DNA from: Nephrocerus scutellatus
Taxonomy: Eukaryota > Arthropoda > Insecta > Diptera > Pipunculidae
NCBI GenBank assembly: GCA_947095585.1
Contig: OX352765.1
Location: forward strand, 25,822,254-25,886,253
DNA: 64,000 nucleotides
Reading direction: 5' to 3'
Within the stretch, counting starts at the first letter, position 1; each line of letters starts with the position of its first letter. Under the pieces are notes generated by a model. It did no database searches. It was not told the origin of the DNA and saw only the letters and a program-made list of their open reading frames with translations. This document shows, piece by piece, positions 1-64,000 of this stretch. A program made the translations under genes and the position numbers.

Positions 1-1
1 T

Positions 2-1975
2 ATGGTGCTCCGAGCGCGGATTGCATCATCACGAAAGACTGCATCCGCGAATCAGATTCGAGTCAACACGGCTTCACTTCGCCTAAATGCAGGGAGTGTA
101 AGTCTCGGGGCTGAGATGTCGGGCGTAGAAGAGAAATGGACACGCCTTAAGAATACTGTCATTAGTACTGCTGACTCCATCTTAGGCAGTAGTCGTAGAG
201 ATCGAAACGACTGGTTCGATGACGAATGTAAGCTAGCGACTGATGTGGCGTACCGAGCAATGCAACAATCTCATACGCGAAGATGAATATAAAGAGCTCA
301 GAAGATATGAAAAAACAGTTCACCGGCGAAAGAAAGCAGCCTGGGAGAAGAATCTCGTCCGTGAACTGCGACTGAAGTTCTACCAAAGGGTCTGCGGTAT
401 GACGCAATATACACCACGTTACACATACTGCAAGGACAAATAGGGTAATCTAATTGCCGCTCTTAAAGGCATCTTAGAGCGATGGGAAGATCACTTTCAT
501 GAGTTGCTAAATGGCCAGCTAACGGAGGAATTGGAGGCTCCACCCATGACTGAAGATCATAATATGCTGCCGCCACCAAGCATAGACGAAGTTAGCAGAG
601 CGATAAATCGGCTCAAAAATAATAAGGCCCCGGGATCTAATGGGATCCCAGCCGAACTGATAAAAATAGGAAGCCCCACATTATACCAAGCAATTCATGA
701 AATAATACTGCAAGTATGGGAAGAAGAAGCTATGCCAGAAGACTGGCGAAGAGGCGTCCTGTGCCCCATACATAAGAAGGGAGATATCACAAAATGCAGC
801 AACTATCGTGGTATAACGTTGCTGAGTACCGAGTATAAGATTTTCACCTCTATCCTTCAAGACAGGATAGCCTCATACGCTAAAGTCATCATTGGTTCAT
901 ACCAGTGTGGCTTCATCCCAGGCAAATCAACAACTGATCAGATCTACACCCTAAGGCAGGTTATGGAACAATGTCTAGAGTTTCAAAACTCACTACACCA
1001 TCTTTTTGTAGACTTTAAAGCCGCCTATGATAGCATAGCCAGAGTAGAACTTTATAAAGCCATGAGAGAATTCGGTATCCCAAATAAACTGACACGACTA
1101 TGTAGGTTGACCATGACCAATGTTATAAGCCAAGTAAAAATATCCGGATCACTATCAAGCCCATTCAACATCTATAACGGGCTCCGATAAGGGGATGGAC
1201 TGGCCTGCGTCCTCTTCAACCTGGCGTTAGAGAAAGTGATTCGAGACTCTGGCGTAACGGCGAGAGGAACAATCCTCTATAAGTCCATTCAGATACTGGC
1301 TTACGCAGACGATATTGACATCGTGGGTAGAAACCGAAGAGCTGTACAGGAAGCTTTCATCCAGATAGAGCCGGCGGCATGAAATCCGGGGCTGCACATA
1401 AATGAGAGCAAAATAAAGTTCATGGTGGCCACGTCTGCGGGTAGAAGATCCAACAGTGGTCCCTCAATTCAAATAGTGGAGCGCGAATTTGAAGTAGTGC
1501 AATCATTTAACTATCTCGGGTCAACTATAGCAGCCGATAACAGCATGGAACCAGAAATACGCGCACGGTTGCTTAAAGCCTACAAAGCCTACTATAGTCT
1601 GTCAAGGCTCTTCAAATCCAGGAACTTAACCAGAACATCCAAGCTGCTGATATATAAGACAATGGTCATACCAGTACTTACATATGGATCCGAGACTTGG
1701 GTGCTTAGCAAAAAGCATTCTGACCTCTTAGCCGCGTTCGAGAGAAAAGTCTTACGGAGAATTGTTGGCCCCGTATGTGAGAAAGGACATTTCCGGAGAC
1801 TCTATAATGATGAGATTTACGAGCGTTACCGCGATGTCGACATCGTGAAGAAAATTAAGCTCGGTAGGCTCCGGTGGGCAGGACACCTAGCTTGCATGAG
1901 CGAAGAGTATCCTGCTCGATAAGTCTTTCGCGGTAGGATTTATGAAACACGACAGCGAGGCAGGCCAGTGCAATA
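2..1975 (+). mobile_element. RTE-like non-LTR retrotransposon, 5'-truncated and decayed
   Basis: Reverse-transcriptase pol remnant of an RTE-type LINE; the clade is inferred from motif style. The first ~290 bases give the linker after the endonuclease. From about 504 the RT domain reads with motifs NNKAPGSNGIPAE, NYRGITLLS, QCGFIPGKSTTDQI and FVDFKAAYDS. Then comes the catalytic AYADD box near 1300, and from 1422 the thumb/C-terminal part with FNYLGSTI, LTYGSETW and RLRWAGH. Stops and frameshifts near 440, 1188, 1381 and 1920 show it is dead. The 3' end is lost around 1975 (other copies end in TGATG-rich sequence). Shorter relatives occur at 11.5, 16.1, 21-23.8, 31.2, 33.1, 41.1, 48.9 and 51.1 kb. 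Confidence 0.85.
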
Positions 1976-3534
1976 TTTTTATACTAAGGGTACTTTTCTC
2001 CATCAAACGAAAGCCACAAAGAATTATATAATGCGCATCTTAACACATTTTTAATCACAAAAGTTCTAATACCAAAAATTATTTAGTATTTATTGCCAGA
2101 ATAACTAAATCTAAGTCCGTCCAATCAGATGAATGCGCTACACTACCTCTCCCACATACTAAGGCCAACAGTTTGCTTTGACTTTCCTTTAACATCGTCC
2201 TACAATAGAAGACAATTTTCTTATCTTCAGAATTTGTTAATATTCGAAAAACTAAGAAGTTTATTTAATAAAACCCAAATTATATAAAGTATCACGATAT
2301 CATATTTCTAAAGATATTTTTAATATTTTCAATCCCTCAGAGTTTAGCTGAACGTGTGGAAGGCTATGATTTTAAACTGGTTCTGTTTACATAATAAAAT
2401 GAACCCAGTTCTCAGCTTCTGCTCTTGAATTTTTACATATACGACTATTATTGAAATAATTAGGCATGCCACATATGTAAAGACAAGAAAATAGTTTATA
2501 AAAACCATGAATTTTAAATATTTTTTTTATAAAACATCAATTAAGCCGGCAATTATCTTTATATCTTTCTATCTTTAAATCTTTTAAAAGCTAGCATGTA
2601 TATATTGAATTCTTGCCAGAACTTTAACTGATTGATATTTCAAGTAGGTAGGTAAATTTTCGTTAAGAAATGGCGTCATTTTTGTTTGTTTGACTATTTG
2701 CATATAAATGTATATTTGTTTAGCATTATGCATATCATCTTAAGGTGCCTTTCCTTTGTTAACTCTTCTAATACATCAAAAGTTTTGTGGCAAAAATCTA
2801 CCAATTCATCGTGTTAATTTATCATCATCACTTTAGTTTAAGCAAAGCGTTTTACTGATTAAGCCAAAGAAAATTCATATCATAAATTATTTTTAAATAA
2901 TTTTGAACTGAAATTTGTTTATTTAAGCTGACTAAGAAAAACAAAAAAAAAAACAAATTTTGAAAAAAATAACAAAAACAAAATATAAACATAGAATATG
3001 TTAAAAAGTTTTTCAGGTATCATTCCCTTTCCTAAGAATAGAACTTCTCAAAATTAGAAAGATTCTTTCTCAAACGTAATAGTTTCTCATTTGTTTGTAG
3101 TAAATATCACGTGTTAAGATCAAGTGTTGAAGTCTTCATTCTATAAAAGACTTAAAACACTTTGTTGGTTTGATTCTGTTTGGTTTAAAAAGTTAAAAGA
3201 GTAACGATACCCACGAATGGTTTGGAATGCATGAGATTTAAACATATCCAGATTGTAGTACTAATTCTTCTTGTCATTTTAACTCGTTTCCAATTCTTAA
3301 AAATATTGTATCTGATTTTATGATAGCCATATTTTGTATATTTTTGGTTACAGTCTAAAATACAATAATTTGAAAACTAATAACGGAATGTTTTATCCAA
3401 ACAAAAACAAAAAACTTAAGACAGAAACTTGTTTCTGTGTAAACTATTAACACAAAGTGTCAAATTGTTTAAAAGGCAAACTTGATAATAAATTAGAATT
3501 ATAAACAAAACATTACACCACAGTAGTAACATAC
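1976..3534. other. AT-rich intergenic or intronic stretch, no gene recognised
   Basis: AT-rich sequence with no recognised coding exon, RNA gene or clear repeat. It lies directly 3' of the signal-peptide exon at 3535-3610 (minus strand), so it may be that gene's first intron. No matching second exon was found by eye. Confidence 0.5.
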
Positions 3535-3610
3535 CTTGCCTTCTGAAATTCTGCTGTGATAAAGCAGTTGCAAAACATGCAAATCCAATTATTGCGATTA
3601 ATAACTTCAT
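3535..3610 (-). CDS. First coding exon (signal peptide) of an unidentified secreted protein, paralogue A
   Basis: The ATG at 3610-3608 opens 25 codons starting MKLLIAIIGFACFATALSQ, a classical signal peptide with a short n-region, a hydrophobic core and cleavage probable after A-L-S. The exon stops at a good donor (CAAG|GTATGT) in phase 1. It has exactly the same length (76 nt), donor phase and residue pattern as the exon at 9188-9263. The two 5' flanks also share a stretch (ATCTAAT-ACGAAGT type) about 150 bases upstream. This indicates a tandemly duplicated gene family encoding secreted proteins with a long first intron. No downstream exon was recognised, so the family is unknown. It could also be a dead duplicate. 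Confidence 0.55.
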
Positions 3611-5279
3611 ATCGCTTTTTAAATTCCACTATTTTCTTTTTTCCCTTAAGATTTATTCTGTTTCCGTGTGAAAGACAGTTATTAAAACATTATAAGCTAC
3701 AAAATACAAGGTCAATTTTAAGTTCCACTAAACTTATAATCACACTTCACGCACTGCACATTTACTTCGTTATTAGATCGATATACGTTAAGGTGCCCAG
3801 ATTATCCGCATATATCAAGCACAAGTTTTTTTAAAAAATTCTTAAGTGATTTTAGTCCACAGAACCCGTCGCGTTAACGACTGTATTAAGACTATTCAAA
3901 ATGATCGTACGTTTGCTGGATATAAGCTTAACACAATAATCGACCTGTTTGCATCCTCGCCTCGGTCTACGGCAAACATAAGTTTAAGTATTAATTTTAT
4001 ATACGACGACTACGACCGGTAATTTTATTAGTAGTAGTTGTAGAATTACTTATAATGTATTTGCGGTCAAGCTGGAGTGCGCTCCTATCTACTACACTAA
4101 CAAACAATGCTACTACTACAGTGTTTCGTGTTGGTCACTGTGTGAAACTGTCTCAAAAAAATGCTTTGACGAACATCGGAACTTGGTTGGTTAATTAATA
4201 TGATTACGAGATGGGAGCAGAGAGTTGGAGAATAAACAACATTCGTTCGTATTTGGTAGTAGTCCCGGCGGGGGACTGAATGTATCGTCGAGAGAATCTG
4301 AAGGTTACAGAAATTTGAAGATACAATTGTTTGATGTCAACAACTTGCCTATGTCGTGTAACACTTATCATTGTCGTATTATATTGATTAATGGTTTTGT
4401 GTTTTTTTACTATCTTATAGAGAGAAAAAAATAAAAAAGGAAACAGAAGAGCATTGAAACTATTTGCTTATTTAATAACTTAACACTATCCACTTTATTT
4501 ATTAAAATAATTATTATAATAACTTCATAGTAACTATATATGTGCTTTACTTTTATCAAAAAATCGGCAGATCGAGAAAAAACATCTCCATTTGAATGCG
4601 GATTTGATCCTAAGTCTTCATCTCGTCTTCCATTTTAATTAAACATCTAAATCAAAATCTTTAAGAAATTAAATACTGATACAATATTGTTACTTCTTTG
4701 ACGATTAAATTCATAAAAAATTGTATAACAAAAATAATAGATGCATATTAAAGAAAAAATAGCAAATATAATATTAGCGACATCTATTACCTATACCTGG
4801 CCGTGTAGACGGTTCATTGAATCTCATGTGACGATTTATTGAATGTTAAATCGCATGAGCACAATTTCTTATACAGTTTTACTCCAAACGCGTCTGAAGA
4901 TGTTTGACACGTGCGAGAAGGGAACTTTCTTAGGCGGAAAAATTCATATACAAAGTAAGCAACGATATCAAAATTCATATATTTTCCTCTTTGTAATTAA
5001 AACAATAGTTAAAACAATAAATGTAAACTATTTATTGGCGGATGTTATTTTTTCTTTCTAAAAAAATAAATGAAACACAGTATTACAAAACTACACAACA
5101 ATTTGTTGAAAATGTCTGCATGAGCATTAGAAATTACGCAATGATGTCATCAGGCAATTCAGATCGATGTTAATTATCTTTTTGTGTCGAAATTGAAATC
5201 TTATACACAGACAGAGAAGCAGATTCAATAAGGTCTCGGTTTTGTGCAATTGCATAGAAGAACAAAAAGTCGATATAAT
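3611..5279. other. Upstream flank of paralogue A, no gene recognised
   Basis: Contains the presumed 5' flank of the 3535-3610 exon, then AT-rich sequence. Short open stretches such as 4225-4434 have no recognisable domain or splice context and are treated as chance. Confidence 0.4.
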
Positions 5280-5600
5280 TCATTTTATACATTACTAGCT
5301 GTTCCGGATCAATCCGGAACCGTGACTCAAGTGTCCGATAATTTTTTGAATTCTCTGTATTAACATCCCTCCGGTTGTGTTTGTTTGTTTGTTTCTCTCC
5401 AAATCTTGTGATCAACTTTTAATCCATTTCCTAATATTCGATTTTATTCAAACTTTGCACACATGACAACACTTTCTGCAAAAATTTGGAAGTGAACGGC
5501 CCTCAGGGTCAAGGGGATCCCACGTCTGTCTACACCACGCGCGGACATAGTTATTTTGTAATATATGTAACGGTTCATTTAGCGTAGGCCCAAAGAACCG
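5280..5600 (+). repeat. Dispersed repeat family R1 ('ACACATG ... TCATCGGAGAT'), copy 1
   Basis: Copy of an unclassified interspersed repeat. Diagnostic parts are a GTTTGTTTG run, a CTTGTGATCAA box, CAAACTTTGCACACATG, GACAACACTTT, and a GC-richer stretch ending in GGGGATCCC. Related copies or pieces lie near 6080-6150, 20775-21000, 39850-40590, 49905-49990, 52132-52215, 52665-52770, 57115-57420 and 63415-63540, in both orientations. No protein is encoded. It is probably a non-autonomous element. Confidence 0.6.
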
Positions 5601-8600
5601 TCAATTTTGTCGTTTTTATCCGGTCTTAGTTACAAATGTTGCTTTATCTTATCTTATACTATATACGTTCTAAAGTATGTTTGGTTGTTTGTTTTTTTGT
5701 TTCCTTCCGCACCGTTGATCGTATCAATTCAATTTTTTAAGAACGCTTTACTGATGTGTGGAAGGAACACTAAGCATATTTCCGCCAAACAAAAACCACT
5801 CCTTGAGTGATTTAAAACTGCTATTAATTTATAATCTACATACAAGTCCTTAATTGTACTTAGCATAGTCTATTATATTTATATTTTTATATAAATTTGA
5901 AACTGTTTGTTATTTTAACCGATATTAGGATCGATTCTATAGTTTTCTGGGTGGCTGAGGTAGTCAATGGGTGGAGTTGGCGGGTGGTCAATTGGGTTGG
6001 CCAGAAATAGCCGGGTATTTCCGATAGTAGAATCATAATTTCAAATCTGGAAGATTGAAGCTTTATAACAGTGAAATAATTTTTAAAATCGGTCCGGTGG
6101 TTTACTTTATACAAGCAAACAAACAAATTACTTATAATAATAATATAGATTAATATAACATATCGTTGTTCCTTTCGTATTACAGAAAACTGTGCCTTGA
6201 CGGACGTTGATTCTCATATATGCTTTTTAAATGTCGGTAAATAAAAAGCAAAGTGTTGTTTTTCATTTGTGCAAAACTATGTACATCCAAAGTTAACTCT
6301 CAATGCGCCAAAAGAAGTCTCAGTACAAAAAACAATAAAACTAAAATAATAAATGCAGTAAGACTGACCTCAGCCGCGTCAAATACATCCCTCATATATG
6401 ACGCCCTGAACGTGTTTTGCATTAATCAATGACAAATCTTATATTTTTTAAAAATCAATTTTCGATTACTTTTCGAAGTATTTGATATGAATTCAAAACT
6501 TGAGCGGCATTTGTATTTCTGAATCTAGATTATATCCGTTTTATGATTAAAATGACTCATAGATTAATACTTCCTTTAATCATTTCTGTGGTCCGACAGT
6601 TAAAATTGATTTATATCTGAGTTGTTTAAGGCGGATCTGCTAATTTTGCTACACTGAATTGTTAACTAATCATAATTGCAACTGTGTTCAAGTTGTACAC
6701 TTTTAATAAATACAATTGTTTGTCAACAGACAGGTGCCAACGAACGCAAGTAGGTAATATATAGTTGGTATTGGTAAAACTTGATTCTTCATGAAGTGAT
6801 GAATCGAATTTGTCTTGTAGTTAATATTCAGCAGCTGCCGCGATATTTAGTACAACTTAATAATTTGTATTTATTTGCAGTCGTTTCATTGTATTGCTTT
6901 ACTTATCTACCAATTTACTATATTCTGCACGCATTCTTGAAATTATTACGTTACTAGTAATATGTCAAGAGTAAAATTACGCATTGTGGTCAATTTAGAA
7001 CGCTGGGAAATTCCATTGCGATATTTATAAACGGATATGGGATCTGAGTATAATCTAGATCTAAATTGAAAAAATGTCATCAAGACAGCGAATCTGATAA
7101 ATTTCAGATGAAATAACTGTACAATTCTGAATAATGGATGTTAACCACTGCCAACAAAGAGCTTAGTCACAACTCGTCATTTACACAAATTAATGTTAAT
7201 TTCTTCAGGTTTTTCCTAATAAAATGCAGAATAAAAATTATGCTATCGGTCATTTTGTTTTAATCTTCTCATTTGCAATTTGCTGGTTCTGATGGTGGTT
7301 CAACGAATCGAAATTAATTCATGTTTCCAAAATTAAATTATTTTAATTCAAATTAATTGTTTGTAAATTTTCTGGTTTATATGTTTTACAAAAAGGTTTT
7401 CTTCAATCCAGCGTAGGAACAAAACTCTGATGTAGTGTTACATGACGAAGAACAATCTTTCAAAAATCCATTCATATAATGGCGATATTAATATCATCGG
7501 AATAAATTCATGTTTTTTAGAAAATTCATGACGAGTCGAAATTTAAAACCGTAATTGAACGAGATAAAGTTAATTGTAGTCTATGTACAGAAGATTAATT
7601 ATTAAGAGCACGAATTAGAAGTACTACCAGTTAGGGAATTTATGGATCTGAAAAAAAGACTAAACTCTGGTTGGCTCGAAACTTTGCCAAGCTAGGCACA
7701 CGTAGCTGTAACGGAGAATATGGCACCTCGGTATTGCACAGCCACGAAAATGATAATTTTACTTTATACAACTGCTTTTATCATTTTCAAATTAACAGGA
7801 CTAAGACATAAGAATGCGTTACTGTGTTTATATTGTAATTTTTTTCTTTATCATAAACTTACTTGCTAACTAAACTTAGTATATAACATGGCATTTTTTC
7901 GAGAGCACGCATCGGAAACTAGTGGCTTGTGTGTTACTTATACGTCATAAGTGAATAGTTTCTAATAATAATTATTTAAATATGTAAAACCAAATAATTA
8001 CAGAAATTCAATCATTGCTAAAATAATTATAAAAAAACTACATACCAACATAGGAGCCAGTAATCGTATATGGTTCAATACATTATATTTCATTCTTCTG
8101 TAGTTTTGAAGTAGTCGGAACTTGTAAAATGGATGCTCTCATTGATTTTTGACCAATTGGTGTTTTGGAAAGATCAGTTGTAGATATTAGATGCACATGG
8201 AATGGTTTCGGCTATAGTCGTTTGTCATAGCAATCAAGATTTTTACAAATGCCACAAATATTAAAAACAAGTTTAAAATTCGATTAAAAGCCAAAATAGA
8301 AATCGCTTAAAACCCTTACCATAGGTTCTCCATAAATGTATTGTATGTTATTACTTTGTTCTAGAGATGAAGGGTATTGACGTGAATCAACTGCATAACA
8401 GTTTGCATCATATCGGCAACATTTCCATGGTTTATAATTGACAATTATATTCTCTAAAATATTAATAAAACAAATTAATGCAATAAAAAGTTAAGAAGTT
8501 AATTATTAATTTTAAATTTCTGAAAAAACCCTCGTCTGCCACAACATTTCTGATCGTACAATAAACTATTTTAGCATTATAAGTAGTAAACTAATATAAG

Positions 8601-9187
8601 TTAGATGGCATTTTCTTTACCTGTACAGAAAAAATTTCGGTTCTTTTACAAAATTACAACCCGTTTCAAACTCTCGAAGAAGCTAGAATTTTGTAATATA
8701 ATATGGTGAGTACTCGATAGAATAAAGAAATAGTGTTCATTTGTGTTCATGTTATAATAATATTTATATATCATTATTACGTAGATGTTGGCTGGACTTG
8801 ATAGCGATGCGAAAACCTACACTTAGATTTTCTCATTGGTCATATGATCAACCTTCATACTTTTTTTCAATTAATTTCTACTAAATGATTTTGCTTAATA
8901 AAAGCGTTTGCGTTTTTTGTCATTAAATTCTTTATTTACAGTTTATGTTATTTTCTAGATTCAACACAAAAAAAATTATGTTAATGTAACCCACGTCAAC
9001 GAATGAAACAATTTTGAAAAGGTTTTAAGCTTTTGTAGCGAGCAATATTAATAGCTTAAAAATATTAAGTCAACAAGTATACCAAATATATACATTCCTT
9101 TTTTTTTGTTCAAAATTTTTACAATTAACACTTTTTTATTTTCAGAAAAACTGTATTCAACTTAGCTTCTTAACAGTGTTAGCCTAC
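5601..9187. other. Long AT-rich stretch, no gene recognised
   Basis: Mostly AT-rich and unrecognised. A short GTTTG-rich scrap of repeat family R1 lies near 6080-6150. This interval is 3' of the signal-peptide exon at 9188-9263 and could contain its remaining exons, but none was identified by eye. Confidence 0.4.
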
Positions 9188-9263
9188 CTTGCTGTTTGTA
9201 GTTTCGCTGCGAAAACGCAACTGCAAGACATGCTAATTCAATGATTTGAATCAAGAATATCAT
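9188..9263 (-). CDS. First coding exon (signal peptide) of an unidentified secreted protein, paralogue B
   Basis: The ATG at 9263-9261 opens 25 codons beginning MIFLIQIIELACLAVAFSQ, then a donor CAAG|GTAGGC in phase 1. Alignment with the exon at 3535-3610 is gapless: leucine/isoleucine core, conserved Ala-Cys, Ser-Gln at the cleavage region, and an N-(F/Y)-(R/K)-x-Q-G end. Copy B has a Gln and a Glu inside the hydrophobic core, which could weaken targeting. Spacing between the two exons is about 5.65 kb on the same strand, consistent with tandem gene duplication. The later exons and the family are unknown. Confidence 0.5.
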
Positions 9264-12118
9264 ATTGTCATACGTTTGACTGAACATTACGGAGTACTTG
9301 AAGGGAAAATTAAATTGTTATCCGAAAATGTTAATATAAAGTCTAAGCATAAATATGTTTTCACTTGTTAAAAAATCGCACGCACCGTTTACACGTAGCA
9401 CCAACAAGTTACACTTTTAAATAAACTTCGCTATTAGATTCAAAAGTCCGCTTTTGGACCTACAAGTTAATTTGGTCATAAACAATTCCATAAATATAGT
9501 GCGGTCACTAAAAGATTGACAAAAAATCTACCAGAACCTTTCTTTTATACTTAGTTAATGAGCCAGGTATTGGGAAGCAGGAATAGTGAATACAAGATTC
9601 GTGCGAATCAAATGTCTTGATGAAATTATTGAGGCTTACTTAAATTTGAATATAATTTAAATTGTTTTTTATCACGTTTGTTTGGAAGTTGTTGACTTGG
9701 TGTTTGTCACGTATCTTTAGAAGTTTTTTATGTAAGGTAATGCTTATTACTCTTTTATTCAGTTAAGGAAAAGAAGTAAACTGCAATAAGAAACCAAAAG
9801 TTAAAAGTTGGTATTATGTAATACCATTCCAAATTACTTGCATTTTAATAAAAGTATATTATATTTTCACGTGCGAATTGTTACCACCAAAGAAAAATCT
9901 CAATGATATTAAAATTGGATTATGAGTTCCAAGTATTTATTTATTTTTTTATTCACTCTATCTTCCTCTCTCTCTTAGGAGGCATCTCTCTTAAAAGAGT
10001 TTTATATGATGCCGTTTCTTGAAATCAAAAATACAAAAATATTTATTTGAAGTATGACTTAGAAACTGTGTATCATTATCACAATTTTTTACTCTACAAC
10101 AACTTGGTTCCGCAGGCGCGGCCATCCGCAAACTTGCATCGAGTTCGAACAATACTCGTCGACGATGCTTCTAATCACTTAATTAATAACCAATTATTTG
10201 TTAGACTTAATCTGCTATAGAACGATAGACTTGTCAACTCATATTAATAACTTTATGTATCTACAATGATTTGTACGTGTCGACGCAGTCATACATTTGT
10301 TATTTGTCGGTATATGTACCGGTACAATAACTATCCCAAGTGACTTTTTTGCGCTTCAACGCTATTAAGTCAATATTCGGAGAAGCGCATTCGTGTTTTA
10401 ATTATCATTCAAGAGCTAATGTCGGCTTCAGTATACCATAATAAGAAGGTTATTTCATTTTGCTATTGGCCGTTCTCTTGTATGCTTTATGTAAGGTTTT
10501 TTTTTAACGGGATGATTCACCCAAATTTGAACGCATTTTAAATTTTTTTATTAATATGCAGATAATTTTGGTGCCAAATCAGTGCGCTGGGAAATTCCAA
10601 TTTAAACTTATCTTACTGGGAAACGTGTTTGGTTCCTACTATCTATGTGAATAAATGCAGTGAAATACAAGACGTTGGACAAGTAAACCGAGTCATGGTT
10701 GGCTGTAATTTGAACACTTTGTTAAAGAAAATTTGCAAATGAGATTATTCATCGGGTACAATGACACATATAATATATAAATAATTTCTGAACGCAATAT
10801 AAGCAGAAAATTGATAATTTTTGTTTTGTATTTTACGCGTAATTAGAAGCTTTTATTTAACATGCTTTGTCCGTTTACCACAAATTTTGCAAGCCGATTT
10901 TCGTCAACTTCGCGTTGTCCAATTGAGTTGAAATTTTGAACAAACATGTCCCAGTGACAATGCAATCTTCCTGTACAAATAAACTGTTCCAATGATAGAT
11001 TTAGATTGTAGAAGCTTCACAAACTTTGCGGTCCAAATTTTTTTTTTATTTTTATTTATTGATTATTGTAACAAACTTAATGATTTGTTGCTTAAAAAAT
11101 CGTAGTTGTAGTCTGGAATTGTTTACTTACAATTCGCATTTGTTACATTAAATTATAATGTATAAAATATTCATAAGAGTAATGAGAGTAATAAGTCACA
11201 AGAGCAACATAACATACAAAGTTAGCATTCTAGCACCGCTTCAAGCGTGGAAGATCTAAATGTAAAAAAATTATATTATATTAAATTAAATGGCTCTACC
11301 ATTGAGTGATAAAAAGTTAGCATTCACCACAAAAACTTGTAAGAAAATAATAAGGCCCCGAAAATGGATGCTATCGCTGAAAATAAAATACAGAATGTAT
11401 GTCATACTCGTAATTAATACTTGTAGTATTATTATGTAAAGAGACTACGTCAAAAAATTTAAAAGTTCTATATGAGGCCAAAAACCAGAGTATATCACAA
11501 AAGCACTCGAAATTCTAAGTATATTGAAATGACTGTGTAGGTTGACCATGTGACCAATATGAAAAACAAAATTAAGATTTGCGGATCACCACCAATTCCA
11601 ATCAACATTTAAGTCATAATAACATAAAAAAACAGGCAAAGTGAATTATTTTACTTGGGTTTATTCATAAACTAGATCCAAATAACTTTAAACATGCTCC
11701 ACTTGCCTTTATAAGCTAAAATTCCAGCAAAATTACACACATATAAAGTACGATATACATACACATACAGGGCACAGGGCACAAAAGTAATATGTATTAG
11801 TTAATAGCTGATAATTACTCCACTACTGATTATTGATCACTAATAATAAGAATTCTTTAGATATAGAAATGGTTTTTTTATTTAAATATTTTAATTATTA
11901 ATAGTGGAAACAAAATATTTAGAATATAAACTTATAATGAAGATAGAAAATAAATAACGAAAAAAACCTTGGAATATAAACAGACCTTACATTGTTGTGC
12001 CGTCAAATTTATATACTTTTCTAAAAAAAAAATATCGCTTATAATTATAAGTGTAAAGTAAAAACTCTACTTAACCTACACTTATCATTAACTTGCTTAA
12101 ATACGTTATCATCATAAC
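9264..12118. other. Intergenic stretch with LINE scraps
   Basis: AT-rich sequence with no gene seen. About 10083-10165 resembles the 3' untranslated end of the RTE-like element (compare 21070-21150). Position 11530-11612 is a clearer RTE scrap. The part next to 12118 probably holds the 3' UTR of the serine protease gene. Confidence 0.45.
11530..11612 (+). mobile_element. RTE-like LINE scrap
   Basis: Matches the RT region of the 1-2 kb element: TGTGTAGGTTGACCATG, then an ATCCGGATCAC-like piece and CCAATCAACAT. Strongly diverged and about 80 bases long. Confidence 0.5.
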
Positions 12119-14828
12119 TTAATACATATTTTTTTTTATCCAAGGTAGGTATGAAGCCACACGCGTGTAAACTCCAGGAAATCCGGAACGAGCACATTCG
12201 TAGCCATACGAGACAATTCCAAGCGCGTAATATCTGTAGACTAGTCCATCCAACTATTACAGGAATTCAGACAAAAGTCACTTAGTCACTTAATTTGCGA
12301 TGTAATTACAAACCTGAGGCATCATAAGTGGTCCACCTGAATCACCTTGGCACGCATCGACTATGCTGTTGCCGGCACAAATTATCTGAAAACAGAAATG
12401 CAAAAATAAAAATGAGTTCCCGCGGAACTAAAGTAAATTAAAACTACGAGTACTTGTCGCACTTACATTATTGCCGAATTCGGTAAGTTTGAAGAGGTTT
12501 TGATAGCTTTGCTCACATTGATGCGTATCGACAATTGGCACTTGCACATCTCGCATAACATTCGAAGATACTCCATTATGTTGGACAGCTCCCCATCCAG
12601 CGACAAATGGATGCATTCCGATAAAATCTTGCGTTAGAAATTCAATGCGTTCAGGCAAACAAATAGGTGTGATAAATTCTGGAATTAATGATTATATTAT
12701 AGATGTGTTCAAATTTATTGACTAACTGGACTCTTAAATTTTATCGATATTATATGTATAATCAAAAACTTATTTTTCAAACTGCCGATTTTTAGAGCCG
12801 CCGTTTTTTGAGTTTTTTAAATGAAGTGGATTAATGATTTAAAGTTTTGAAAAAAGTGTTAATATATACACAAACATATATATTTTGACTTATCAATAAG
12901 AGTTTGCAAGTTTTTACGTGCATTACGAACTGAAAGGCAATTTAAAAAATAATTCAAAACTGAAAACGCTGAGTATTGGATACGACATTATCCTCACAAA
13001 CAAACTTCGATGTTAATATTGAAGTTTTAGCGTTTTTTGTTGTTAAGATAATACGAAAGTAAGACGGAGTCCATGGCTATAAAGTTCTAATCTAAATTAT
13101 ATACATTACTACGAGTATTTATTTCCATACTACTTACTTGTTGTTGGGGCCATTGAACTTAATTCGATCAATGCAATATCATTGGCAACCGATTGTAAAT
13201 CGAAATTTTCATGTACAACTGTTCGTTTAATGCCTAAGTCTAAAGAGTTTGCTTCCGCTGGAATGGACAAATCATGAGCACCAAGACGAACTAAAGTCAA
13301 TGACGGATTTATGCAATGTGCTGATGTTAAAACGAAATTCCTTGATACCAGACTTCCACCGCAAAGAAATATTACCGAATTCATATTGAGTCTTTCGGAG
13401 TAACCCAAAGCAGCAATCCACGGATAAGTTCCTGTCCAGCAGATGGGAAATAAGCGGTTCTTATTAGATTGGATTTTTCTCCAATTAGCAATCAAAATTA
13501 GATTAAATAACCTACCCCTCTTCGCTTCGAGGCCACCAACGACACGATTTGTTGTCCCATAACTAATTCCACAACCACGCGGTTCCTTTCTCAGATTTTC
13601 GACTTTTGAATGATTAAATAATAAAATACTTGAAATATTCTTAAGACCAATTGTGATGTTCCCTTCATCTGGTTCATTTACTTCCGTGGTTATGTCAACA
13701 GTTGTTGACTGAAATATTTCTGTTGTAGATGATAACGGCGACAATTTTTCAAACCAAATGGTGGGGTTAGATACGGGTAAGCTAACCGCTGTTGGTTTAT
13801 CGACGTTTTTAGTTTTTAGTGGAGAAAAATAAAAGTTGGATCCAGTTGATAATTGGTTCTTCGAAGGGGAAATATCTTGTTGGCTAAATGGTATCTTTGG
13901 TTGATGAGGATTTTTCATTGGCTCTGTAAAATGTACCATGCAGCATATCTATACGGGGATAGAAGAAATGCGATTAAAGGATATCGCAGTGAAATTAGAA
14001 CAATTTCAAACAATTTTCTCTTACCAAAAAGTTTGAACCATCAAATCCACAAATTGAGCCACCAACTAATGATTGAAAATCTGGTTTACTGGATAAAGGT
14101 CTGGCTTGATTAACGAATTTCTCCTCCAGCAAATTCAAGCATTTAGTAAACATTATACAATTTCCCGGACGATTTCTTGAGTCTACGCAATTTTGAGCTT
14201 AGTGGGAAAAGATTAATTAGATGACAGAGATATCTTAAACCATATTTAGTATTTTACCCCAACAATAAGGATAGAGAATTAATTATTTTATATCAAACTA
14301 GATGTGTATTTAAATTAACATTATTAAGAATATTCAAAAGAGATAAAATAGGCTAGTGAAGCAAAATCATTTCGTATGAGGTAATCGGAAGCCACGAATT
14401 CTTCCAGCATTTCGACGGCGACGGTGGCTTTTACTTAGTGGATGAAATATTAGCAAATCAGTGCCAACTGATGGTTTCGTTGGCAAAGAAAATATATTCT
14501 GCTTGCGGGGATCAATACAAGGGCAGTTAGTATTCCGATGTTCTTCTGTCAAACAGACTAGCGGCGTATCTATACAAGGTTGCCGTGATGGTAATGCGGT
14601 TGTTAGAGTTCCGGGCAATTCTACTTCCAAAGTCGATTGTTCTGTTGGCGGTGTTGGCTGAAATGTTGGTATAACTACTGTTGTGGATGTTGTCGGGTTT
14701 ACATCTGGCGTAAATGTTATCATCGGATAATATCCCAGCGAGTCTGCAGGGCATATTCCTTTTAAATTTGCCAAATATGATAAATATGGCCAAAAATATA
14801 ACTTAACACAAAAATCGTCTATAAACAT
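12119..14828 (-). CDS. CLIP-domain trypsin-like serine protease (Drosophila CG1299-like)
   Basis: Secreted chymotrypsin-fold protease, probably a zymogen in an extracellular cascade. The model has seven exons with consistent phases: 14828-14435, 14197-14025, 13948-13516, 13431-13138, 12678-12467, 12385-12314 and 12253-12119, giving 570 residues. A Thr/Pro-rich N-terminal region is followed by a CLIP domain with cysteines in [19 protein letters not shown] and LICC. A Ser/Thr-rich linker leads to the activation site R|VVGG. The catalytic triad is seen as TSAHC (His), NDIALIEL (Asp) and GDSGGP (Ser). DACQGDSGG puts Asp in the S1 pocket, so trypsin-like cleavage is expected. The C-terminus is [18 protein letters not shown]. 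From memory it resembles Drosophila CG1299. Weakest part: the first exon. The start [12 protein letters not shown] is only a mediocre signal peptide, an upstream exon joined near 14758 is possible, and the donor at 14434 is inferred from phase. Confidence 0.85.
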
Positions 14829-16240
14829 TCTGCAAGGTTAGCGGAGATGTCAAAGAAATTTTGTCACTGTAAATCCTAGTCCACCTTAATATAAATCGGC
14901 GGCTTAACTTATACGACGCCACCAAAAGGTCTAACACTACTGCTACGATTGTAATTCATTTTCAGTCAGTACGACCGTAACCAATCCATTGTGTCATAGT
15001 TGCAGAGGAACCAAAAGTTACACTTAATTTAAAAAAAACAACACCACATTTCAATATGGCTTTAACGCTGACAATTGAATCACTACCCTAAGTCATGGTT
15101 GAGTGTTTTTTAATTGTTGTCAACACTATAAAGTGCGAGTTTTGTGTTGTTTGAATTTCAACAAATTAAAATAATCCGGCCAGTGGCTTTTCTACAAAAA
15201 TCAATGTCAAAATAAACTACAAAGATTCGTACAATTATAGTTCGAGTACTAGTTTGCGGGTGCGGAAAATCAAAGTGCGTAGTTGTTCGGGGGAAAGCAT
15301 GTTAACATGTAATATGAATATGTAAACAGGTTAATAATTGACACTGAATGTGTACACTGAATTTATTGTCGTCAGTTGTGTTAACTTATTTAGATAGCGC
15401 ATCAGTTTATACAGGAAATGTGTAATTTGTTTGTTACACTAGAGTCACATTGTAGGTTCGTTTACTATACTGCATTGTTTTTTGCAAGTTATAAAATATT
15501 TACAAATATGTTTGTTTTTATATCTGATCCACCTTTCGGAGAGATATAGGTGTGATTTCAGTTTGGACAAAAATCTAACATCTGAAATGTCTGTCCTTTT
15601 CAGATGCCAAAAATATTGCATAATCAATATAGGCTCAACGGTGCTGTTATATTGGATCATATTGGTAAAACTCTAAGAGCTGTACAAGATCGATCAGTGA
15701 ACTGCTCGGAATTCAAAGGTGCACATTGGTTAGAAAATCATTGTTTTCATAACAATGTACGTTGACAATATAACCAATGAGAAAAGCCAAGTTTTTTCGA
15801 CCCAACACATAATTCGAAATAAACTGTGGTTATCCAAACATTATGCAAGGGGGTTCCTCGGAAACTGCAACAAAAATACAATCGATTTCGCTGTTTGACG
15901 AGTGTTTGGAGCTGCTGTTGGGTTGGGTTTTGTTGCTGTTGGGTTTTTATACAAGTAATCTCTAACATTACATAACATAGAGCATGCCTCTATAAATCTC
16001 ATCAGAAACTGACTTACGCATTCAGTAGAATTCCCGTCCTCCCTCTAATTTATCCCCAATTCTCACGACTCAATTAAAAAGTCCAAAAAAGTTAAGGTAC
16101 TAGAGCTCAAACACGAAGTATTACAATCCTTTAAGTACGAGTACCCTGGGTCAATTGTAACAGCCAAAATACATACTCGGTTATTTTAAACCAGCAAGCC
16201 CTCTTTTAAACGACAAGTCTTCCCAAATACGGGTTATACT
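14829..16240. other. Upstream flank of the protease gene, no gene recognised
   Basis: Presumed promoter side of the protease gene. Small open stretches at 15445-15968 have no recognisable domain. A scrap related to the RTE-like LINE (CCTTTAAGTACGAGTACC...GGGTCAA) lies at about 16095-16200. Confidence 0.4.
16095..16200 (+). mobile_element. RTE-like LINE scrap, diverged
   Basis: Degenerate match to the FNYLGSTI-coding part of the RTE element at 1480-1540: AATCCTTTAAGTACGAGTA, then GGGTCAATTGTAACAGCC. Short and low identity. Confidence 0.4.
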
Positions 16241-16515
16241 GTGTATAAGACGACGTTCGTTTAGTCCCTTTTAAAAACTTTTATTTAACTTAACTTGACC
16301 CCAGTTTGTCTGTTTTGACTTATTTGAGGTCCTTTTTAACCAACTTTTAAACGACCTAGAGAGCTAAAATTTTGTGAGCAGCTCAGTCTGTTGGGCATTT
16401 TTTGAGTTCTTATTGGCAATGCGTGTCGCGAGTGGCGTCTCTAAAAATTTTATGCTTATGTCGATGTATACATAAAAGTTTGTATCCAAAAAACTAAGTT
16501 TTTTCAATTTACTTG
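16240..16515 (+). repeat. Dispersed repeat family R2, copy 1
   Basis: Non-coding repeat: AAAACTTTTATTTAACTT, then TTGACCCC, GAGGTCCTTTTTAACC, a CCTAGAGAGCTAAAATTTTG box, GTGTCGCGAGTGGCG and CATAAAAGTTTGTATCC. The same order of boxes recurs at 18225-18725. A shorter relative (AAACGTTTTTATTAGCTTG ... GAGCTAGAGACTTGAAA) is at about 30030-30135. Probably a non-autonomous or satellite-derived family. Confidence 0.6.
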
Positions 16516-18224
16516 TTTTGATAGTAATAACACTCGCAAATCAGTCGTAATGTACAGATTTTTTTTTGTGGACCTATGCATTTGGTAGCAAGGATTCCAG
16601 CAGAACGTGCAAACAATTTTGTTACACATTCTGTTGGTTACCAAAAATTCCAATGCGGAAAATGTTTAGCAAAATTATATGATGCATATAACATGGTTGT
16701 AAATATATATTGCAGCAAAGTTTCAACATAAAAATATTGATGTTACAGGTGCCGTTTGTCACCAAAATCAGACAACACCTTATCACAATAGACTAAGCCA
16801 TACGTAACCGCACTTAGTTACGATTAATTTATCTCAATCAATACATTAAGTTTCACATAATTTCAATTTGAGTGAGTACGAGTATGTTTTAGCTTGGAGT
16901 TAAAAAATAGTTATGGTACTAATATAAGCTTTCTTAATTTAGGTGCTCATCAAAATCAACTCCAAACTCTTAGTCGCATTTTGGAAGAAAATGTTCCATG
17001 AAATTGTTAGCACCCAATGTGTCAAAGGACGATCTGACATTTCCAAAAATTAAAGTATTGCCACAAACCGCACCCCACGATCATCTTAAAGAATTATCCG
17101 ATTTTTAGTTCTTTTCCGGTAATATTGCTTAAAGACATTATCGACCGTATCTCGTACGGTAATCTCTTTCTGTTCTGAAAGATGTAAAAAGCTTATCAAA
17201 GTTTGTCTGCTATAGTATAATAAATCGTTATTATTTCAACTCTTATTCTTGCTATCAAGAGCCAAAATATTTCCTTTTGCTATCCGATGCTTCATTTTCT
17301 ACCAAATGTTATCAAGAGACAAATAGAAATATACATGTAATTGCACTTACTATGTAAAATCCCCTTAACTTACTTATGCACAAATCCACACAAAAATGCA
17401 AACAAATTATCACAGTAATATAACGAAATTGTTGATCCATTTCACTATGCTATCCTGTTGAATCTAATAAATGCAAAACTGCGTCTTCTCTAAGCAAGAG
17501 TAAATTATAACCTGACCAGCCAAAGTTGCGAAGACAAAATATCAAAAATTATACAGAAAAATAAATAAAAACGTATTTAGTGTTCAAGTACATAAAAACA
17601 TATAATTACATAAATAAATATACGTAAATCGTAGATAGTCTGAACTATCAAAATTATTATTAGAATTGTTAGAATAAAAAACTATTATTGTAATAGAAGA
17701 CCATTCGCACTGAGCTACTCGCAACTAGATATTGCCATAACTAGCCGTATGTCGATTTGAAAAACCTAATTTCCCATCAGTCATTAGTCGACGAAGCATA
17801 GTACATCTAGTAATTCGGTAGTAATTGTTTAACGAATTACATAGTTTAGGAAGTAAAATAGATTTTTTAGATCAAATTCATAATTTTGGTTGCACTATAT
17901 CAGTGAAGTGTTTTAATGTGTCGATAAACAGCACCTAATTGCTGACATTGAAATTTTGTCATGTTGTTGAGGTCTTGTTATATTTAGGTGAGATTTTGTT
18001 CATCATAAAAAACTAAATAATATACATAGAACATAGTTAAACCTTTTTGAATTATAGAAAACCCCAAGTATGTTGGCTAAGAACAAGAACATTTTATAGA
18101 TAAATAATTCAATTGATCATCAGATCAATCTAATATGGAACTAGAATTATTGCTGTTTGTGTTCCAGACTTTTGTGACCCGTTTTCTTACCCAAGTTGAG
18201 TTCACACCCGAACATTCACAATCT
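16516..18224. other. AT-rich stretch, no gene recognised
   Basis: No recognised coding exon, RNA gene or repeat between the two copies of repeat family R2. Confidence 0.4.
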
Positions 18225-18725
18225 AGTATATTGTGCTTTTTGAAAAACTTTTATTTAACTTGACTTGACCCCTTTTTGTTAGTGTATTTTGACCACTCTG
18301 AGGTACCTTCCACACGAGCCAGAGAGTTGAAATTTTGTGATTATCTGAGTCCAAAATAGGATTTTTTATATTCCACGTATAACGCGTGTCGCGTTTCGCG
18401 TGTTACACGTGTAATGGTTTAATTTCACGCCATTTTCTTGTTTTTGGAGGTCTTTTTAACCACTTTTCGCACGATCTAGAGGGCTGAAATTTTGTGAGCT
18501 GCTCAATGTCGGGTTCCCATTTTGATATCCCGCTTTTGACGCGTTTCGCGAGTTTCGCGTGTGAAGCGTGGAAAAAAGGAAATTCTTTCAAATAGCTCCG
18601 ACCTCAAAAACAGATATTTTGGCGATTATTACCAAATAATAAACGACTGTGTGGCATGCTTCGATGTATTAATAAAAGTTTTTACCAGAAAACCGAAGTT
18701 TTCTTACATTTACTTGTTTTTTATA
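18225..18725 (+). repeat. Dispersed repeat family R2, copy 2 with duplicated internal unit
   Basis: Carries two successive versions of the box CTAGAGGGCTGAAATTTTG / CCAGAGAGTTGAAATTTTG. Each is followed by a CpG-rich block built on GCGTTTCGCG (around 18380-18415 and 18535-18570). It ends with the same ATAAAAGTTTxxACC and GAAGTTTTCTTACATTTACTTG as copy 1. The block is far more CpG-rich than its surroundings. Confidence 0.6.
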
Positions 18726-18914
18726 TTAAAATATTTTATTAAGCATTTAAGTATTATATAATTTTGACTTAAAACTAAACTTATAACGAATATTAATAAG
18801 TGTCAGCTCAACATTTACTATTAACATTAACTATTTAATGTTTTACGGGAATTAATTTTAAATTTAAAATAAAATCAAATGAAAATATAAAGTGTCGTAT
18901 AAACAGGGCGAACT

Positions 18915-19815
18915 TCAGCCTCTGTAGTGCTGGTTGCTGGCCTTCTCGTAGAAGGAGACGTCTTGATTTTTAAAGATGTCATCGAATCTAGCATCTGTAG
19001 ATCCTCTGATGTGGGTGAACCGGTGACTTGGCTCGATTTCCTCGATTCTCAGTCGATGCATCTCAGGACTTGGATGTGTTTCCAACCCGCCAACGAATTT
19101 CCTCGCCATTTGGAACAAGTTGTTGGTTATTGGCACATCAGACCTGCTGCTTCGTAAAGCCTTGTAGTCGACACAAACTTGTAGGCACCCTCCAGAGTCC
19201 AGTACAGATCCTAAGTACATTACTGTGAAATAGGGAGATCTTCTTCATCGTTGTTGGTGAGACAGTGAACCATATGGGATAACCATAAGTAATCACTGGC
19301 CTGATGAGCTGCTTGTAGATGAGCAGCCTGGTGTTGTTGAACAGTCCGTTTCGCCTTCTTAGAAGCGGGTGCACCAAAAGAAGAGCGTAGTTGGCTTTCT
19401 TCATATTGTTTGATCGATGTGAGAGTTAAATTTGAGCCTCTCGGTAAAGTTGATTCCCAGGTACTTAGTCGCTGACCTGGTGTTTCTTGTCGTGTTATAC
19501 GGAAGGGTGATTTTTATGCCGCTGCACTGGCTTGCGATATTTCTTATCCATGTTGGCGTTGATCTTTTGTCCCCACTTCAGGTAGTAGTCCCACAGATTA
19601 TGGAGGTATTCCTTCACTCTTCGGCAGTTCTCTTATGAGAGCGGGAAACGGCATACGTGATGGAGTCATCTGCGAAAAGCATGGTCTTTGTTCCGGCTAT
19701 ATTGGTAGGTTGATCCGCCATGAAAATGCGAAACAGTACTTATCCAAGTCTGGAACCCTAGGGAACTCCGGCTTTAAACTTTTTCGTTGTCGATGGGCTG
19801 CCGTTCACCTGTAAA
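18915..19815 (-). mobile_element. Jockey-type LINE, 3' RT fragment
   Basis: Reads on the minus strand as the last third of a Jockey-clade reverse transcriptase, with frameshifts. Order: VNGSPSTTKKFKAGVPQGSR, a catalytic FADD box near 19680, MKKANYALLLVHPLLRRRNG, KQLIRPVITYGYPIW and RICTGLWRVP. It is 5'-truncated just inside the RT domain near 19815, typical of incomplete reverse transcription. Not functional. Confidence 0.8.
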
Positions 19816-20774
19816 AAAATACTCTGTTAAAAGGAAAATTTTTAATTATTTTTTTTTTATAATTTTTGTATATTGTGCTCATAAACCCATATTGATTGGC
19901 ACTACATGTAGATTACTTCCTACATCAACTCAACCGCGCATGTGAATACAGCAGTATACGGCAACTTTTTATCATATGTACAGTACCGTATCATGCATGT
20001 GTACTTATAATCTAGATGATCATCCCGATAAGAAAATTTTGTGCATTTATTGGACCAACCACTGCATCACCGACACTGACAAATGTTCTACAAGTATAGG
20101 GTGTCCCATTAAGACCTCCCATTTTAAATTATTAAATAAAACTCCTTTTTTAGAAAATTAGAACGTTGCGGTTAATTATGGAATATGACATCCATTAAAT
20201 ATTTCTAGGGTTTTCAGAAGTTTTTAGAGTACAACTGCTTGCATTGCAAGTGCTCAATCAGCAAAAGTACGGCGTTTTATATTGTTTCAAGTCTTATGTG
20301 AGCTGCACCTTATACGCAAAATGAGTTATAATCTGCTTTTTCATATGCCCAATGCCTTGGGATGGACATACGTGGATATTCTGCTAAACTTTCAATCATA
20401 GAAACAATATTTACCTGAATGAATACGTGCTTGACTGACCTTACACATCACTTACTTGGCCAATCGTTAAGAATTTGAATTCATGCTAGTCAGCCGATCA
20501 GATACATATCTCATTATGACCAAAAGCCCTGTATACTTTACAAACTGTCTCGGCCGCTCAACGTTTTTGTAGTGAATTTTTACAACTCTAATGGGTTGTT
20601 AAAGCGTGTACCGATATTAATATTATGAATTTTCTTGACCGCGTGGTTTTCACTTTTCATCGACCATTAGAATTGTTAATCTATGGATCTGGAACGTTAA
20701 TTTATTACAAAACAAAAAAGGTGAAAATATAAGGAAGAATAAAAAAACAGCCCGTAAAAATTAAAATGTTTCAT
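19816..20774. other. Intergenic, no gene recognised
   Basis: AT-rich sequence without recognised features. A GGGTGTCCCATTAAG piece at about 20099 resembles transposon-end sequences but has no partner. Confidence 0.35.
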
Positions 20775-21000
20775 ATGAATCCTCTAATCGGTGATATAAA
20801 TGTTTAAACTTTTAATAAGATCGGATTAATTTTGAAATAATTTATATAAAATCCCCTCGAACCTGTGGCCCGATCACTTGCAAATTTTTATAGAAAGTGT
20901 TGTCATCGGAGATACGGATGTGTAAAAAGTAGATTAATTGATCACAAGATTTGGTGACAAACAAACAAACAAATCCGAACACGAAGTTAATAAACCGAAT
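20775..21000 (-). repeat. Dispersed repeat family R1, copy in reverse orientation
   Basis: Shows the reverse-orientation hallmarks: CCTCTAATCGGTGATATAAATG, GTGTTGTCATCGGAGATACG, TTGATCACAAGATTTGGTGACAAAC and a GAAGTTAATA end. Adjoins the 3' end of the RTE-like LINE at 21060. Confidence 0.6.
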
Positions 21001-21059
21001 TTAAAAATGATCTTTGATTCCGATGACATGAAATGAAAATAAATAAATATTAAAATAAA

Positions 21060-23760
21060 TAATAAGCATCATCAAATTTGGCTCTACAACCGGGGTTCGG
21101 TTGTGGCCTCCCGCAAAAATTCTCTCTACCGGTCCCGATTTTGAGCCGATGTCGACCAGTTTTGCATCCCTAAACTCTGAGCGTCCTGGTCTACGCCATC
21201 CTTCCAGCGTAGACTTGGCCATCCTCGCTCTCATGTTCCATAAAGACTTTCCGAGCAGGATCCTCTTCGCTAATGCGAGCTAGCTGTACTGGCAGTACTG
21301 GAGCCTACCGAGCTTAATTCTCTTCATGATGTCGACATCGCGATAACGCTCGTAGATCTCATCATTGTATGGGGTCTCCGGTATCGTCCTTCCTCACATA
21401 GAAGGCCAACAAACCTCCGTAAGGCTTTTCTCTCGAAGGAGTCTAAGAGGTCGGAATGCTTTTTGCTAAGCACCCAAGTCTCGGATGTCGGATCCATATG
21501 TAAGTACTGGTAGGACTATTGTATTAAACACCAGCAGCCAGTATGTTATGGTTGAATCCTAGATTTAAAGTGTCTTGACACAGACCGTGCGTGTATTTCT
21601 GGTACCATGCTGTTATAGGCTGAGGACTGTTCCTCTCGCCGTTACGTCAGAGACTCGGATTACTTGCTCCAACGACAGTTTCAAGAGGACGCAGGCCAGT
21701 CCATCCGCTTGTCGTATCCAGGTATAGATGTTGAATGGGCTTGATAGTGATCCGTATATTACTTTCTTTTACATAGTAAAAGGAAGCATAGTAATCATGA
21801 AAATTTTCGAACTCGGGATTTTTGCAGATTTACCCTTTACCGTATCTCCTGAGTCAGAAAAAGCTAAAATAAAAAAATCTTTGTCGGTCTATCTGTCTGT
21901 ATGTCTATATGTCTGTCTGTGCCCACTATACAGCCAAGACGGCTGAACTTTTCAGGATAAAAATTCATATTTAAGCTTTTTACATAAATTCTGAGGGGCC
22001 AGATGATTTTGACGCAAATCTGACAGCCCGTAGTGACAATTTACTTGGACAGTTTTTCGATTTTTTGCAAATAACTTAGGAGAAATCTGTTAGGTGCAAA
22101 AGAAATCTAAACAAAAAACCAAAAAAAAAATAAAAAAAAATTAAAAAAAAAAAATTTGAAAAAAAAAATTCATTGACACTAATATACATTTACTAATATT
22201 CTGGTCCCGTCCGTAAAAGAAAGTCGTGTTGTGCCCACACCTCCATATTTTAAATTTGGCTTATAACATTTAGTCATGGTCAACCTACATAGTCGTGTCA
22301 GTTTATTTGTGATGCCGAATTCTCTCATGGATTTATAAAGTTCTACTCTGGATATGCTATCATAGGCTGCTTTAAAGTCTATAAAAATATGAATATGAAT
22401 TTTGAAACTCTAGACATTTTTTCATCACCTGCCTAAGGGTGTAAATCTGATCATTTGTTGATTGCCCTGTGATGAAGCGACACTGGTATGGACCAATGAT
22501 AACTATAGCGTTTGGGGCTATCCTGTGTTGAAGGATAGAGGAGAAAATCTTATACTCCTTTATTATTTATGGGTCATAGGATGCCTCTTCGTCAGTCTTC
22601 TGGCATCGCTTCTTTCTACCATACTTGCACTATTATTTCATAAATTGCTTGGTGTATTGCGAGACCTTCAGTTTTATTCAGCTCCGCTGGGATACCATCT
22701 GATCCCGAGGCCTTATTATTTTTGAGCCGATTTATCGCTCTTCTAACTTCGTCTATGCTTGGTGGTGGCAGCATAGTGTGGTCTTCAGCAATTGTTGGAG
22801 CTTCCAATTCCTCAATTAGCTGGTCATTTATCAACTCATTAAAGTGCTCTTCCCGTAGCTCTAATATGCCTCTGATATCAGCGATCATGTTACCATCTTT
22901 GTCTTTGCAGTATGTGCAACGCGGTGTATATTGCGTCATATCGCTGAGTCTTTGGTAGAATTTCCGCGCATGGTGCGGTCCTTGCTTTGTACTGTTCTAG
23001 TTAACGGACGAGATTCTTCTCCCAGGCTACTTTCTTTCGTCGGCACTTTTCGCACTGTTTTTTCATATCTTCTCTTTATATTCATCTTCGCGTGCCCGTG
23101 TTCTATGAGATTATTGCATTGCTCGGTACGTAACATTCTTACGTTCAGTCGCTAGCTTACATTCGTCATCGAACCAGTCGTTTCGATCTCTACGATGGAG
23201 TCAGCAGTGCTAAGGACAGTATTCTTAAGTCGTGTCCATTTCTCTTCTACGCCCGACATCTCGGCCCCGGACTTACTATCCCAAAGTTGTTTCTGGTATC
23301 TTCGTTGCGAAGGCAGATCTGTTGACTCGAACCAGATTCGCGGATGCGCAGTCTTTCGTCATGATGCAATCCGCGCTCGGAGCACTATACCAACAAGATA
23401 TTGGTCCGAGTCGGCGTTTCGTCATCAGGTTCGGTTTGTGGCTACGGTCTATCAACACGTGGTCTATATGGTTTCGACTGGCTCCATCAGGAGATACCCA
23501 GGTAGCTTTGTGGATATTTTTACGCGCAAATCTTGTACTCGCATTATTTCTTGCTGCCATCTCTATGACTCCATTCTATGACTCCATTGTCATTAGTGTT
23601 CTCGTGTAAGCTACGGGTGCCAATGTACTGCCTGAATACTGGCTCCCTACCTATTTTTTTTACATTCATATGCCCCAGAATGATTTTTACATCATACTGA
23701 GGGCAGGCATGGAGTTTCCGTTCGACAGATTCAAAGAATATAAAATAAATAGACAATTTA
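21060..23760 (-). mobile_element. RTE-like non-LTR retrotransposon, decayed but nearly full pol
   Basis: Minus-strand copy running from the endonuclease to the 3' end. The EN part (about 23740-23280) reads CPQYDVKIILGHMNVK, RQYIGTRSLHENTNDNG, KNIHKATWVSPDGASRNHID and DRSHKPN. The RT part follows (22940-22600: SIDEVRRAINRLKNNKASG). The C-terminal RLRWAGH-type region lies at 21250-21450, and the 3' UTR ends in a TTGATGATG tract near 21060. Several frameshifts and an inserted element at about 21755-22245 disrupt it. The clade call (RTE, like 'craniofacial development protein 2-like' insect models) is from motif style. Confidence 0.8.
21755..22245. mobile_element. Nested non-coding insertion inside the RTE element
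   Basis: Interrupts the RT region: RTE sequence stops at about 21755 and resumes at about 22245. It carries a CTGTCTGTATG microsatellite-like tract, an A-rich block at 22120-22165, and ends in the segment AATATACATTTACTAATATTC ... CCCGTCCGTAAA shared with the tails of the SINE candidates at 63230 and 63990. Possibly a non-autonomous element of the same family. Confidence 0.5.
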
Positions 23761-24078
23761 ATTAAATTGAATGAAAATACATATGCAGCACATTTTATCA
23801 AAATAAAAAAACATAGTTTTTTTTATCATGGTTTTAAATTTAGAGAAAGTTATGTGTAAACATATTCATGTTTTCATCTAGCATTTACATACACAACTAA
23901 CTTTACCTCTTTTAAACATCACCACAATTATTAATTAAACCATTAAAATAAAACGCCAACTTTTTCTATGCATTCTCTTATTTAATTTAACAAAGCAACA
24001 ATAGTTTTCCTGAACTTATGTAGACGTAGAAATTGAATGAAGGTGATGTATTAGATTGATTCATATCAAGAAATATCC

Positions 24079-24574
24079 TTACTCTCTTTGCTTGCAGTCC
24101 AAATATAATTGAGCCTTTGTCTGTAAATACATACAAGATAGTTCGTTTTTATAAAAAATAAATATTTAATCTTAGTAAAACAAAGCCAACACCTGTACAT
24201 GTTCATGCGAAATTTTACAATTGCCTGGTTTGAGTGTCGAAAAGGTCAGCTGTACCTGTGCCACTGGATACACCACTGATCGAACGTTTTCCCCATTCGG
24301 GTGTAAAGGTCAACTGCAATTTAACAGTTATTTAAACATAAAAATAAGAAATAGATGCGAATTGCATTAAAGTAGGTGTTTACAAAAAAGTGCCTACTTG
24401 ACTGTTGTTTTCAATGGTTTTTTTTCAATAAAGGTAATTTTAATTTATTAAATTATTAATTGTAATTTTTTAATTTTATTCATTTTAATTTCAATATAGG
24501 ATTACCTGAGATTGAACCATTCCAAGTAGGACCAAAAGAACAAGAGACAAAAAGACTAACCGAATGGCAAACAT
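24079..24574 (-). pseudogene. Akh: Akh-A: adipokinetic hormone copy, hormone intact but tail frameshifted
   Basis: Three-exon Akh copy: exon 1 24574-24506, exon 2 24313-24193, exon 3 24120-24079. Exon 1 encodes an intact signal peptide (MFAIRLVFLSLVLLVLLGM) ending in the Gln that becomes pyroglutamate. Exon 2 opens with LTFTPEWGKR, so an octapeptide QLTFTPEW with Gly-amide donor and dibasic site is still encoded. A 1-nt insertion near 24225 and a 21-nt deletion near 24200 shift the frame, and a stop at 24217-24215 ends the precursor at 55 residues. The associated peptide with its cysteines is therefore lost. Exon 3 sequence and splice sites are preserved. TATA box and initiator are kept. Likely a decaying duplicate. 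If expressed and processed it could still yield a Glu7 AKH variant. Confidence 0.85.
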
Positions 24575-24620
24575 CGTATGGAACGTTGGTGCTTGAATGA
24601 CTGACGTGTATATGCTGGCG

Positions 24621-24630
24621 CTTTTATATA
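24621..24630 (-). promoter_or_regulatory. TATA box of Akh-A
   Basis: TATATAAAAG on the minus strand, about 26 bases upstream of a TCAGTC-type initiator, identical in layout to Akh-B. Confidence 0.6.
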
Positions 24631-24682
24631 TGTAGGTTGAAATGTTTTCGGCCTGAAACTTGTAGGGATTCTAAATATAATT

Positions 24683-27600
24683 GCAATTAGTTTCAGAATT
24701 CGTACTGATAAAATAAGAGACATTTCAAGTAATTGTTTCGCTTTACTTAGCGAAGATGATTGCAATTTCACACAAATATTCCCAGAAATAACGACGTCCA
24801 CAAAAAGCATCATAGAATAGATGAAAAAAAAAAACAACAAATAACGCATCAACTCAGCAACCACGTACACAATAAAACAACACAGTGGGACGGAAACCGT
24901 AAACAACATTAAAAACTTAAAAAGCAAACAAAAACATCCACCTATTAATATATTTAGAAAAGACAGCAACAAAATTAATAACATCCTCAATGATGTTATA
25001 GGTAAAGGAAATTATAACTTAAAAAATATTAATAAAAACAAAACAGTTTTAAATGTTAAAGATAGCAAAAGCTTAGACAAGGCAAAGTATTTGTTAAGCG
25101 AAACAAGGACAAGGACATACATACACAGAAAAAGACAAGAAACTTAATACGTTCATAATTAAAGGGTTGACGGTGGGCCACACCCCAGACGAAATCCTAA
25201 AAGAGCTAAAAGACAACCAGGAAGGCTTGAATTTTGTAAAATCTTTCAGGTATGTCACAACGCGTTCTTAACGCGAAAACATAATACTTCGACTTATATT
25301 GGTACAGCTATCTCCGGATAGCAAGATCGAAAACTTGAAGAACATTAGGTATGTCGGTGGCCACGTAGTGACCTTCGAAAAAATTAGACGAAGTGCTGTT
25401 CTGCAATGTCACCGATGTCAGAGATTCGGACATACTTCGTGCAATTGTAATATAGAATTCAGGTGCGTTAAGTGCCAAACGTTGCATAGTTCGGGAGAAT
25501 GCACGGTGCAGAAAGATGTAGGCAAGGAGCAGCAAAATACAATTCAAAAAACCAATTATTTTGAAAATTTCGTGAAAACGGGAGTTTTATTTGATGATAT
25601 GGCGAGATATAACATTGGCCTACATACGGTTTCGAATTCTCCAAATGAAAGTTTGGAAAATAAAGTAAACACTCTTGCCAAAGATGTAGCAGATCAGAAG
25701 GTGCAACTTAACACCATCTTGAATTTGCTGCAATGTCAGTGTTTAGATGTAGAGCACTCAAATTAGCTGCTTTAAATGGCAATTCCATAATTTCGGTCTC
25801 CAGAAGGGGCGACTTGCTGCGCTTTGTGGAAGACCACAGACCGGAGATACTCCTTCAAAACGAGACAAAGCTTAACGCAAGACATAAATTAGAATTTAAG
25901 AACTACGACTTAATACGCACGGACAGAAAAAACGCGATTCGCGGTGGTGGAACAGCTGTGCTGATCCGAAAACCACTAAGTTTCAAAACAATTTATAAGA
26001 GCGAGGTAGCGAACTTTAACTGCCTAGAGACTACTATTATTTCGCTGCCACTTCGAAAATATGCGCCGCCAGCAGATAATCAGTTTAACGTCGAGCCGAG
26101 AAATTATTCGAAACACTAGGATAAGATAGTTCAAATATTTATTTCATCCTAGCGGGAGATCTAAACGCGAAACATCAGGCTTGGCTGAACTCAACAGCGA
26201 ACGGAAGAGGCAGCTTTCTTAAGCGCTTTGTTGATGACAACCAGGTCAGATTTAAATTGAAATTATACAGCCTGGTTACACCAAGTTACCATTCCGGAAA
26301 CTCATATTTAGATTTGTGTATTGCAGATGCGCGACTGAAAATAGAAACGGTCCACGATAATAGGATCCCTCTGTTGCTGTATAATAGCGACCACAACGCG
26401 ATATAAGTATCGCCTCATTGCTGACGATTTCATATTCGCCCTCGCAAACCAACCAGAAATTCCTAAATTAAACTTTAGGAAGACCAACTAGAAGAGGTTT
26501 GAACAACAAGACACAAGAGAATGCAGAAATAGTATTTCCTCTTCCAAAATTCCTAACAATAGGAATCTGACGATCGAGGAGTGTGATTTCTGCATACAAA
26601 GGCTGAATTCGGTGATTCTGTTCGGCAGTCCCGACAATTAAATGCAAAAATTCTACGGAGTGTTATCTTAACCGAGAAATAGGTACGTTTCAGAGCTACA
26701 AGAGTTTTCTTGTCACACAAATCAACACAATACGACGGCAGCTTCCTGGTGTAGTGGGCAACAGTGATCTAATGAGACTCAAGTCCCTTTTAATGTGAAA
26801 ACCCTACTGGAACAACAATTCCGGAACAGTATCAACAATTATTGGAGTCACCGAGCAGAAAGTCTGATTCAATGACGAAGTTCCCGAAAATAAATCCACT
26901 TTATAAGCCTCGGAATTGAAGATACCAATTACTTTAGGGCATCTCATTTCTCGGGCGGGAATTGATGGCAGAACGACACCAATCGTTAACAACTACTTTG
27001 TTGTTGGCGAGGGTGTTGAGAAGGTAAATCTTATTGGATCTCATTTTAAAACAGTGCACCAAATAGAATGTCTCCAAATCAATTCTGCAGATATTGTGAA
27101 CGAGGAATTGCACAGATTTCGTAAGCAGCACAATTACTCGGATACTCTTGTACGCTTCTCAAATGACATGAAAGCGGACGAACTAACGCAAGACCAAACA
27201 AACAACTACTTCTCGACGTTGACAGAGGTTTCTTACATTTTCAGGAAACTGAACAACAAGCCCACGACATGTTTAGATAACATTCCCAATATCACGTTAA
27301 CACATCTTCCAGTCGAAATAATACGGAAATACTGCGTTATTTTTAATGACTTGCTCAATAATCACTACTTCCCGAGTTATTGGAAAACATCGAAGGTTTT
27401 TCTAATAATAATTTAGTTAAAATGATTATATGATGTCATAATGACGTCTCTATGATGCAGGTTGTGCTGAGGGCTTGGGACGCTGCCAACGAAATATCAG
27501 GGAATTGTTCTTTTTTGTTTTCCTTGTTATTTTTTTGTTAACTAGTTTTAAGTAGATTTAAGTAATCTTAAGTAAATATAAAATAAAAAAAATAATGTAT

Positions 27601-27872
27601 TAAAGGTTTTCTTTTTCCATTTTTCCTTTAAAATCAAAATTATTACAAATTAATAAAAGTAGTACCTTAAACTAAATATTGATAGATAAAAAAAACAAAT
27701 AGATATATAATATAATGAGAACCAAACTGGTCATTTATATAACTATACTAATATAGCTTGTAAGTTTCGTTATTTTCTTACTAGCCAATATATTAAAAAG
27801 TTAATTTTGGAATAAATAATTGATTTAAAAAAAGCAATTAGTTTCAGAATTCGTACTGATATAATAAGAGAC
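24683..27872 (+). mobile_element. Jockey-type LINE insertion flanked by 39-bp direct repeats
   Basis: Inserted about 60 bp upstream of the Akh-A TATA box. The flanking repeats, 24683-24721 and 27834-27872 (starting GCAATTAGTTTCAGAATTC), differ at one base and fit a long target-site duplication; the element is 24722-27833. ORF1 (about 24950-25766) has a FIIKGLTVGHTPDEIL region and zinc knuckles CHRCQRFGHTSC and CVKCQTLHSSGEC. ORF2 overlaps from about 25733 with an AP-like endonuclease (LLQNETKLNARH, GGGTAVLIRK, LAGDLNAKHQAW, SYLDLCIADARL). The RT start (LDNIPNITLTHLPVEIIRKY) breaks off at 27416, so most of the RT is deleted before the A-rich 3' UTR. Frameshifts make it inactive. Confidence 0.8.
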
Positions 27873-28489
27873 GAAATAGATAAGATAAGCTAAATGCGAC
27901 AAACTAATTAAACTGTACTTGACTTTTTTTTATTCCTGCAACTGACAAGGAATTAATTGTCTATTAGAATAACATTGGATAAATTAGGTTAAATAAAATA
28001 CAAAAGACAAACTATGATTCAAGATATTTTTTATTCATTTTGATATCTTACTTAACTTTTCACTTAAATTTAAATCTATGAATAATAACAATAAAAGTAT
28101 TGGCTCAACAATAGAGCCCGACGTATTCACATTCTCTAAATTTTATATTGGTTAACATTAATCAATACTTTCTATTCATGTTCTATTTTGTGTTTTATAT
28201 GCAAGTATTGGAGTACCCGGCGTTGCACGGGTGTATAATTTTACATTAATATCGCCCCTAACATCCCTTCCACTTCCATAGCGGTGATTTACCATCACTA
28301 TAGTGCCCAACATTGCACGGTTTTAAAATTTGACACAAATGTCGTTCCGCAACACCCCCCCCCCCCCCCACGAAGATCCAACTCTGATCCATCAAATGAG
28401 GATCGATGTTGGATGGCGAACTTAAAGAAGTTGCTGGTGTGCTTAGCAAAATCCACTTTTTTTTTGTTTTTATAATTCGCTTATAATAC

Positions 28490-31025
28490 TCGCCTATATG
28501 CTTGGCACAGCGTAGTCGTTAGGGAAGAAGAGCAGAAAAGAGGAGATGTCTATAAGCCTGTTGATCATAGTGATGTGGGAAGACAAAGGTTGGCAGAGTA
28601 TTCCACATACGTGTTGTAATAGGGAGAGAAATATTTCTTGCACCGGGCTAGAAAACCTTTCATTTCGCAGCATTTTTGGCGACAGTAAATCTGTGGTCAT
28701 TCCAACGAAGCTTGTCGTTAAGGCACATACCGAGAATTGCGAGATTTTCAGTTTCCTCGATGCAAGTGCCATTCATGGATTTGGGATTTAGGGTTTGCTT
28801 AGACGACAGAAGACAGCGTTGGGTTTTGGAAGCGTTAAATTCAAGTCGATTGTTTTCTCCCCATTTAGTTATGCTGTCTAGGTTAGAATTTAACGTGCTT
28901 AGCATACGTAGTTGCATGAGTTCCACATAAGAAGTCGAGGAACGTTCCTCAAACTTATATGAGAAGCTGAGAGTGCTGTCGTCAGCGAAAGAGTGAATTC
29001 GATTAGAAGTCACAGATAAGAGATCATTAATAAAAATGAGAAGGAGTATCGGGGAGAAAACAGAGCGCTTGGGAACGCCAGCATTTAAGTTATGTACTTT
29101 AGACTTGAAACCATCCAATACAACTTGAATTGAGCGTATGGGTGTTTTTCCATTTGTTAAAGAGCAAGGTTGATATGCCAATGTATACTTCAGAAATTCC
29201 ATATATTTTGTAGATTTTTAGATAAATCAATTTTTGTCAGTGAACATCAAATTATGAACTGCAGACACTCACAACCAATAAATAATACTCGATTTTTAAT
29301 CAAATTAAAACAATAATGTATGCAAAAAGAAAATAAAATAAATTATTTTACACACGTACGAAGAAATCACCACAAGCGGTCTAAAAGATAGTTTCTAATC
29401 CAGTGAAGCAGTTTAAAATCGACTCCATAAGCACGTGTTTTGGACAAATAAGCTTTATTTCAAACTCTGTCAAATGCCTTAGTAATATCGAGTGCAACAG
29501 CTTTGTCTTTTCCAAATTGATGCAAAGACCGGTTCCACTGTTCGGGGAGATATACCATCAGATCACCAGTAGAGTTGCTCACGAAATCTATTCTGCCGGT
29601 CACTAAGGATTTCGTTGGTTTTAAGATATTTCATGAGAAAGAGACGGCTCGCCTTTTTTAACTATGGGTTGGACAAAGGCCAAAAGACAAAAAAGAAAAG
29701 GCTTCTCGGGAAGAGCCCAGAAGACTAGGATAGATAGTAAAGCTTACGCAATGGTAACGCCAGCATGGAAGAACTATTGGGGAAATACGATCTTGCCCAG
29801 CGGATTTGTGAGTGTTGAGATCGTTTAAAATTCAACCAATTCCACGAGTACGAATGAAGATCTGTCCCATAGAATGTTCAATACTCGGAGGTGCAGGCGG
29901 CAACAATGCACAATCTGGAAGCGAGGAGCTAGCTGCAAAATGTGCAGCAAACAGATTGGCCTTTGTCTTTAGAGTTGACAACTGGAGTGTCATTATAAAT
30001 TAGCGTTAAAATTGATGACGAGGCTGTATTTTAAAACGTTTTTATTAGCTTGCTTTCGTGTATATCTGTCTGTGCGGGTGGGATTTTATAATTGATTTTA
30101 AACTAACTTGCCATTGAGCTAGAGACTTGAAACTTTAAACGTAGCTCACAACTGGATGAACATTTAAAATCATAAAAAAGACAACAAATTGCTTTAAACG
30201 TAGCTCAGAACTGGATGAAAATTTAAAATCATAAAAAAGACAACAAATTGCAAAAAAAAAATAATCCAACGCGAGTTTGCAATTTATTTCAGATCAAAGC
30301 TAACTACTACGAGTACGCACAATACTCGTTTTAAATTAAAAATGTTTTTTTATTTGATTATTTTCACGCATGACCAACAATGTTTACTTGTTTTGCTTTG
30401 TAAAACCGAAAGCATACCTCTCTAATCCTAGAAGCCTCTTTACAACTCGAGTCATATCATCCATCCTCCTTTCGTTTGACAGACTTATTTCCGGAGGGGA
30501 TAAAGTCTCTGATACAAACAAGGATGATGTTTGTGATTCCATCGTTTGAAATTGGTTCGGTTTTCCTCAGTAGGGTTTGCTTTGTAAAAACCAAAAGCAT
30601 ATATTGTGATTGCATCAGCAGCGGCATCCACATTGCTATCAAGAAGCAATAGCGACCATTTAATTCTCCCAAAGAAGTTGTTAAGGCCGTCCCAATTGGC
30701 TTTCTGGTATTGCCATACGGTTTCTTCTCTAACTGCGTGGTTTATTAACGAGAAATTAACAATGGTCAGACGAGCATAGAGGCGATAATACATTAACATT
30801 GACATTTGACAGTGCATCAAACTGGCTCTGAGTTGAAACATTGTCTAATATGGGGCTTCTGTACAAAAAGCAATAGTGTATGTACCATTACTCTGAGCCA
30901 TATGAAATTAAATTACGGATTGGAACATTGACTGAATTTAGGCAAAAGCTAAAATGTAACATCACTACTGACATAAATTGTCGAGAAAAAAAAGAAGACC
31001 CAGGCAGATTTAATTCCGAGGTATT
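28490..31025 (-). mobile_element. Jockey-superfamily LINE in duplication unit A
   Basis: Minus-strand remnant. 30841-30485 covers the EN/RT linker (VWQYQKANWDGLNNFFGRIK). 29990-29600 holds the start of RT. 29202-28660 reads VVLDGFKSKVHNLNAGVPKR, a FADD box (HSFADDSTL) and WGENNRLEFNASKTQ, and the end is at about 28490. Many stops. The same element, with the same 5' and 3' limits, flanks Akh-B at 33355-36450, so it was probably carried in the segmental duplication rather than inserted twice. Confidence 0.75.
30133..30250. repeat. 59-bp tandem duplication
   Basis: Two head-to-tail units, 30133-30191 and 30192-30250, each starting CTTTAAACGTAGCTCA and ending CAACAAATTG, with two visible mismatches. 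Lies in a repeat-family-R2-like stretch that interrupts the LINE. Confidence 0.85.
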
Positions 31026-31026
31026 T

Positions 31027-31142
31027 ATGTTCTACATGTATATATTTTTTCATAGATTGGTGCTTGTTTTAATTATCATTTATACTAATTTTGTAGACAT
31101 TATTATTACATTGACATTACACTTTCCATACCATTTGATTTT
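31027..31142. repeat. 116-bp junction segment shared with 42928-43043
   Basis: Begins ATGTTCTACATGTATATAT and ends CATTTGATTTTC, near-identical to 42928-43043 in direct orientation. It marks the join between duplication units A and B and probably derives from the original sequence between Akh and Ras64B. Confidence 0.75.
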
Positions 31143-31337
31143 CTCTATGACTCCATTGTCATTAGTGCTCTCCTGTAAGCTACGGGTGCCAATGTACTGC
31201 CTGAATACTGGCTCCCTACCTATTTTTACATTCATATGCCCCAGAATGATTTTTACATCATACTGAGGGCAGGCATGGAGTACCCGTTCGACAGATTTAA
31301 AGAATATAAAATAAATAGAGAATTTAAAATAGCCCAA
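31143..31337 (-). mobile_element. RTE-like LINE endonuclease fragment
   Basis: Minus strand reads FKSVERVLHACPQYDVKII and RQYIGTRSLQESTNDNG, then is cut at 31143. Same fragment as 23575-23780 in duplication unit A, so carried along with the Akh duplication. Confidence 0.75.
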
Positions 31338-31653
31338 TTAAATTGAAGGAAAATATGTATGCATCCCATTTTATCAAAATAAAAAAACATAGTTTTTTTG
31401 ATCATGGTTTTAAATTTAGAGAAAGTTTTGAGTAAACATATTGATGTTTTCATCTAGCATTTACATACACAACTAACTTTACCTCTTTTAAACATCACCA
31501 CAATTATTAATTAAACTATTAAAATAAAACGCTAACTTTTTTATTCATTCTCTTATTTAATTTAACAAAGCAACAATAATTTTGCTGAACTTATGCCGAC
31601 GTAGAAATTGAATGAATGTGATGTATTAGATTGCTTCATATCAAGAAATATCC

Positions 31654-32176
31654 TTACTCTCTTTGCTTGCAGTCCAAATATAATTGAGCCTTTGTCTGTA
31701 AATACATACAAGATAGTTCGTTTTTATAAAAAATAAATATTTGATCTAAATAAAGCAAAGCCAATATACCTGTACAAATCGAAATATTTCTAAAAGCATT
31801 TCATGCGAAGTTTTACAATTGCCTGTTTGTGTGTCGAAAAGGCCAGCTATACCTGTGCCACTGGAAACACCACTGATCGAACGTTTTCCCCAGTCGGGTG
31901 TAAAGGTCAACTGCAATTTAACAGTTATTTAAGCATAAAAACAAGTAATATATGAGTATTTCATTAAAGTAGGTGCTAACATTGAGCGCCTACTAGACTG
32001 TTGTTTCCAACGTTTTTATCCTTTTTCAATAAAGGAAATTATAAATTTATTAAATTAATAATTGTAATTTTTAAATTTAATTTATTTTATTTTCAATATA
32101 TGATTACCTGAGATTGAACCATTCCAAGAAGGACCAAAAGAACAAGAGACAAAAAGACTGACCGAATGGCAAACAT
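31654..32176 (-). CDS. Akh: Akh-B: intact adipokinetic hormone precursor
   Basis: AKH is the neurohormone of corpora cardiaca cells that mobilises fat and sugar through a GPCR. Three exons with canonical splice sites: 32176-32108, 31910-31770 and 31695-31654, giving 83 residues (Drosophila about 79, from memory). Signal peptide MFAIRSVFLSLVLLVLLGM precedes the Gln at the exon 1 end. Exon 2 starts LTFTPDWGKR: mature pyroGlu-LTFTPDW, amidated from Gly and cut at Lys-Arg. The remainder is the AKH-associated peptide GNCKTSHEMLLEIFRFVQ plus exon 3 TKAQLYLDCKQRE, with the two cysteines used for precursor dimers in the family. Threonine at position 5 differs from the QLTFSPDW I recall for Drosophila. 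A TATA box (32227-32236) and TCAGTC initiator (32210-32205) precede it. This is the only copy with every functional element, so most likely the working gene. Confidence 0.95.
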
Positions 32177-32226
32177 CTTACTTATGGAACGTTGGTGCTT
32201 GAATGACTGACGTGTATATGCTGGCG

Positions 32227-32236
32227 CTTTTATATA
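32227..32236 (-). promoter_or_regulatory. TATA box of Akh-B
   Basis: TATATAAAAG on the minus strand, with an arthropod-type TCAGTC initiator 26 bases downstream (32210-32205) and about 30 bases of leader before the ATG at 32176. Confidence 0.7.
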
Positions 32237-33049
32237 GGTTGAAATGTTTTCGGTTTGAAACTTGTAGGGATTCTAAAGATAATTGAAATAAGTTTCAGAA
32301 TTCCTACTGATATAATGAGAGACGAAAATAGATAAGAAAAACTAAAAGGGGCAGACTAATTAAACTGAAATTGACTTTGTATTATTGGACAAGAAATTTG
32401 TTGTCTATTCGAATAAGTAAATATTGGATAAATTAGGTAAAATAAAACAAAAAGAAGTACTATGATTTAACTTACTTAACTTTTGACTTAAATTTTAACT
32501 TATGAGTAATAACAATAAAAGTGTCAGCTCAACAATACTCGTAGAGCCCGACGTATTCACATTGTCTAAATTTTATATTGGTTAACATTAGTCCATATTT
32601 TCTATTCATGTTCTAGTACATATATGTTTTATATATAACTAGTTGCACGGTTGTAAAATTGTACATTAATAATGCCTCCAACATCCCTTTGACTTACCCC
32701 CTCCCCATAGCGGTGATTTACCATCACTATAGTGTCCGGCATTGCACGGTTTTAAAATTTGAAACAAATATCGCTCGGCATCCCCCACTCACGAATACCC
32801 CTACCCATAGACTGTTCAACTCAGCGTCTCCGAAACCTATAGAATGGACACTAATAGCCAAGCCCGCTTTGCCAAAGCAATATAGCAATAGTTCTATTGT
32901 CAGATGGTCCGAGTAACTATCATGCGCAAAACAGGAATTCTTGCAGGATTTTGACGAAGTTTGAGAAATGAAATTTTGTGCCACTTACCCTCTCCATATC
33001 TACGTTTTACCATTAGTTAGGCGATGAAAAAATTAGAAGAGTCTTAAAA

Positions 33050-33310
33050 CTCACTATGTCTATAGACTTTATAGCCGCCTATGATAGTATAGCCAGAGTA
33101 GAACTTTATAAAGACATAAGGGAACAAACTAACACTACTATGTAGAACGTAGAAATGTAGGTGACTAAATGTTATGAGGCAAGTAAAGATGACTATCAAG
33201 CCCATTTCACATCTATAACGGGCTTCGAAAAGGGGATCGACTGGGCTGTGTCTTCTTAACATATGGCCTCAAACCTACCCAGACGATATTGATCTTATTG
33301 CAAGCAACCC
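33050..33310 (+). mobile_element. RTE-like LINE fragment
   Basis: Plus-strand RT scrap corresponding to the FVDFKAAYDS to AYADD section (GACTTTATAGCCGCCTATGA ... CGGGCTTCGAAAAGGGGATC), with internal deletions. Absent from the matching place in duplication unit A. Confidence 0.7.
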
Positions 33311-33354
33311 AAGATCTGTCATCCCGCAAAATCCAATTTTTTTTTTAATTCGCG

Positions 33355-36300
33355 CTCGCTTAAAGGGGTTCGCTCCCTTATAATGCTCGCCTGTATGCTT
33401 GGTACAGCGTGGGTGTTAAGGAAGAAGAGGAGAAAAGAGGAGATGTCTAGGAGCTTGTGTTTTGAATGCCTGTGGATCATAGTAATGTGGGAAGACAGAG
33501 CTTGCCAGAGAATTGTAAGGCTGAAGAATGAATCCCTGAACTTAACTGTACGTCCGAGGATGGGCTTGAGGGTAAACTGATGAGCGTTTAGAGTGCCACG
33601 AATATTACGGAAATTAAGTACCGCTGGTGGAAGAATCGATAAAACAGTGACAAGCAGGAAACGTTCCAGCGTTGTTCAAGCGAATGTTTTCTGATGAATA
33701 TTTTTGTCACCGTTAGTTTAATCGCATGGTTTTGTATTCTATATAGCTGATGCAGTGCAGTTTAGGCGCAATAGACCAGATATGACAATTGTACTCATGT
33801 TTAGGGTGAATAAAAGCCTTGTAGATAGTAGCCAGATCAGAGGGAGAAAAATATTTCTTGTACCGGGCTAAACATTTCGCTGCATTTTTGGCGACCGTAA
33901 ATCTGTGGTCATTCCAACGAAGCTTTTCGTTAACGCACATACCGAAAATTGCGAGATTTTCAGTTTCCTCGATGCTAATGCCATTCATCGATAATGGCAT
34001 AAGATTTAGGATTCGCTTGGACGACAGAAGACGGCATTGGGGTTTGGAAGCGTTAAACTCTAGTCGATAGTTTTCTCCCCATTTTATAATGCTGTTCAGA
34101 TCAGAATTTAACGTGCTTCACATACGTAGTTGGTTGAGTTCCACATGAGAAGTGGAGGGACGTTCTTCAAACTTATATGAGAAGCTGAGGGTGCTGTCGT
34201 CAGCGAAATTCGGGGAACGCCAGCATTTAAGTTTGTACTTTAGACTTCAAACCGTCCAATACAACTTGAATTGACCGGTCTAAAAGGTAGCTTCTAGCCC
34301 AGTGAAGCAGTTTATCATCAACTCCATAACCACGCATTATGGACAAAAGAGCTAAATGTCAAACTCTGTCAAATGCCTTAGAAATATCGAGTGCAGCAGC
34401 TTTGTTTTTTCCAAATTGATGCAAAGACCGGTTCCACTGTTCAGTGAGATATACCATCAGATTACCAGTAGAACGTTACTCACGAAATCTATTCTGCCGG
34501 TCACTAAGGATTTCGTTGGTTTCAAGATATTTCATGAGCTGAAAATTGATCCACGTTTCCATGACCTTGGAAGAATGTATGTAAGTGCTATGGGTCGGTA
34601 CGTAGAAGGGGCCGACGGCTCGCCTTTTTTAGGTATGGGCTGGACAAAGGCTGTTTTCAAACTTCTCGGGAAGAGCCCAGAAGAACAGGATATATGGAAA
34701 AGCTTACGCAATGGTAACGCCAGCATGGAAGAACACCTCTTAATGGGGAAATACGATCTTGCCCAGCGGAAATGTGAGTGTTGAGATCGTTTAAAATTCT
34801 ACCAATTGCACGAGTACGAATGAAGATCTGTCCCATAGAGTGTTCAATACTCGGAGATGCAGGCGGAAACAATGCACAATCTGGAAGCGTGGAGCTAGCT
34901 TCAAAATGTGCAGCAAACAGATTGGCCTTTGTCTTTAGAATTGATAACTGGAGTGTCATTATAAATGAGCGTTGGAATTGACGACGAGGCTATATTTTTG
35001 ATTCTTTTCACGAATGACCAAAAATGATTACTACCTTTGGGACATTGTAGTATTTTTTGCCTCTATTTTTTTTCGTAGGCGAATTTGACTCACCGAAGAT
35101 TAGCATTGCAATCATTTCTGGCTCGTTTGAAATTGGTTCGGTTTTCCTTAGTAGGGTTTGCTTTGTAAAATCGAAAGCATACCTCTCTAATCCTAGAAGA
35201 CTCTTTACAGCTCGAGTCATATCATCCATCGTCATGATGTTGACGTTGACGCGGCATCCACGTTGCTATCACGAAAAAATAGCGACCAGTTAATTCTCCC
35301 ACAGAAGTTGTTAAAGCCGTCCCAATTGGCTTTCTCGTATCGCCATACTGTTTTTGGGAGTTTTTTCTCTAACTGCGTGGTTTATTAACGAGAAATTAGC
35401 TGATACAATAGAATGGTCAGATATTCTAGTAGGCTTATTTACAAGCTGAGTAATGTGACTAAACTCAGCGAACATCTAAACACACCTTCGGGTGTTGTCT
35501 GCCCAGAATGACAAAGCCACTCAGAATTGTGTACGTTTAAATCGCCCGCAATAACGATTTCAGGTAACGATACTTGTATTTTGTGAAAATTCTTAAAATT
35601 GAATCAGACAGTGCATCAAACTCGCTCTGAGTTGAAACAGTGTCTAATTTGGGGCTTCTGTATAAACAGCAGTAGTGTATGTACATTTACTCTGAGGCAT
35701 ATGAAATTAAATTCCGGAGTGGAAAATTTGCATTAGGCAAAAGCTGAAACGTAACATCACTACTGACATAAATTGTCGAGGAGAAAATAATGACACCAAG
35801 CTATACCCAGGCAGATTTAATTCCGAGGTATCGGAATTATCAAATACCTGAGTTTCACGGTAACCGACCGATTCCACTAGACACAATTCAACTGGACACA
35901 ATTCCACTGGCACAATTCAACTTGGCACAATTCCACTGGGGAACAATTTAACTTGCACAATTTAACTTGCACAATTCAACTTGTAAAGTTACACGGAACC
36001 GCAAATACAGAAATACACACATTAATAATTTATTTGCGTTGGCATGGTTCTAATTGTACAAAATAACAATCGCGCTCGCGATTTACCACATAAATGCGTT
36101 TAATATTTTATTTGTGTAGGCGTGGTAATGAAATATTTACTTATTGTTTTTTTAAAATTAACATTAACTTAACATTAGTTAACTTTTGTTATAATTAAAC
36201 GAATTCAACTTGCATAATTTTAGTCTTTGATAATCAAACGCATTTAGGGTGGTAAATCGCGCGCGCGAATTTGATTATCAAAAAGTTAAATTGTGCAAGT

Positions 36301-36450
36301 TGAATTGTGCAAGTTGAATTGTGCCAAGTTAAATTGTGCCCAGTGGAATTGTGCCAAGTTGAATTGTGCCAGTTAAATTGTGTCCAGTGGAATTGTGTCT
36401 AGTGGAATTGGCCTAGAATCGAGTTTCACTCAGTACCAGAATTGCTGATC
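33355..36450 (-). mobile_element. Jockey-superfamily LINE in duplication unit B
   Basis: Counterpart of 28490-31025, retaining more 5' sequence. On the minus strand: EN motif ILVLSET (interrupted by a Foldback-type insertion) continuing ETQVFDNSDTSELNLPGYS, RT start PIPKKGEPSAPSTYRPIAL near 34640, ISAGQDRISP near 34800, and the C-terminal end CLARYKKYFSPSDLATIYKA near 33830. Many stops and frameshifts. Confidence 0.75.
35850..36429. mobile_element. Foldback-type element with 9-bp target-site duplication
   Basis: Element 35859-36420 (562 bp) is flanked by GAGTTTCAC on both sides (35850-35858 and 36421-36429). Both arms are built of short subrepeats of the type CACAATTCAACTTGG / CACAATTCCACTGG in inverted orientation. 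They continue inward to a second inverted match (GCGATTTACCAC..TAAATGCGTTT at 36080-36105 and 36240-36262). The middle is AT-rich and non-coding. Long subrepeat-containing inverted termini plus a 9-bp duplication are characteristic of Foldback elements. It is inserted within the endonuclease coding part of the surrounding LINE, and the host frame reads across when one copy of the 9-mer is ignored, which supports the boundaries. Confidence 0.8.
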
Positions 36451-36638
36451 TATGGACATGTACATATGTAAATACAGCGACTCGGACCACGATTTTTTGT
36501 GGTAAAAGGACAACTACGAATAAATCCAAATCCAAAAATAACTATTGTTCTTTCCAATTCCAAATTACCGGAATATGCCCGATTTCCCACATTATTATTT
36601 GTATTGTAGATCTGCTCTCATAAAATATTATCCATTGC

Positions 36639-38137
36639 ATGAAAGTTTTAAGACATGACAATCAGATGATTCCGATATGGGAGCAATTTTTCAATACGGC
36701 ATCAGACTTAGAAGTCGAAGAAGGTTATATTGAACGAGATCTGGATCAATTAGAATGGCAACATGCAGCTGGGACCACCTCAAGAAAATCTACCAATTGG
36801 AAATACTCCTCAAGTGACTTCAAATTTCGACTGGAAAGCAAATATACAGCTACGTTATACACCTGCTGAGTTGGCAACTGGAAAAGACTGGATGAGCAAA
36901 TCATTGGGGAATGGAAGAAATTTCTGACGCAAACAATGATCTTTTATTAATACAACCACAGCAACTGCAACTAATGAGATGACCCGCGAGGCTCTGGAAT
37001 CAAATACGCAGTTACTTTTCATTGTTAATGGTACTGCAGGAACGCGGAAAAGTCATACCATCGCAGCTATATCAGCATCGATGCCACATGAGGAAATCTT
37101 CAGAGCAGCGTTTACTGCTAAAGCTGCTTATCTAATCCGTGGTGAAACTTTACATGCCAAGTTTAAAATTCCTGTTGCAAGAGGTATGTCTGCTAAATTA
37201 GCTGAACTTCAAGCTTCAAGAACAATTAACTTTGAAAGTCTTTGAGAGGTAATTTTTTCAGAAAAGGAATCCGTTCAAGGTTTTGAGGAGTCATTTGATG
37301 TTGCTACCTACATATTATCAACTAATGAAGCAGCAAACAAATATAAATAATATCCAATTACAAAAGCTCAATGTGTCTATTACTGTTCTCAATGCTGTAA
37401 ATAATCCTCATAATTTTAAGTCAATAACGGTAGACCATTTCAGATAGGTTTGCAGCAATCACTGTATCTAGCTGTTGGAGCCGAAATAATCTTGATTTCA
37501 AACATCAGCACTGCATATGGTCTCACAAATGGAGCTAAAGGCAAAGTCGTTTATATAGTTTATTCCAAACGGCCGAACTTGTCTCTACCCGACTTCGTTG
37601 TAGTTCACTTTTCACAATATAGTGGGCCTGCGTTCTTTCAAGATGCTGCTACACCAAACCATCCGTACTACAATTTTCTTCCAATTCCAAGCATATCGGT
37701 AATGTCAGAAGATACCAGAGGGAGCCGAACTCAGTTTCCAATTCGTCTGGCTTATGCTATGACCATTTGGAAATGCCAAGGTGACACTTTGGATAAAACG
37801 GTAGCAGATTTTGGACATAGGGAAGTAGCTGGCCTTACTTTTGTTGCATTCTCTCAAGTGAGACACATCTGTCACCAAGCAATAATGCCCTTCGCTTTTG
37901 TACGAGCACAAAAAATTGCTAGCGCGGATTCTTTAGTTTTACGAAGGATTGAAGAATAAAGACTTTCTGCCGAACCAAAAACTTAACTTTTCATTGATGC
38001 ATGGTGATGTACTGCAACTTCGTCAAGATGATACATTTTACAATCTTCGCGACATTTCGTTTAAAGATAATGATGGCAAAGCATACGCAAAAAAGAAACA
38101 CAAATTTAAAACAATCGGAGTAATTGATTACGACTAA
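36639..38137 (+). pseudogene. PIF1-family helicase remnant (Helitron/Helentron-type, decayed)
   Basis: Broken SF1 helicase reading frames. 36639-36869 matches the region upstream of the helicase core. 36979-37245 contains Walker A as GTAGTRKSHT, with Arg replacing the invariant Gly before Lys. After a stop the frame has ILSTNEAANKYN, and from 37450 VGAEIILISNISTAYGLTNG, then LPDFVVVHF, FPIRLAYAMTIWKCQGDTLD and GLTFVAFSQVRH, the C-terminal motifs of PIF1-like helicases. The Walker B section is missing, so there is an internal deletion between the Walker A region and ILSTNEA. Such genes in insects usually belong to Helitron-like transposons, but no Rep domain or Helitron terminus was recognised here. 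Not functional. Confidence 0.75.
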
Positions 38138-38757
38138 TATGATATATTTCGTGTAGAACGACTTTTGAAGAATCATAATGGCTAACGTTTTATATTTGGA
38201 CATCATTATCTGCGGCACTTTCCACGAGTCAATGCGATGATACTATCTGAAAGAAGTTGTTCGAGTGCCTTTGTACGAAGTAGTACCAATAAAATTGGTC
38301 ATTGGATGTTGTTGGGTCCTCGACCCTACGGTATTTTACAAAGTACGTCCCATTGATTGTACCTTTCTAAGGCAAAAAATACCTATCTGACTATCCGACA
38401 TGCACAAAAAGAAATTTCAAGCGCTTAAGATATCCAAAACCTATGGTTTAAGTTAATTTCGATTAATACCTTTATTTTGAATAGTCTATAATTATTCTAC
38501 CTTTTTTATCTTAGCCCCACGATTTTGTTCTAGATTGGATGATAAGATTCAAGGACGACTACATCGTTTCCAGCGAAAAAAACAGAACATAAAGTAACAA
38601 TGAAAACATTGCAAACATTGACTACAGGTGTGAGTGAACAAAAATATTTTAGTTTATCTTATCTATTTTCGTCTCTTATTATATCAGTACGAATTCTGAA
38701 ACTAATTTCAATTATCTTTAGAACCCCTACAACTTTTAGGCCGAAAACATATCAACC

Positions 38758-38780
38758 TATATATATACAAGCCAGTCATT
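38758..38780 (+). promoter_or_regulatory. Altered Akh-C core promoter
   Basis: The TATATAAAAG and GCGCCAGCATATACACG spacer of Akh-A and Akh-B are replaced by TATATATATACAAGC. The distance from the TATA-like start to CAGTC shrinks from about 27 to 15 bases, so normal TATA-initiator spacing is lost. Confidence 0.55.
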
Positions 38781-38801
38781 CAAGCACCAACGTTCCATAA
38801 G

Positions 38802-39273
38802 ATGTTTGCCATTAGGTCAGTCTTTTTGTCTCTTGTTCTTTTGGTTTTTCTTGGAATGGTTCAATCTCAGGTAATCCGATATGGTAAATAAAATAAATAA
38901 AATTAAAATTAATAATTTAATAAATTTAAAATTTCCTTTAATGAAAAAGGATAAAACTGTTAATGAAATACGCATCTATTTCTTGTTTTTATGCTTAAAT
39001 AACTGTTAAATTGCAGTTGACCTTTACACCCTACTGGGTAATACGTTCGAACAGTGGTGTATCCAGTAGCACAGGTACTGCTGGCCTTTCCGACACACAA
39101 ACAGGCAATTGTAAAACTTCGCATGAAATGCTTTTAGAATTATTTCGATTTGTACAGGTATATTGGCTTTGCTTTATTAAGATCAAATATTTAATTTTTA
39201 TAAAAACGAACTATCTTGTATGTATTTACAGACAAAGGCTCAATTATATTTGGACTGCAAGCAAAGAAAGTAA
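38802..39273 (+). CDS. Akh-C: Akh paralogue with mutated hormone and processing site
   Basis: Complete three-exon structure on the plus strand: 38802-38870, 39017-39157 and 39232-39273, with the same exon lengths (69, 141, 42) and splice phases as Akh-B and an uninterrupted 83-residue frame. Signal peptide MFAIRSVFLSLVLLVFLGM is intact, as is the associated peptide with both cysteines (GNCKTSHEMLLELFRFVQ, TKAQLYLDCKQRK). The hormone is changed: exon 2 starts LTFTPYWVIR, so Asp7 became Tyr and Gly-Lys-Arg became Val-Ile-Arg. That removes the amide donor and the dibasic cleavage site, so no amidated AKH can be made by the usual route. The core promoter is also altered. Either a young pseudogene caught before any frame break, or a copy kept for its associated peptide; the first is more likely. 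Confidence 0.8.
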
Positions 39274-39524
39274 GGATATTTCTTGATATGAAGCAATCTA
39301 ATACATCACATTCATTCAATTTCTACGTCGGCATAAGTTCAGCAAAATTATTGTTGCTTTGTTATATTAAATAAGAGAATGCATAGAAAAAGTGGGCGTT
39401 TTATTTTAGCGGTTTAATTAATAATTGTGATGATGTTTAAAATAAGTAAAGTTAGTTGTGTATGTAAACATAAATATAACTTTCTCTAAATTTAAAACCA
39501 TGATTAAAAATACTTAATTTTGAT

Positions 39525-39835
39525 ATTTACATGTAGAACATAATAATTTTCAATACATAAAAAATCTTGGTGTATGCTTGTTTGTTAAATCAAACTTAAA
39601 CAAAAAAATTGTTGAAATTTATGTAACTTAACCTGCACATCATTTTTTGGACGGTGCTAGGGCAATAAGTGTAACAAATTAAGAAATACAGATTTTCTAA
39701 ATAATTTTTCTAAACAAAAAACAATTTTTTTAACACAATACATTATGTGTTCTCAATGTCAACAGCGTAACGATAATCGTTTTGTTCCCAATATTTCCAT
39801 TTATGTATAGCATTTTATTTAATAAAAACAAAACA
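39525..39835 (+). repeat. Arm 1 of a ~310-bp inverted repeat (partner 42590-42935)
   Basis: Continues the 3' flank of Akh-C: ACATGTAGAACATAATAATT, CAATACATAAAAAATCTTGG, GTGCTAGGGCAATAA, CATTATGTGTTCTCAATGTC and CGTAACGATAATCGTTTTG, each found reverse-complemented at 42935-42590. Shows that Akh-C carried original intergenic sequence with it. Confidence 0.8.
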
Positions 39836-39849
39836 ACCCATAAAAATTA

Positions 39850-40590
39850 CAATTTTTCATGTAAATTCTCTAATAGGAGATGGTTATGTGTTAAAATTTG
39901 AAGAAAACTGGGCTAATTTTTAAAAAATTTACATGGACACCACACGGGTTTCAGGGCCCGATCACTCAAACAAACTTACAAAAATTTTTGTCCATCAGTG
40001 ATACACATGTTTTTAAAATTTGAAGAAAATCGAGCTAATTTTTAAAAAATTTATATGGGCACCCCTCGGGCCTCACGGGTTAATTTTTTTAAAAAAAATT
40101 TTGGGGCCCAATGACCCTGTGGCCCGGGGTCTCCAAAATTTTTACAAAAAGTGTTTTGCATCGGAGATAAAAAAAAAATCGGGTTAAAAAAATTTTTTTT
40201 TACAAAAAATGTTGTCTATCGGAGATACACATGTGTATTAAATTTGAAGATAATCGGGTTAATTTTTTTAAGGAAAGTTATGGGGCCCCACGAACCCGGG
40301 CCTGGGGTCTCCAAAATTTTTACAAAAAGTGTTGTATATCAGAGATACACATGTGTGTAAAATTTTAAGAAAATCGAGTAAAATTTTGTAAAATATTTGT
40401 ATGGGAGCCCGAGGCCCGTGGGGCACAAAATTGTAATAGATAGTGTTGTCATCGGAGATATGCATGTGTGCAAAATTTCAATAAAATAGGACTTTAGGAA
40501 GTGAGATAAAACTTGATCGCAAGATTCCATGACAAACCCACAAACAAACAAACACACGGGCAAGCGAAGTTAATATAGAGAATTTAATAA
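39850..40590 (-). repeat. Tandem block of repeat family R1 monomers
   Basis: About six degenerate monomers of roughly 110-125 bp. Each has AAAATTTTTACAAAAAGTGT, TCGGAGATACACATGTGT, AAATTTGAAGAAAATCGGG and a GC-rich GGGCCC-type part. Copies of the ACACATG box occur near 40002, 40224, 40347 and 40460. The block ends with the family's TTGATCGCAAGATTCC, CAAACAAACAAACAC and GAAGTTAATATAGAG terminus. It lies exactly between Akh-C and Akh-D. Confidence 0.75.
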
Positions 40591-40599
40591 GAAATATAT

Positions 40600-40870
40600 G
40601 CGTATGTGCTAACATTGAGCGCTTACTAGACTGTTCTTTCCAACGGGGTAATCCTTTTTCAATAAAGGAAATTATTAATTCTAATTTTATTTATTTTATT
40701 TTCAATATAGGATAACCTGAGATTGAACCATTCCAAGAAGGATCAAAACATCTTATGGAACGTTGGTGATTGAATGACTGGCGTGTATATGCTGGCGCTT
40801 TTATATAGGTTGAAATGTATTCGGTCTGAAATTTGTATATAATGAGAGACGAACATAGATAAGATAAACT
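40600..40870 (-). pseudogene. Akh-D: exon-1 remnant of a fourth Akh copy
   Basis: Contains the Akh promoter (TATATAAAAG at 40807-40798), the leader, and exon 1 reduced to 35 nt (40751-40717) by a 34-nt deletion in the signal peptide, so the frame reads ATG TTT TGA. The exon end GTTCAATCTCAG survives next to a GTTATC donor. Part of intron 1, with CTTTTTCAATAAAGG and the GCTTACTAGACTG box, follows down to 40600, where the R1 repeat block begins; exons 2 and 3 are gone. Its 5' flank (40857-41050) matches that of Akh-C (38490-38640) in inverted orientation, so C and D arose as an inverted pair. Confidence 0.8.
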
Positions 40871-41029
40871 AAAATATTTTTGTTCACTCACTCCTGTAGT
40901 CAATGTTTCCAATGTTTCATTGGTACATTTTTTACTGGAAGCGATGTAGTCGTCGTTTAATCTTATCGTCCAATCTAGAACAACATCGTGGGACTATGAT
41001 AAGAAAGGTAGAATAATTATAGACAATTC

Positions 41030-41110
41030 ATATCTATGGACATGTACATATGTAAATGCACCGACTCGGACCTCCTAGCAGCGTTCGATAGGAAAGTCTT
41101 TCAGATAATT
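41030..41110 (+). mobile_element. Small RTE-like LINE scrap
   Basis: GGACCTCCTAGCAGCGTTCG and GGAAAGTCTT match the SDLLAAFERKVL-coding part of the RTE element at 1720-1755. The preceding CTATGGACATGTACATATG also occurs at 36452. Confidence 0.6.
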
Positions 41111-41379
41111 GTCCCGGGGAAACCGGATCCCTGCTGCAGAGACAAATATGATGATGAGTGTGAAACGATGTACTAAAAACTCGTGAAATGCCTTTCCATT
41201 CCATAAATTATAGTTCATCTGAGTTCTCAAAAATGTTTAAAATCTCACAATCTCTAGATAGATATGAATTTATTGATAAGCTCAGCGGACTGTGGTTGTA
41301 TTGCAAAACAAACTTAAACGCTTAAACTTAAACGGTAAGATTTTAGGACTACCTGGTATTTAGGTCGGTCAGGAGACGT

Positions 41380-41990
41380 GCAGTACAGGGCAGTGTGACG
41401 GCAATATTAGTTAGGAAACCATTAAGCTGTGATACAGGAGATTTAGGAGAATTTAGAAACTTTAGATATCTTGAAATAAGTACTTCGATGCCGAATTTTA
41501 AAGAATGTTCGCGTTAACACGTTTAGATAGTTTATCAAACTACTTCATCTTAGCGAGAGACTTAAATGGGATTCAATAGTGTAAATAACACAAGGATCAC
41601 TTTTCAAAATAACTTTACTAACGATAGCCAGATTGACCTGTCCTGTCCTGGCGATAGGAATCTATTCAATTCAGAATTGGATACCATTGTTGGGAAATTA
41701 GAGTGTGAGTGTAGAAGTCCCCGATACAAACATAAAGAGCCTAAATTCTATGTGTTATCTGAACCGTGACATTAAAGTCCTACAGAGATATAAAAGTTAG
41801 CTTCTTACTCAGATCAATGGTATATATAATCTTTTTGAGGGTGGAGAAAAACGTGATGAACTGGTAAGGCTGAAGAATTTGCTGAAGAATTGGAAGACGC
41901 TCTTCAGCTCGGAATAGCATCAGCGACAAAAAATTAAAAATATACAAAGATTAAGATTTTAGGAACATATCTTTTCGCAGATTAATCGGA
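41380..41990 (+). mobile_element. Jockey-type LINE fragment (endonuclease region), decayed
   Basis: The sequence around 41395-41550 corresponds to the endonuclease middle of Jockey elements (GGTAVLIRKPLS ... LRYLEISTSMPNFKE type) with several frameshifts. Up to about 41990 it continues with scrambled pol-like sequence. No intact frame. Confidence 0.5.
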
Positions 41991-42119
41991 TCTTCAAACC
42001 GCGAGCCAGGGTTCAAAAACTGAATGTTCCAGTTTTGAAAGAGCTATTCTTACAAGAAAAAAGTGCTGTTTTGACCAGCATATTCATCCCAAATTGTCGT
42101 GGTTAAATTGCATGGTCTG

Positions 42120-42330
42120 CGCTACGAATTAATGCCGCACCCACCGTCTCGACCGACCTGACTCCGTGTAATTTCTTGCTGTTCCTCAACATGAAAACAT
42201 GGCTTGGGGACTCAAACTTATTTCGAAAAGTTTGTATTTTTGGAGGGGTTAAAGAAATGACAGAAACGTTGGAAAAGTGTTTCGACCTAAAAGGAGATTA
42301 CGTTGAAAAATAAAAAATAAAAGTGCCTAA
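42120..42330 (+). mobile_element. Mariner-type transposase C-terminal remnant
   Basis: Plus strand reads AAPTVSTDLTPCNFLLFLNM, corresponding to the mariner HPPYSPDLAPCDFFLFP catalytic region, and then EKCFDLKGDYVEK, the family's C-terminal CxALEGDYFEG end. The catalytic aspartates are partly lost. No inverted termini were recognised. Confidence 0.65.
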
Positions 42331-42589
42331 CACGCGTACTTATTAGTCGCCCATTATATTCTATAGGAAAGGTAAAATAAAATCACTCAACTTCTTGAAG
42401 AGATTATTTATTTCTGATTAAAAAAATACATAAATATTTTCATTTATTATTTATAAAGTATGAAGTAAATGTATTACCATTATGTATAAACAAAAATTTT
42501 AACATAAAACTTAAACATTTAAATAAAGTCGTTAATATATTTTTGGTAGAAACCTAGAGGGCTAACGTATAATAAAACGTTTTTCTTTT

Positions 42590-42935
42590 TTTTATTAAAT
42601 TAAATGCTATACATAAATTGAAACATTGATAAAAGCAAGAAAAAATACTTTAATTTTAAAATTGTAATAACTATGAGTAGTTTTTACAACAAAACGATTA
42701 TCGTTACGTTGTTGACATTGAGAACACATAATGTATTGTATTAAAAAAATGGTTTGTTTAGAAAAATTATTTAGAATATGTTTATTTTTTAATTTGTTAT
42801 TGCCCTAGCACCGTCCTGAAGTACGAGGTGCAGGGGAAGTTACATAAATTTCAACAATTTTTTTTGTTTAAGTTTGATTTAACAAACAAGCATACACCAA
42901 GATTTTTTATGTATTGAAAATTATTATGTTCTACA
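42590..42935 (-). repeat. Arm 2 of the inverted repeat (partner 39525-39835)
   Basis: Reverse complement of 39525-39835 with small indels. It runs directly into 42928-43043, which is the segment found again at 31027-31142. Interpreted as the original Akh-to-Ras64B intergenic DNA. Confidence 0.8.
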
Positions 42936-43043
42936 TGTATATATTTTTTCATAAATTGGTGTTTGTTTTAATTGTCATTTATACTAATTTTGTAGATAGT
43001 ATTATTACATTGACATTGCACTTTCCATAACATTTGATTTTCA

Positions 43044-43655
43044 CATACAGACGGCTATTTCAAACGATGAGCAAATTGTTGCATCTTGTAAGCACATATT
43101 TGCATTTGCATATTATGTATATGCACAGATTTATGTATATACGTTTATAACGTAAGTGTAATGTGTCTATGATTAATAAAATTAATAAAAATAAATTCAT
43201 ACATATTCGAGCTATGTGGCTTAGACTAATTAGCATTTTTAGTTTGTTATCAGTACTTAATGAAGTCGTGTGCGTAAATTAGAAAACTTTAAAAGACAAG
43301 TAAATAAATAGTAACTGGTATTATGCGCATTAAGTTTTTTTTTGTAGTGTTATTATGTTTACAAGAAATATATTTAAAGTTATGATTGGTCAGTCGCCAC
43401 AACTCTTATATTTGTCGGTGTTTTGTCGTTTTTTTTTTTGCTTTTTTTTGTAAATCTTAAAACTAATTTGGTCTTCGCAATACTATATTTAATTGCTTAC
43501 GGTGGATTTAAGCAACAAGTATAGTAGATTTTTGTATTCACTGGTTTCCTAACTTCTTTTGAGTTTCCAATTCCACTCTGGAAGAACAGAATAATAATGT
43601 TCTTCCTATAGTTTATAAAAAGGGCTAATTTTTGGATCTATCATTCCTCAAAAAA
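43044..43655. other. 3' flank of Ras64B, no gene recognised
   Basis: AT-rich with T-rich tracts. The part nearest 43655 should be the Ras64B 3' UTR. Confidence 0.4.
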
Positions 43656-46600
43656 TTACAATAAGCAACAGTTTTTCTTGTTTTTCTTCTTGTAGTTGTC
43701 TTCCATGTAAGGCCTTTCAGCTATTTGGAATTTCCTTACAATACGAACAAGCTCATGAAATGCCTGATCAACATTTATCCTTAGCTTTGCACTACACTCA
43801 ATGTAGGGTATAAGCAAATTTCGGCTAAAATTTTGCGCTTCCTCGAGCGATACCTGACGCTGACGGTCTAAATCGCACTTGTTCCCAACCATAAGCATTG
43901 GAAATTCATCACGATCCTTGACGCGTAAGATTTGCTTTTGAAATTTGGGAATTTCATCGAAACTGGAATGATCATTCAGCGAGAAGACAAGCAGAAAACC
44001 TTCACCGGATCTCATGTATTGTTCTCTCATTGCACTGAATTCTTCCTGGCCGGCTGTGTCGAGAACTATGAGAGAACACGAGAGATAATGGAATGTTTAA
44101 TTAATAGTGCTGTTAACCATTTAGTTAAATAGGGGAAAAAATAGTTTTGTCGTCAACGCTACTTACTATCCAATTTCGCTGGAATGTCATCGATAACGCA
44201 TTGCTTAGTGTACGAGTCTTCAATGGTTGGATCATAGTCAGTAACAAAATAACTCTGCAAATAAAAAATGTATTTTGTAAAGGTTTAATGTTTAACGTAA
44301 ATTGTTTTTTATTTACATTTTTAATATATAGCTAATACAGTGGGTGACCTAAGAAGTCATTAAATTTTTATTAGTTTTGTTAAAGTTATCGAGAGTACGA
44401 CAGCAGAACGCATGAAATTCGCTCTCAAACTAGTAAACAAATGGTGTAGAGAGGTTGACCTAAGTGTTAACCCAGACAAAATAGTATGAACCGTCTTCAC
44501 AAAAAGGAAGAAAAAAACTCTTCCCACATTAAGATTCCAAGGCTAAACTCTCCAAACAATGCCATAAGTCAAATACCTGGGAGTCATGTTCGACCAAAAA
44601 CTATGTCATACATCACCAACAAAGCTAATAAAGCTAACTTCACTTTCCAACGCATGTTCAGCAAAACGTGGGGAATAAACCCGCAAATGACTCTATGGCT
44701 ATACCAAAGCAGCATCAGACGAAGCTGCCAAAATAGCCAAAAACAGAGCAATCTACGACACGCTCAAAACAAAAACAAAACTAAAAATCAGAGACTAATC
44801 TGCCTATGTGCAACAAATATATTATGAAAAGTGTAGGCGATAAGGATAACGCTTGTGGCACGCCGGCATCGATTCCATGCGAAGATGAGGAAATACCATT
44901 CAATACACCTTTTATTGTGCTGTTCCATAAATAATCTTCAATCCATGCAATGAGAGAGGTGTATAAGTTGAGCGCACGAATATTAATAAGACAATCATGC
45001 CATACTCTATCAAAAGCCTTAGAAATATCCGAGGACACGACGCTTGATTCGCCTAGATTTTCAATTCTTCGCTCCCAACCTGCACATCATGAGTTCACCT
45101 GAAGAGTGATTTTTACAAAATCCATACTGTACATCGGATAAAAGAACATTCGAATCTAGATAGCTCATTAGTTTAAAATTACCCATAGATTCCATTACCT
45201 TCGATAGAATCGACAACAGAGCAATAGGGCGATAGTTAGTAGGCGCAGATTTATCCCCTTTTTCGGGACGGGTTGAATATTATCTATTTCCAAATTGGCG
45301 GAAAAACCCATGTCTTCATTGAGTGATGAAACAATTTCGCTTAGAAAATTCGCCAAACTATGAAGACATCTTTTCAATAATAATGGCGTTGCTTTATTGG
45401 GGTCGAGTTCTTAAGAATTTTAGAAGAACCTGAGTTTGAATCTGAATCTAAAATTTTCCGCATGATATCCCGAATCTTTTGGTAATATATTATTTTGGAC
45501 CTGTTTTTTTATAGCGTTAGCTCTGTTTCTAGCTATTCTAAACTTAACAAGGTTTTCTACGGAAGGGCATTAACGTAGTCAAAATGTTTTTTTACTTGCG
45601 ACTGCTGACCTGCAATTTGTATTAAAGCACTTATTCTTACGAATATTGCTTTCCTTAAAGGAGGAGGGAATGATATTTTTCATTCCTAGCAAAATGGTTG
45701 ACGTAATAAGTTGACACGCTTCATCAGCATTATTGTTAGAAAAGTAGGTTGACCAATTAAATGAGCTATAACATTGAATCAGAAGCTACCAGTTAGCATT
45801 TTTGAAGTGTCAGGGTAGCCTTTTACGAGTAGGCTCTACAAGGGCTGGTGTTATTGCAAATTTGGCTATTACAAGTGCGTGGACGGAAAGTCCTAATGGA
45901 GCAGATAAATCAATTGAATATTTATCTGGCATAGAAGTTGGAAATAAATCTAATAGGTGGGGTGATTGACCAGTTGTATCGGGATATCTAGTTGGCTTAT
46001 CGACGAGTTGGGTGAGCAGATGGATATTTGAAAATAGTTCTGCGTATTCGCCTGTTCGATCTCCACTATTCGAATAGGTCAACCAAGAATCATTATAAAC
46101 AATAAAATCGCCTAAGACTACCAATTCTGATTTTGGTGAGGATTGGTAAATCTTGAATATAGTTTCCGATATATAATTAAACTCATTACTAATGTCATCA
46201 GGTGACAAATTAGGACTACGATAAAGGGAACAAATAAACATTGAATGAAATGGTGAATTAGGAACACTAAAACAGATATCAAAGCGAATAAAAAGAATAA
46301 CTACTCGATGTGGAGCCAAAAAGTCGACAATACCCCCGGACCCCGGACATTGACAATCATTTGGAATACCCATATAAGAAACCTGCGTTTCACATAAACT
46401 AAGAATATCAGCTTTATTCGCGTGAAGATGTGCTACAATCGAGTTAAAATTACCTTTAAAGACGCGAATATTTGTGAAATGAATTTCACAAAGTAAAAAT
46501 AAAGAAAACGGAAAATTCACGAAATAATAGATTATATAATTGAAAAATTAAAATAACAAGAAGAATTTTAAAAAAAAAACCGACAGCTCAACAGAGAATC

Positions 46601-48200
46601 ACAACGGTTTCGGTTGTAGCACCAGGCATTACAAACTAAAGAGTCACGAACAATCAGCGAGCTGATAGGCTTACCAAAAATTCAACTTCTAATTACTCTT
46701 GTACAACTAAATGTCCAATTTGGACTTGGGCAGCAAACATAGCCCTTTCCAATGATGTTGCGTTTCCGATGTCCTGAGCTGTATAACTTAAATTACTAAT
46801 TAGGGCGGAATAAATATTTAACTTGAACGCGTAAACATCGAAACATAAACCTTTTCCAGTTGGTGCATCCGCACATTGCATCATCATGTCTGAGTCTAGA
46901 ATTAGCAAATTTTTAGAGAAAAGTCGATGAGATCTGGATTGTATGAAGTCATATTTCACAATCATCAACGTATATGGCTGATTGCTTATTAATGCCGAGG
47001 GTATGCAAGTGACACGTAAATCAAGTTAGAAGAACAAGGGGAGACACCGTCCACCGTGAATTTCTATCAGTCGATTGCCATTAGAGTATAGACAATAAAG
47101 CGTATACTTTGAACTAAATGCAATTCATCGAAAGGGTAGTTCAAGTAAAACTCTGTTCAATATCGCTTTACATACTGCAACTCACTGTAATTAAAAATTT
47201 TAAATTTAAAATAAATATTTTTACCTACAGAATATTTATCTCCCAAAACATAAAATACAGATAAATCAATTTATTAGCCAGATGTACATAGTTCTATGGG
47301 GGGAAATACATGAATGAATTTTCCTTTTTTTTAGACGGTAATCGCAGTCTGTTTGATGTTTATAATTTGTTGATCATACATCGTCTGTTTTTACTTGAAA
47401 TGACGTAAATTACTAAAAATAAACTTCTACACAAGCTATAATCTAATAAGAGAAACACTTTCTCTTGACATGACCATTGAACGATGGCTTTGTACTGCCT
47501 GCTGGGCTGTGCGCTGTGGAATACATTTTTTAATAGAACCAAAGCTTTTACAACATTATTTTTAATAACAAACGTGCATATTTATAGAAACATACATCAC
47601 TGAAGGGTACAAGATGTTAAAAATAACGTAGTACTAGAATATAGATGAGTAGTTTAAAAAAAAGCGTTACGCTCTATCTCAACCTAGATTTTCCTACTTT
47701 GGAATAAATTAATTACTTTAATTGAATTAGATACAGTAAAAAAATCTAGTTGATGATATTTGGCACCGATGACAATGAAACGACAGACGACACACAAGCA
47801 CAACACACATCATCATCCACAGCAGTGAATTTTTTTCGCTCGTAGCTTGTTGCGTTTAATGAAAAATCCATCGCAATCATTATACGAAAATAATATGAAT
47901 GAGAGTAATACCGTCACCGTGGGAGGAGGAGATGGCGAAGGTGGAGCTTTTGTTGTTGATGTTGGTAGAAAATTCAGAGAAGATGTTCTCAATTTGTATA
48001 ATTTTTATATATATTACAATTGTCTAATAAAATTATTCATAACTTTGGAAAAACTGCTGTAACTCCGAGTACAAAAGCCAAAACGTTACCTGAATAAATT
48101 GTATTGTTATAGCAGATTTTCCAACGCCTCCGCCTCCGACAACAACCAGTTTGTAGGTTTGTATTTGTCCAGAACCTCCTTGATTTGCATATTTCGACAT
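43656..48200 (-). CDS. Ras64B: Ras64B, R-Ras-type small GTPase
   Basis: Membrane-bound GTP switch of the Ras family. Exons: 48200-48090 (37 codons), 44254-44167 and 44065-43656, phases agreeing, 202 residues. Exon 1 starts [17 protein letters not shown] and contains the P-loop GGGGVGKS. Exon 2 holds switch [13 protein letters not shown]. Exon 3 starts with [12 protein letters not shown] (switch II) and has NKCD and ECSAK for guanine binding, a basic tail KKKNKKN and the CaaX box CCLL; a final Leu suggests geranylgeranylation. Length and sequence match Drosophila Ras64B (about 192 residues) with a slightly longer N-terminus. The 3.8-kb first intron contains two LINE remnants. Exon 1 exists in two further copies upstream (50427-50317 and 52654-52544), so alternative first exons are possible. 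The upstream in-frame codon TTG at 48218 is not a likely start. Confidence 0.95.
44385..44825 (+). mobile_element. LINE fragment (R1/Jockey-like RT C-terminus) in Ras64B intron 1
   Basis: Plus strand reads [20 protein letters not shown], then FTKRKK and [12 protein letters not shown] across a frameshift, and [17 protein letters not shown], the thumb region of R1/Loa-type reverse transcriptases. Decayed. Confidence 0.7.
44830..46520 (-). mobile_element. LINE (Jockey/CR1-like) in Ras64B intron 1, same strand as gene
   Basis: The endonuclease is at 46520-45810, with long open frame [61 protein letters not shown] and [12 protein letters not shown]. The RT is broken: 45377-45195 and 45038-44781 read [16 protein letters not shown] and [20 protein letters not shown]. 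It lies head to head with the plus-strand LINE scrap at 44825. Confidence 0.8.
46693..46968 (-). CDS. Unrecognised open frame, possibly LINE ORF1 remnant
   Basis: 91 codons, beginning [10 protein letters not shown], with a compositionally protein-like stretch ([32 protein letters not shown]). No domain recognised. It sits immediately upstream of the LINE endonuclease on the same strand, where ORF1 would be expected, so LINE origin is the first guess; chance cannot be excluded. Confidence 0.25.
   Translation of the reverse strand: MMIVKYDFIQSRSHRLFSKNLLILDSDMMMQCADAPTGKGLCFDVYAFKLNIYSALISNLSYTAQDIGNATSLERAMFAAQVQIGHLVVQE
46969..47830. other. Ras64B intron 1 sequence, no feature recognised
   Basis: AT-rich single-copy-looking intron sequence ending at the left edge of the 2,227-bp triplicated unit. 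Confidence 0.4.
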
Positions 48201-48879
48201 ATTTCTTTTTCTTCGCAATCGTATGTGATGACGTTGACAAGTTTATTTGTTTACTTCTACCACTTTTTACTTATATTTTCTTGCTGAAGTACGACGATTT
48301 AAAAGAAAATAAAGAAGTTCCACGCCCGAAACACTTCACCTTTACCCAAAAATCATCATTCAAGATTCAACTTAGATCAGCTATAGCCGATGGACAATGA
48401 CGGCTGATAAACGAATTGTGACGTTTTGCTGTAAACGTCAAATTGATATAACAAGAACCGAGTAGAAATTGTACAAAAGTATTTGTATTAAAATTTTATC
48501 TACATAAGTAGAACTTGTTTGTTTATACCATGCAATTATAACAAAAAAAATGATGAATTATAATCATTAAACTTAAATATATAATATCTAAAATTAGTTA
48601 ATGCTCTTTTGCTATAAAATTGTTAAGTACAAAACATAGCAGAGATATTTTCAATCAGTGCTGCCTTTTGATGTTTTAATTTCACTTTTTCAGAAAGTAT
48701 GAAACTTATTTGAGAATTTTAAAAGAAAAAAGGAGTCCAAATTAATGTAGAAAAATTAAAAATAAACATATTTTTCAATCGATAAAAGAAACAGTAAAAT
48801 ACTATTAACAATAATAATACTTGGCGGAACAGACAGTTGTGACCTAGGGGAGACAATCTAAGGTTTTTTTCGCGACGGC

Positions 48880-49830
48880 CCCATACGCTAAAGTTATCAT
48901 TGGTCCATACCAGTGTGGGTTGATCCTAGGCAACTTAACAACTTATCAGATTTACACCACTAGACAGTTGATGGAAATATGTGTAGAGTTTCAAAACTCA
49001 CTACACATCTTTGAATAGACTTTAAAGCCGCCTGTGATAGCATAGCCAAAGTAGAGCTTCATAAAGCCATGAGAGAATTCGGCATCCCAAATAAACTAAC
49101 CAATGTTATAAGCCAAGTAAAAATATCCGGATCACAATCAAGCCCATTCAACATCCAAAACGGGCTTCGACAAGGGGATGTACCAACCTGCGTCCTCCTT
49201 AACTACGCGTTGAAGAAAGTGATCAGAGATTCTGAAGTAACAGCGAGAGGAACAATCCTCTCCAATCCAGTCCATTCATATACTGCTAACGCAGACGACA
49301 TAGACATCGTTGGTAGAAACCAGAGAGCTGTAAAGGAAGCTTTCATCCCGATCGAGCGGGATGGGGTTGCACATAAATGAGAGCAAAACAAAGTACATGG
49401 TGGCCACGTTTGTGAGTAGAAGATCCAATAGTTGACCGCGAATTAGAAGAAATGCAATCCTTTAACTATATCGCGTCAACTGTACCAGCCGATAACAGCA
49501 TGGGACCAGAAATACGCGCACGGTTGCTCAAAGCCACCAAAGCCTACTTTAGTCTGTCAAGTTTTGACCTCTTAGCCGCGTTCGAGAGAAATTTCTTACG
49601 GAGAATTTTTGGCCCCGTATGTGGGAAAGGACGATTTCGGAGACTCTATAATGATGAGATCTACGAGCATTACCACGATTTAGACATCGTGAAGAGAATT
49701 AAGCTCGGTAGGCTTCGGTGGGCAGGACACTTAGCTCTCATGAGCGAAGAAGACCCTGCTCGGAAAGTCCTTTGCGGTAGGATTTATGGAACAAGATAGC
49801 GAGGCCGGCCAAGCCGAAAAATTATTATTG
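48880..49830 (+). mobile_element. RTE-like LINE fragment in triplicated unit 1
   Basis: RT to C-terminus in plus orientation, starting inside RT (CATACGCTAAAGTTATCATTGG) and reading REFGIPNKLTNVISQVKISG, LRQGDVPTCVL, FDLLAAFERNFLRRI and RLRWAGHLALMSEEDPARK. Stops and deletions throughout. Its near-identical copy is at 51107-52057. Confidence 0.85.
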
Positions 49831-49904
49831 CTGTTTTGGATTGTACGAATTATACCAGAACCCAACAACTAAATTAAAATATACCAATATTTTTATCAGC
49901 TTTT

Positions 49905-49990
49905 AAATTCTCTTTATTGACTTCGCATGCCCGTGTGTCGTTGTCTGGCTGGCTGGTGGAATCTTGTGATCAATTTTTAACCTTCTTAAA
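49905..49990 (+). repeat. Scrap of repeat family R1 in triplicated unit 1
   Basis: GACTTCGCATGCCCGTGTGT, GGTGGAATCTTGTGATCAA and CTTCTTAAACTT, the terminus of the R1 family, copied again at 52132-52217. Confidence 0.6.
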
Positions 49991-50316
49991 CTTATTATTT
50001 TTATTTATTTATTTATTTTTTATTATTTTATTATTTTTATTATTATTATTTTTTTTATTTTTTCGCTCGTAGCTTGTTGCGTTTAATGAAAAATCCATCG
50101 CAATCATTATACGAAAATAATATGAATGAGAGTAATACCGTCACCGTGGGAGGAGGAGATGGCGAAGGTGGAGCTTTTGTTGTTGATGTTGGTAGAAAAT
50201 TCAGAGAAGATGTTCTCAATTTGTATAATTTTTATATATATTACAATTGTCTAATAAAATTATTCATAACTTTGGAAAAACTGCTGTAACTCCGAGTACA
50301 AAAGCCAAAACGTTAC

Positions 50317-50427
50317 CTGAATAAATTGTATTGTTATAGCAGATTTTCCAACGCCTCCGCCTCCGACAACAACCAGTTTGTAGGTTTGTATTTGTCCAGA
50401 ACCTCCTTGATTTGCATATTTCGACAT
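50317..50427 (-). CDS. Ras64B: Ras64B exon 1, second copy
   Basis: Identical reading to the 48200-48090 exon: ATG at 50427-50425, 37 codons through the P-loop, and donor CAG|GTAACG. The exon and its 5' flank look the same as in unit 1. It could be used as an alternative first exon joined to exon 2 at 44254, since it has no acceptor of its own. Confidence 0.85.
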
Positions 50428-51106
50428 ATTTCTTTTTCTTCGCAATCGTATGTGATGACGTTGACAAGTTTATTTGTTTACTTCTACCACTTTTTACTTA
50501 TATTTTCTTGCTGAAGTACGACGATTTAAAAGAAAATAAAGAAGTTCCACGCCCGAAACACTTCACCTTTACCCAAAAATCATCATTCAAGATTCAACTT
50601 AGATCAGCTATAGCCGATGGACAATGACGGCTGATAAACGAATTGTGACGTTTTGCTGTAAACGTCAAATTGATATAACAAGAACCGAGTAGAAATTGTA
50701 CAAAAGTATTTGTATTAAAATTTTATCTACATAAGTAGAACTTGTTTGTTTATACCATGCAATTATAACAAAAAAAATGATGAATTATAATCATTAAACT
50801 TAAATATATAATATCTAAAATTAGTTAATGCTCTTTTGCTATAAAATTGTTAAGTACAAAACATAGCAGAGATATTTTCAATCAGTGCTGCCTTTTGATG
50901 TTTTAATTTCACTTTTTCAGAAAGTATGAAACTTATTTGAGAATTTTAAAAGAAAAAAGGAGTCCAAATTAATGTAGAAAAATTAAAAATAAACATATTT
51001 TTCAATCGATAAAAGAAACAGTAAAATACTATTAACAATAATAATACTTGGCGGAACAGACAGTTGTGACCTAGGGGAGACAATCTAAGGTTTTTTTCGC
51101 GACGGC

Positions 51107-52057
51107 CCCATACGCTAAAGTTATCATTGGTCCATACCAGTGTGGGTTGATCCTAGGCAACTTAACAACTTATCAGATTTACACCCTTAGACAGTTGATG
51201 GAAATATGTCTAGAGTTTCAAAACTCACTACACCATCTTTGTATAGACTTTAAAGCCGCCTGTGATAGCATAGCCAAAGTAGAACTTTAAAAAGCCATGA
51301 GAGAATTCGACATCCCAAATAAACTAACCAATGTTATAAGCCAAGTAAAAATATCCGGATCACAATCAAGCCCATTCAACATCCAAAACGGGCTTCGACA
51401 AGGGGATGTACCAACCTGCGTCCTCCTTAATACGCGTTGAAGAAAGTGATCAGAGATTCTGAAGTAACAGCGAGAGGAACAATCCTCTCCAATCCAGTCC
51501 ATTCATATACTGCTAACGCAAACGACATAGACATCGTTGGTAGAAACCAGAGAGCTGTAAAGGAAGCTTTCATCCCGATCGAGCGGGATGGGGTTGCACA
51601 TAAATGAGAGCAAAACAAAGTACATGGTGGCCACGTCTGTGCGTAGAAGATCCAATAGTTGACCGCAAATTAGAAGAAATGCAATCCTTTAACTATATCG
51701 GGTCAACTGTACCAGCCGATAACAGCATGGGACCAGAAATACGCGCACGGTTGCTCAAAGCCACCAAAGCCTACTTTAGTCTGTCAAGTTTTGACCTCTT
51801 AGCCGCGTTCGAGAGAAATTTCTTACGGAGAATTGTTGGCCCCGTATGTGGGAAAGGACGATTTCGGAGACTCTATAATGATGAGATCTACGAGCATTAC
51901 CACGATTTAGACATCGTGAAGAGAATTAAGCTCGGTAGGCTTCGGTGGGCAGGACACTTAGCTCTCATGAGCGAAGAAGATCCTGCTCGGAAAGTCCTTT
52001 GCGGTAGGATTTATGGAACAAGATAGCGAGGTCGGCCAAGCCGAAAAATTATTATTG
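51107..52057 (+). mobile_element. RTE-like LINE fragment in triplicated unit 2
   Basis: Second copy of 48880-49830, with a few substitutions and small indels (for example near 51184, 51233 and 51431). These are useful for ordering the duplications. Confidence 0.85.
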
Positions 52058-52543
52058 CTGTTTTCGATTGTACGAATTATACCAGAACCCAACAACTAAA
52101 TTAAAATATACCAATATTTTTATCAGCTTTTAAATTCTCTTTATTGACTTCGCATGCCCGTGTGTCGTTGTCTGGCTGGCTGGTGGAATCTTGTGATCAA
52201 TTTTTAACCTTCTTAAACTTATTATTTTTATTTATTTATTTATTTTTTATTATTTTATTATTTTTATTATTATTATTTTTTTTATTTTTTCGCTCGTAGC
52301 TTGTTGCGTTTAATGAAAAATCCATCGCAATCATTATACGAAAATAATATGAATGAGAGTAATACCGTCACCGTGGGAGGAGGAGATGGCGAAGGTGGAG
52401 CTTTTGTTGTTGATGTTGGTAGAAAATTCAGAGAAGATGTTCTCAATTTGTATAATTTTTATATATATTACAATTGTCTAATAAAAATATTCATAACTTT
52501 GGAAAAACTGCTGTAACTCCGAGTACAAAAGCCAAAACGTTAC

Positions 52544-52654
52544 CTGAATAAATTGTATTGTTATAGTAGATTTTCCAACGCCTCCGCCTCCGACAACAAC
52601 CAGTTTGTAGGTTTGTATTTGTCCAGAACCTCCTTGATTTGCATATTTCGACAT
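52544..52654 (-). CDS. Ras64B: Ras64B exon 1, third copy (Ala to Thr after the P-loop Ser)
   Basis: Same 37-codon exon with intact donor, but GKSAIT reads GKSTIT (base change at 52567), at the position equivalent to Ala18 of H-Ras next to the Mg/phosphate-binding Ser. Upstream sequence is replaced 15 bases before the ATG by R1 repeat DNA, so the native promoter and 5' UTR are missing. Probably not expressed unless from a new promoter. Confidence 0.8.
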
Positions 52655-52664
52655 ATTTCTTTTT

Positions 52665-52770
52665 CTTCTTATCTCCGATGACACCTTGTATAAAAATTTG
52701 GAAGTGATGGGTCTCCAGGGCCGAGGAGCCCTCACATACATTTTTTCAAAAAAAAAATTAAAAATTTACA
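52665..52770 (+). repeat. Repeat family R1 fragment truncating the third Ras64B unit
   Basis: CTTATCTCCGATGACACCTT, AAAATTTGGAAGTGATGGG and CCAGGGCCGAGGAGCCC, then A-rich sequence; family hallmarks as at 5460-5520. Confidence 0.6.
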
Positions 52771-54766
52771 TGAAAAAATTAAATTTTTTTTTCGTTGGTT
52801 TTTTGTGTTTAGAAAAATAGTGCCTTTAGCATATATCGTTTTGGTTTGACATAAAAATCGGTCGCTTGTGTTTGACTGTCAGTTGTTCCATTTGCTGATC
52901 TGTATATTCCGGCAGGTTTGGCAACAAACACAAACAATTTATGTCATTTTGTATGTACAACGAAAAGAAAAAACACTAGCGACCGTTTCAATTAAAACAA
53001 ATAGATTGGATGCCGTTCAAGATATTTAATGCCACACAGGCATGGAAATGAAAAGTTCTGTCCAGCAAAGCATGTTGGTTTTTAATGAGTTGAAAAGAGA
53101 AAGCTTGATTCACCGAAAATCCACCGAAAGTCATCTATAAAGTATGACTTTCGTCGCAAGCATGAACGTTCCATACGGCAAAACAACATCAAATTGACGA
53201 ACATACACAAAACTGCTTCGTTCCTTGGCACGACTTTCATTTCCACGCCTGTGTAGCCACGCATTGACATTGACATTTATCTAAAGTAAGAATATCAGTC
53301 TCTTAATTTAGAGTCGTATAGAGTCGCTCAATTAACTGAAGTTCAGTCCAATCGAACGCGGTTGTAGTTGCGTGGAGACAGAAGTTATCGAGTACGTTAT
53401 CCGTGCATATACATATAATATGCATATAATACAGGCACAGCAATTAACCAAATATTGTTGTTTCGTCCCTGTATTCAAGGCACAAAATGCAGAAACTGTT
53501 CTATGTTGATGAATTTTGTAACATTTTTCTTTACTTAGCGAAAAATCACACTAAATTTTGTATCAAAACTGTTTATTTGTAGTTTTCATACACCACACAT
53601 GCATGGATTCGCGATCCAAAGATTGTTCATGCAAATTATGAAGGTGTATGGTGTTTATTTAGTAGTTGCACATGTGGCATGTTGTTTTAATACGGTTCTT
53701 TTTTGCATTTGTATTCAAATTATGAAATAACTCCAGATAATTGGATTTATTGATACTGAGAGTTATTAAAATCGGGAATGTTTCAAGTTCCTTCAATAAC
53801 TTCGAATGCCCAAATTAATTTCGTTTGTTTCATCCTTTTCCTTTTATTGCCAAGACGATTGAAATCGCAGCACAAGCAGAATCCGACATTAATAAGCGTT
53901 ACAACTCTACCATCGATATGATAACGAATGAAGTTAGGCAGTTTGCATGTATTGTGAGAGGACCCGATTGTAATAACATGATTGTTCATGCATAATTATG
54001 TCGTGTATGTTACCTAAGCAGATCTTTTTGGCTTCAGATGGTTAGATGGATTCACACGGTACGCTTTTATATACTTCAAATGTGGATGTACCTATTAGTA
54101 TCGCAGCCAAGTAATAGCAAGCATGCATATGCATACATTTATTATTGTGTGCCAGATTCGAGTTTCAACAAAAAAATGATGCACATTCTCCGAAGTTTAC
54201 ATATGTACGTACTAACATACATAAATGTTTTTGGTTTTTTTTACTATGGAGTGAGCACAGATGTCCGAACATTATTCAGATTAATCTGTACTTGGGCTAT
54301 GTGAATAACTTCCTGTTCTTATCTCAATTGATAACCTACACTCCTCTAAAATGGTAGATTATGATAACATAGAAAATAAGGAATTGAGTAAAATAAAAAT
54401 CTGTTTGATTGCGTTACTTTTTACAAAGTATGTAAAATTGTATTTTTTTAAGACATTTTAGACATTTTGTTTATACACACTTGATAAATATATATGTATG
54501 TATAATATGTATGTATAAAAACATTAATAAATTTCATTCCTTAAAAATATAAAAGTATTTGGTTGTGCGAATGCAAGAGTTTAGTAGACAATAATAATAA
54601 TATATGAGTATTCCATTTCACTGAATTATAATTCCTAAATTTAATAAACTTAATTGCTAATTCGTGACGAATTGGCTAAGCTTTGGTAAGACTGAGACGA
54701 TTTCTTTTACGCAATCGATAGAGATTCATAATGGCACGTTGGTGTACTGCACAAAAACGGTCCCAA
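52771..54766. other. Intergenic between Ras64B and scf, no gene recognised
   Basis: Contains a short imperfect inverted repeat (CGGTCGCTTGTGTTT at about 52859 and AAACACTAGCGACCG at about 52973). Open stretches at 53082-53276 and 53783-53989 are unrecognised. No part of Rop, the Drosophila divergent neighbour of Ras64B, was seen. The 54300-54760 part is the likely scf 3' UTR and flank. Confidence 0.45.
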
Positions 54767-55750
54767 TTAAAATTCATCATGTCGTGCTAGTGCTTCTCCG
54801 TAGTCAGTTGCTTGTGAGCCCACAAATACATCGTACTTGTCTAGAATTTCCTCTTTTATCAATTTATCATCGGAATTCTCGTCTGCTTCATAGATTAAAT
54901 GTTTAGCCTCGCTTTCGGCGTGATCAAAATCCTTAGGGACAATCCAGTTGCGAACTTCTTCGCGGTTAAGGAAGCCATCACCATCAAGATCGCGGAATTT
55001 AATAAACGATTCACGTTCACTGATCACCCACTCTGGTTCTTCTTCGTTTGGCTCCGAGGATCTGTACATGTCGCCAATGTATTCTTCAATAGAGATTTTG
55101 CCATCTTTGTCTTTGTCAATGTCTTCGATTGACTCAGTTAGAACGATATCGCGCATCAATGGATTATCCTCTGGATGAAGAAAAGCAGTAAATTCCTCAC
55201 GTGTAAGATTGTCATTGCCATCCTGGTCGGCGACACCCCAACGTCGGCGATCACGCATCAGCATATGCTTGTATGAGATTCCACTTTCGACGTTGTCAAT
55301 TTCTTCTGGATCAAGTTCATCCAGGAAGCCATACACGTTCTTCCGATACACATCCCAGTTAATGGTCTCATTGTTATCTGCATGTTGCTTCCAAACGCGG
55401 CCAACATCGTCATCAATGTATCGGCGTTGTGTATATTGAATCCATTTCTTTAGTTCGGACAAATTTACAAATCCATCTTTATCTTCATCGATTCTGTCAA
55501 CGATTATACCCAAGCGACGCCTACTTTCCTCGGGCGTTAGTTGGTCGAATGACTTTGCTTCGTCTTCTCCTAGGAATGCTTCATGATCATATTGCACATT
55601 ATGATGCTCTCCATCAAAGTGATTTACGTGTGAAAGCGGTGAAGAATTATGTCCGAATTGATTTTGGTTATCTTCTGGTTTTGGAATGGCGTTGACAACT
55701 GTGCAAGAAATCGCTACCAGAATGCAAATGACTTTAAACAGTGCCATCAT
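54767..55750 (-). CDS. scf: CREC-family EF-hand protein (SCF / calumenin / reticulocalbin-like)
   Basis: Calcium-binding protein of the secretory pathway. Single-exon frame of 327 residues from ATG 55750-55748; the upstream in-frame codons at 55762-55751 contain no ATG. Signal peptide MMALFKVICILVAISCTVVN is followed by an acidic, His-rich segment and about six EF-hand loops: DRIDEDKDGFVNLSE, ADNNETINWD, ADQDGNDNLTREE, DIDKDKDGKISIEE, RDLDGDGFLNREE and ADENSDDKLIKEE. The second loop is degenerate. The C-terminus HDEF is an HDEL-like ER retrieval signal as in reticulocalbins. Length and layout match the insect protein named 'DNA supercoiling factor' (SCF, about 329 residues in Drosophila, from memory). 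The absence of introns is unusual for the family but there is no sign of retroposition. Confidence 0.9.
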   Translation of the reverse strand: MMALFKVICILVAISCTVVNAIPKPEDNQNQFGHNSSPLSHVNHFDGEHHNVQYDHEAFLGEDEAKSFDQLTPEESRRRLGIIVDRIDEDKDGFVNLSELKKWIQYTQRRYIDDDVGRVWKQHADNNETINWDVYRKNVYGFLDELDPEEIDNVESGISYKHMLMRDRRRWGVADQDGNDNLTREEFTAFLHPEDNPLMRDIVLTESIEDIDKDKDGKISIEEYIGDMYRSSEPNEEEPEWVISERESFIKFRDLDGDGFLNREEVRNWIVPKDFDHAESEAKHLIYEADENSDDKLIKEEILDKYDVFVGSQATDYGEALARHDEF

Positions 55751-56285
55751 CAATATTAACACTTTCTTTAATACAAAATAATCAAAAAATAAACCTTCAA
55801 TATACAGTAATTTTAATGATCTATTTGGTATTTACTCACGTTTCAGATAACTTTATTGATTATATTACGTCCTTTTCAAATCGAAATCAAAATAAGATTC
55901 CAGTTGTGCTGTGATCGAATCGTGTAATACGTCTACCTCTACGGTCTACTATTTAGAACGAGAATGTTCTAATTTCATTAAAAAATTGAGATATGTATCC
56001 ATGGACATACGATCTCCTGGAGATAGTGAAAAGTGAATTGCCGAAATCCAAACAGGAAGGCATTCCTTCACAACTCAGCAACACCACAATTCACACACTC
56101 ACAAAAGTTTGACACATACTACGTTTACATGAGTGGTTGATAGTTTCTGCTAGAGGAGTGTATAGTGTTGAAATTCTGACCGACCTGAGTATATCTGGAT
56201 TTCAGCATATTGATTAGAAATCTGCGCTCGAGCTAAAATTTTTTCTCGAAAAAACGAACACGAAAGCCGAGAATCTTTTGTTTAC
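55751..56285. other. 5' flank of scf, no separate feature recognised
   Basis: Presumed 5' UTR and promoter region of the minus-strand scf gene. No TATA box stood out. Confidence 0.35.
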
Positions 56286-56429
56286 ATTAGCTGCATTTTA
56301 TTTGCCAAGGAATAAGAAATTACAACAACAATTGAACTATCTTATTCCTTCTTTGGAATAAGAAAAGCTGCTGTTTGGCTGGTTTTGACATTCGAATTCC
56401 CTATTGCTCGGCAAATAAAATACAGCTAT
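56286..56429. mobile_element. Short inverted-repeat element (MITE candidate), copy 1
   Basis: Arms TTAGCTGCATTTTATTTGCC (left, 56287) and GGCAAATAAAATACAGCTAT (right, 56410) are imperfect inverted repeats of about 27 bases around 90 bases of AT-rich DNA containing two GGAATAAGAAA motifs. Related arms at 58003 and 58390 form a second, larger copy. Confidence 0.5.
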
Positions 56430-56495
56430 TGTTTTGTTGTAGTTAAAGAAAAGAAGTGTAAATCTCCCAAAATATAAAGATCTGTTTTAGGGGAA

Positions 56496-56571
56496 ATCCG
56501 ATCTACCGTAGATTGGTTTTTTAGAAAAAAAAGAACAACTTGACAGCCAAAAAACCAATCTGCGCCAGATT
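56496..56571. mobile_element. 76-bp hairpin element, copy 1
   Basis: GATCTACCGTAGATTGGTTT pairs with AAACCAATCTGCGCCAGAT around an AGAACAACTTGACAGCC loop. The same hairpin in the same orientation is at 62328-62403. Probably a very short MITE. Confidence 0.6.
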
Positions 56572-57114
56572 TAAAAAGAAACCCCGAGATGAGTCATTCC
56601 TCATACAAAAACATAAAACTTAAAAAAGGAGTCAAAAAATATATCCGAGTTGGGTTTTTTATTTCTTACTAAACCACACGAATATTACGAAAGCTGTGCC
56701 ACATAATTTTACAGTTGCCATTTCATTGCGGCTACCAAATATTTTATTTGTTTTCTCAATCTTTTCCATATTATATTAAAGTTTATTTATTTCATCTAGC
56801 AATACTGTACTGCATTTCATGATAACGAAAACCGAATAATGTAGTTTCATTTTTATTAAAGCTATTTAAATAAATTAAATGAATTTCGGTAGATCAAATT
56901 AGTAGATATATTATTATTTTATTGTTATATTAATCTATTTGAAACAATTTTCTACTCGTAAGTACTTGTGTAGAGTACAAATACAGGTAAATGAATAAAG
57001 CTATATAAAGGCTGTTTTGGAGCACAGGTTTTCCTCAACAAAGAAGTCACAAATGCATGATTTGACATCACACACACTAAGCAAAGAATTCAAAAAAGCA
57101 GGCTATTTTTTTAA

Positions 57115-57420
57115 TTCTTTATATTATCTTTTCATGCTTGGTTGACAGTCTGTATTCTTGTCGGTGGCTAGTGGCTTGCTGGTAGAATTTGCGATAAATG
57201 TTTAACCCTCTTCCGCAAGTCCGACTTAATTCAAACTTTGCACACATGTGTATCTCCGGTGACAACACTTTTTAATAAAATCGAAATATTACCCGTTCTT
57301 ATTCAAATTTTGTACACTACGATGTATCTCTGATGACAACACTTTTTGTAAAAGTTTTGAAATTATTGGGCATTTTTATTTTTAATTTAATTTAATTTAA
57401 TTTTTATATTTACCAGATTT
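57115..57420 (+). repeat. Repeat family R1 copy upstream of Myt1
   Basis: CAAACTTTGCACACATGTGT, ATCTCCGGTGACAACACTTT and a second, partly duplicated unit (GATGTATCTCTGATGACAAC), preceded by the GGTAGAATTTGCGATAAAT box. Confidence 0.6.
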
Positions 57421-58910
57421 TGCTTTGCACTTATGTGTAAATCCGATAAGAGAAACTTTTAATTTTTATGTTTTTTTTTATTGCACAGTTTTGAGCGCAA
57501 TTGTGGTACTTTTACTATGGTTCCATAATCAAGAAACCACAAGATTAATTCAGGTCTATCTGCATTGAATAGCTAATTAAAGTTGAGTTTCGTTAAACAA
57601 CACAAATAAATTCAACGAGACTAGAGCGGTTTACTTAGGTTTGTCTGACATTTTATTTGTAAGAAACTATAACGCATCGTTCAAATTAACTCTATCCTGT
57701 TCATGGATACGCTAGTTATTTTTAGCACCGCTATGTTCTTAACTAGTTTTTACAAAAACACGAGTCAAGTTTTGTTATGGAAATTTTTTTTTTCTTGGAA
57801 ACATGGTAATGGTATTAGTCAAATATTAAGTTTATATGCAGGGTTGAGAGTTGGTGAAATTTCGACCTGAGTATTTCAGAACATGCGTTAAAAGATTGAA
57901 GTTAGGTTAAGATGGTACGTCAAAGGTATATTTCGACTCGATTTCGCTGAGCGAGTATAGTCGAGTCGAGTCAAGCTCATCGATCGATCCAGGATTCTGT
58001 GAGCTGCATTTTATTGATACTGGAATAGGCATAGGAATATTTTTGCAACAACAATGCCATGCATTCGGAATAATTTTATTCCAACCTTCTGTTGGAATGA
58101 AATAATTATATTCTGCTTTAGATAGAAACCTCACCACCAGAGTTGATTTTAATTGTCATTTTGCCTGTGTAGTATTCCAGTTTTCTTGAAAATGTTAAAG
58201 ATTTCATTTTTTAAAAGAAAAAAAGAACTTATTTAATCAAAACAAAAATTGTGGAAGTGACAAAGTATTTTTTGTCTGTCTCAGTCTAATGCTGCATCAG
58301 GGTGAATGTTTTTATTATTTATTTCATTTATTTGTTATTTAATTTTTGGTTTTCCTATTGGAAAAGCTTAATCCTATTGCTATTGCTGTGCAAATAAAAT
58401 GTAGGCATGGTGTCGAAACGTAGTTAAAGCTAGCTTCAACCCCGCGTATAAACGTAGTTTAAGACCAAGCCTATCTTATCGTCATTAACTCATTTGTATG
58501 TATCTTAATACATTACAAGGATCAATAAAAGGAAAACCATGGAAAGGCAGCTCGATTTGTAAATGCACCACGCATGCTGTTGCTGTCAATGAGTTTTTGA
58601 TTTAAATAAAAGTTATTCAAAAAAAGAACAACTGTCATATTGCATCAATAAGAAAAATTTTTTCCATTCTCTACTTCTTTTTTATTATTATTATAATCTG
58701 AGTTGAAAAAATTTCTAAAATAAAGTGTATTCACATAAAGAAATTATTGTTTTTTTTTTTGTATTACATTCTTTTATATCTTCTGAGAATTTATTGTTCA
58801 TGTTATTTGTTGTGAAGAAAACAAATGCTTAGTTTGCTCCATAGACCACGGCAGAAGAAAGGTTAAATAGTGATAAGTGGGACAACGAAGAGTGGCCAAT
58901 AAAAAGCAAT
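57421..58910. other. Upstream region of Myt1 with a second MITE-like copy
   Basis: AT-rich. About 58003-58420 has GAGCTGCATTTTATTGATAC and TGCAAATAAAATGTAGGCAT, diverged arms of the 56286 element. A hyphenated palindrome CCAACCTTCTGTTGG sits near 58081. The Myt1 5' UTR should lie just before 58911. Confidence 0.4.
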
Positions 58911-60905
58911 ATGGCAACTAGCGCACTAAATCCGTCTTTTTTACCAGTTCCTGATATTCAGGACGATATTATTGTACAGCATTGCCACAAACAGGTAAGC
59001 AAAGCTGTGCTAGTTTTTAATAGTTTTATATTTTTATTATATTAACCTTTTTGTGTCTCAGGCAAACAAACAGAAAAGAGATGACTCACAATTGCTTAAA
59101 CCACCGAAACTAAAGCCTCGATACCACGATTCTAATTTTAACCGAAGTCAATCATCAACGTCCGCCCATGCCATCTCATTTCGTGAATTCGCTGGCAATA
59201 CTACATCAGGAATCGACGAAACGCTCCTCAGTTCGGTGTACAATCGATCATCTGAGGAGAGTTACTTTGAGCAGTGTTTTACCCGCATATCTAAGATCGG
59301 CGAAGGTTCCTTTGGCGAAGTTTTCAAAGTGCGCTCTAAAGAAGATGGCCTGCTGTACGCCGTAAAAAAGTCTAAGCAATTGTTTCGCAGTGAAAACTAC
59401 AGACAAGAGCGGCTAGAAGAAGTGAAACGATATGAGCAGTTTTCCCATCATGAAAATTGTGTGCGTTTATACAAAGCCTGGGAGCAGGACGACCGATTGT
59501 ACATGCAAATGGAGCTATGTCAAGAGAGTCTTGAACATTACCTTGAAAAAAAGAAACATATTCCTGAAGAAAAAATTTGGTCCATCTTGTTGGATCTGTT
59601 GCTAGCTGTTAAAAGTTTGCACGACAAGAATCTCATTCATTTGGACATCAAGCTGGACAATGTTCTAATTGGCGATGATGGTATTTGTAAATTAGCTGAT
59701 TTCGGATTAGTTATCGATATCGATCGGGTAAAAAAACTCTACTTGAAAAAATGGAAACATTTGAATATAAGGTGAAGTAACCGAGTTCATTTATTTATTC
59801 AGGCAAATCGTCATCAAGCTACTGAAGGTGATTCTCGGTACATAGCCCCCGAACTGATGCAGGGACATTTTTCAAAGGCCGCTGATATTTTTAGCTTGGG
59901 AATTGCAATTTTAGAGTTGTGCTGTTTCCTTGAGCTTCCACCAAATGGACCGTTGTGGCAAGAGCTGCGCAGTGGAATACTACCTGAAGATTTCATCAAA
60001 TGTGGGTAGATAGAAACCTAAAAAAGGATTTCCTATACTAACAATTATTATAAAATATTTCCATTTTCCATTTACACAGCTATTTCTGGTGATATGCAAA
60101 TGATGATTAAGTCCATGATGACACCAGACCATTTCGCCAGACCAACAGTTGATGATCTTCTCGGACATACAAAATTAGTTGTTCTCCTGCAGCGACGAAG
60201 GCGTTGGGAAGTTGTTAAGAAATTTGTAAGTGTTTGTTTAATCTAGCAGAGGATTTGAAATTATTGTGTTATCACTTATTTATATTATAACATACGGTAG
60301 AAACAAACATACAGATGGTCTAGACGTGTCATTTGGTCAAAATTGTGCAATTTCAAGAATATAGTTTGCAAGTTTTTTTCGTGTATCCTTACAAGCTTAA
60401 AACTTCACGATCCGACGCATATGCATACGAATGCAGAAAATAAAGAAGCTTTATCACCTGTAAATAATATGGCGGCATCAAGGATGAATGCAGCACCCGT
60501 AACAATTGAGGTGAACACCGTGGGTGTTCAACAATCAACAGATAATTACCATAATATTTGCTACCATGGCACACCAACGAATTTCAGTATCCATAAAATT
60601 GAAAATTATTCTACGCCGTTGAATAGAAACCATCAGAGTTTTCGATTGCGGAAAGATTTCAGTTTTAAGTAAGTACTTATTATTAAGATTTTGTTTTTTT
60701 TTTTGTTTTTATAAAATTATCTTTCTTTTCGTTTTTCTTTTAAAGTGTTGACACTGAAGAAATTCCACGTGACATTAGCAACAACTTTTTGAGCGAAGAT
60801 GATTGCGATATAAGATCTAGTTCGTTTGTTCGAAATCCTCTTGAAACATCGTCTTTTAGAAGAAAGAATCTGTTCCCGAAAAACGATGAATTCGATTCTG
60901 ATTGA
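58911..60905 (+). CDS. Myt1: Myt1, membrane-associated Cdk1-inhibitory kinase
   Basis: Wee1-family kinase that phosphorylates the Thr14/Tyr15 region of Cdk1 to hold cells in G2; it resides on ER/Golgi membranes in the family. Six exons with matching phases: 58911-58994, 59062-59727, 59803-60001, 60080-60225, 60301-60668 and 60746-60905, giving 540 residues (Drosophila about 533). Kinase landmarks: GEGSFGEVF from residue 108, catalytic Lys in YAVKKSK at 130, HLDIKLDN (Asp 223), ADFG (Asp 241), then APEL in exon 3. HAISFR before the kinase domain and EGDSRYIAPEL after it are Myt1-like rather than Wee1-like. Exon 5 gives RRVIWSKLCNFKN followed by a hydrophobic stretch (IVCKFFSCILTSLKL) that may be the membrane segment. 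The C-terminal FRRKNLFPK resembles the conserved end. The exon 5 acceptor at 60300 was chosen because the nearer AG at 60314 gives an immediate stop. Confidence 0.95.
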
Positions 60906-60929
60906 ATTTTTTTCTTCACAAAACAACTG

Positions 60930-60949
60930 AATAAATTGTGCATAATAAA
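60930..60949 (+). terminator. Poly(A) signals of Myt1
   Basis: Two AATAAA hexamers (60930 and 60944) lie 25-45 bases after the Myt1 stop codon, implying a very short 3' UTR. Confidence 0.6.
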
Positions 60950-62811
60950 CTGTAAAATGCAACGCTTCTATTTAACTTTTCACTCAATGATTGTAAAATA
61001 CCATTATTTTAAGTTTAGTTCATAGTTCTTGTATTTCACATCTTCCCATTAAAAATATCCTTATTGAATTAGAGATAAAGAACATTCATACTTTTTAGTT
61101 CTATTGCATTTATATTATGTTAAACTATCTTTTATACACAAGTATTTATTATATAGTTTATACAAAGTTTTACAAAATAAATTTTGTTACGCACAGGATT
61201 AACAATGTTTACTTTATATTAACATTAAACTAAACAAGTTAAAACGTTAACTCTAATAATAGATTGTAGAGTAAAAATAAAACTATACTAAAACATAATG
61301 AAAATGTGATAAAAATCAACATTTAACTGCTAGTTATATAAATGTGGTAAAATACTAAACTAGAGAACTCAACTGATTCTTTAAACAATTGCTTTATTTT
61401 ACATTCTCGATGTTTCGAATTTACTATGTATAATAAAAATACATACAAATGTTTAATGGAATTAAATTTTGATAGACACTTTTTAAGAGAAACTGTTTTG
61501 TTAATCAGTAAATATGTTATATTTTTTTAATAATAATATTGAATTATGTATATCGAAAGGAAACTGATCTAGGTCGACGTAAGGCCGTATATTTTGTCGT
61601 TACCAAAAATATGTGTATTATGTACTTTCATGTTATCTTGAATGGTTTTAAATCCAGTTCTTATATACTACACGTTAATAAATAAAAATAAACAAAAAAC
61701 CTTATTCTTAGATTTTATTATTGAATAACGACTCAGAAACTTTAAAGCGTTTTATACATATTACCTTACCTAGGTGATAATAAACCTAGGCCCTAGGGTG
61801 AGTTGGTCCCTAGTGTTTGAGTTTCTGGAATCTACAAGAGTAAGCATCTTCTAAGTAGATTAGTGCTTTCGAAGCCGTTTGAATATCAGAGAAATCAATT
61901 CATATGGCTCAAAGTAAATGTACAAAAGCTAATCATACAATACTGTTTCTAGACAGTGATTCAACTCTTAATGTGTCTGACGCACTGTTTAATTCAATCT
62001 CAAGAAGTGGCATCCAATATCCAATTGGCAATTCTGGTTGGCTTTGTCATTCTGGCCAGACAACATCTGAAGGAAGGTGTGTTGAGATTTCGCTGAGATA
62101 AACATTCCTACTCAAATTGTAAATGAGCCTACAAGGTTTTCTGACATTGCAAATCATTCTGCCAACACACTGGATATTACCATATTCCAGAATTGCCATA
62201 GGAACAAGTTTTATAGTCGCACCTTAGTCCTACATACCGAATTTCACACGAATCGATTGAGAAATGGCTTAGTTCTAAAAATAGTGACATTTAACGGTGT
62301 CTCACTTAACAGTGTGAGCACTGTTCCGTCTCCGATCTACCGTAGATTGATTTTTTAGAAAAAACGAACAACTTGACAGCCAACAAATCAATCTGCGCCG
62401 GACTATGACGAACATTTTAAAATAAAAATAACGGGTTATACAGGGTGTTCGGGCTAATCCGTTAAGGGGTGATTCCTTGGTTCATTCTGAGAAAAAAATC
62501 GTATCGGTGGGGAGGATCAGTTTTTGTTATCCTTTGAGATCAAGGGTGAAGGACAGAAATATTAAACTGTAACTTACAAAATATTTATCGGAGAGCAACT
62601 AACTTAGTCTTGTATAGGTATTGTAGATCTAAGTGGATTAAGAGCTATGATGCTTTAAAGTAAAAAAAAAACAATTAAGATGGCCTGAAAACCCGAGCGA
62701 AAAAAAAACAAAAGAAACGCCAGATAAAACCGTTGGTCACTGGCGTTATGCATCTGGTTAGCGGTAAATACTCGTATTTGATATTTTGTGTGCGGTTACT
62801 GCATCTGCTTC
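60950..62811. other. Downstream of Myt1; LINE scrap and hairpin, no gene recognised
   Basis: AT-rich up to about 61850. Around 62105-62165 the plus strand reads IVNEPTRFSDIANHSANTLD, a scrap of LINE endonuclease. 62219-62275 is an inverted match to 63350-63410 (GAAATGGC / GCCATTTCTCAA ... CGGTATGTAG). Confidence 0.45.
62328..62403. mobile_element. 76-bp hairpin element, copy 2
   Basis: GATCTACCGTAGATTGATTT ... AAATCAATCTGCGCCGGAC, same loop AACAACTTGACAGCC as the copy at 56496-56571. Stem changes are compensated on both arms (GGTTT/AAACC versus GATTT/AAATC). Confidence 0.6.
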
Positions 62812-63250
62812 GGTACTCTTATGTAGCGATTTTTTTGCAAATAGCTCAAAAAGTATAGTAATAATAACAATATTCGGCGCGACAGACCGTTGCGGTCCAA
62901 GCCCTATCTTCTCGCGACCATTTGTGTTGCGCATGTATATTTTTGGACACAAATGGAAGGGACCCACAATTTAAGGCCGGATCCGAACGGCGCCATCGCT
63001 CAGTGGAAAAGCGCATAGCTACTGAGCAGGGGTTCGTGGTTCGAATCCCAGTAACATCAAAAGTATTTTTCACGGTGTCCCACCTCTCGCGAATGGGTGA
63101 CAAACGTTCCGAGAGTAATAACTTTTTACGGAAAGCAAAAAGTATAGTACTTATGAGAAATCTGCTAAGCAAAGGAAATTTAAAAAAAAAAATTTAAAAA
63201 AAAATTTAATATACATTTACACTGAAGATTCCGGCCCCGTCCGTAAACGA
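62812..63250 (+). mobile_element. tRNA-like SINE candidate, copy 1
   Basis: A head of GGCGCCATCGCTCAGTGG (A-box-like, 62989) and GGTTCGAATCC (a perfect B-box, 63038-63048) is spaced as in an internal Pol III promoter. It is followed by a non-tRNA body, an A/T-rich tract and a tail ending CCCCGTCCGTA. The anticodon and T arms do not pair well, so it is not a functional tRNA gene. 180 bases of shared sequence also precede the tRNA-like head, which is unusual for a SINE; the whole unit may be a composite repeat. Confidence 0.55.
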
Positions 63251-63414
63251 AAGTCGTGCTGTGCCTACAACTCCAGTTTTGTTTATTGTAAGTGAAACTT
63301 CTTTATAAATTCTGGGATAAGGCATTAGAGTCTGGAATTTTGAGAATTATGCCATTTCTCAAGCGATTTTAATGGAATTCGGTATGTAGAACTAAACTGC
63401 CTCAGAGCTCGTTC

Positions 63415-63540
63415 ACTCTAAAAACTTTACAAAAAATTTTGTTCAGCATACACATGTGTATAAAATTTGAAGAAAATCGGGTTAATTTTAAAATTTTTTA
63501 AGGGCACCCCTCGGCCAAGAGGCCCGAGAGCCCCAAATTA
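63415..63540 (-). repeat. Repeat family R1 fragment
   Basis: CATACACATGTGTATAAAAT, TTGAAGAAAATCGGGTTAAT, GGGCACCCCTCGG and GAGGCCCGAGAGCCCC. It separates the two SINE-like copies. Confidence 0.6.
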
Positions 63541-63566
63541 CTGAATAAGTAAGGAAAAGAGAGAGA

Positions 63567-64000
63567 GGTACTCTTATGTAACGATTTTTTTGCAAAAAGC
63601 TCAAAAAGTATAGTAATAATAACAATATTCGGCGCGACAGACCGTTGCGGTCCAAGCCCTATCTTCTCGCGACCATTTGTGTTGCGCATGTATATTTTTG
63701 GACACAAATGGAAGGGACCCACAATTTAAGGCCGGATCCGAACGGCGCCATCGCTCAGTGGAAAAGCGCATAGCTACTGAGCAGGGGTTCGTGGTTCGAA
63801 TCCCAGTAACACCAAAAGTATTTTTCACGGTGTCCCACCTCTCGCGAATGGGTGACAAACGTTCCGAGAGTAATAACTTTTCACGGAAAGCAAAAAGTAT
63901 AGTACTTATGAGAAATCTGCTAAGCAAAGGAAATTTAAAAAAAAAAATTTAAAAAAAAATTTAATATACATTTACACTGAAGATTCCGGCCCCGTCCGTA
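63567..64000 (+). mobile_element. tRNA-like SINE candidate, copy 2 (reaches the window end)
   Basis: Near-identical to copy 1 at a constant offset of 755 bases (head 63744, B-box 63793-63803). A handful of substitutions are visible, such as TAGCG/TAACG at the start and ACATC/ACACC after the B-box. The copy may continue past the window. Confidence 0.55.

Follow-up and report, generated by a model that had tools for sequence, protein, structure and literature searches.

Fourfold local duplication of the adipokinetic hormone gene in Nephrocerus scutellatus, with one intact copy

INTRODUCTION

Adipokinetic hormone (AKH) is a glucagon-like hormone that mobilizes fat in insects. Flies with two Akh genes are already on record: tsetse (Glossina), a cyclorrhaphan, has two Akh-family genes whose peptides, Phote-HrTH and Glomo-AKH, differ at residue 7 (PMC7136388). 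The Akh genes of Drosophila, Lucilia, and Bactrocera share one plan, a signal region followed by the octapeptide, Gly-Lys-Arg (GKR), and a cysteine-bearing tail, which is also the plan of the intact gene described here. In Drosophila Akh, as here, the first hormone residue is the last one encoded by exon 1 (PMC8733639). Position 5 of the octapeptide is typically Thr or Ser (PMC5855764); among Diptera, Asiloidea are the last group reported with the pELTFTP form, and pELTFSP is found from Syrphoidea onward (PMC7136388). The C-terminal amide is essential for the related ACP receptor, with mixed results cited for AKH receptors (PMC6838013), and the AKH-AP fly mutant is a double mutant (PMC7940354).

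In this study, we examined a 64-kb stretch of chromosome C5 (positions 25822254-25886253, hereafter the window), in which a first-pass annotation had proposed a fourfold Akh copy number at 23 to 41 kb.

RESULTS

Four Akh copies are confined to one locus

Four Akh-like copies, designated A to D, were found in the window, where they span 23.6 to 40.9 kb:

24079-24574, minus strand: copy A, frameshifted; exons 24574-24506, 24313-24193, and 24120-24079
31654-32176, minus strand: copy B, intact Akh; exons 32176-32108, 31910-31770, and 31695-31654
38802-39273, plus strand: copy C, inverted; exons 38802-38870, 39017-39157, and 39232-39273
40602-40837, minus strand: copy D, a remnant with promoter, exon 1 carrying an internal deletion, and part of intron 1

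The ATG-to-stop sequence of B, used as query, matched A at 86.5% identity, C at 84.7%, and D at 79.5% over 171 aligned bases, with E values from 0 to 2e-42, so that their likeness to B is not due to chance; two further hits in the window, 27 and 39 bases long, are chance-like. The whole assembly (613,391,848 bases in nine contigs) was then searched with B plus its promoter. Seven matches were returned: the four copies, two short window matches (59 and 38 bases) that prolong the homology upstream of A and D, and a single off-locus match of 73 bases on chromosome C2. Only A, B, C, and D gave matches longer than 100 bases in the 613 Mb. A search of the assembly for the hormone family (PF06377) gave one match, exon 2 of B, and listed neither A nor C; it therefore counts fewer copies than the DNA search. 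The fourfold duplication is real and locus specific, as the annotation had proposed. Its account of orientation, with A and B direct and C and D inverted, was correct for the first three copies, as A and B share the minus strand and C alone is on the plus strand in the window DNA search; D lies on the strand of A and B and is inverted only relative to C.

B is intact and D is a remnant

Copy B has exons of 69, 141, and 42 bases and a predicted product of 83 amino acids. The predicted octapeptide, QLTFTPDW, is followed by GKR, which places a Gly amide donor and a Lys-Arg cleavage site after Trp8, and the tail contains both conserved cysteines (C55 and C79). The PF06377 profile score was 58.9 bits, and all of A, B, and C exceed the curated cut-off of 22.9 bits. 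Frame, hormone, GKR, and tail are thus all present, in agreement with the earlier description of B as intact. A core promoter was read by eye upstream:

32205-32236, minus strand: core promoter of B, TATATAAAAG, with TCAGTC 26 bases further on

We take these motifs, in this and the other copies, to be a TATA-like box and a start. Copy D, correctly described as an exon 1 remnant, matches the B ATG-to-stop query at 40748-40602, with homology reaching 40837 when the promoter is included. Its start codon is kept, the internal deletion leads to Met-Phe-stop, and the copy ends in intron 1 without an exon 2.

Rates of change in A, B, and C

Changes were counted over 222 coding and 588 non-coding columns after the three copies A, B, and C had been aligned with one another; columns 555-595 were dropped because A is misaligned there, and changes were assigned by majority among the three copies, without a close outgroup. 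Changes found only in B numbered 2/222 coding versus 20/588 non-coding (one-sided Fisher P = 0.035), a weak sign of constraint from one of three tests on 252 coding bases. The corresponding counts were 6/222 versus 23/588 for A (P = 0.28) and 11/222 versus 29/588 for C (P = 0.59); C fits a loss of constraint, and the counts for A are undecided. Each of the other copies carries a disabling change, namely, the deletion in D, a frameshift in A, and loss of GKR in C, and B appears to be the only copy that is both intact and shows any, albeit weak, sign of constraint. Gene conversion between copies is not claimed, as permutation P values, uncorrected for six tests, were 0.045, 0.19, and 0.28 for the longest runs and 0.023, 0.030, and 0.039 for the longest identical stretches.

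A may encode a second ligand

Copy A, with exons of 69, 121, and 42 bases, keeps both introns and their splice sites. Its predicted octapeptide, QLTFTPEW, is followed by GKR, so that the Gly amide donor and Lys-Arg site after Trp8 are present. Exon 2 has gained one base, and the shifted frame ends after 55 residues at a stop 22 nucleotides short of the last junction, so that the cysteine-bearing tail is lost; a 23-column alignment gap lies beyond the frameshift, near the end of exon 2. The PF06377 score of the 55 residues up to the stop was 26.0 bits. The annotation of A as an intact hormone with a frameshifted tail holds for the octapeptide and the frameshift, but the hormone is not the same as that of B. 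An insertion lies upstream:

24722-27835, plus strand: 3.1-kb retroelement of the endonuclease-reverse transcriptase type, with PF14529 at 26125-26403

Direct repeats of 39 bases that differ at a single position bracket the element, which lies some 120 bp upstream of the predicted start of A.

With an undamaged octapeptide and GKR, A may still function, and among the extra copies it alone would leave room for a second ligand. A could be a second working Akh gene, making pQLTFTPEW-amide from a 55-residue precursor without the cysteine tail, so that two ligands would come from neighboring genes. We regard this as unlikely, though not far-fetched. The signal region is whole, the splice sites are preserved, and the spacing from TATA-like box to start is that of B. 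Tested dipteran receptors tolerate changes at position 7 best (PMC5855764), a mosquito receptor tolerates Ser or Asn there (PMC6838013), and the tail peptide, APRP, has been called functionally orphan (PMC8733639). However, the frame is broken, the tail carries the additional gap, coding changes are not clearly rarer than non-coding ones, and the retroelement lies close to the promoter. In a grasshopper with Asn7 in its native AKH, the fly AKH, with Asp7, showed 100-fold lower activity (PMC8733639), and Glu7 may therefore not be neutral; a Glu7 AKH was seen in 0 of 44 database relatives and was not found in the literature searched. Slightly less probable again is that A and B are both expressed and yield two new fly AKHs, pQLTFTPDW-amide and pQLTFTPEW-amide. 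If so, A would be a natural Akh gene without a precursor-related tail; its expression would imply that the tail is dispensable and that hormone and tail are separable in evolution. A thus offers a natural test of the need for APRP.

The copies lie in duplicated and rearranged blocks

Four larger features surround the copies:

23575-31143, no strand assigned: tandem unit 1, with A and a reverse-transcriptase block (RVT_1 at 28660-29217)
31144-35831, no strand assigned: tandem unit 2, with B and a matching block, identified by DNA similarity to the reverse-transcriptase block of unit 1
36490-38651, plus strand: truncated PIF1-helicase (Helitron-like) element, joined to C and matching other chromosomes in pieces
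42586-43042, no strand assigned: flank segment X, near a Ras-like gene, parts of which recur beside B and C

Eight aligned pieces of 76 to 90% identity run in the same order through intervals 23575-31024 and 31144-35831. In each interval, Akh precedes a block that in unit 1 contains a reverse-transcriptase domain, the arrangement of a tandem duplication. Since A, B, and C keep both introns, they are DNA duplicates and not retrocopies, and flanking DNA was co-duplicated with A and C. Parts of segment X are found at 31025-31143 beside B and at 39529-39831 beside C, with no further match in the genome search; the natural reading of this recurrence is that the ancestral Akh lay near the segment by the Ras-like gene. 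Pfam identified Ras and protein-kinase domains on the flanks, and we take these genes to be Ras64B and Myt1 from the Drosophila map.

C and D have a common upstream flank that runs in opposite directions in the two copies, and the last ~170 bases of the helicase element recur beside D (40861-41030). The first ~170 bases of this C/D flank match C2, C1, and C4, with a weak match at the far end of C5; on C2 and C1, the piece belongs to a PIF1-helicase element that runs past the Akh junction point. The label Helitron-like is suggested by the helicase. Such an element might have captured Akh and moved it, so that C and D arose by transposition and not by segmental duplication, a reading to which we give little weight. 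In its favor, both C and D abut one helicase-element sequence, with junctions at almost identical positions, and copies of this sequence on other chromosomes extend beyond the junction. However, the far end of the element was not found within the window, C carries part of segment X, which is otherwise seen only at the Akh locus, and the assembly holds no Akh copy longer than 100 bases outside it.

We also considered whether the assembly had kept haplotypes of a single Akh locus as neighboring copies. The window has 99%-identical neighbors elsewhere (47831-52668 and 62812-64000) that could be artifacts, but the copies differ at 81/1,137 bases (A versus B), 65/881 (B versus C), and 79/829 (A versus C). 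A and B are in tandem, their flanks differ, the retroelement is in A only, and C is inverted; nine contigs for 613 Mb suggest that long reads were used. Together, these features argue against leftover haplotypes, and an error of this kind is very unlikely to lie behind the copies.

C retains an open frame but not the processing site

Copy C has an open frame of 83 codons, both introns with their GT/AG sites, and both tail cysteines (C55 and C79); its PF06377 score was 38.1 bits. The exon lengths of 69, 141, and 42 bases that the annotation gave for both B and C were recovered in the gene models of both. C reads QLTFTPYW, followed by VIR in place of GKR, a change of Gly and Lys that removes the amide donor and the dibasic site. 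The altered hormone in an open frame was thus rightly noted, and the processing signal is lost as well. C has also lost 12 bases from the interval that separates TATA-like box and start, a spacing preserved in A, B, and D. Without Gly-Lys-Arg, C was classed as a relic and not a hormone gene.

B and C differ with a dN of 0.054 and a dS of 0.073 (Nei-Gojobori count). In simulations using the substitution rate of C and the five non-coding gaps that distinguish C from both A and B, the frame stayed open in 15% of trials, or 44% when gaps were ignored; the gap count is rough, as two of the five lie one column apart and one is common to D. The open frame is therefore no evidence of function. That C is a neofunctionalized gene secreting an unamidated or differently cut product is most improbable: its open codons and preserved splice sites, the Tyr7 of a natural fly AKH, Volpe-CC (PMC9573411), and the lesser strictness of certain AKH receptors about the amide (PMC6838013) fit such a gene, but its coding change rate equals the non-coding rate, an open frame is unsurprising (chance of 0.15), and both Gly-Lys-Arg and the promoter spacing are gone.

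The predicted octapeptides among fly AKHs

A profile search gave 44 relatives at E values up to 0.01, which read QLTFSPDW (38/44), QLTFSPNW (2/44), QLTFSPGW (2/44), QLTSSPDW (1/44, outside the pattern used for the tally), and, in Megaselia, QLTFTSSW (1/44); Thr5 thus also occurs outside this fly. After the signal region, A, B, and C all fit the pattern Q-L-T-F-x-P-x-W. Neither QLTFTPDW nor QLTFTPEW was present among the 44, and LTFTPDW, LTFTPEW, and LTFTPYW were not found in the literature searched; nor was the predicted product of B, QLTFTPDW-amide. The combination of Thr5 and Asp7 was not met in the text sections consulted of a 2020 survey of dipteran AKHs (PMC7136388).

DISCUSSION

The sequences, gene models, strands, block structure, assembly copy number, and branch rates reported above were read directly from the DNA; from them we infer in what order the events occurred, which copies are expressed, and which peptide is made. 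The reading that we favor, at a probability of about 0.78, is local segmental duplication in a transposon-rich region, with B retained and the other copies decaying. A single ancestral Akh would have been copied in this interval beside the Ras-like gene. A and B would stem from a tandem duplication of a unit that measured ~4.5 kb before the insertion near A, and C and D, in opposite orientations, from a second, rearranged pair joined to the truncated helicase element. B would have kept its function, its 83-residue precursor being cleaved at GKR and amidated to give pQLTFTPDW-amide. In A, a frameshift would have removed the precursor tail, and the retroelement would have landed close to the promoter; C would have lost the site for cleavage and amidation together with its promoter spacing, and D most of the gene.

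The locus does not amount to evidence that the fly has a functioning family of four hormone genes. The annotation's peptide hormone expansion with sequence diversification is upheld as to the copies and their differing fates; most of the diversified family falls away, since only B is intact or shows any sign of constraint. The family is reduced to two possible ligands, from B and A: B is intact, A, its tail broken, may supply a second ligand, and C and D look like relics. Flies with one or three akh copies are reported to have similar AKH levels (Noyes et al., cited in PMC8733639), which, with copies arising and decaying here, would fit weak selection on dosage.

Compared with known systems, the locus resembles that of tsetse in holding Akh genes that differ at residue 7; the tsetse peptides were verified by mass spectrometry (PMC7136388), whereas here one gene is intact and its peptide is predicted. 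Copy C shares Tyr7 with Volpe-CC of hover flies and a robber fly (PMC9573411) but, unlike Volpe-CC, is without an amidation and cleavage site. The database relatives mostly read QLTFSPDW, as against QLTFTPDW in B. In a 41-row tree of the neighboring Scf (calumenin) protein, whose two best matches, one of them from the hover fly Eupeodes, both stand at 74%, the window protein falls within the hover fly and schizophoran split (support, 100/99) and is sister to 22 rows that include schizophorans, at a less supported fork (91/67). If this single-gene tree holds, Thr5 together with Pro6 in this fly is an exception to the pELTFSP pattern.

Repeats bordering the Akh copies

At the outer boundary of the tandem duplication that carries adipokinetic hormone (Akh) copies A and B, and beyond copy B on the side of copy C, two further repeats were located:

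23563-23588: 13-base tandem repeat (CTATGACTCCATT), where the A/B duplication unit begins
35868-36411: inverted repeat, arms of about 116 bases, 93% identity

Homology between the A and B units starts at 23575, within the span of the 13-base tandem repeat, and the second unit, which contains copy B, opens at 31145 with the identical 13 bases. The 13-base repeat at the unit starts is possibly a footprint left by the duplication event; the sequence around the tandem repeat at 23563-23588 looks like a retroelement, probably of RTE type. The arms of the inverted repeat are built from short CACAATTCAACTTG-like repeats, and it is a fold-back element adjoining the helicase remnant joined to copy C.

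Identity shared among copies A, B, and C

In the three-way DNA alignment, the longest identical stretch of each copy pair fell within the same columns:

Columns 612-791: intron 2, exon 3, and 3' region; approximately 31562-31741 in B (coordinates taken from the alignment), with counterparts in A and C

These stretches consist for the most part of non-coding bases, with permutation p values of 0.02-0.04 per pair, uncorrected. The shared identity could reflect any of chance, conversion, or constraint.

Other repeats in the window

Within 62812-64000, a pair of 434-base stretches shares 99% identity, the second reaching the window end. Separately, the first coding exon of a gene presumed to be Ras64B-like occurs three times within a tandem repeat:

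47831-52668: tandem repeat, 2.23-kb period, about 2.2 copies, 99.2% identity
48200, 50427, 52654 (minus strand): start codons of the Ras64B-like first coding exon

The outermost exon copy encodes GKSTI, whereas the remaining two encode GKSAI. This repeat is either an assembly artefact or a recent tandem duplication.
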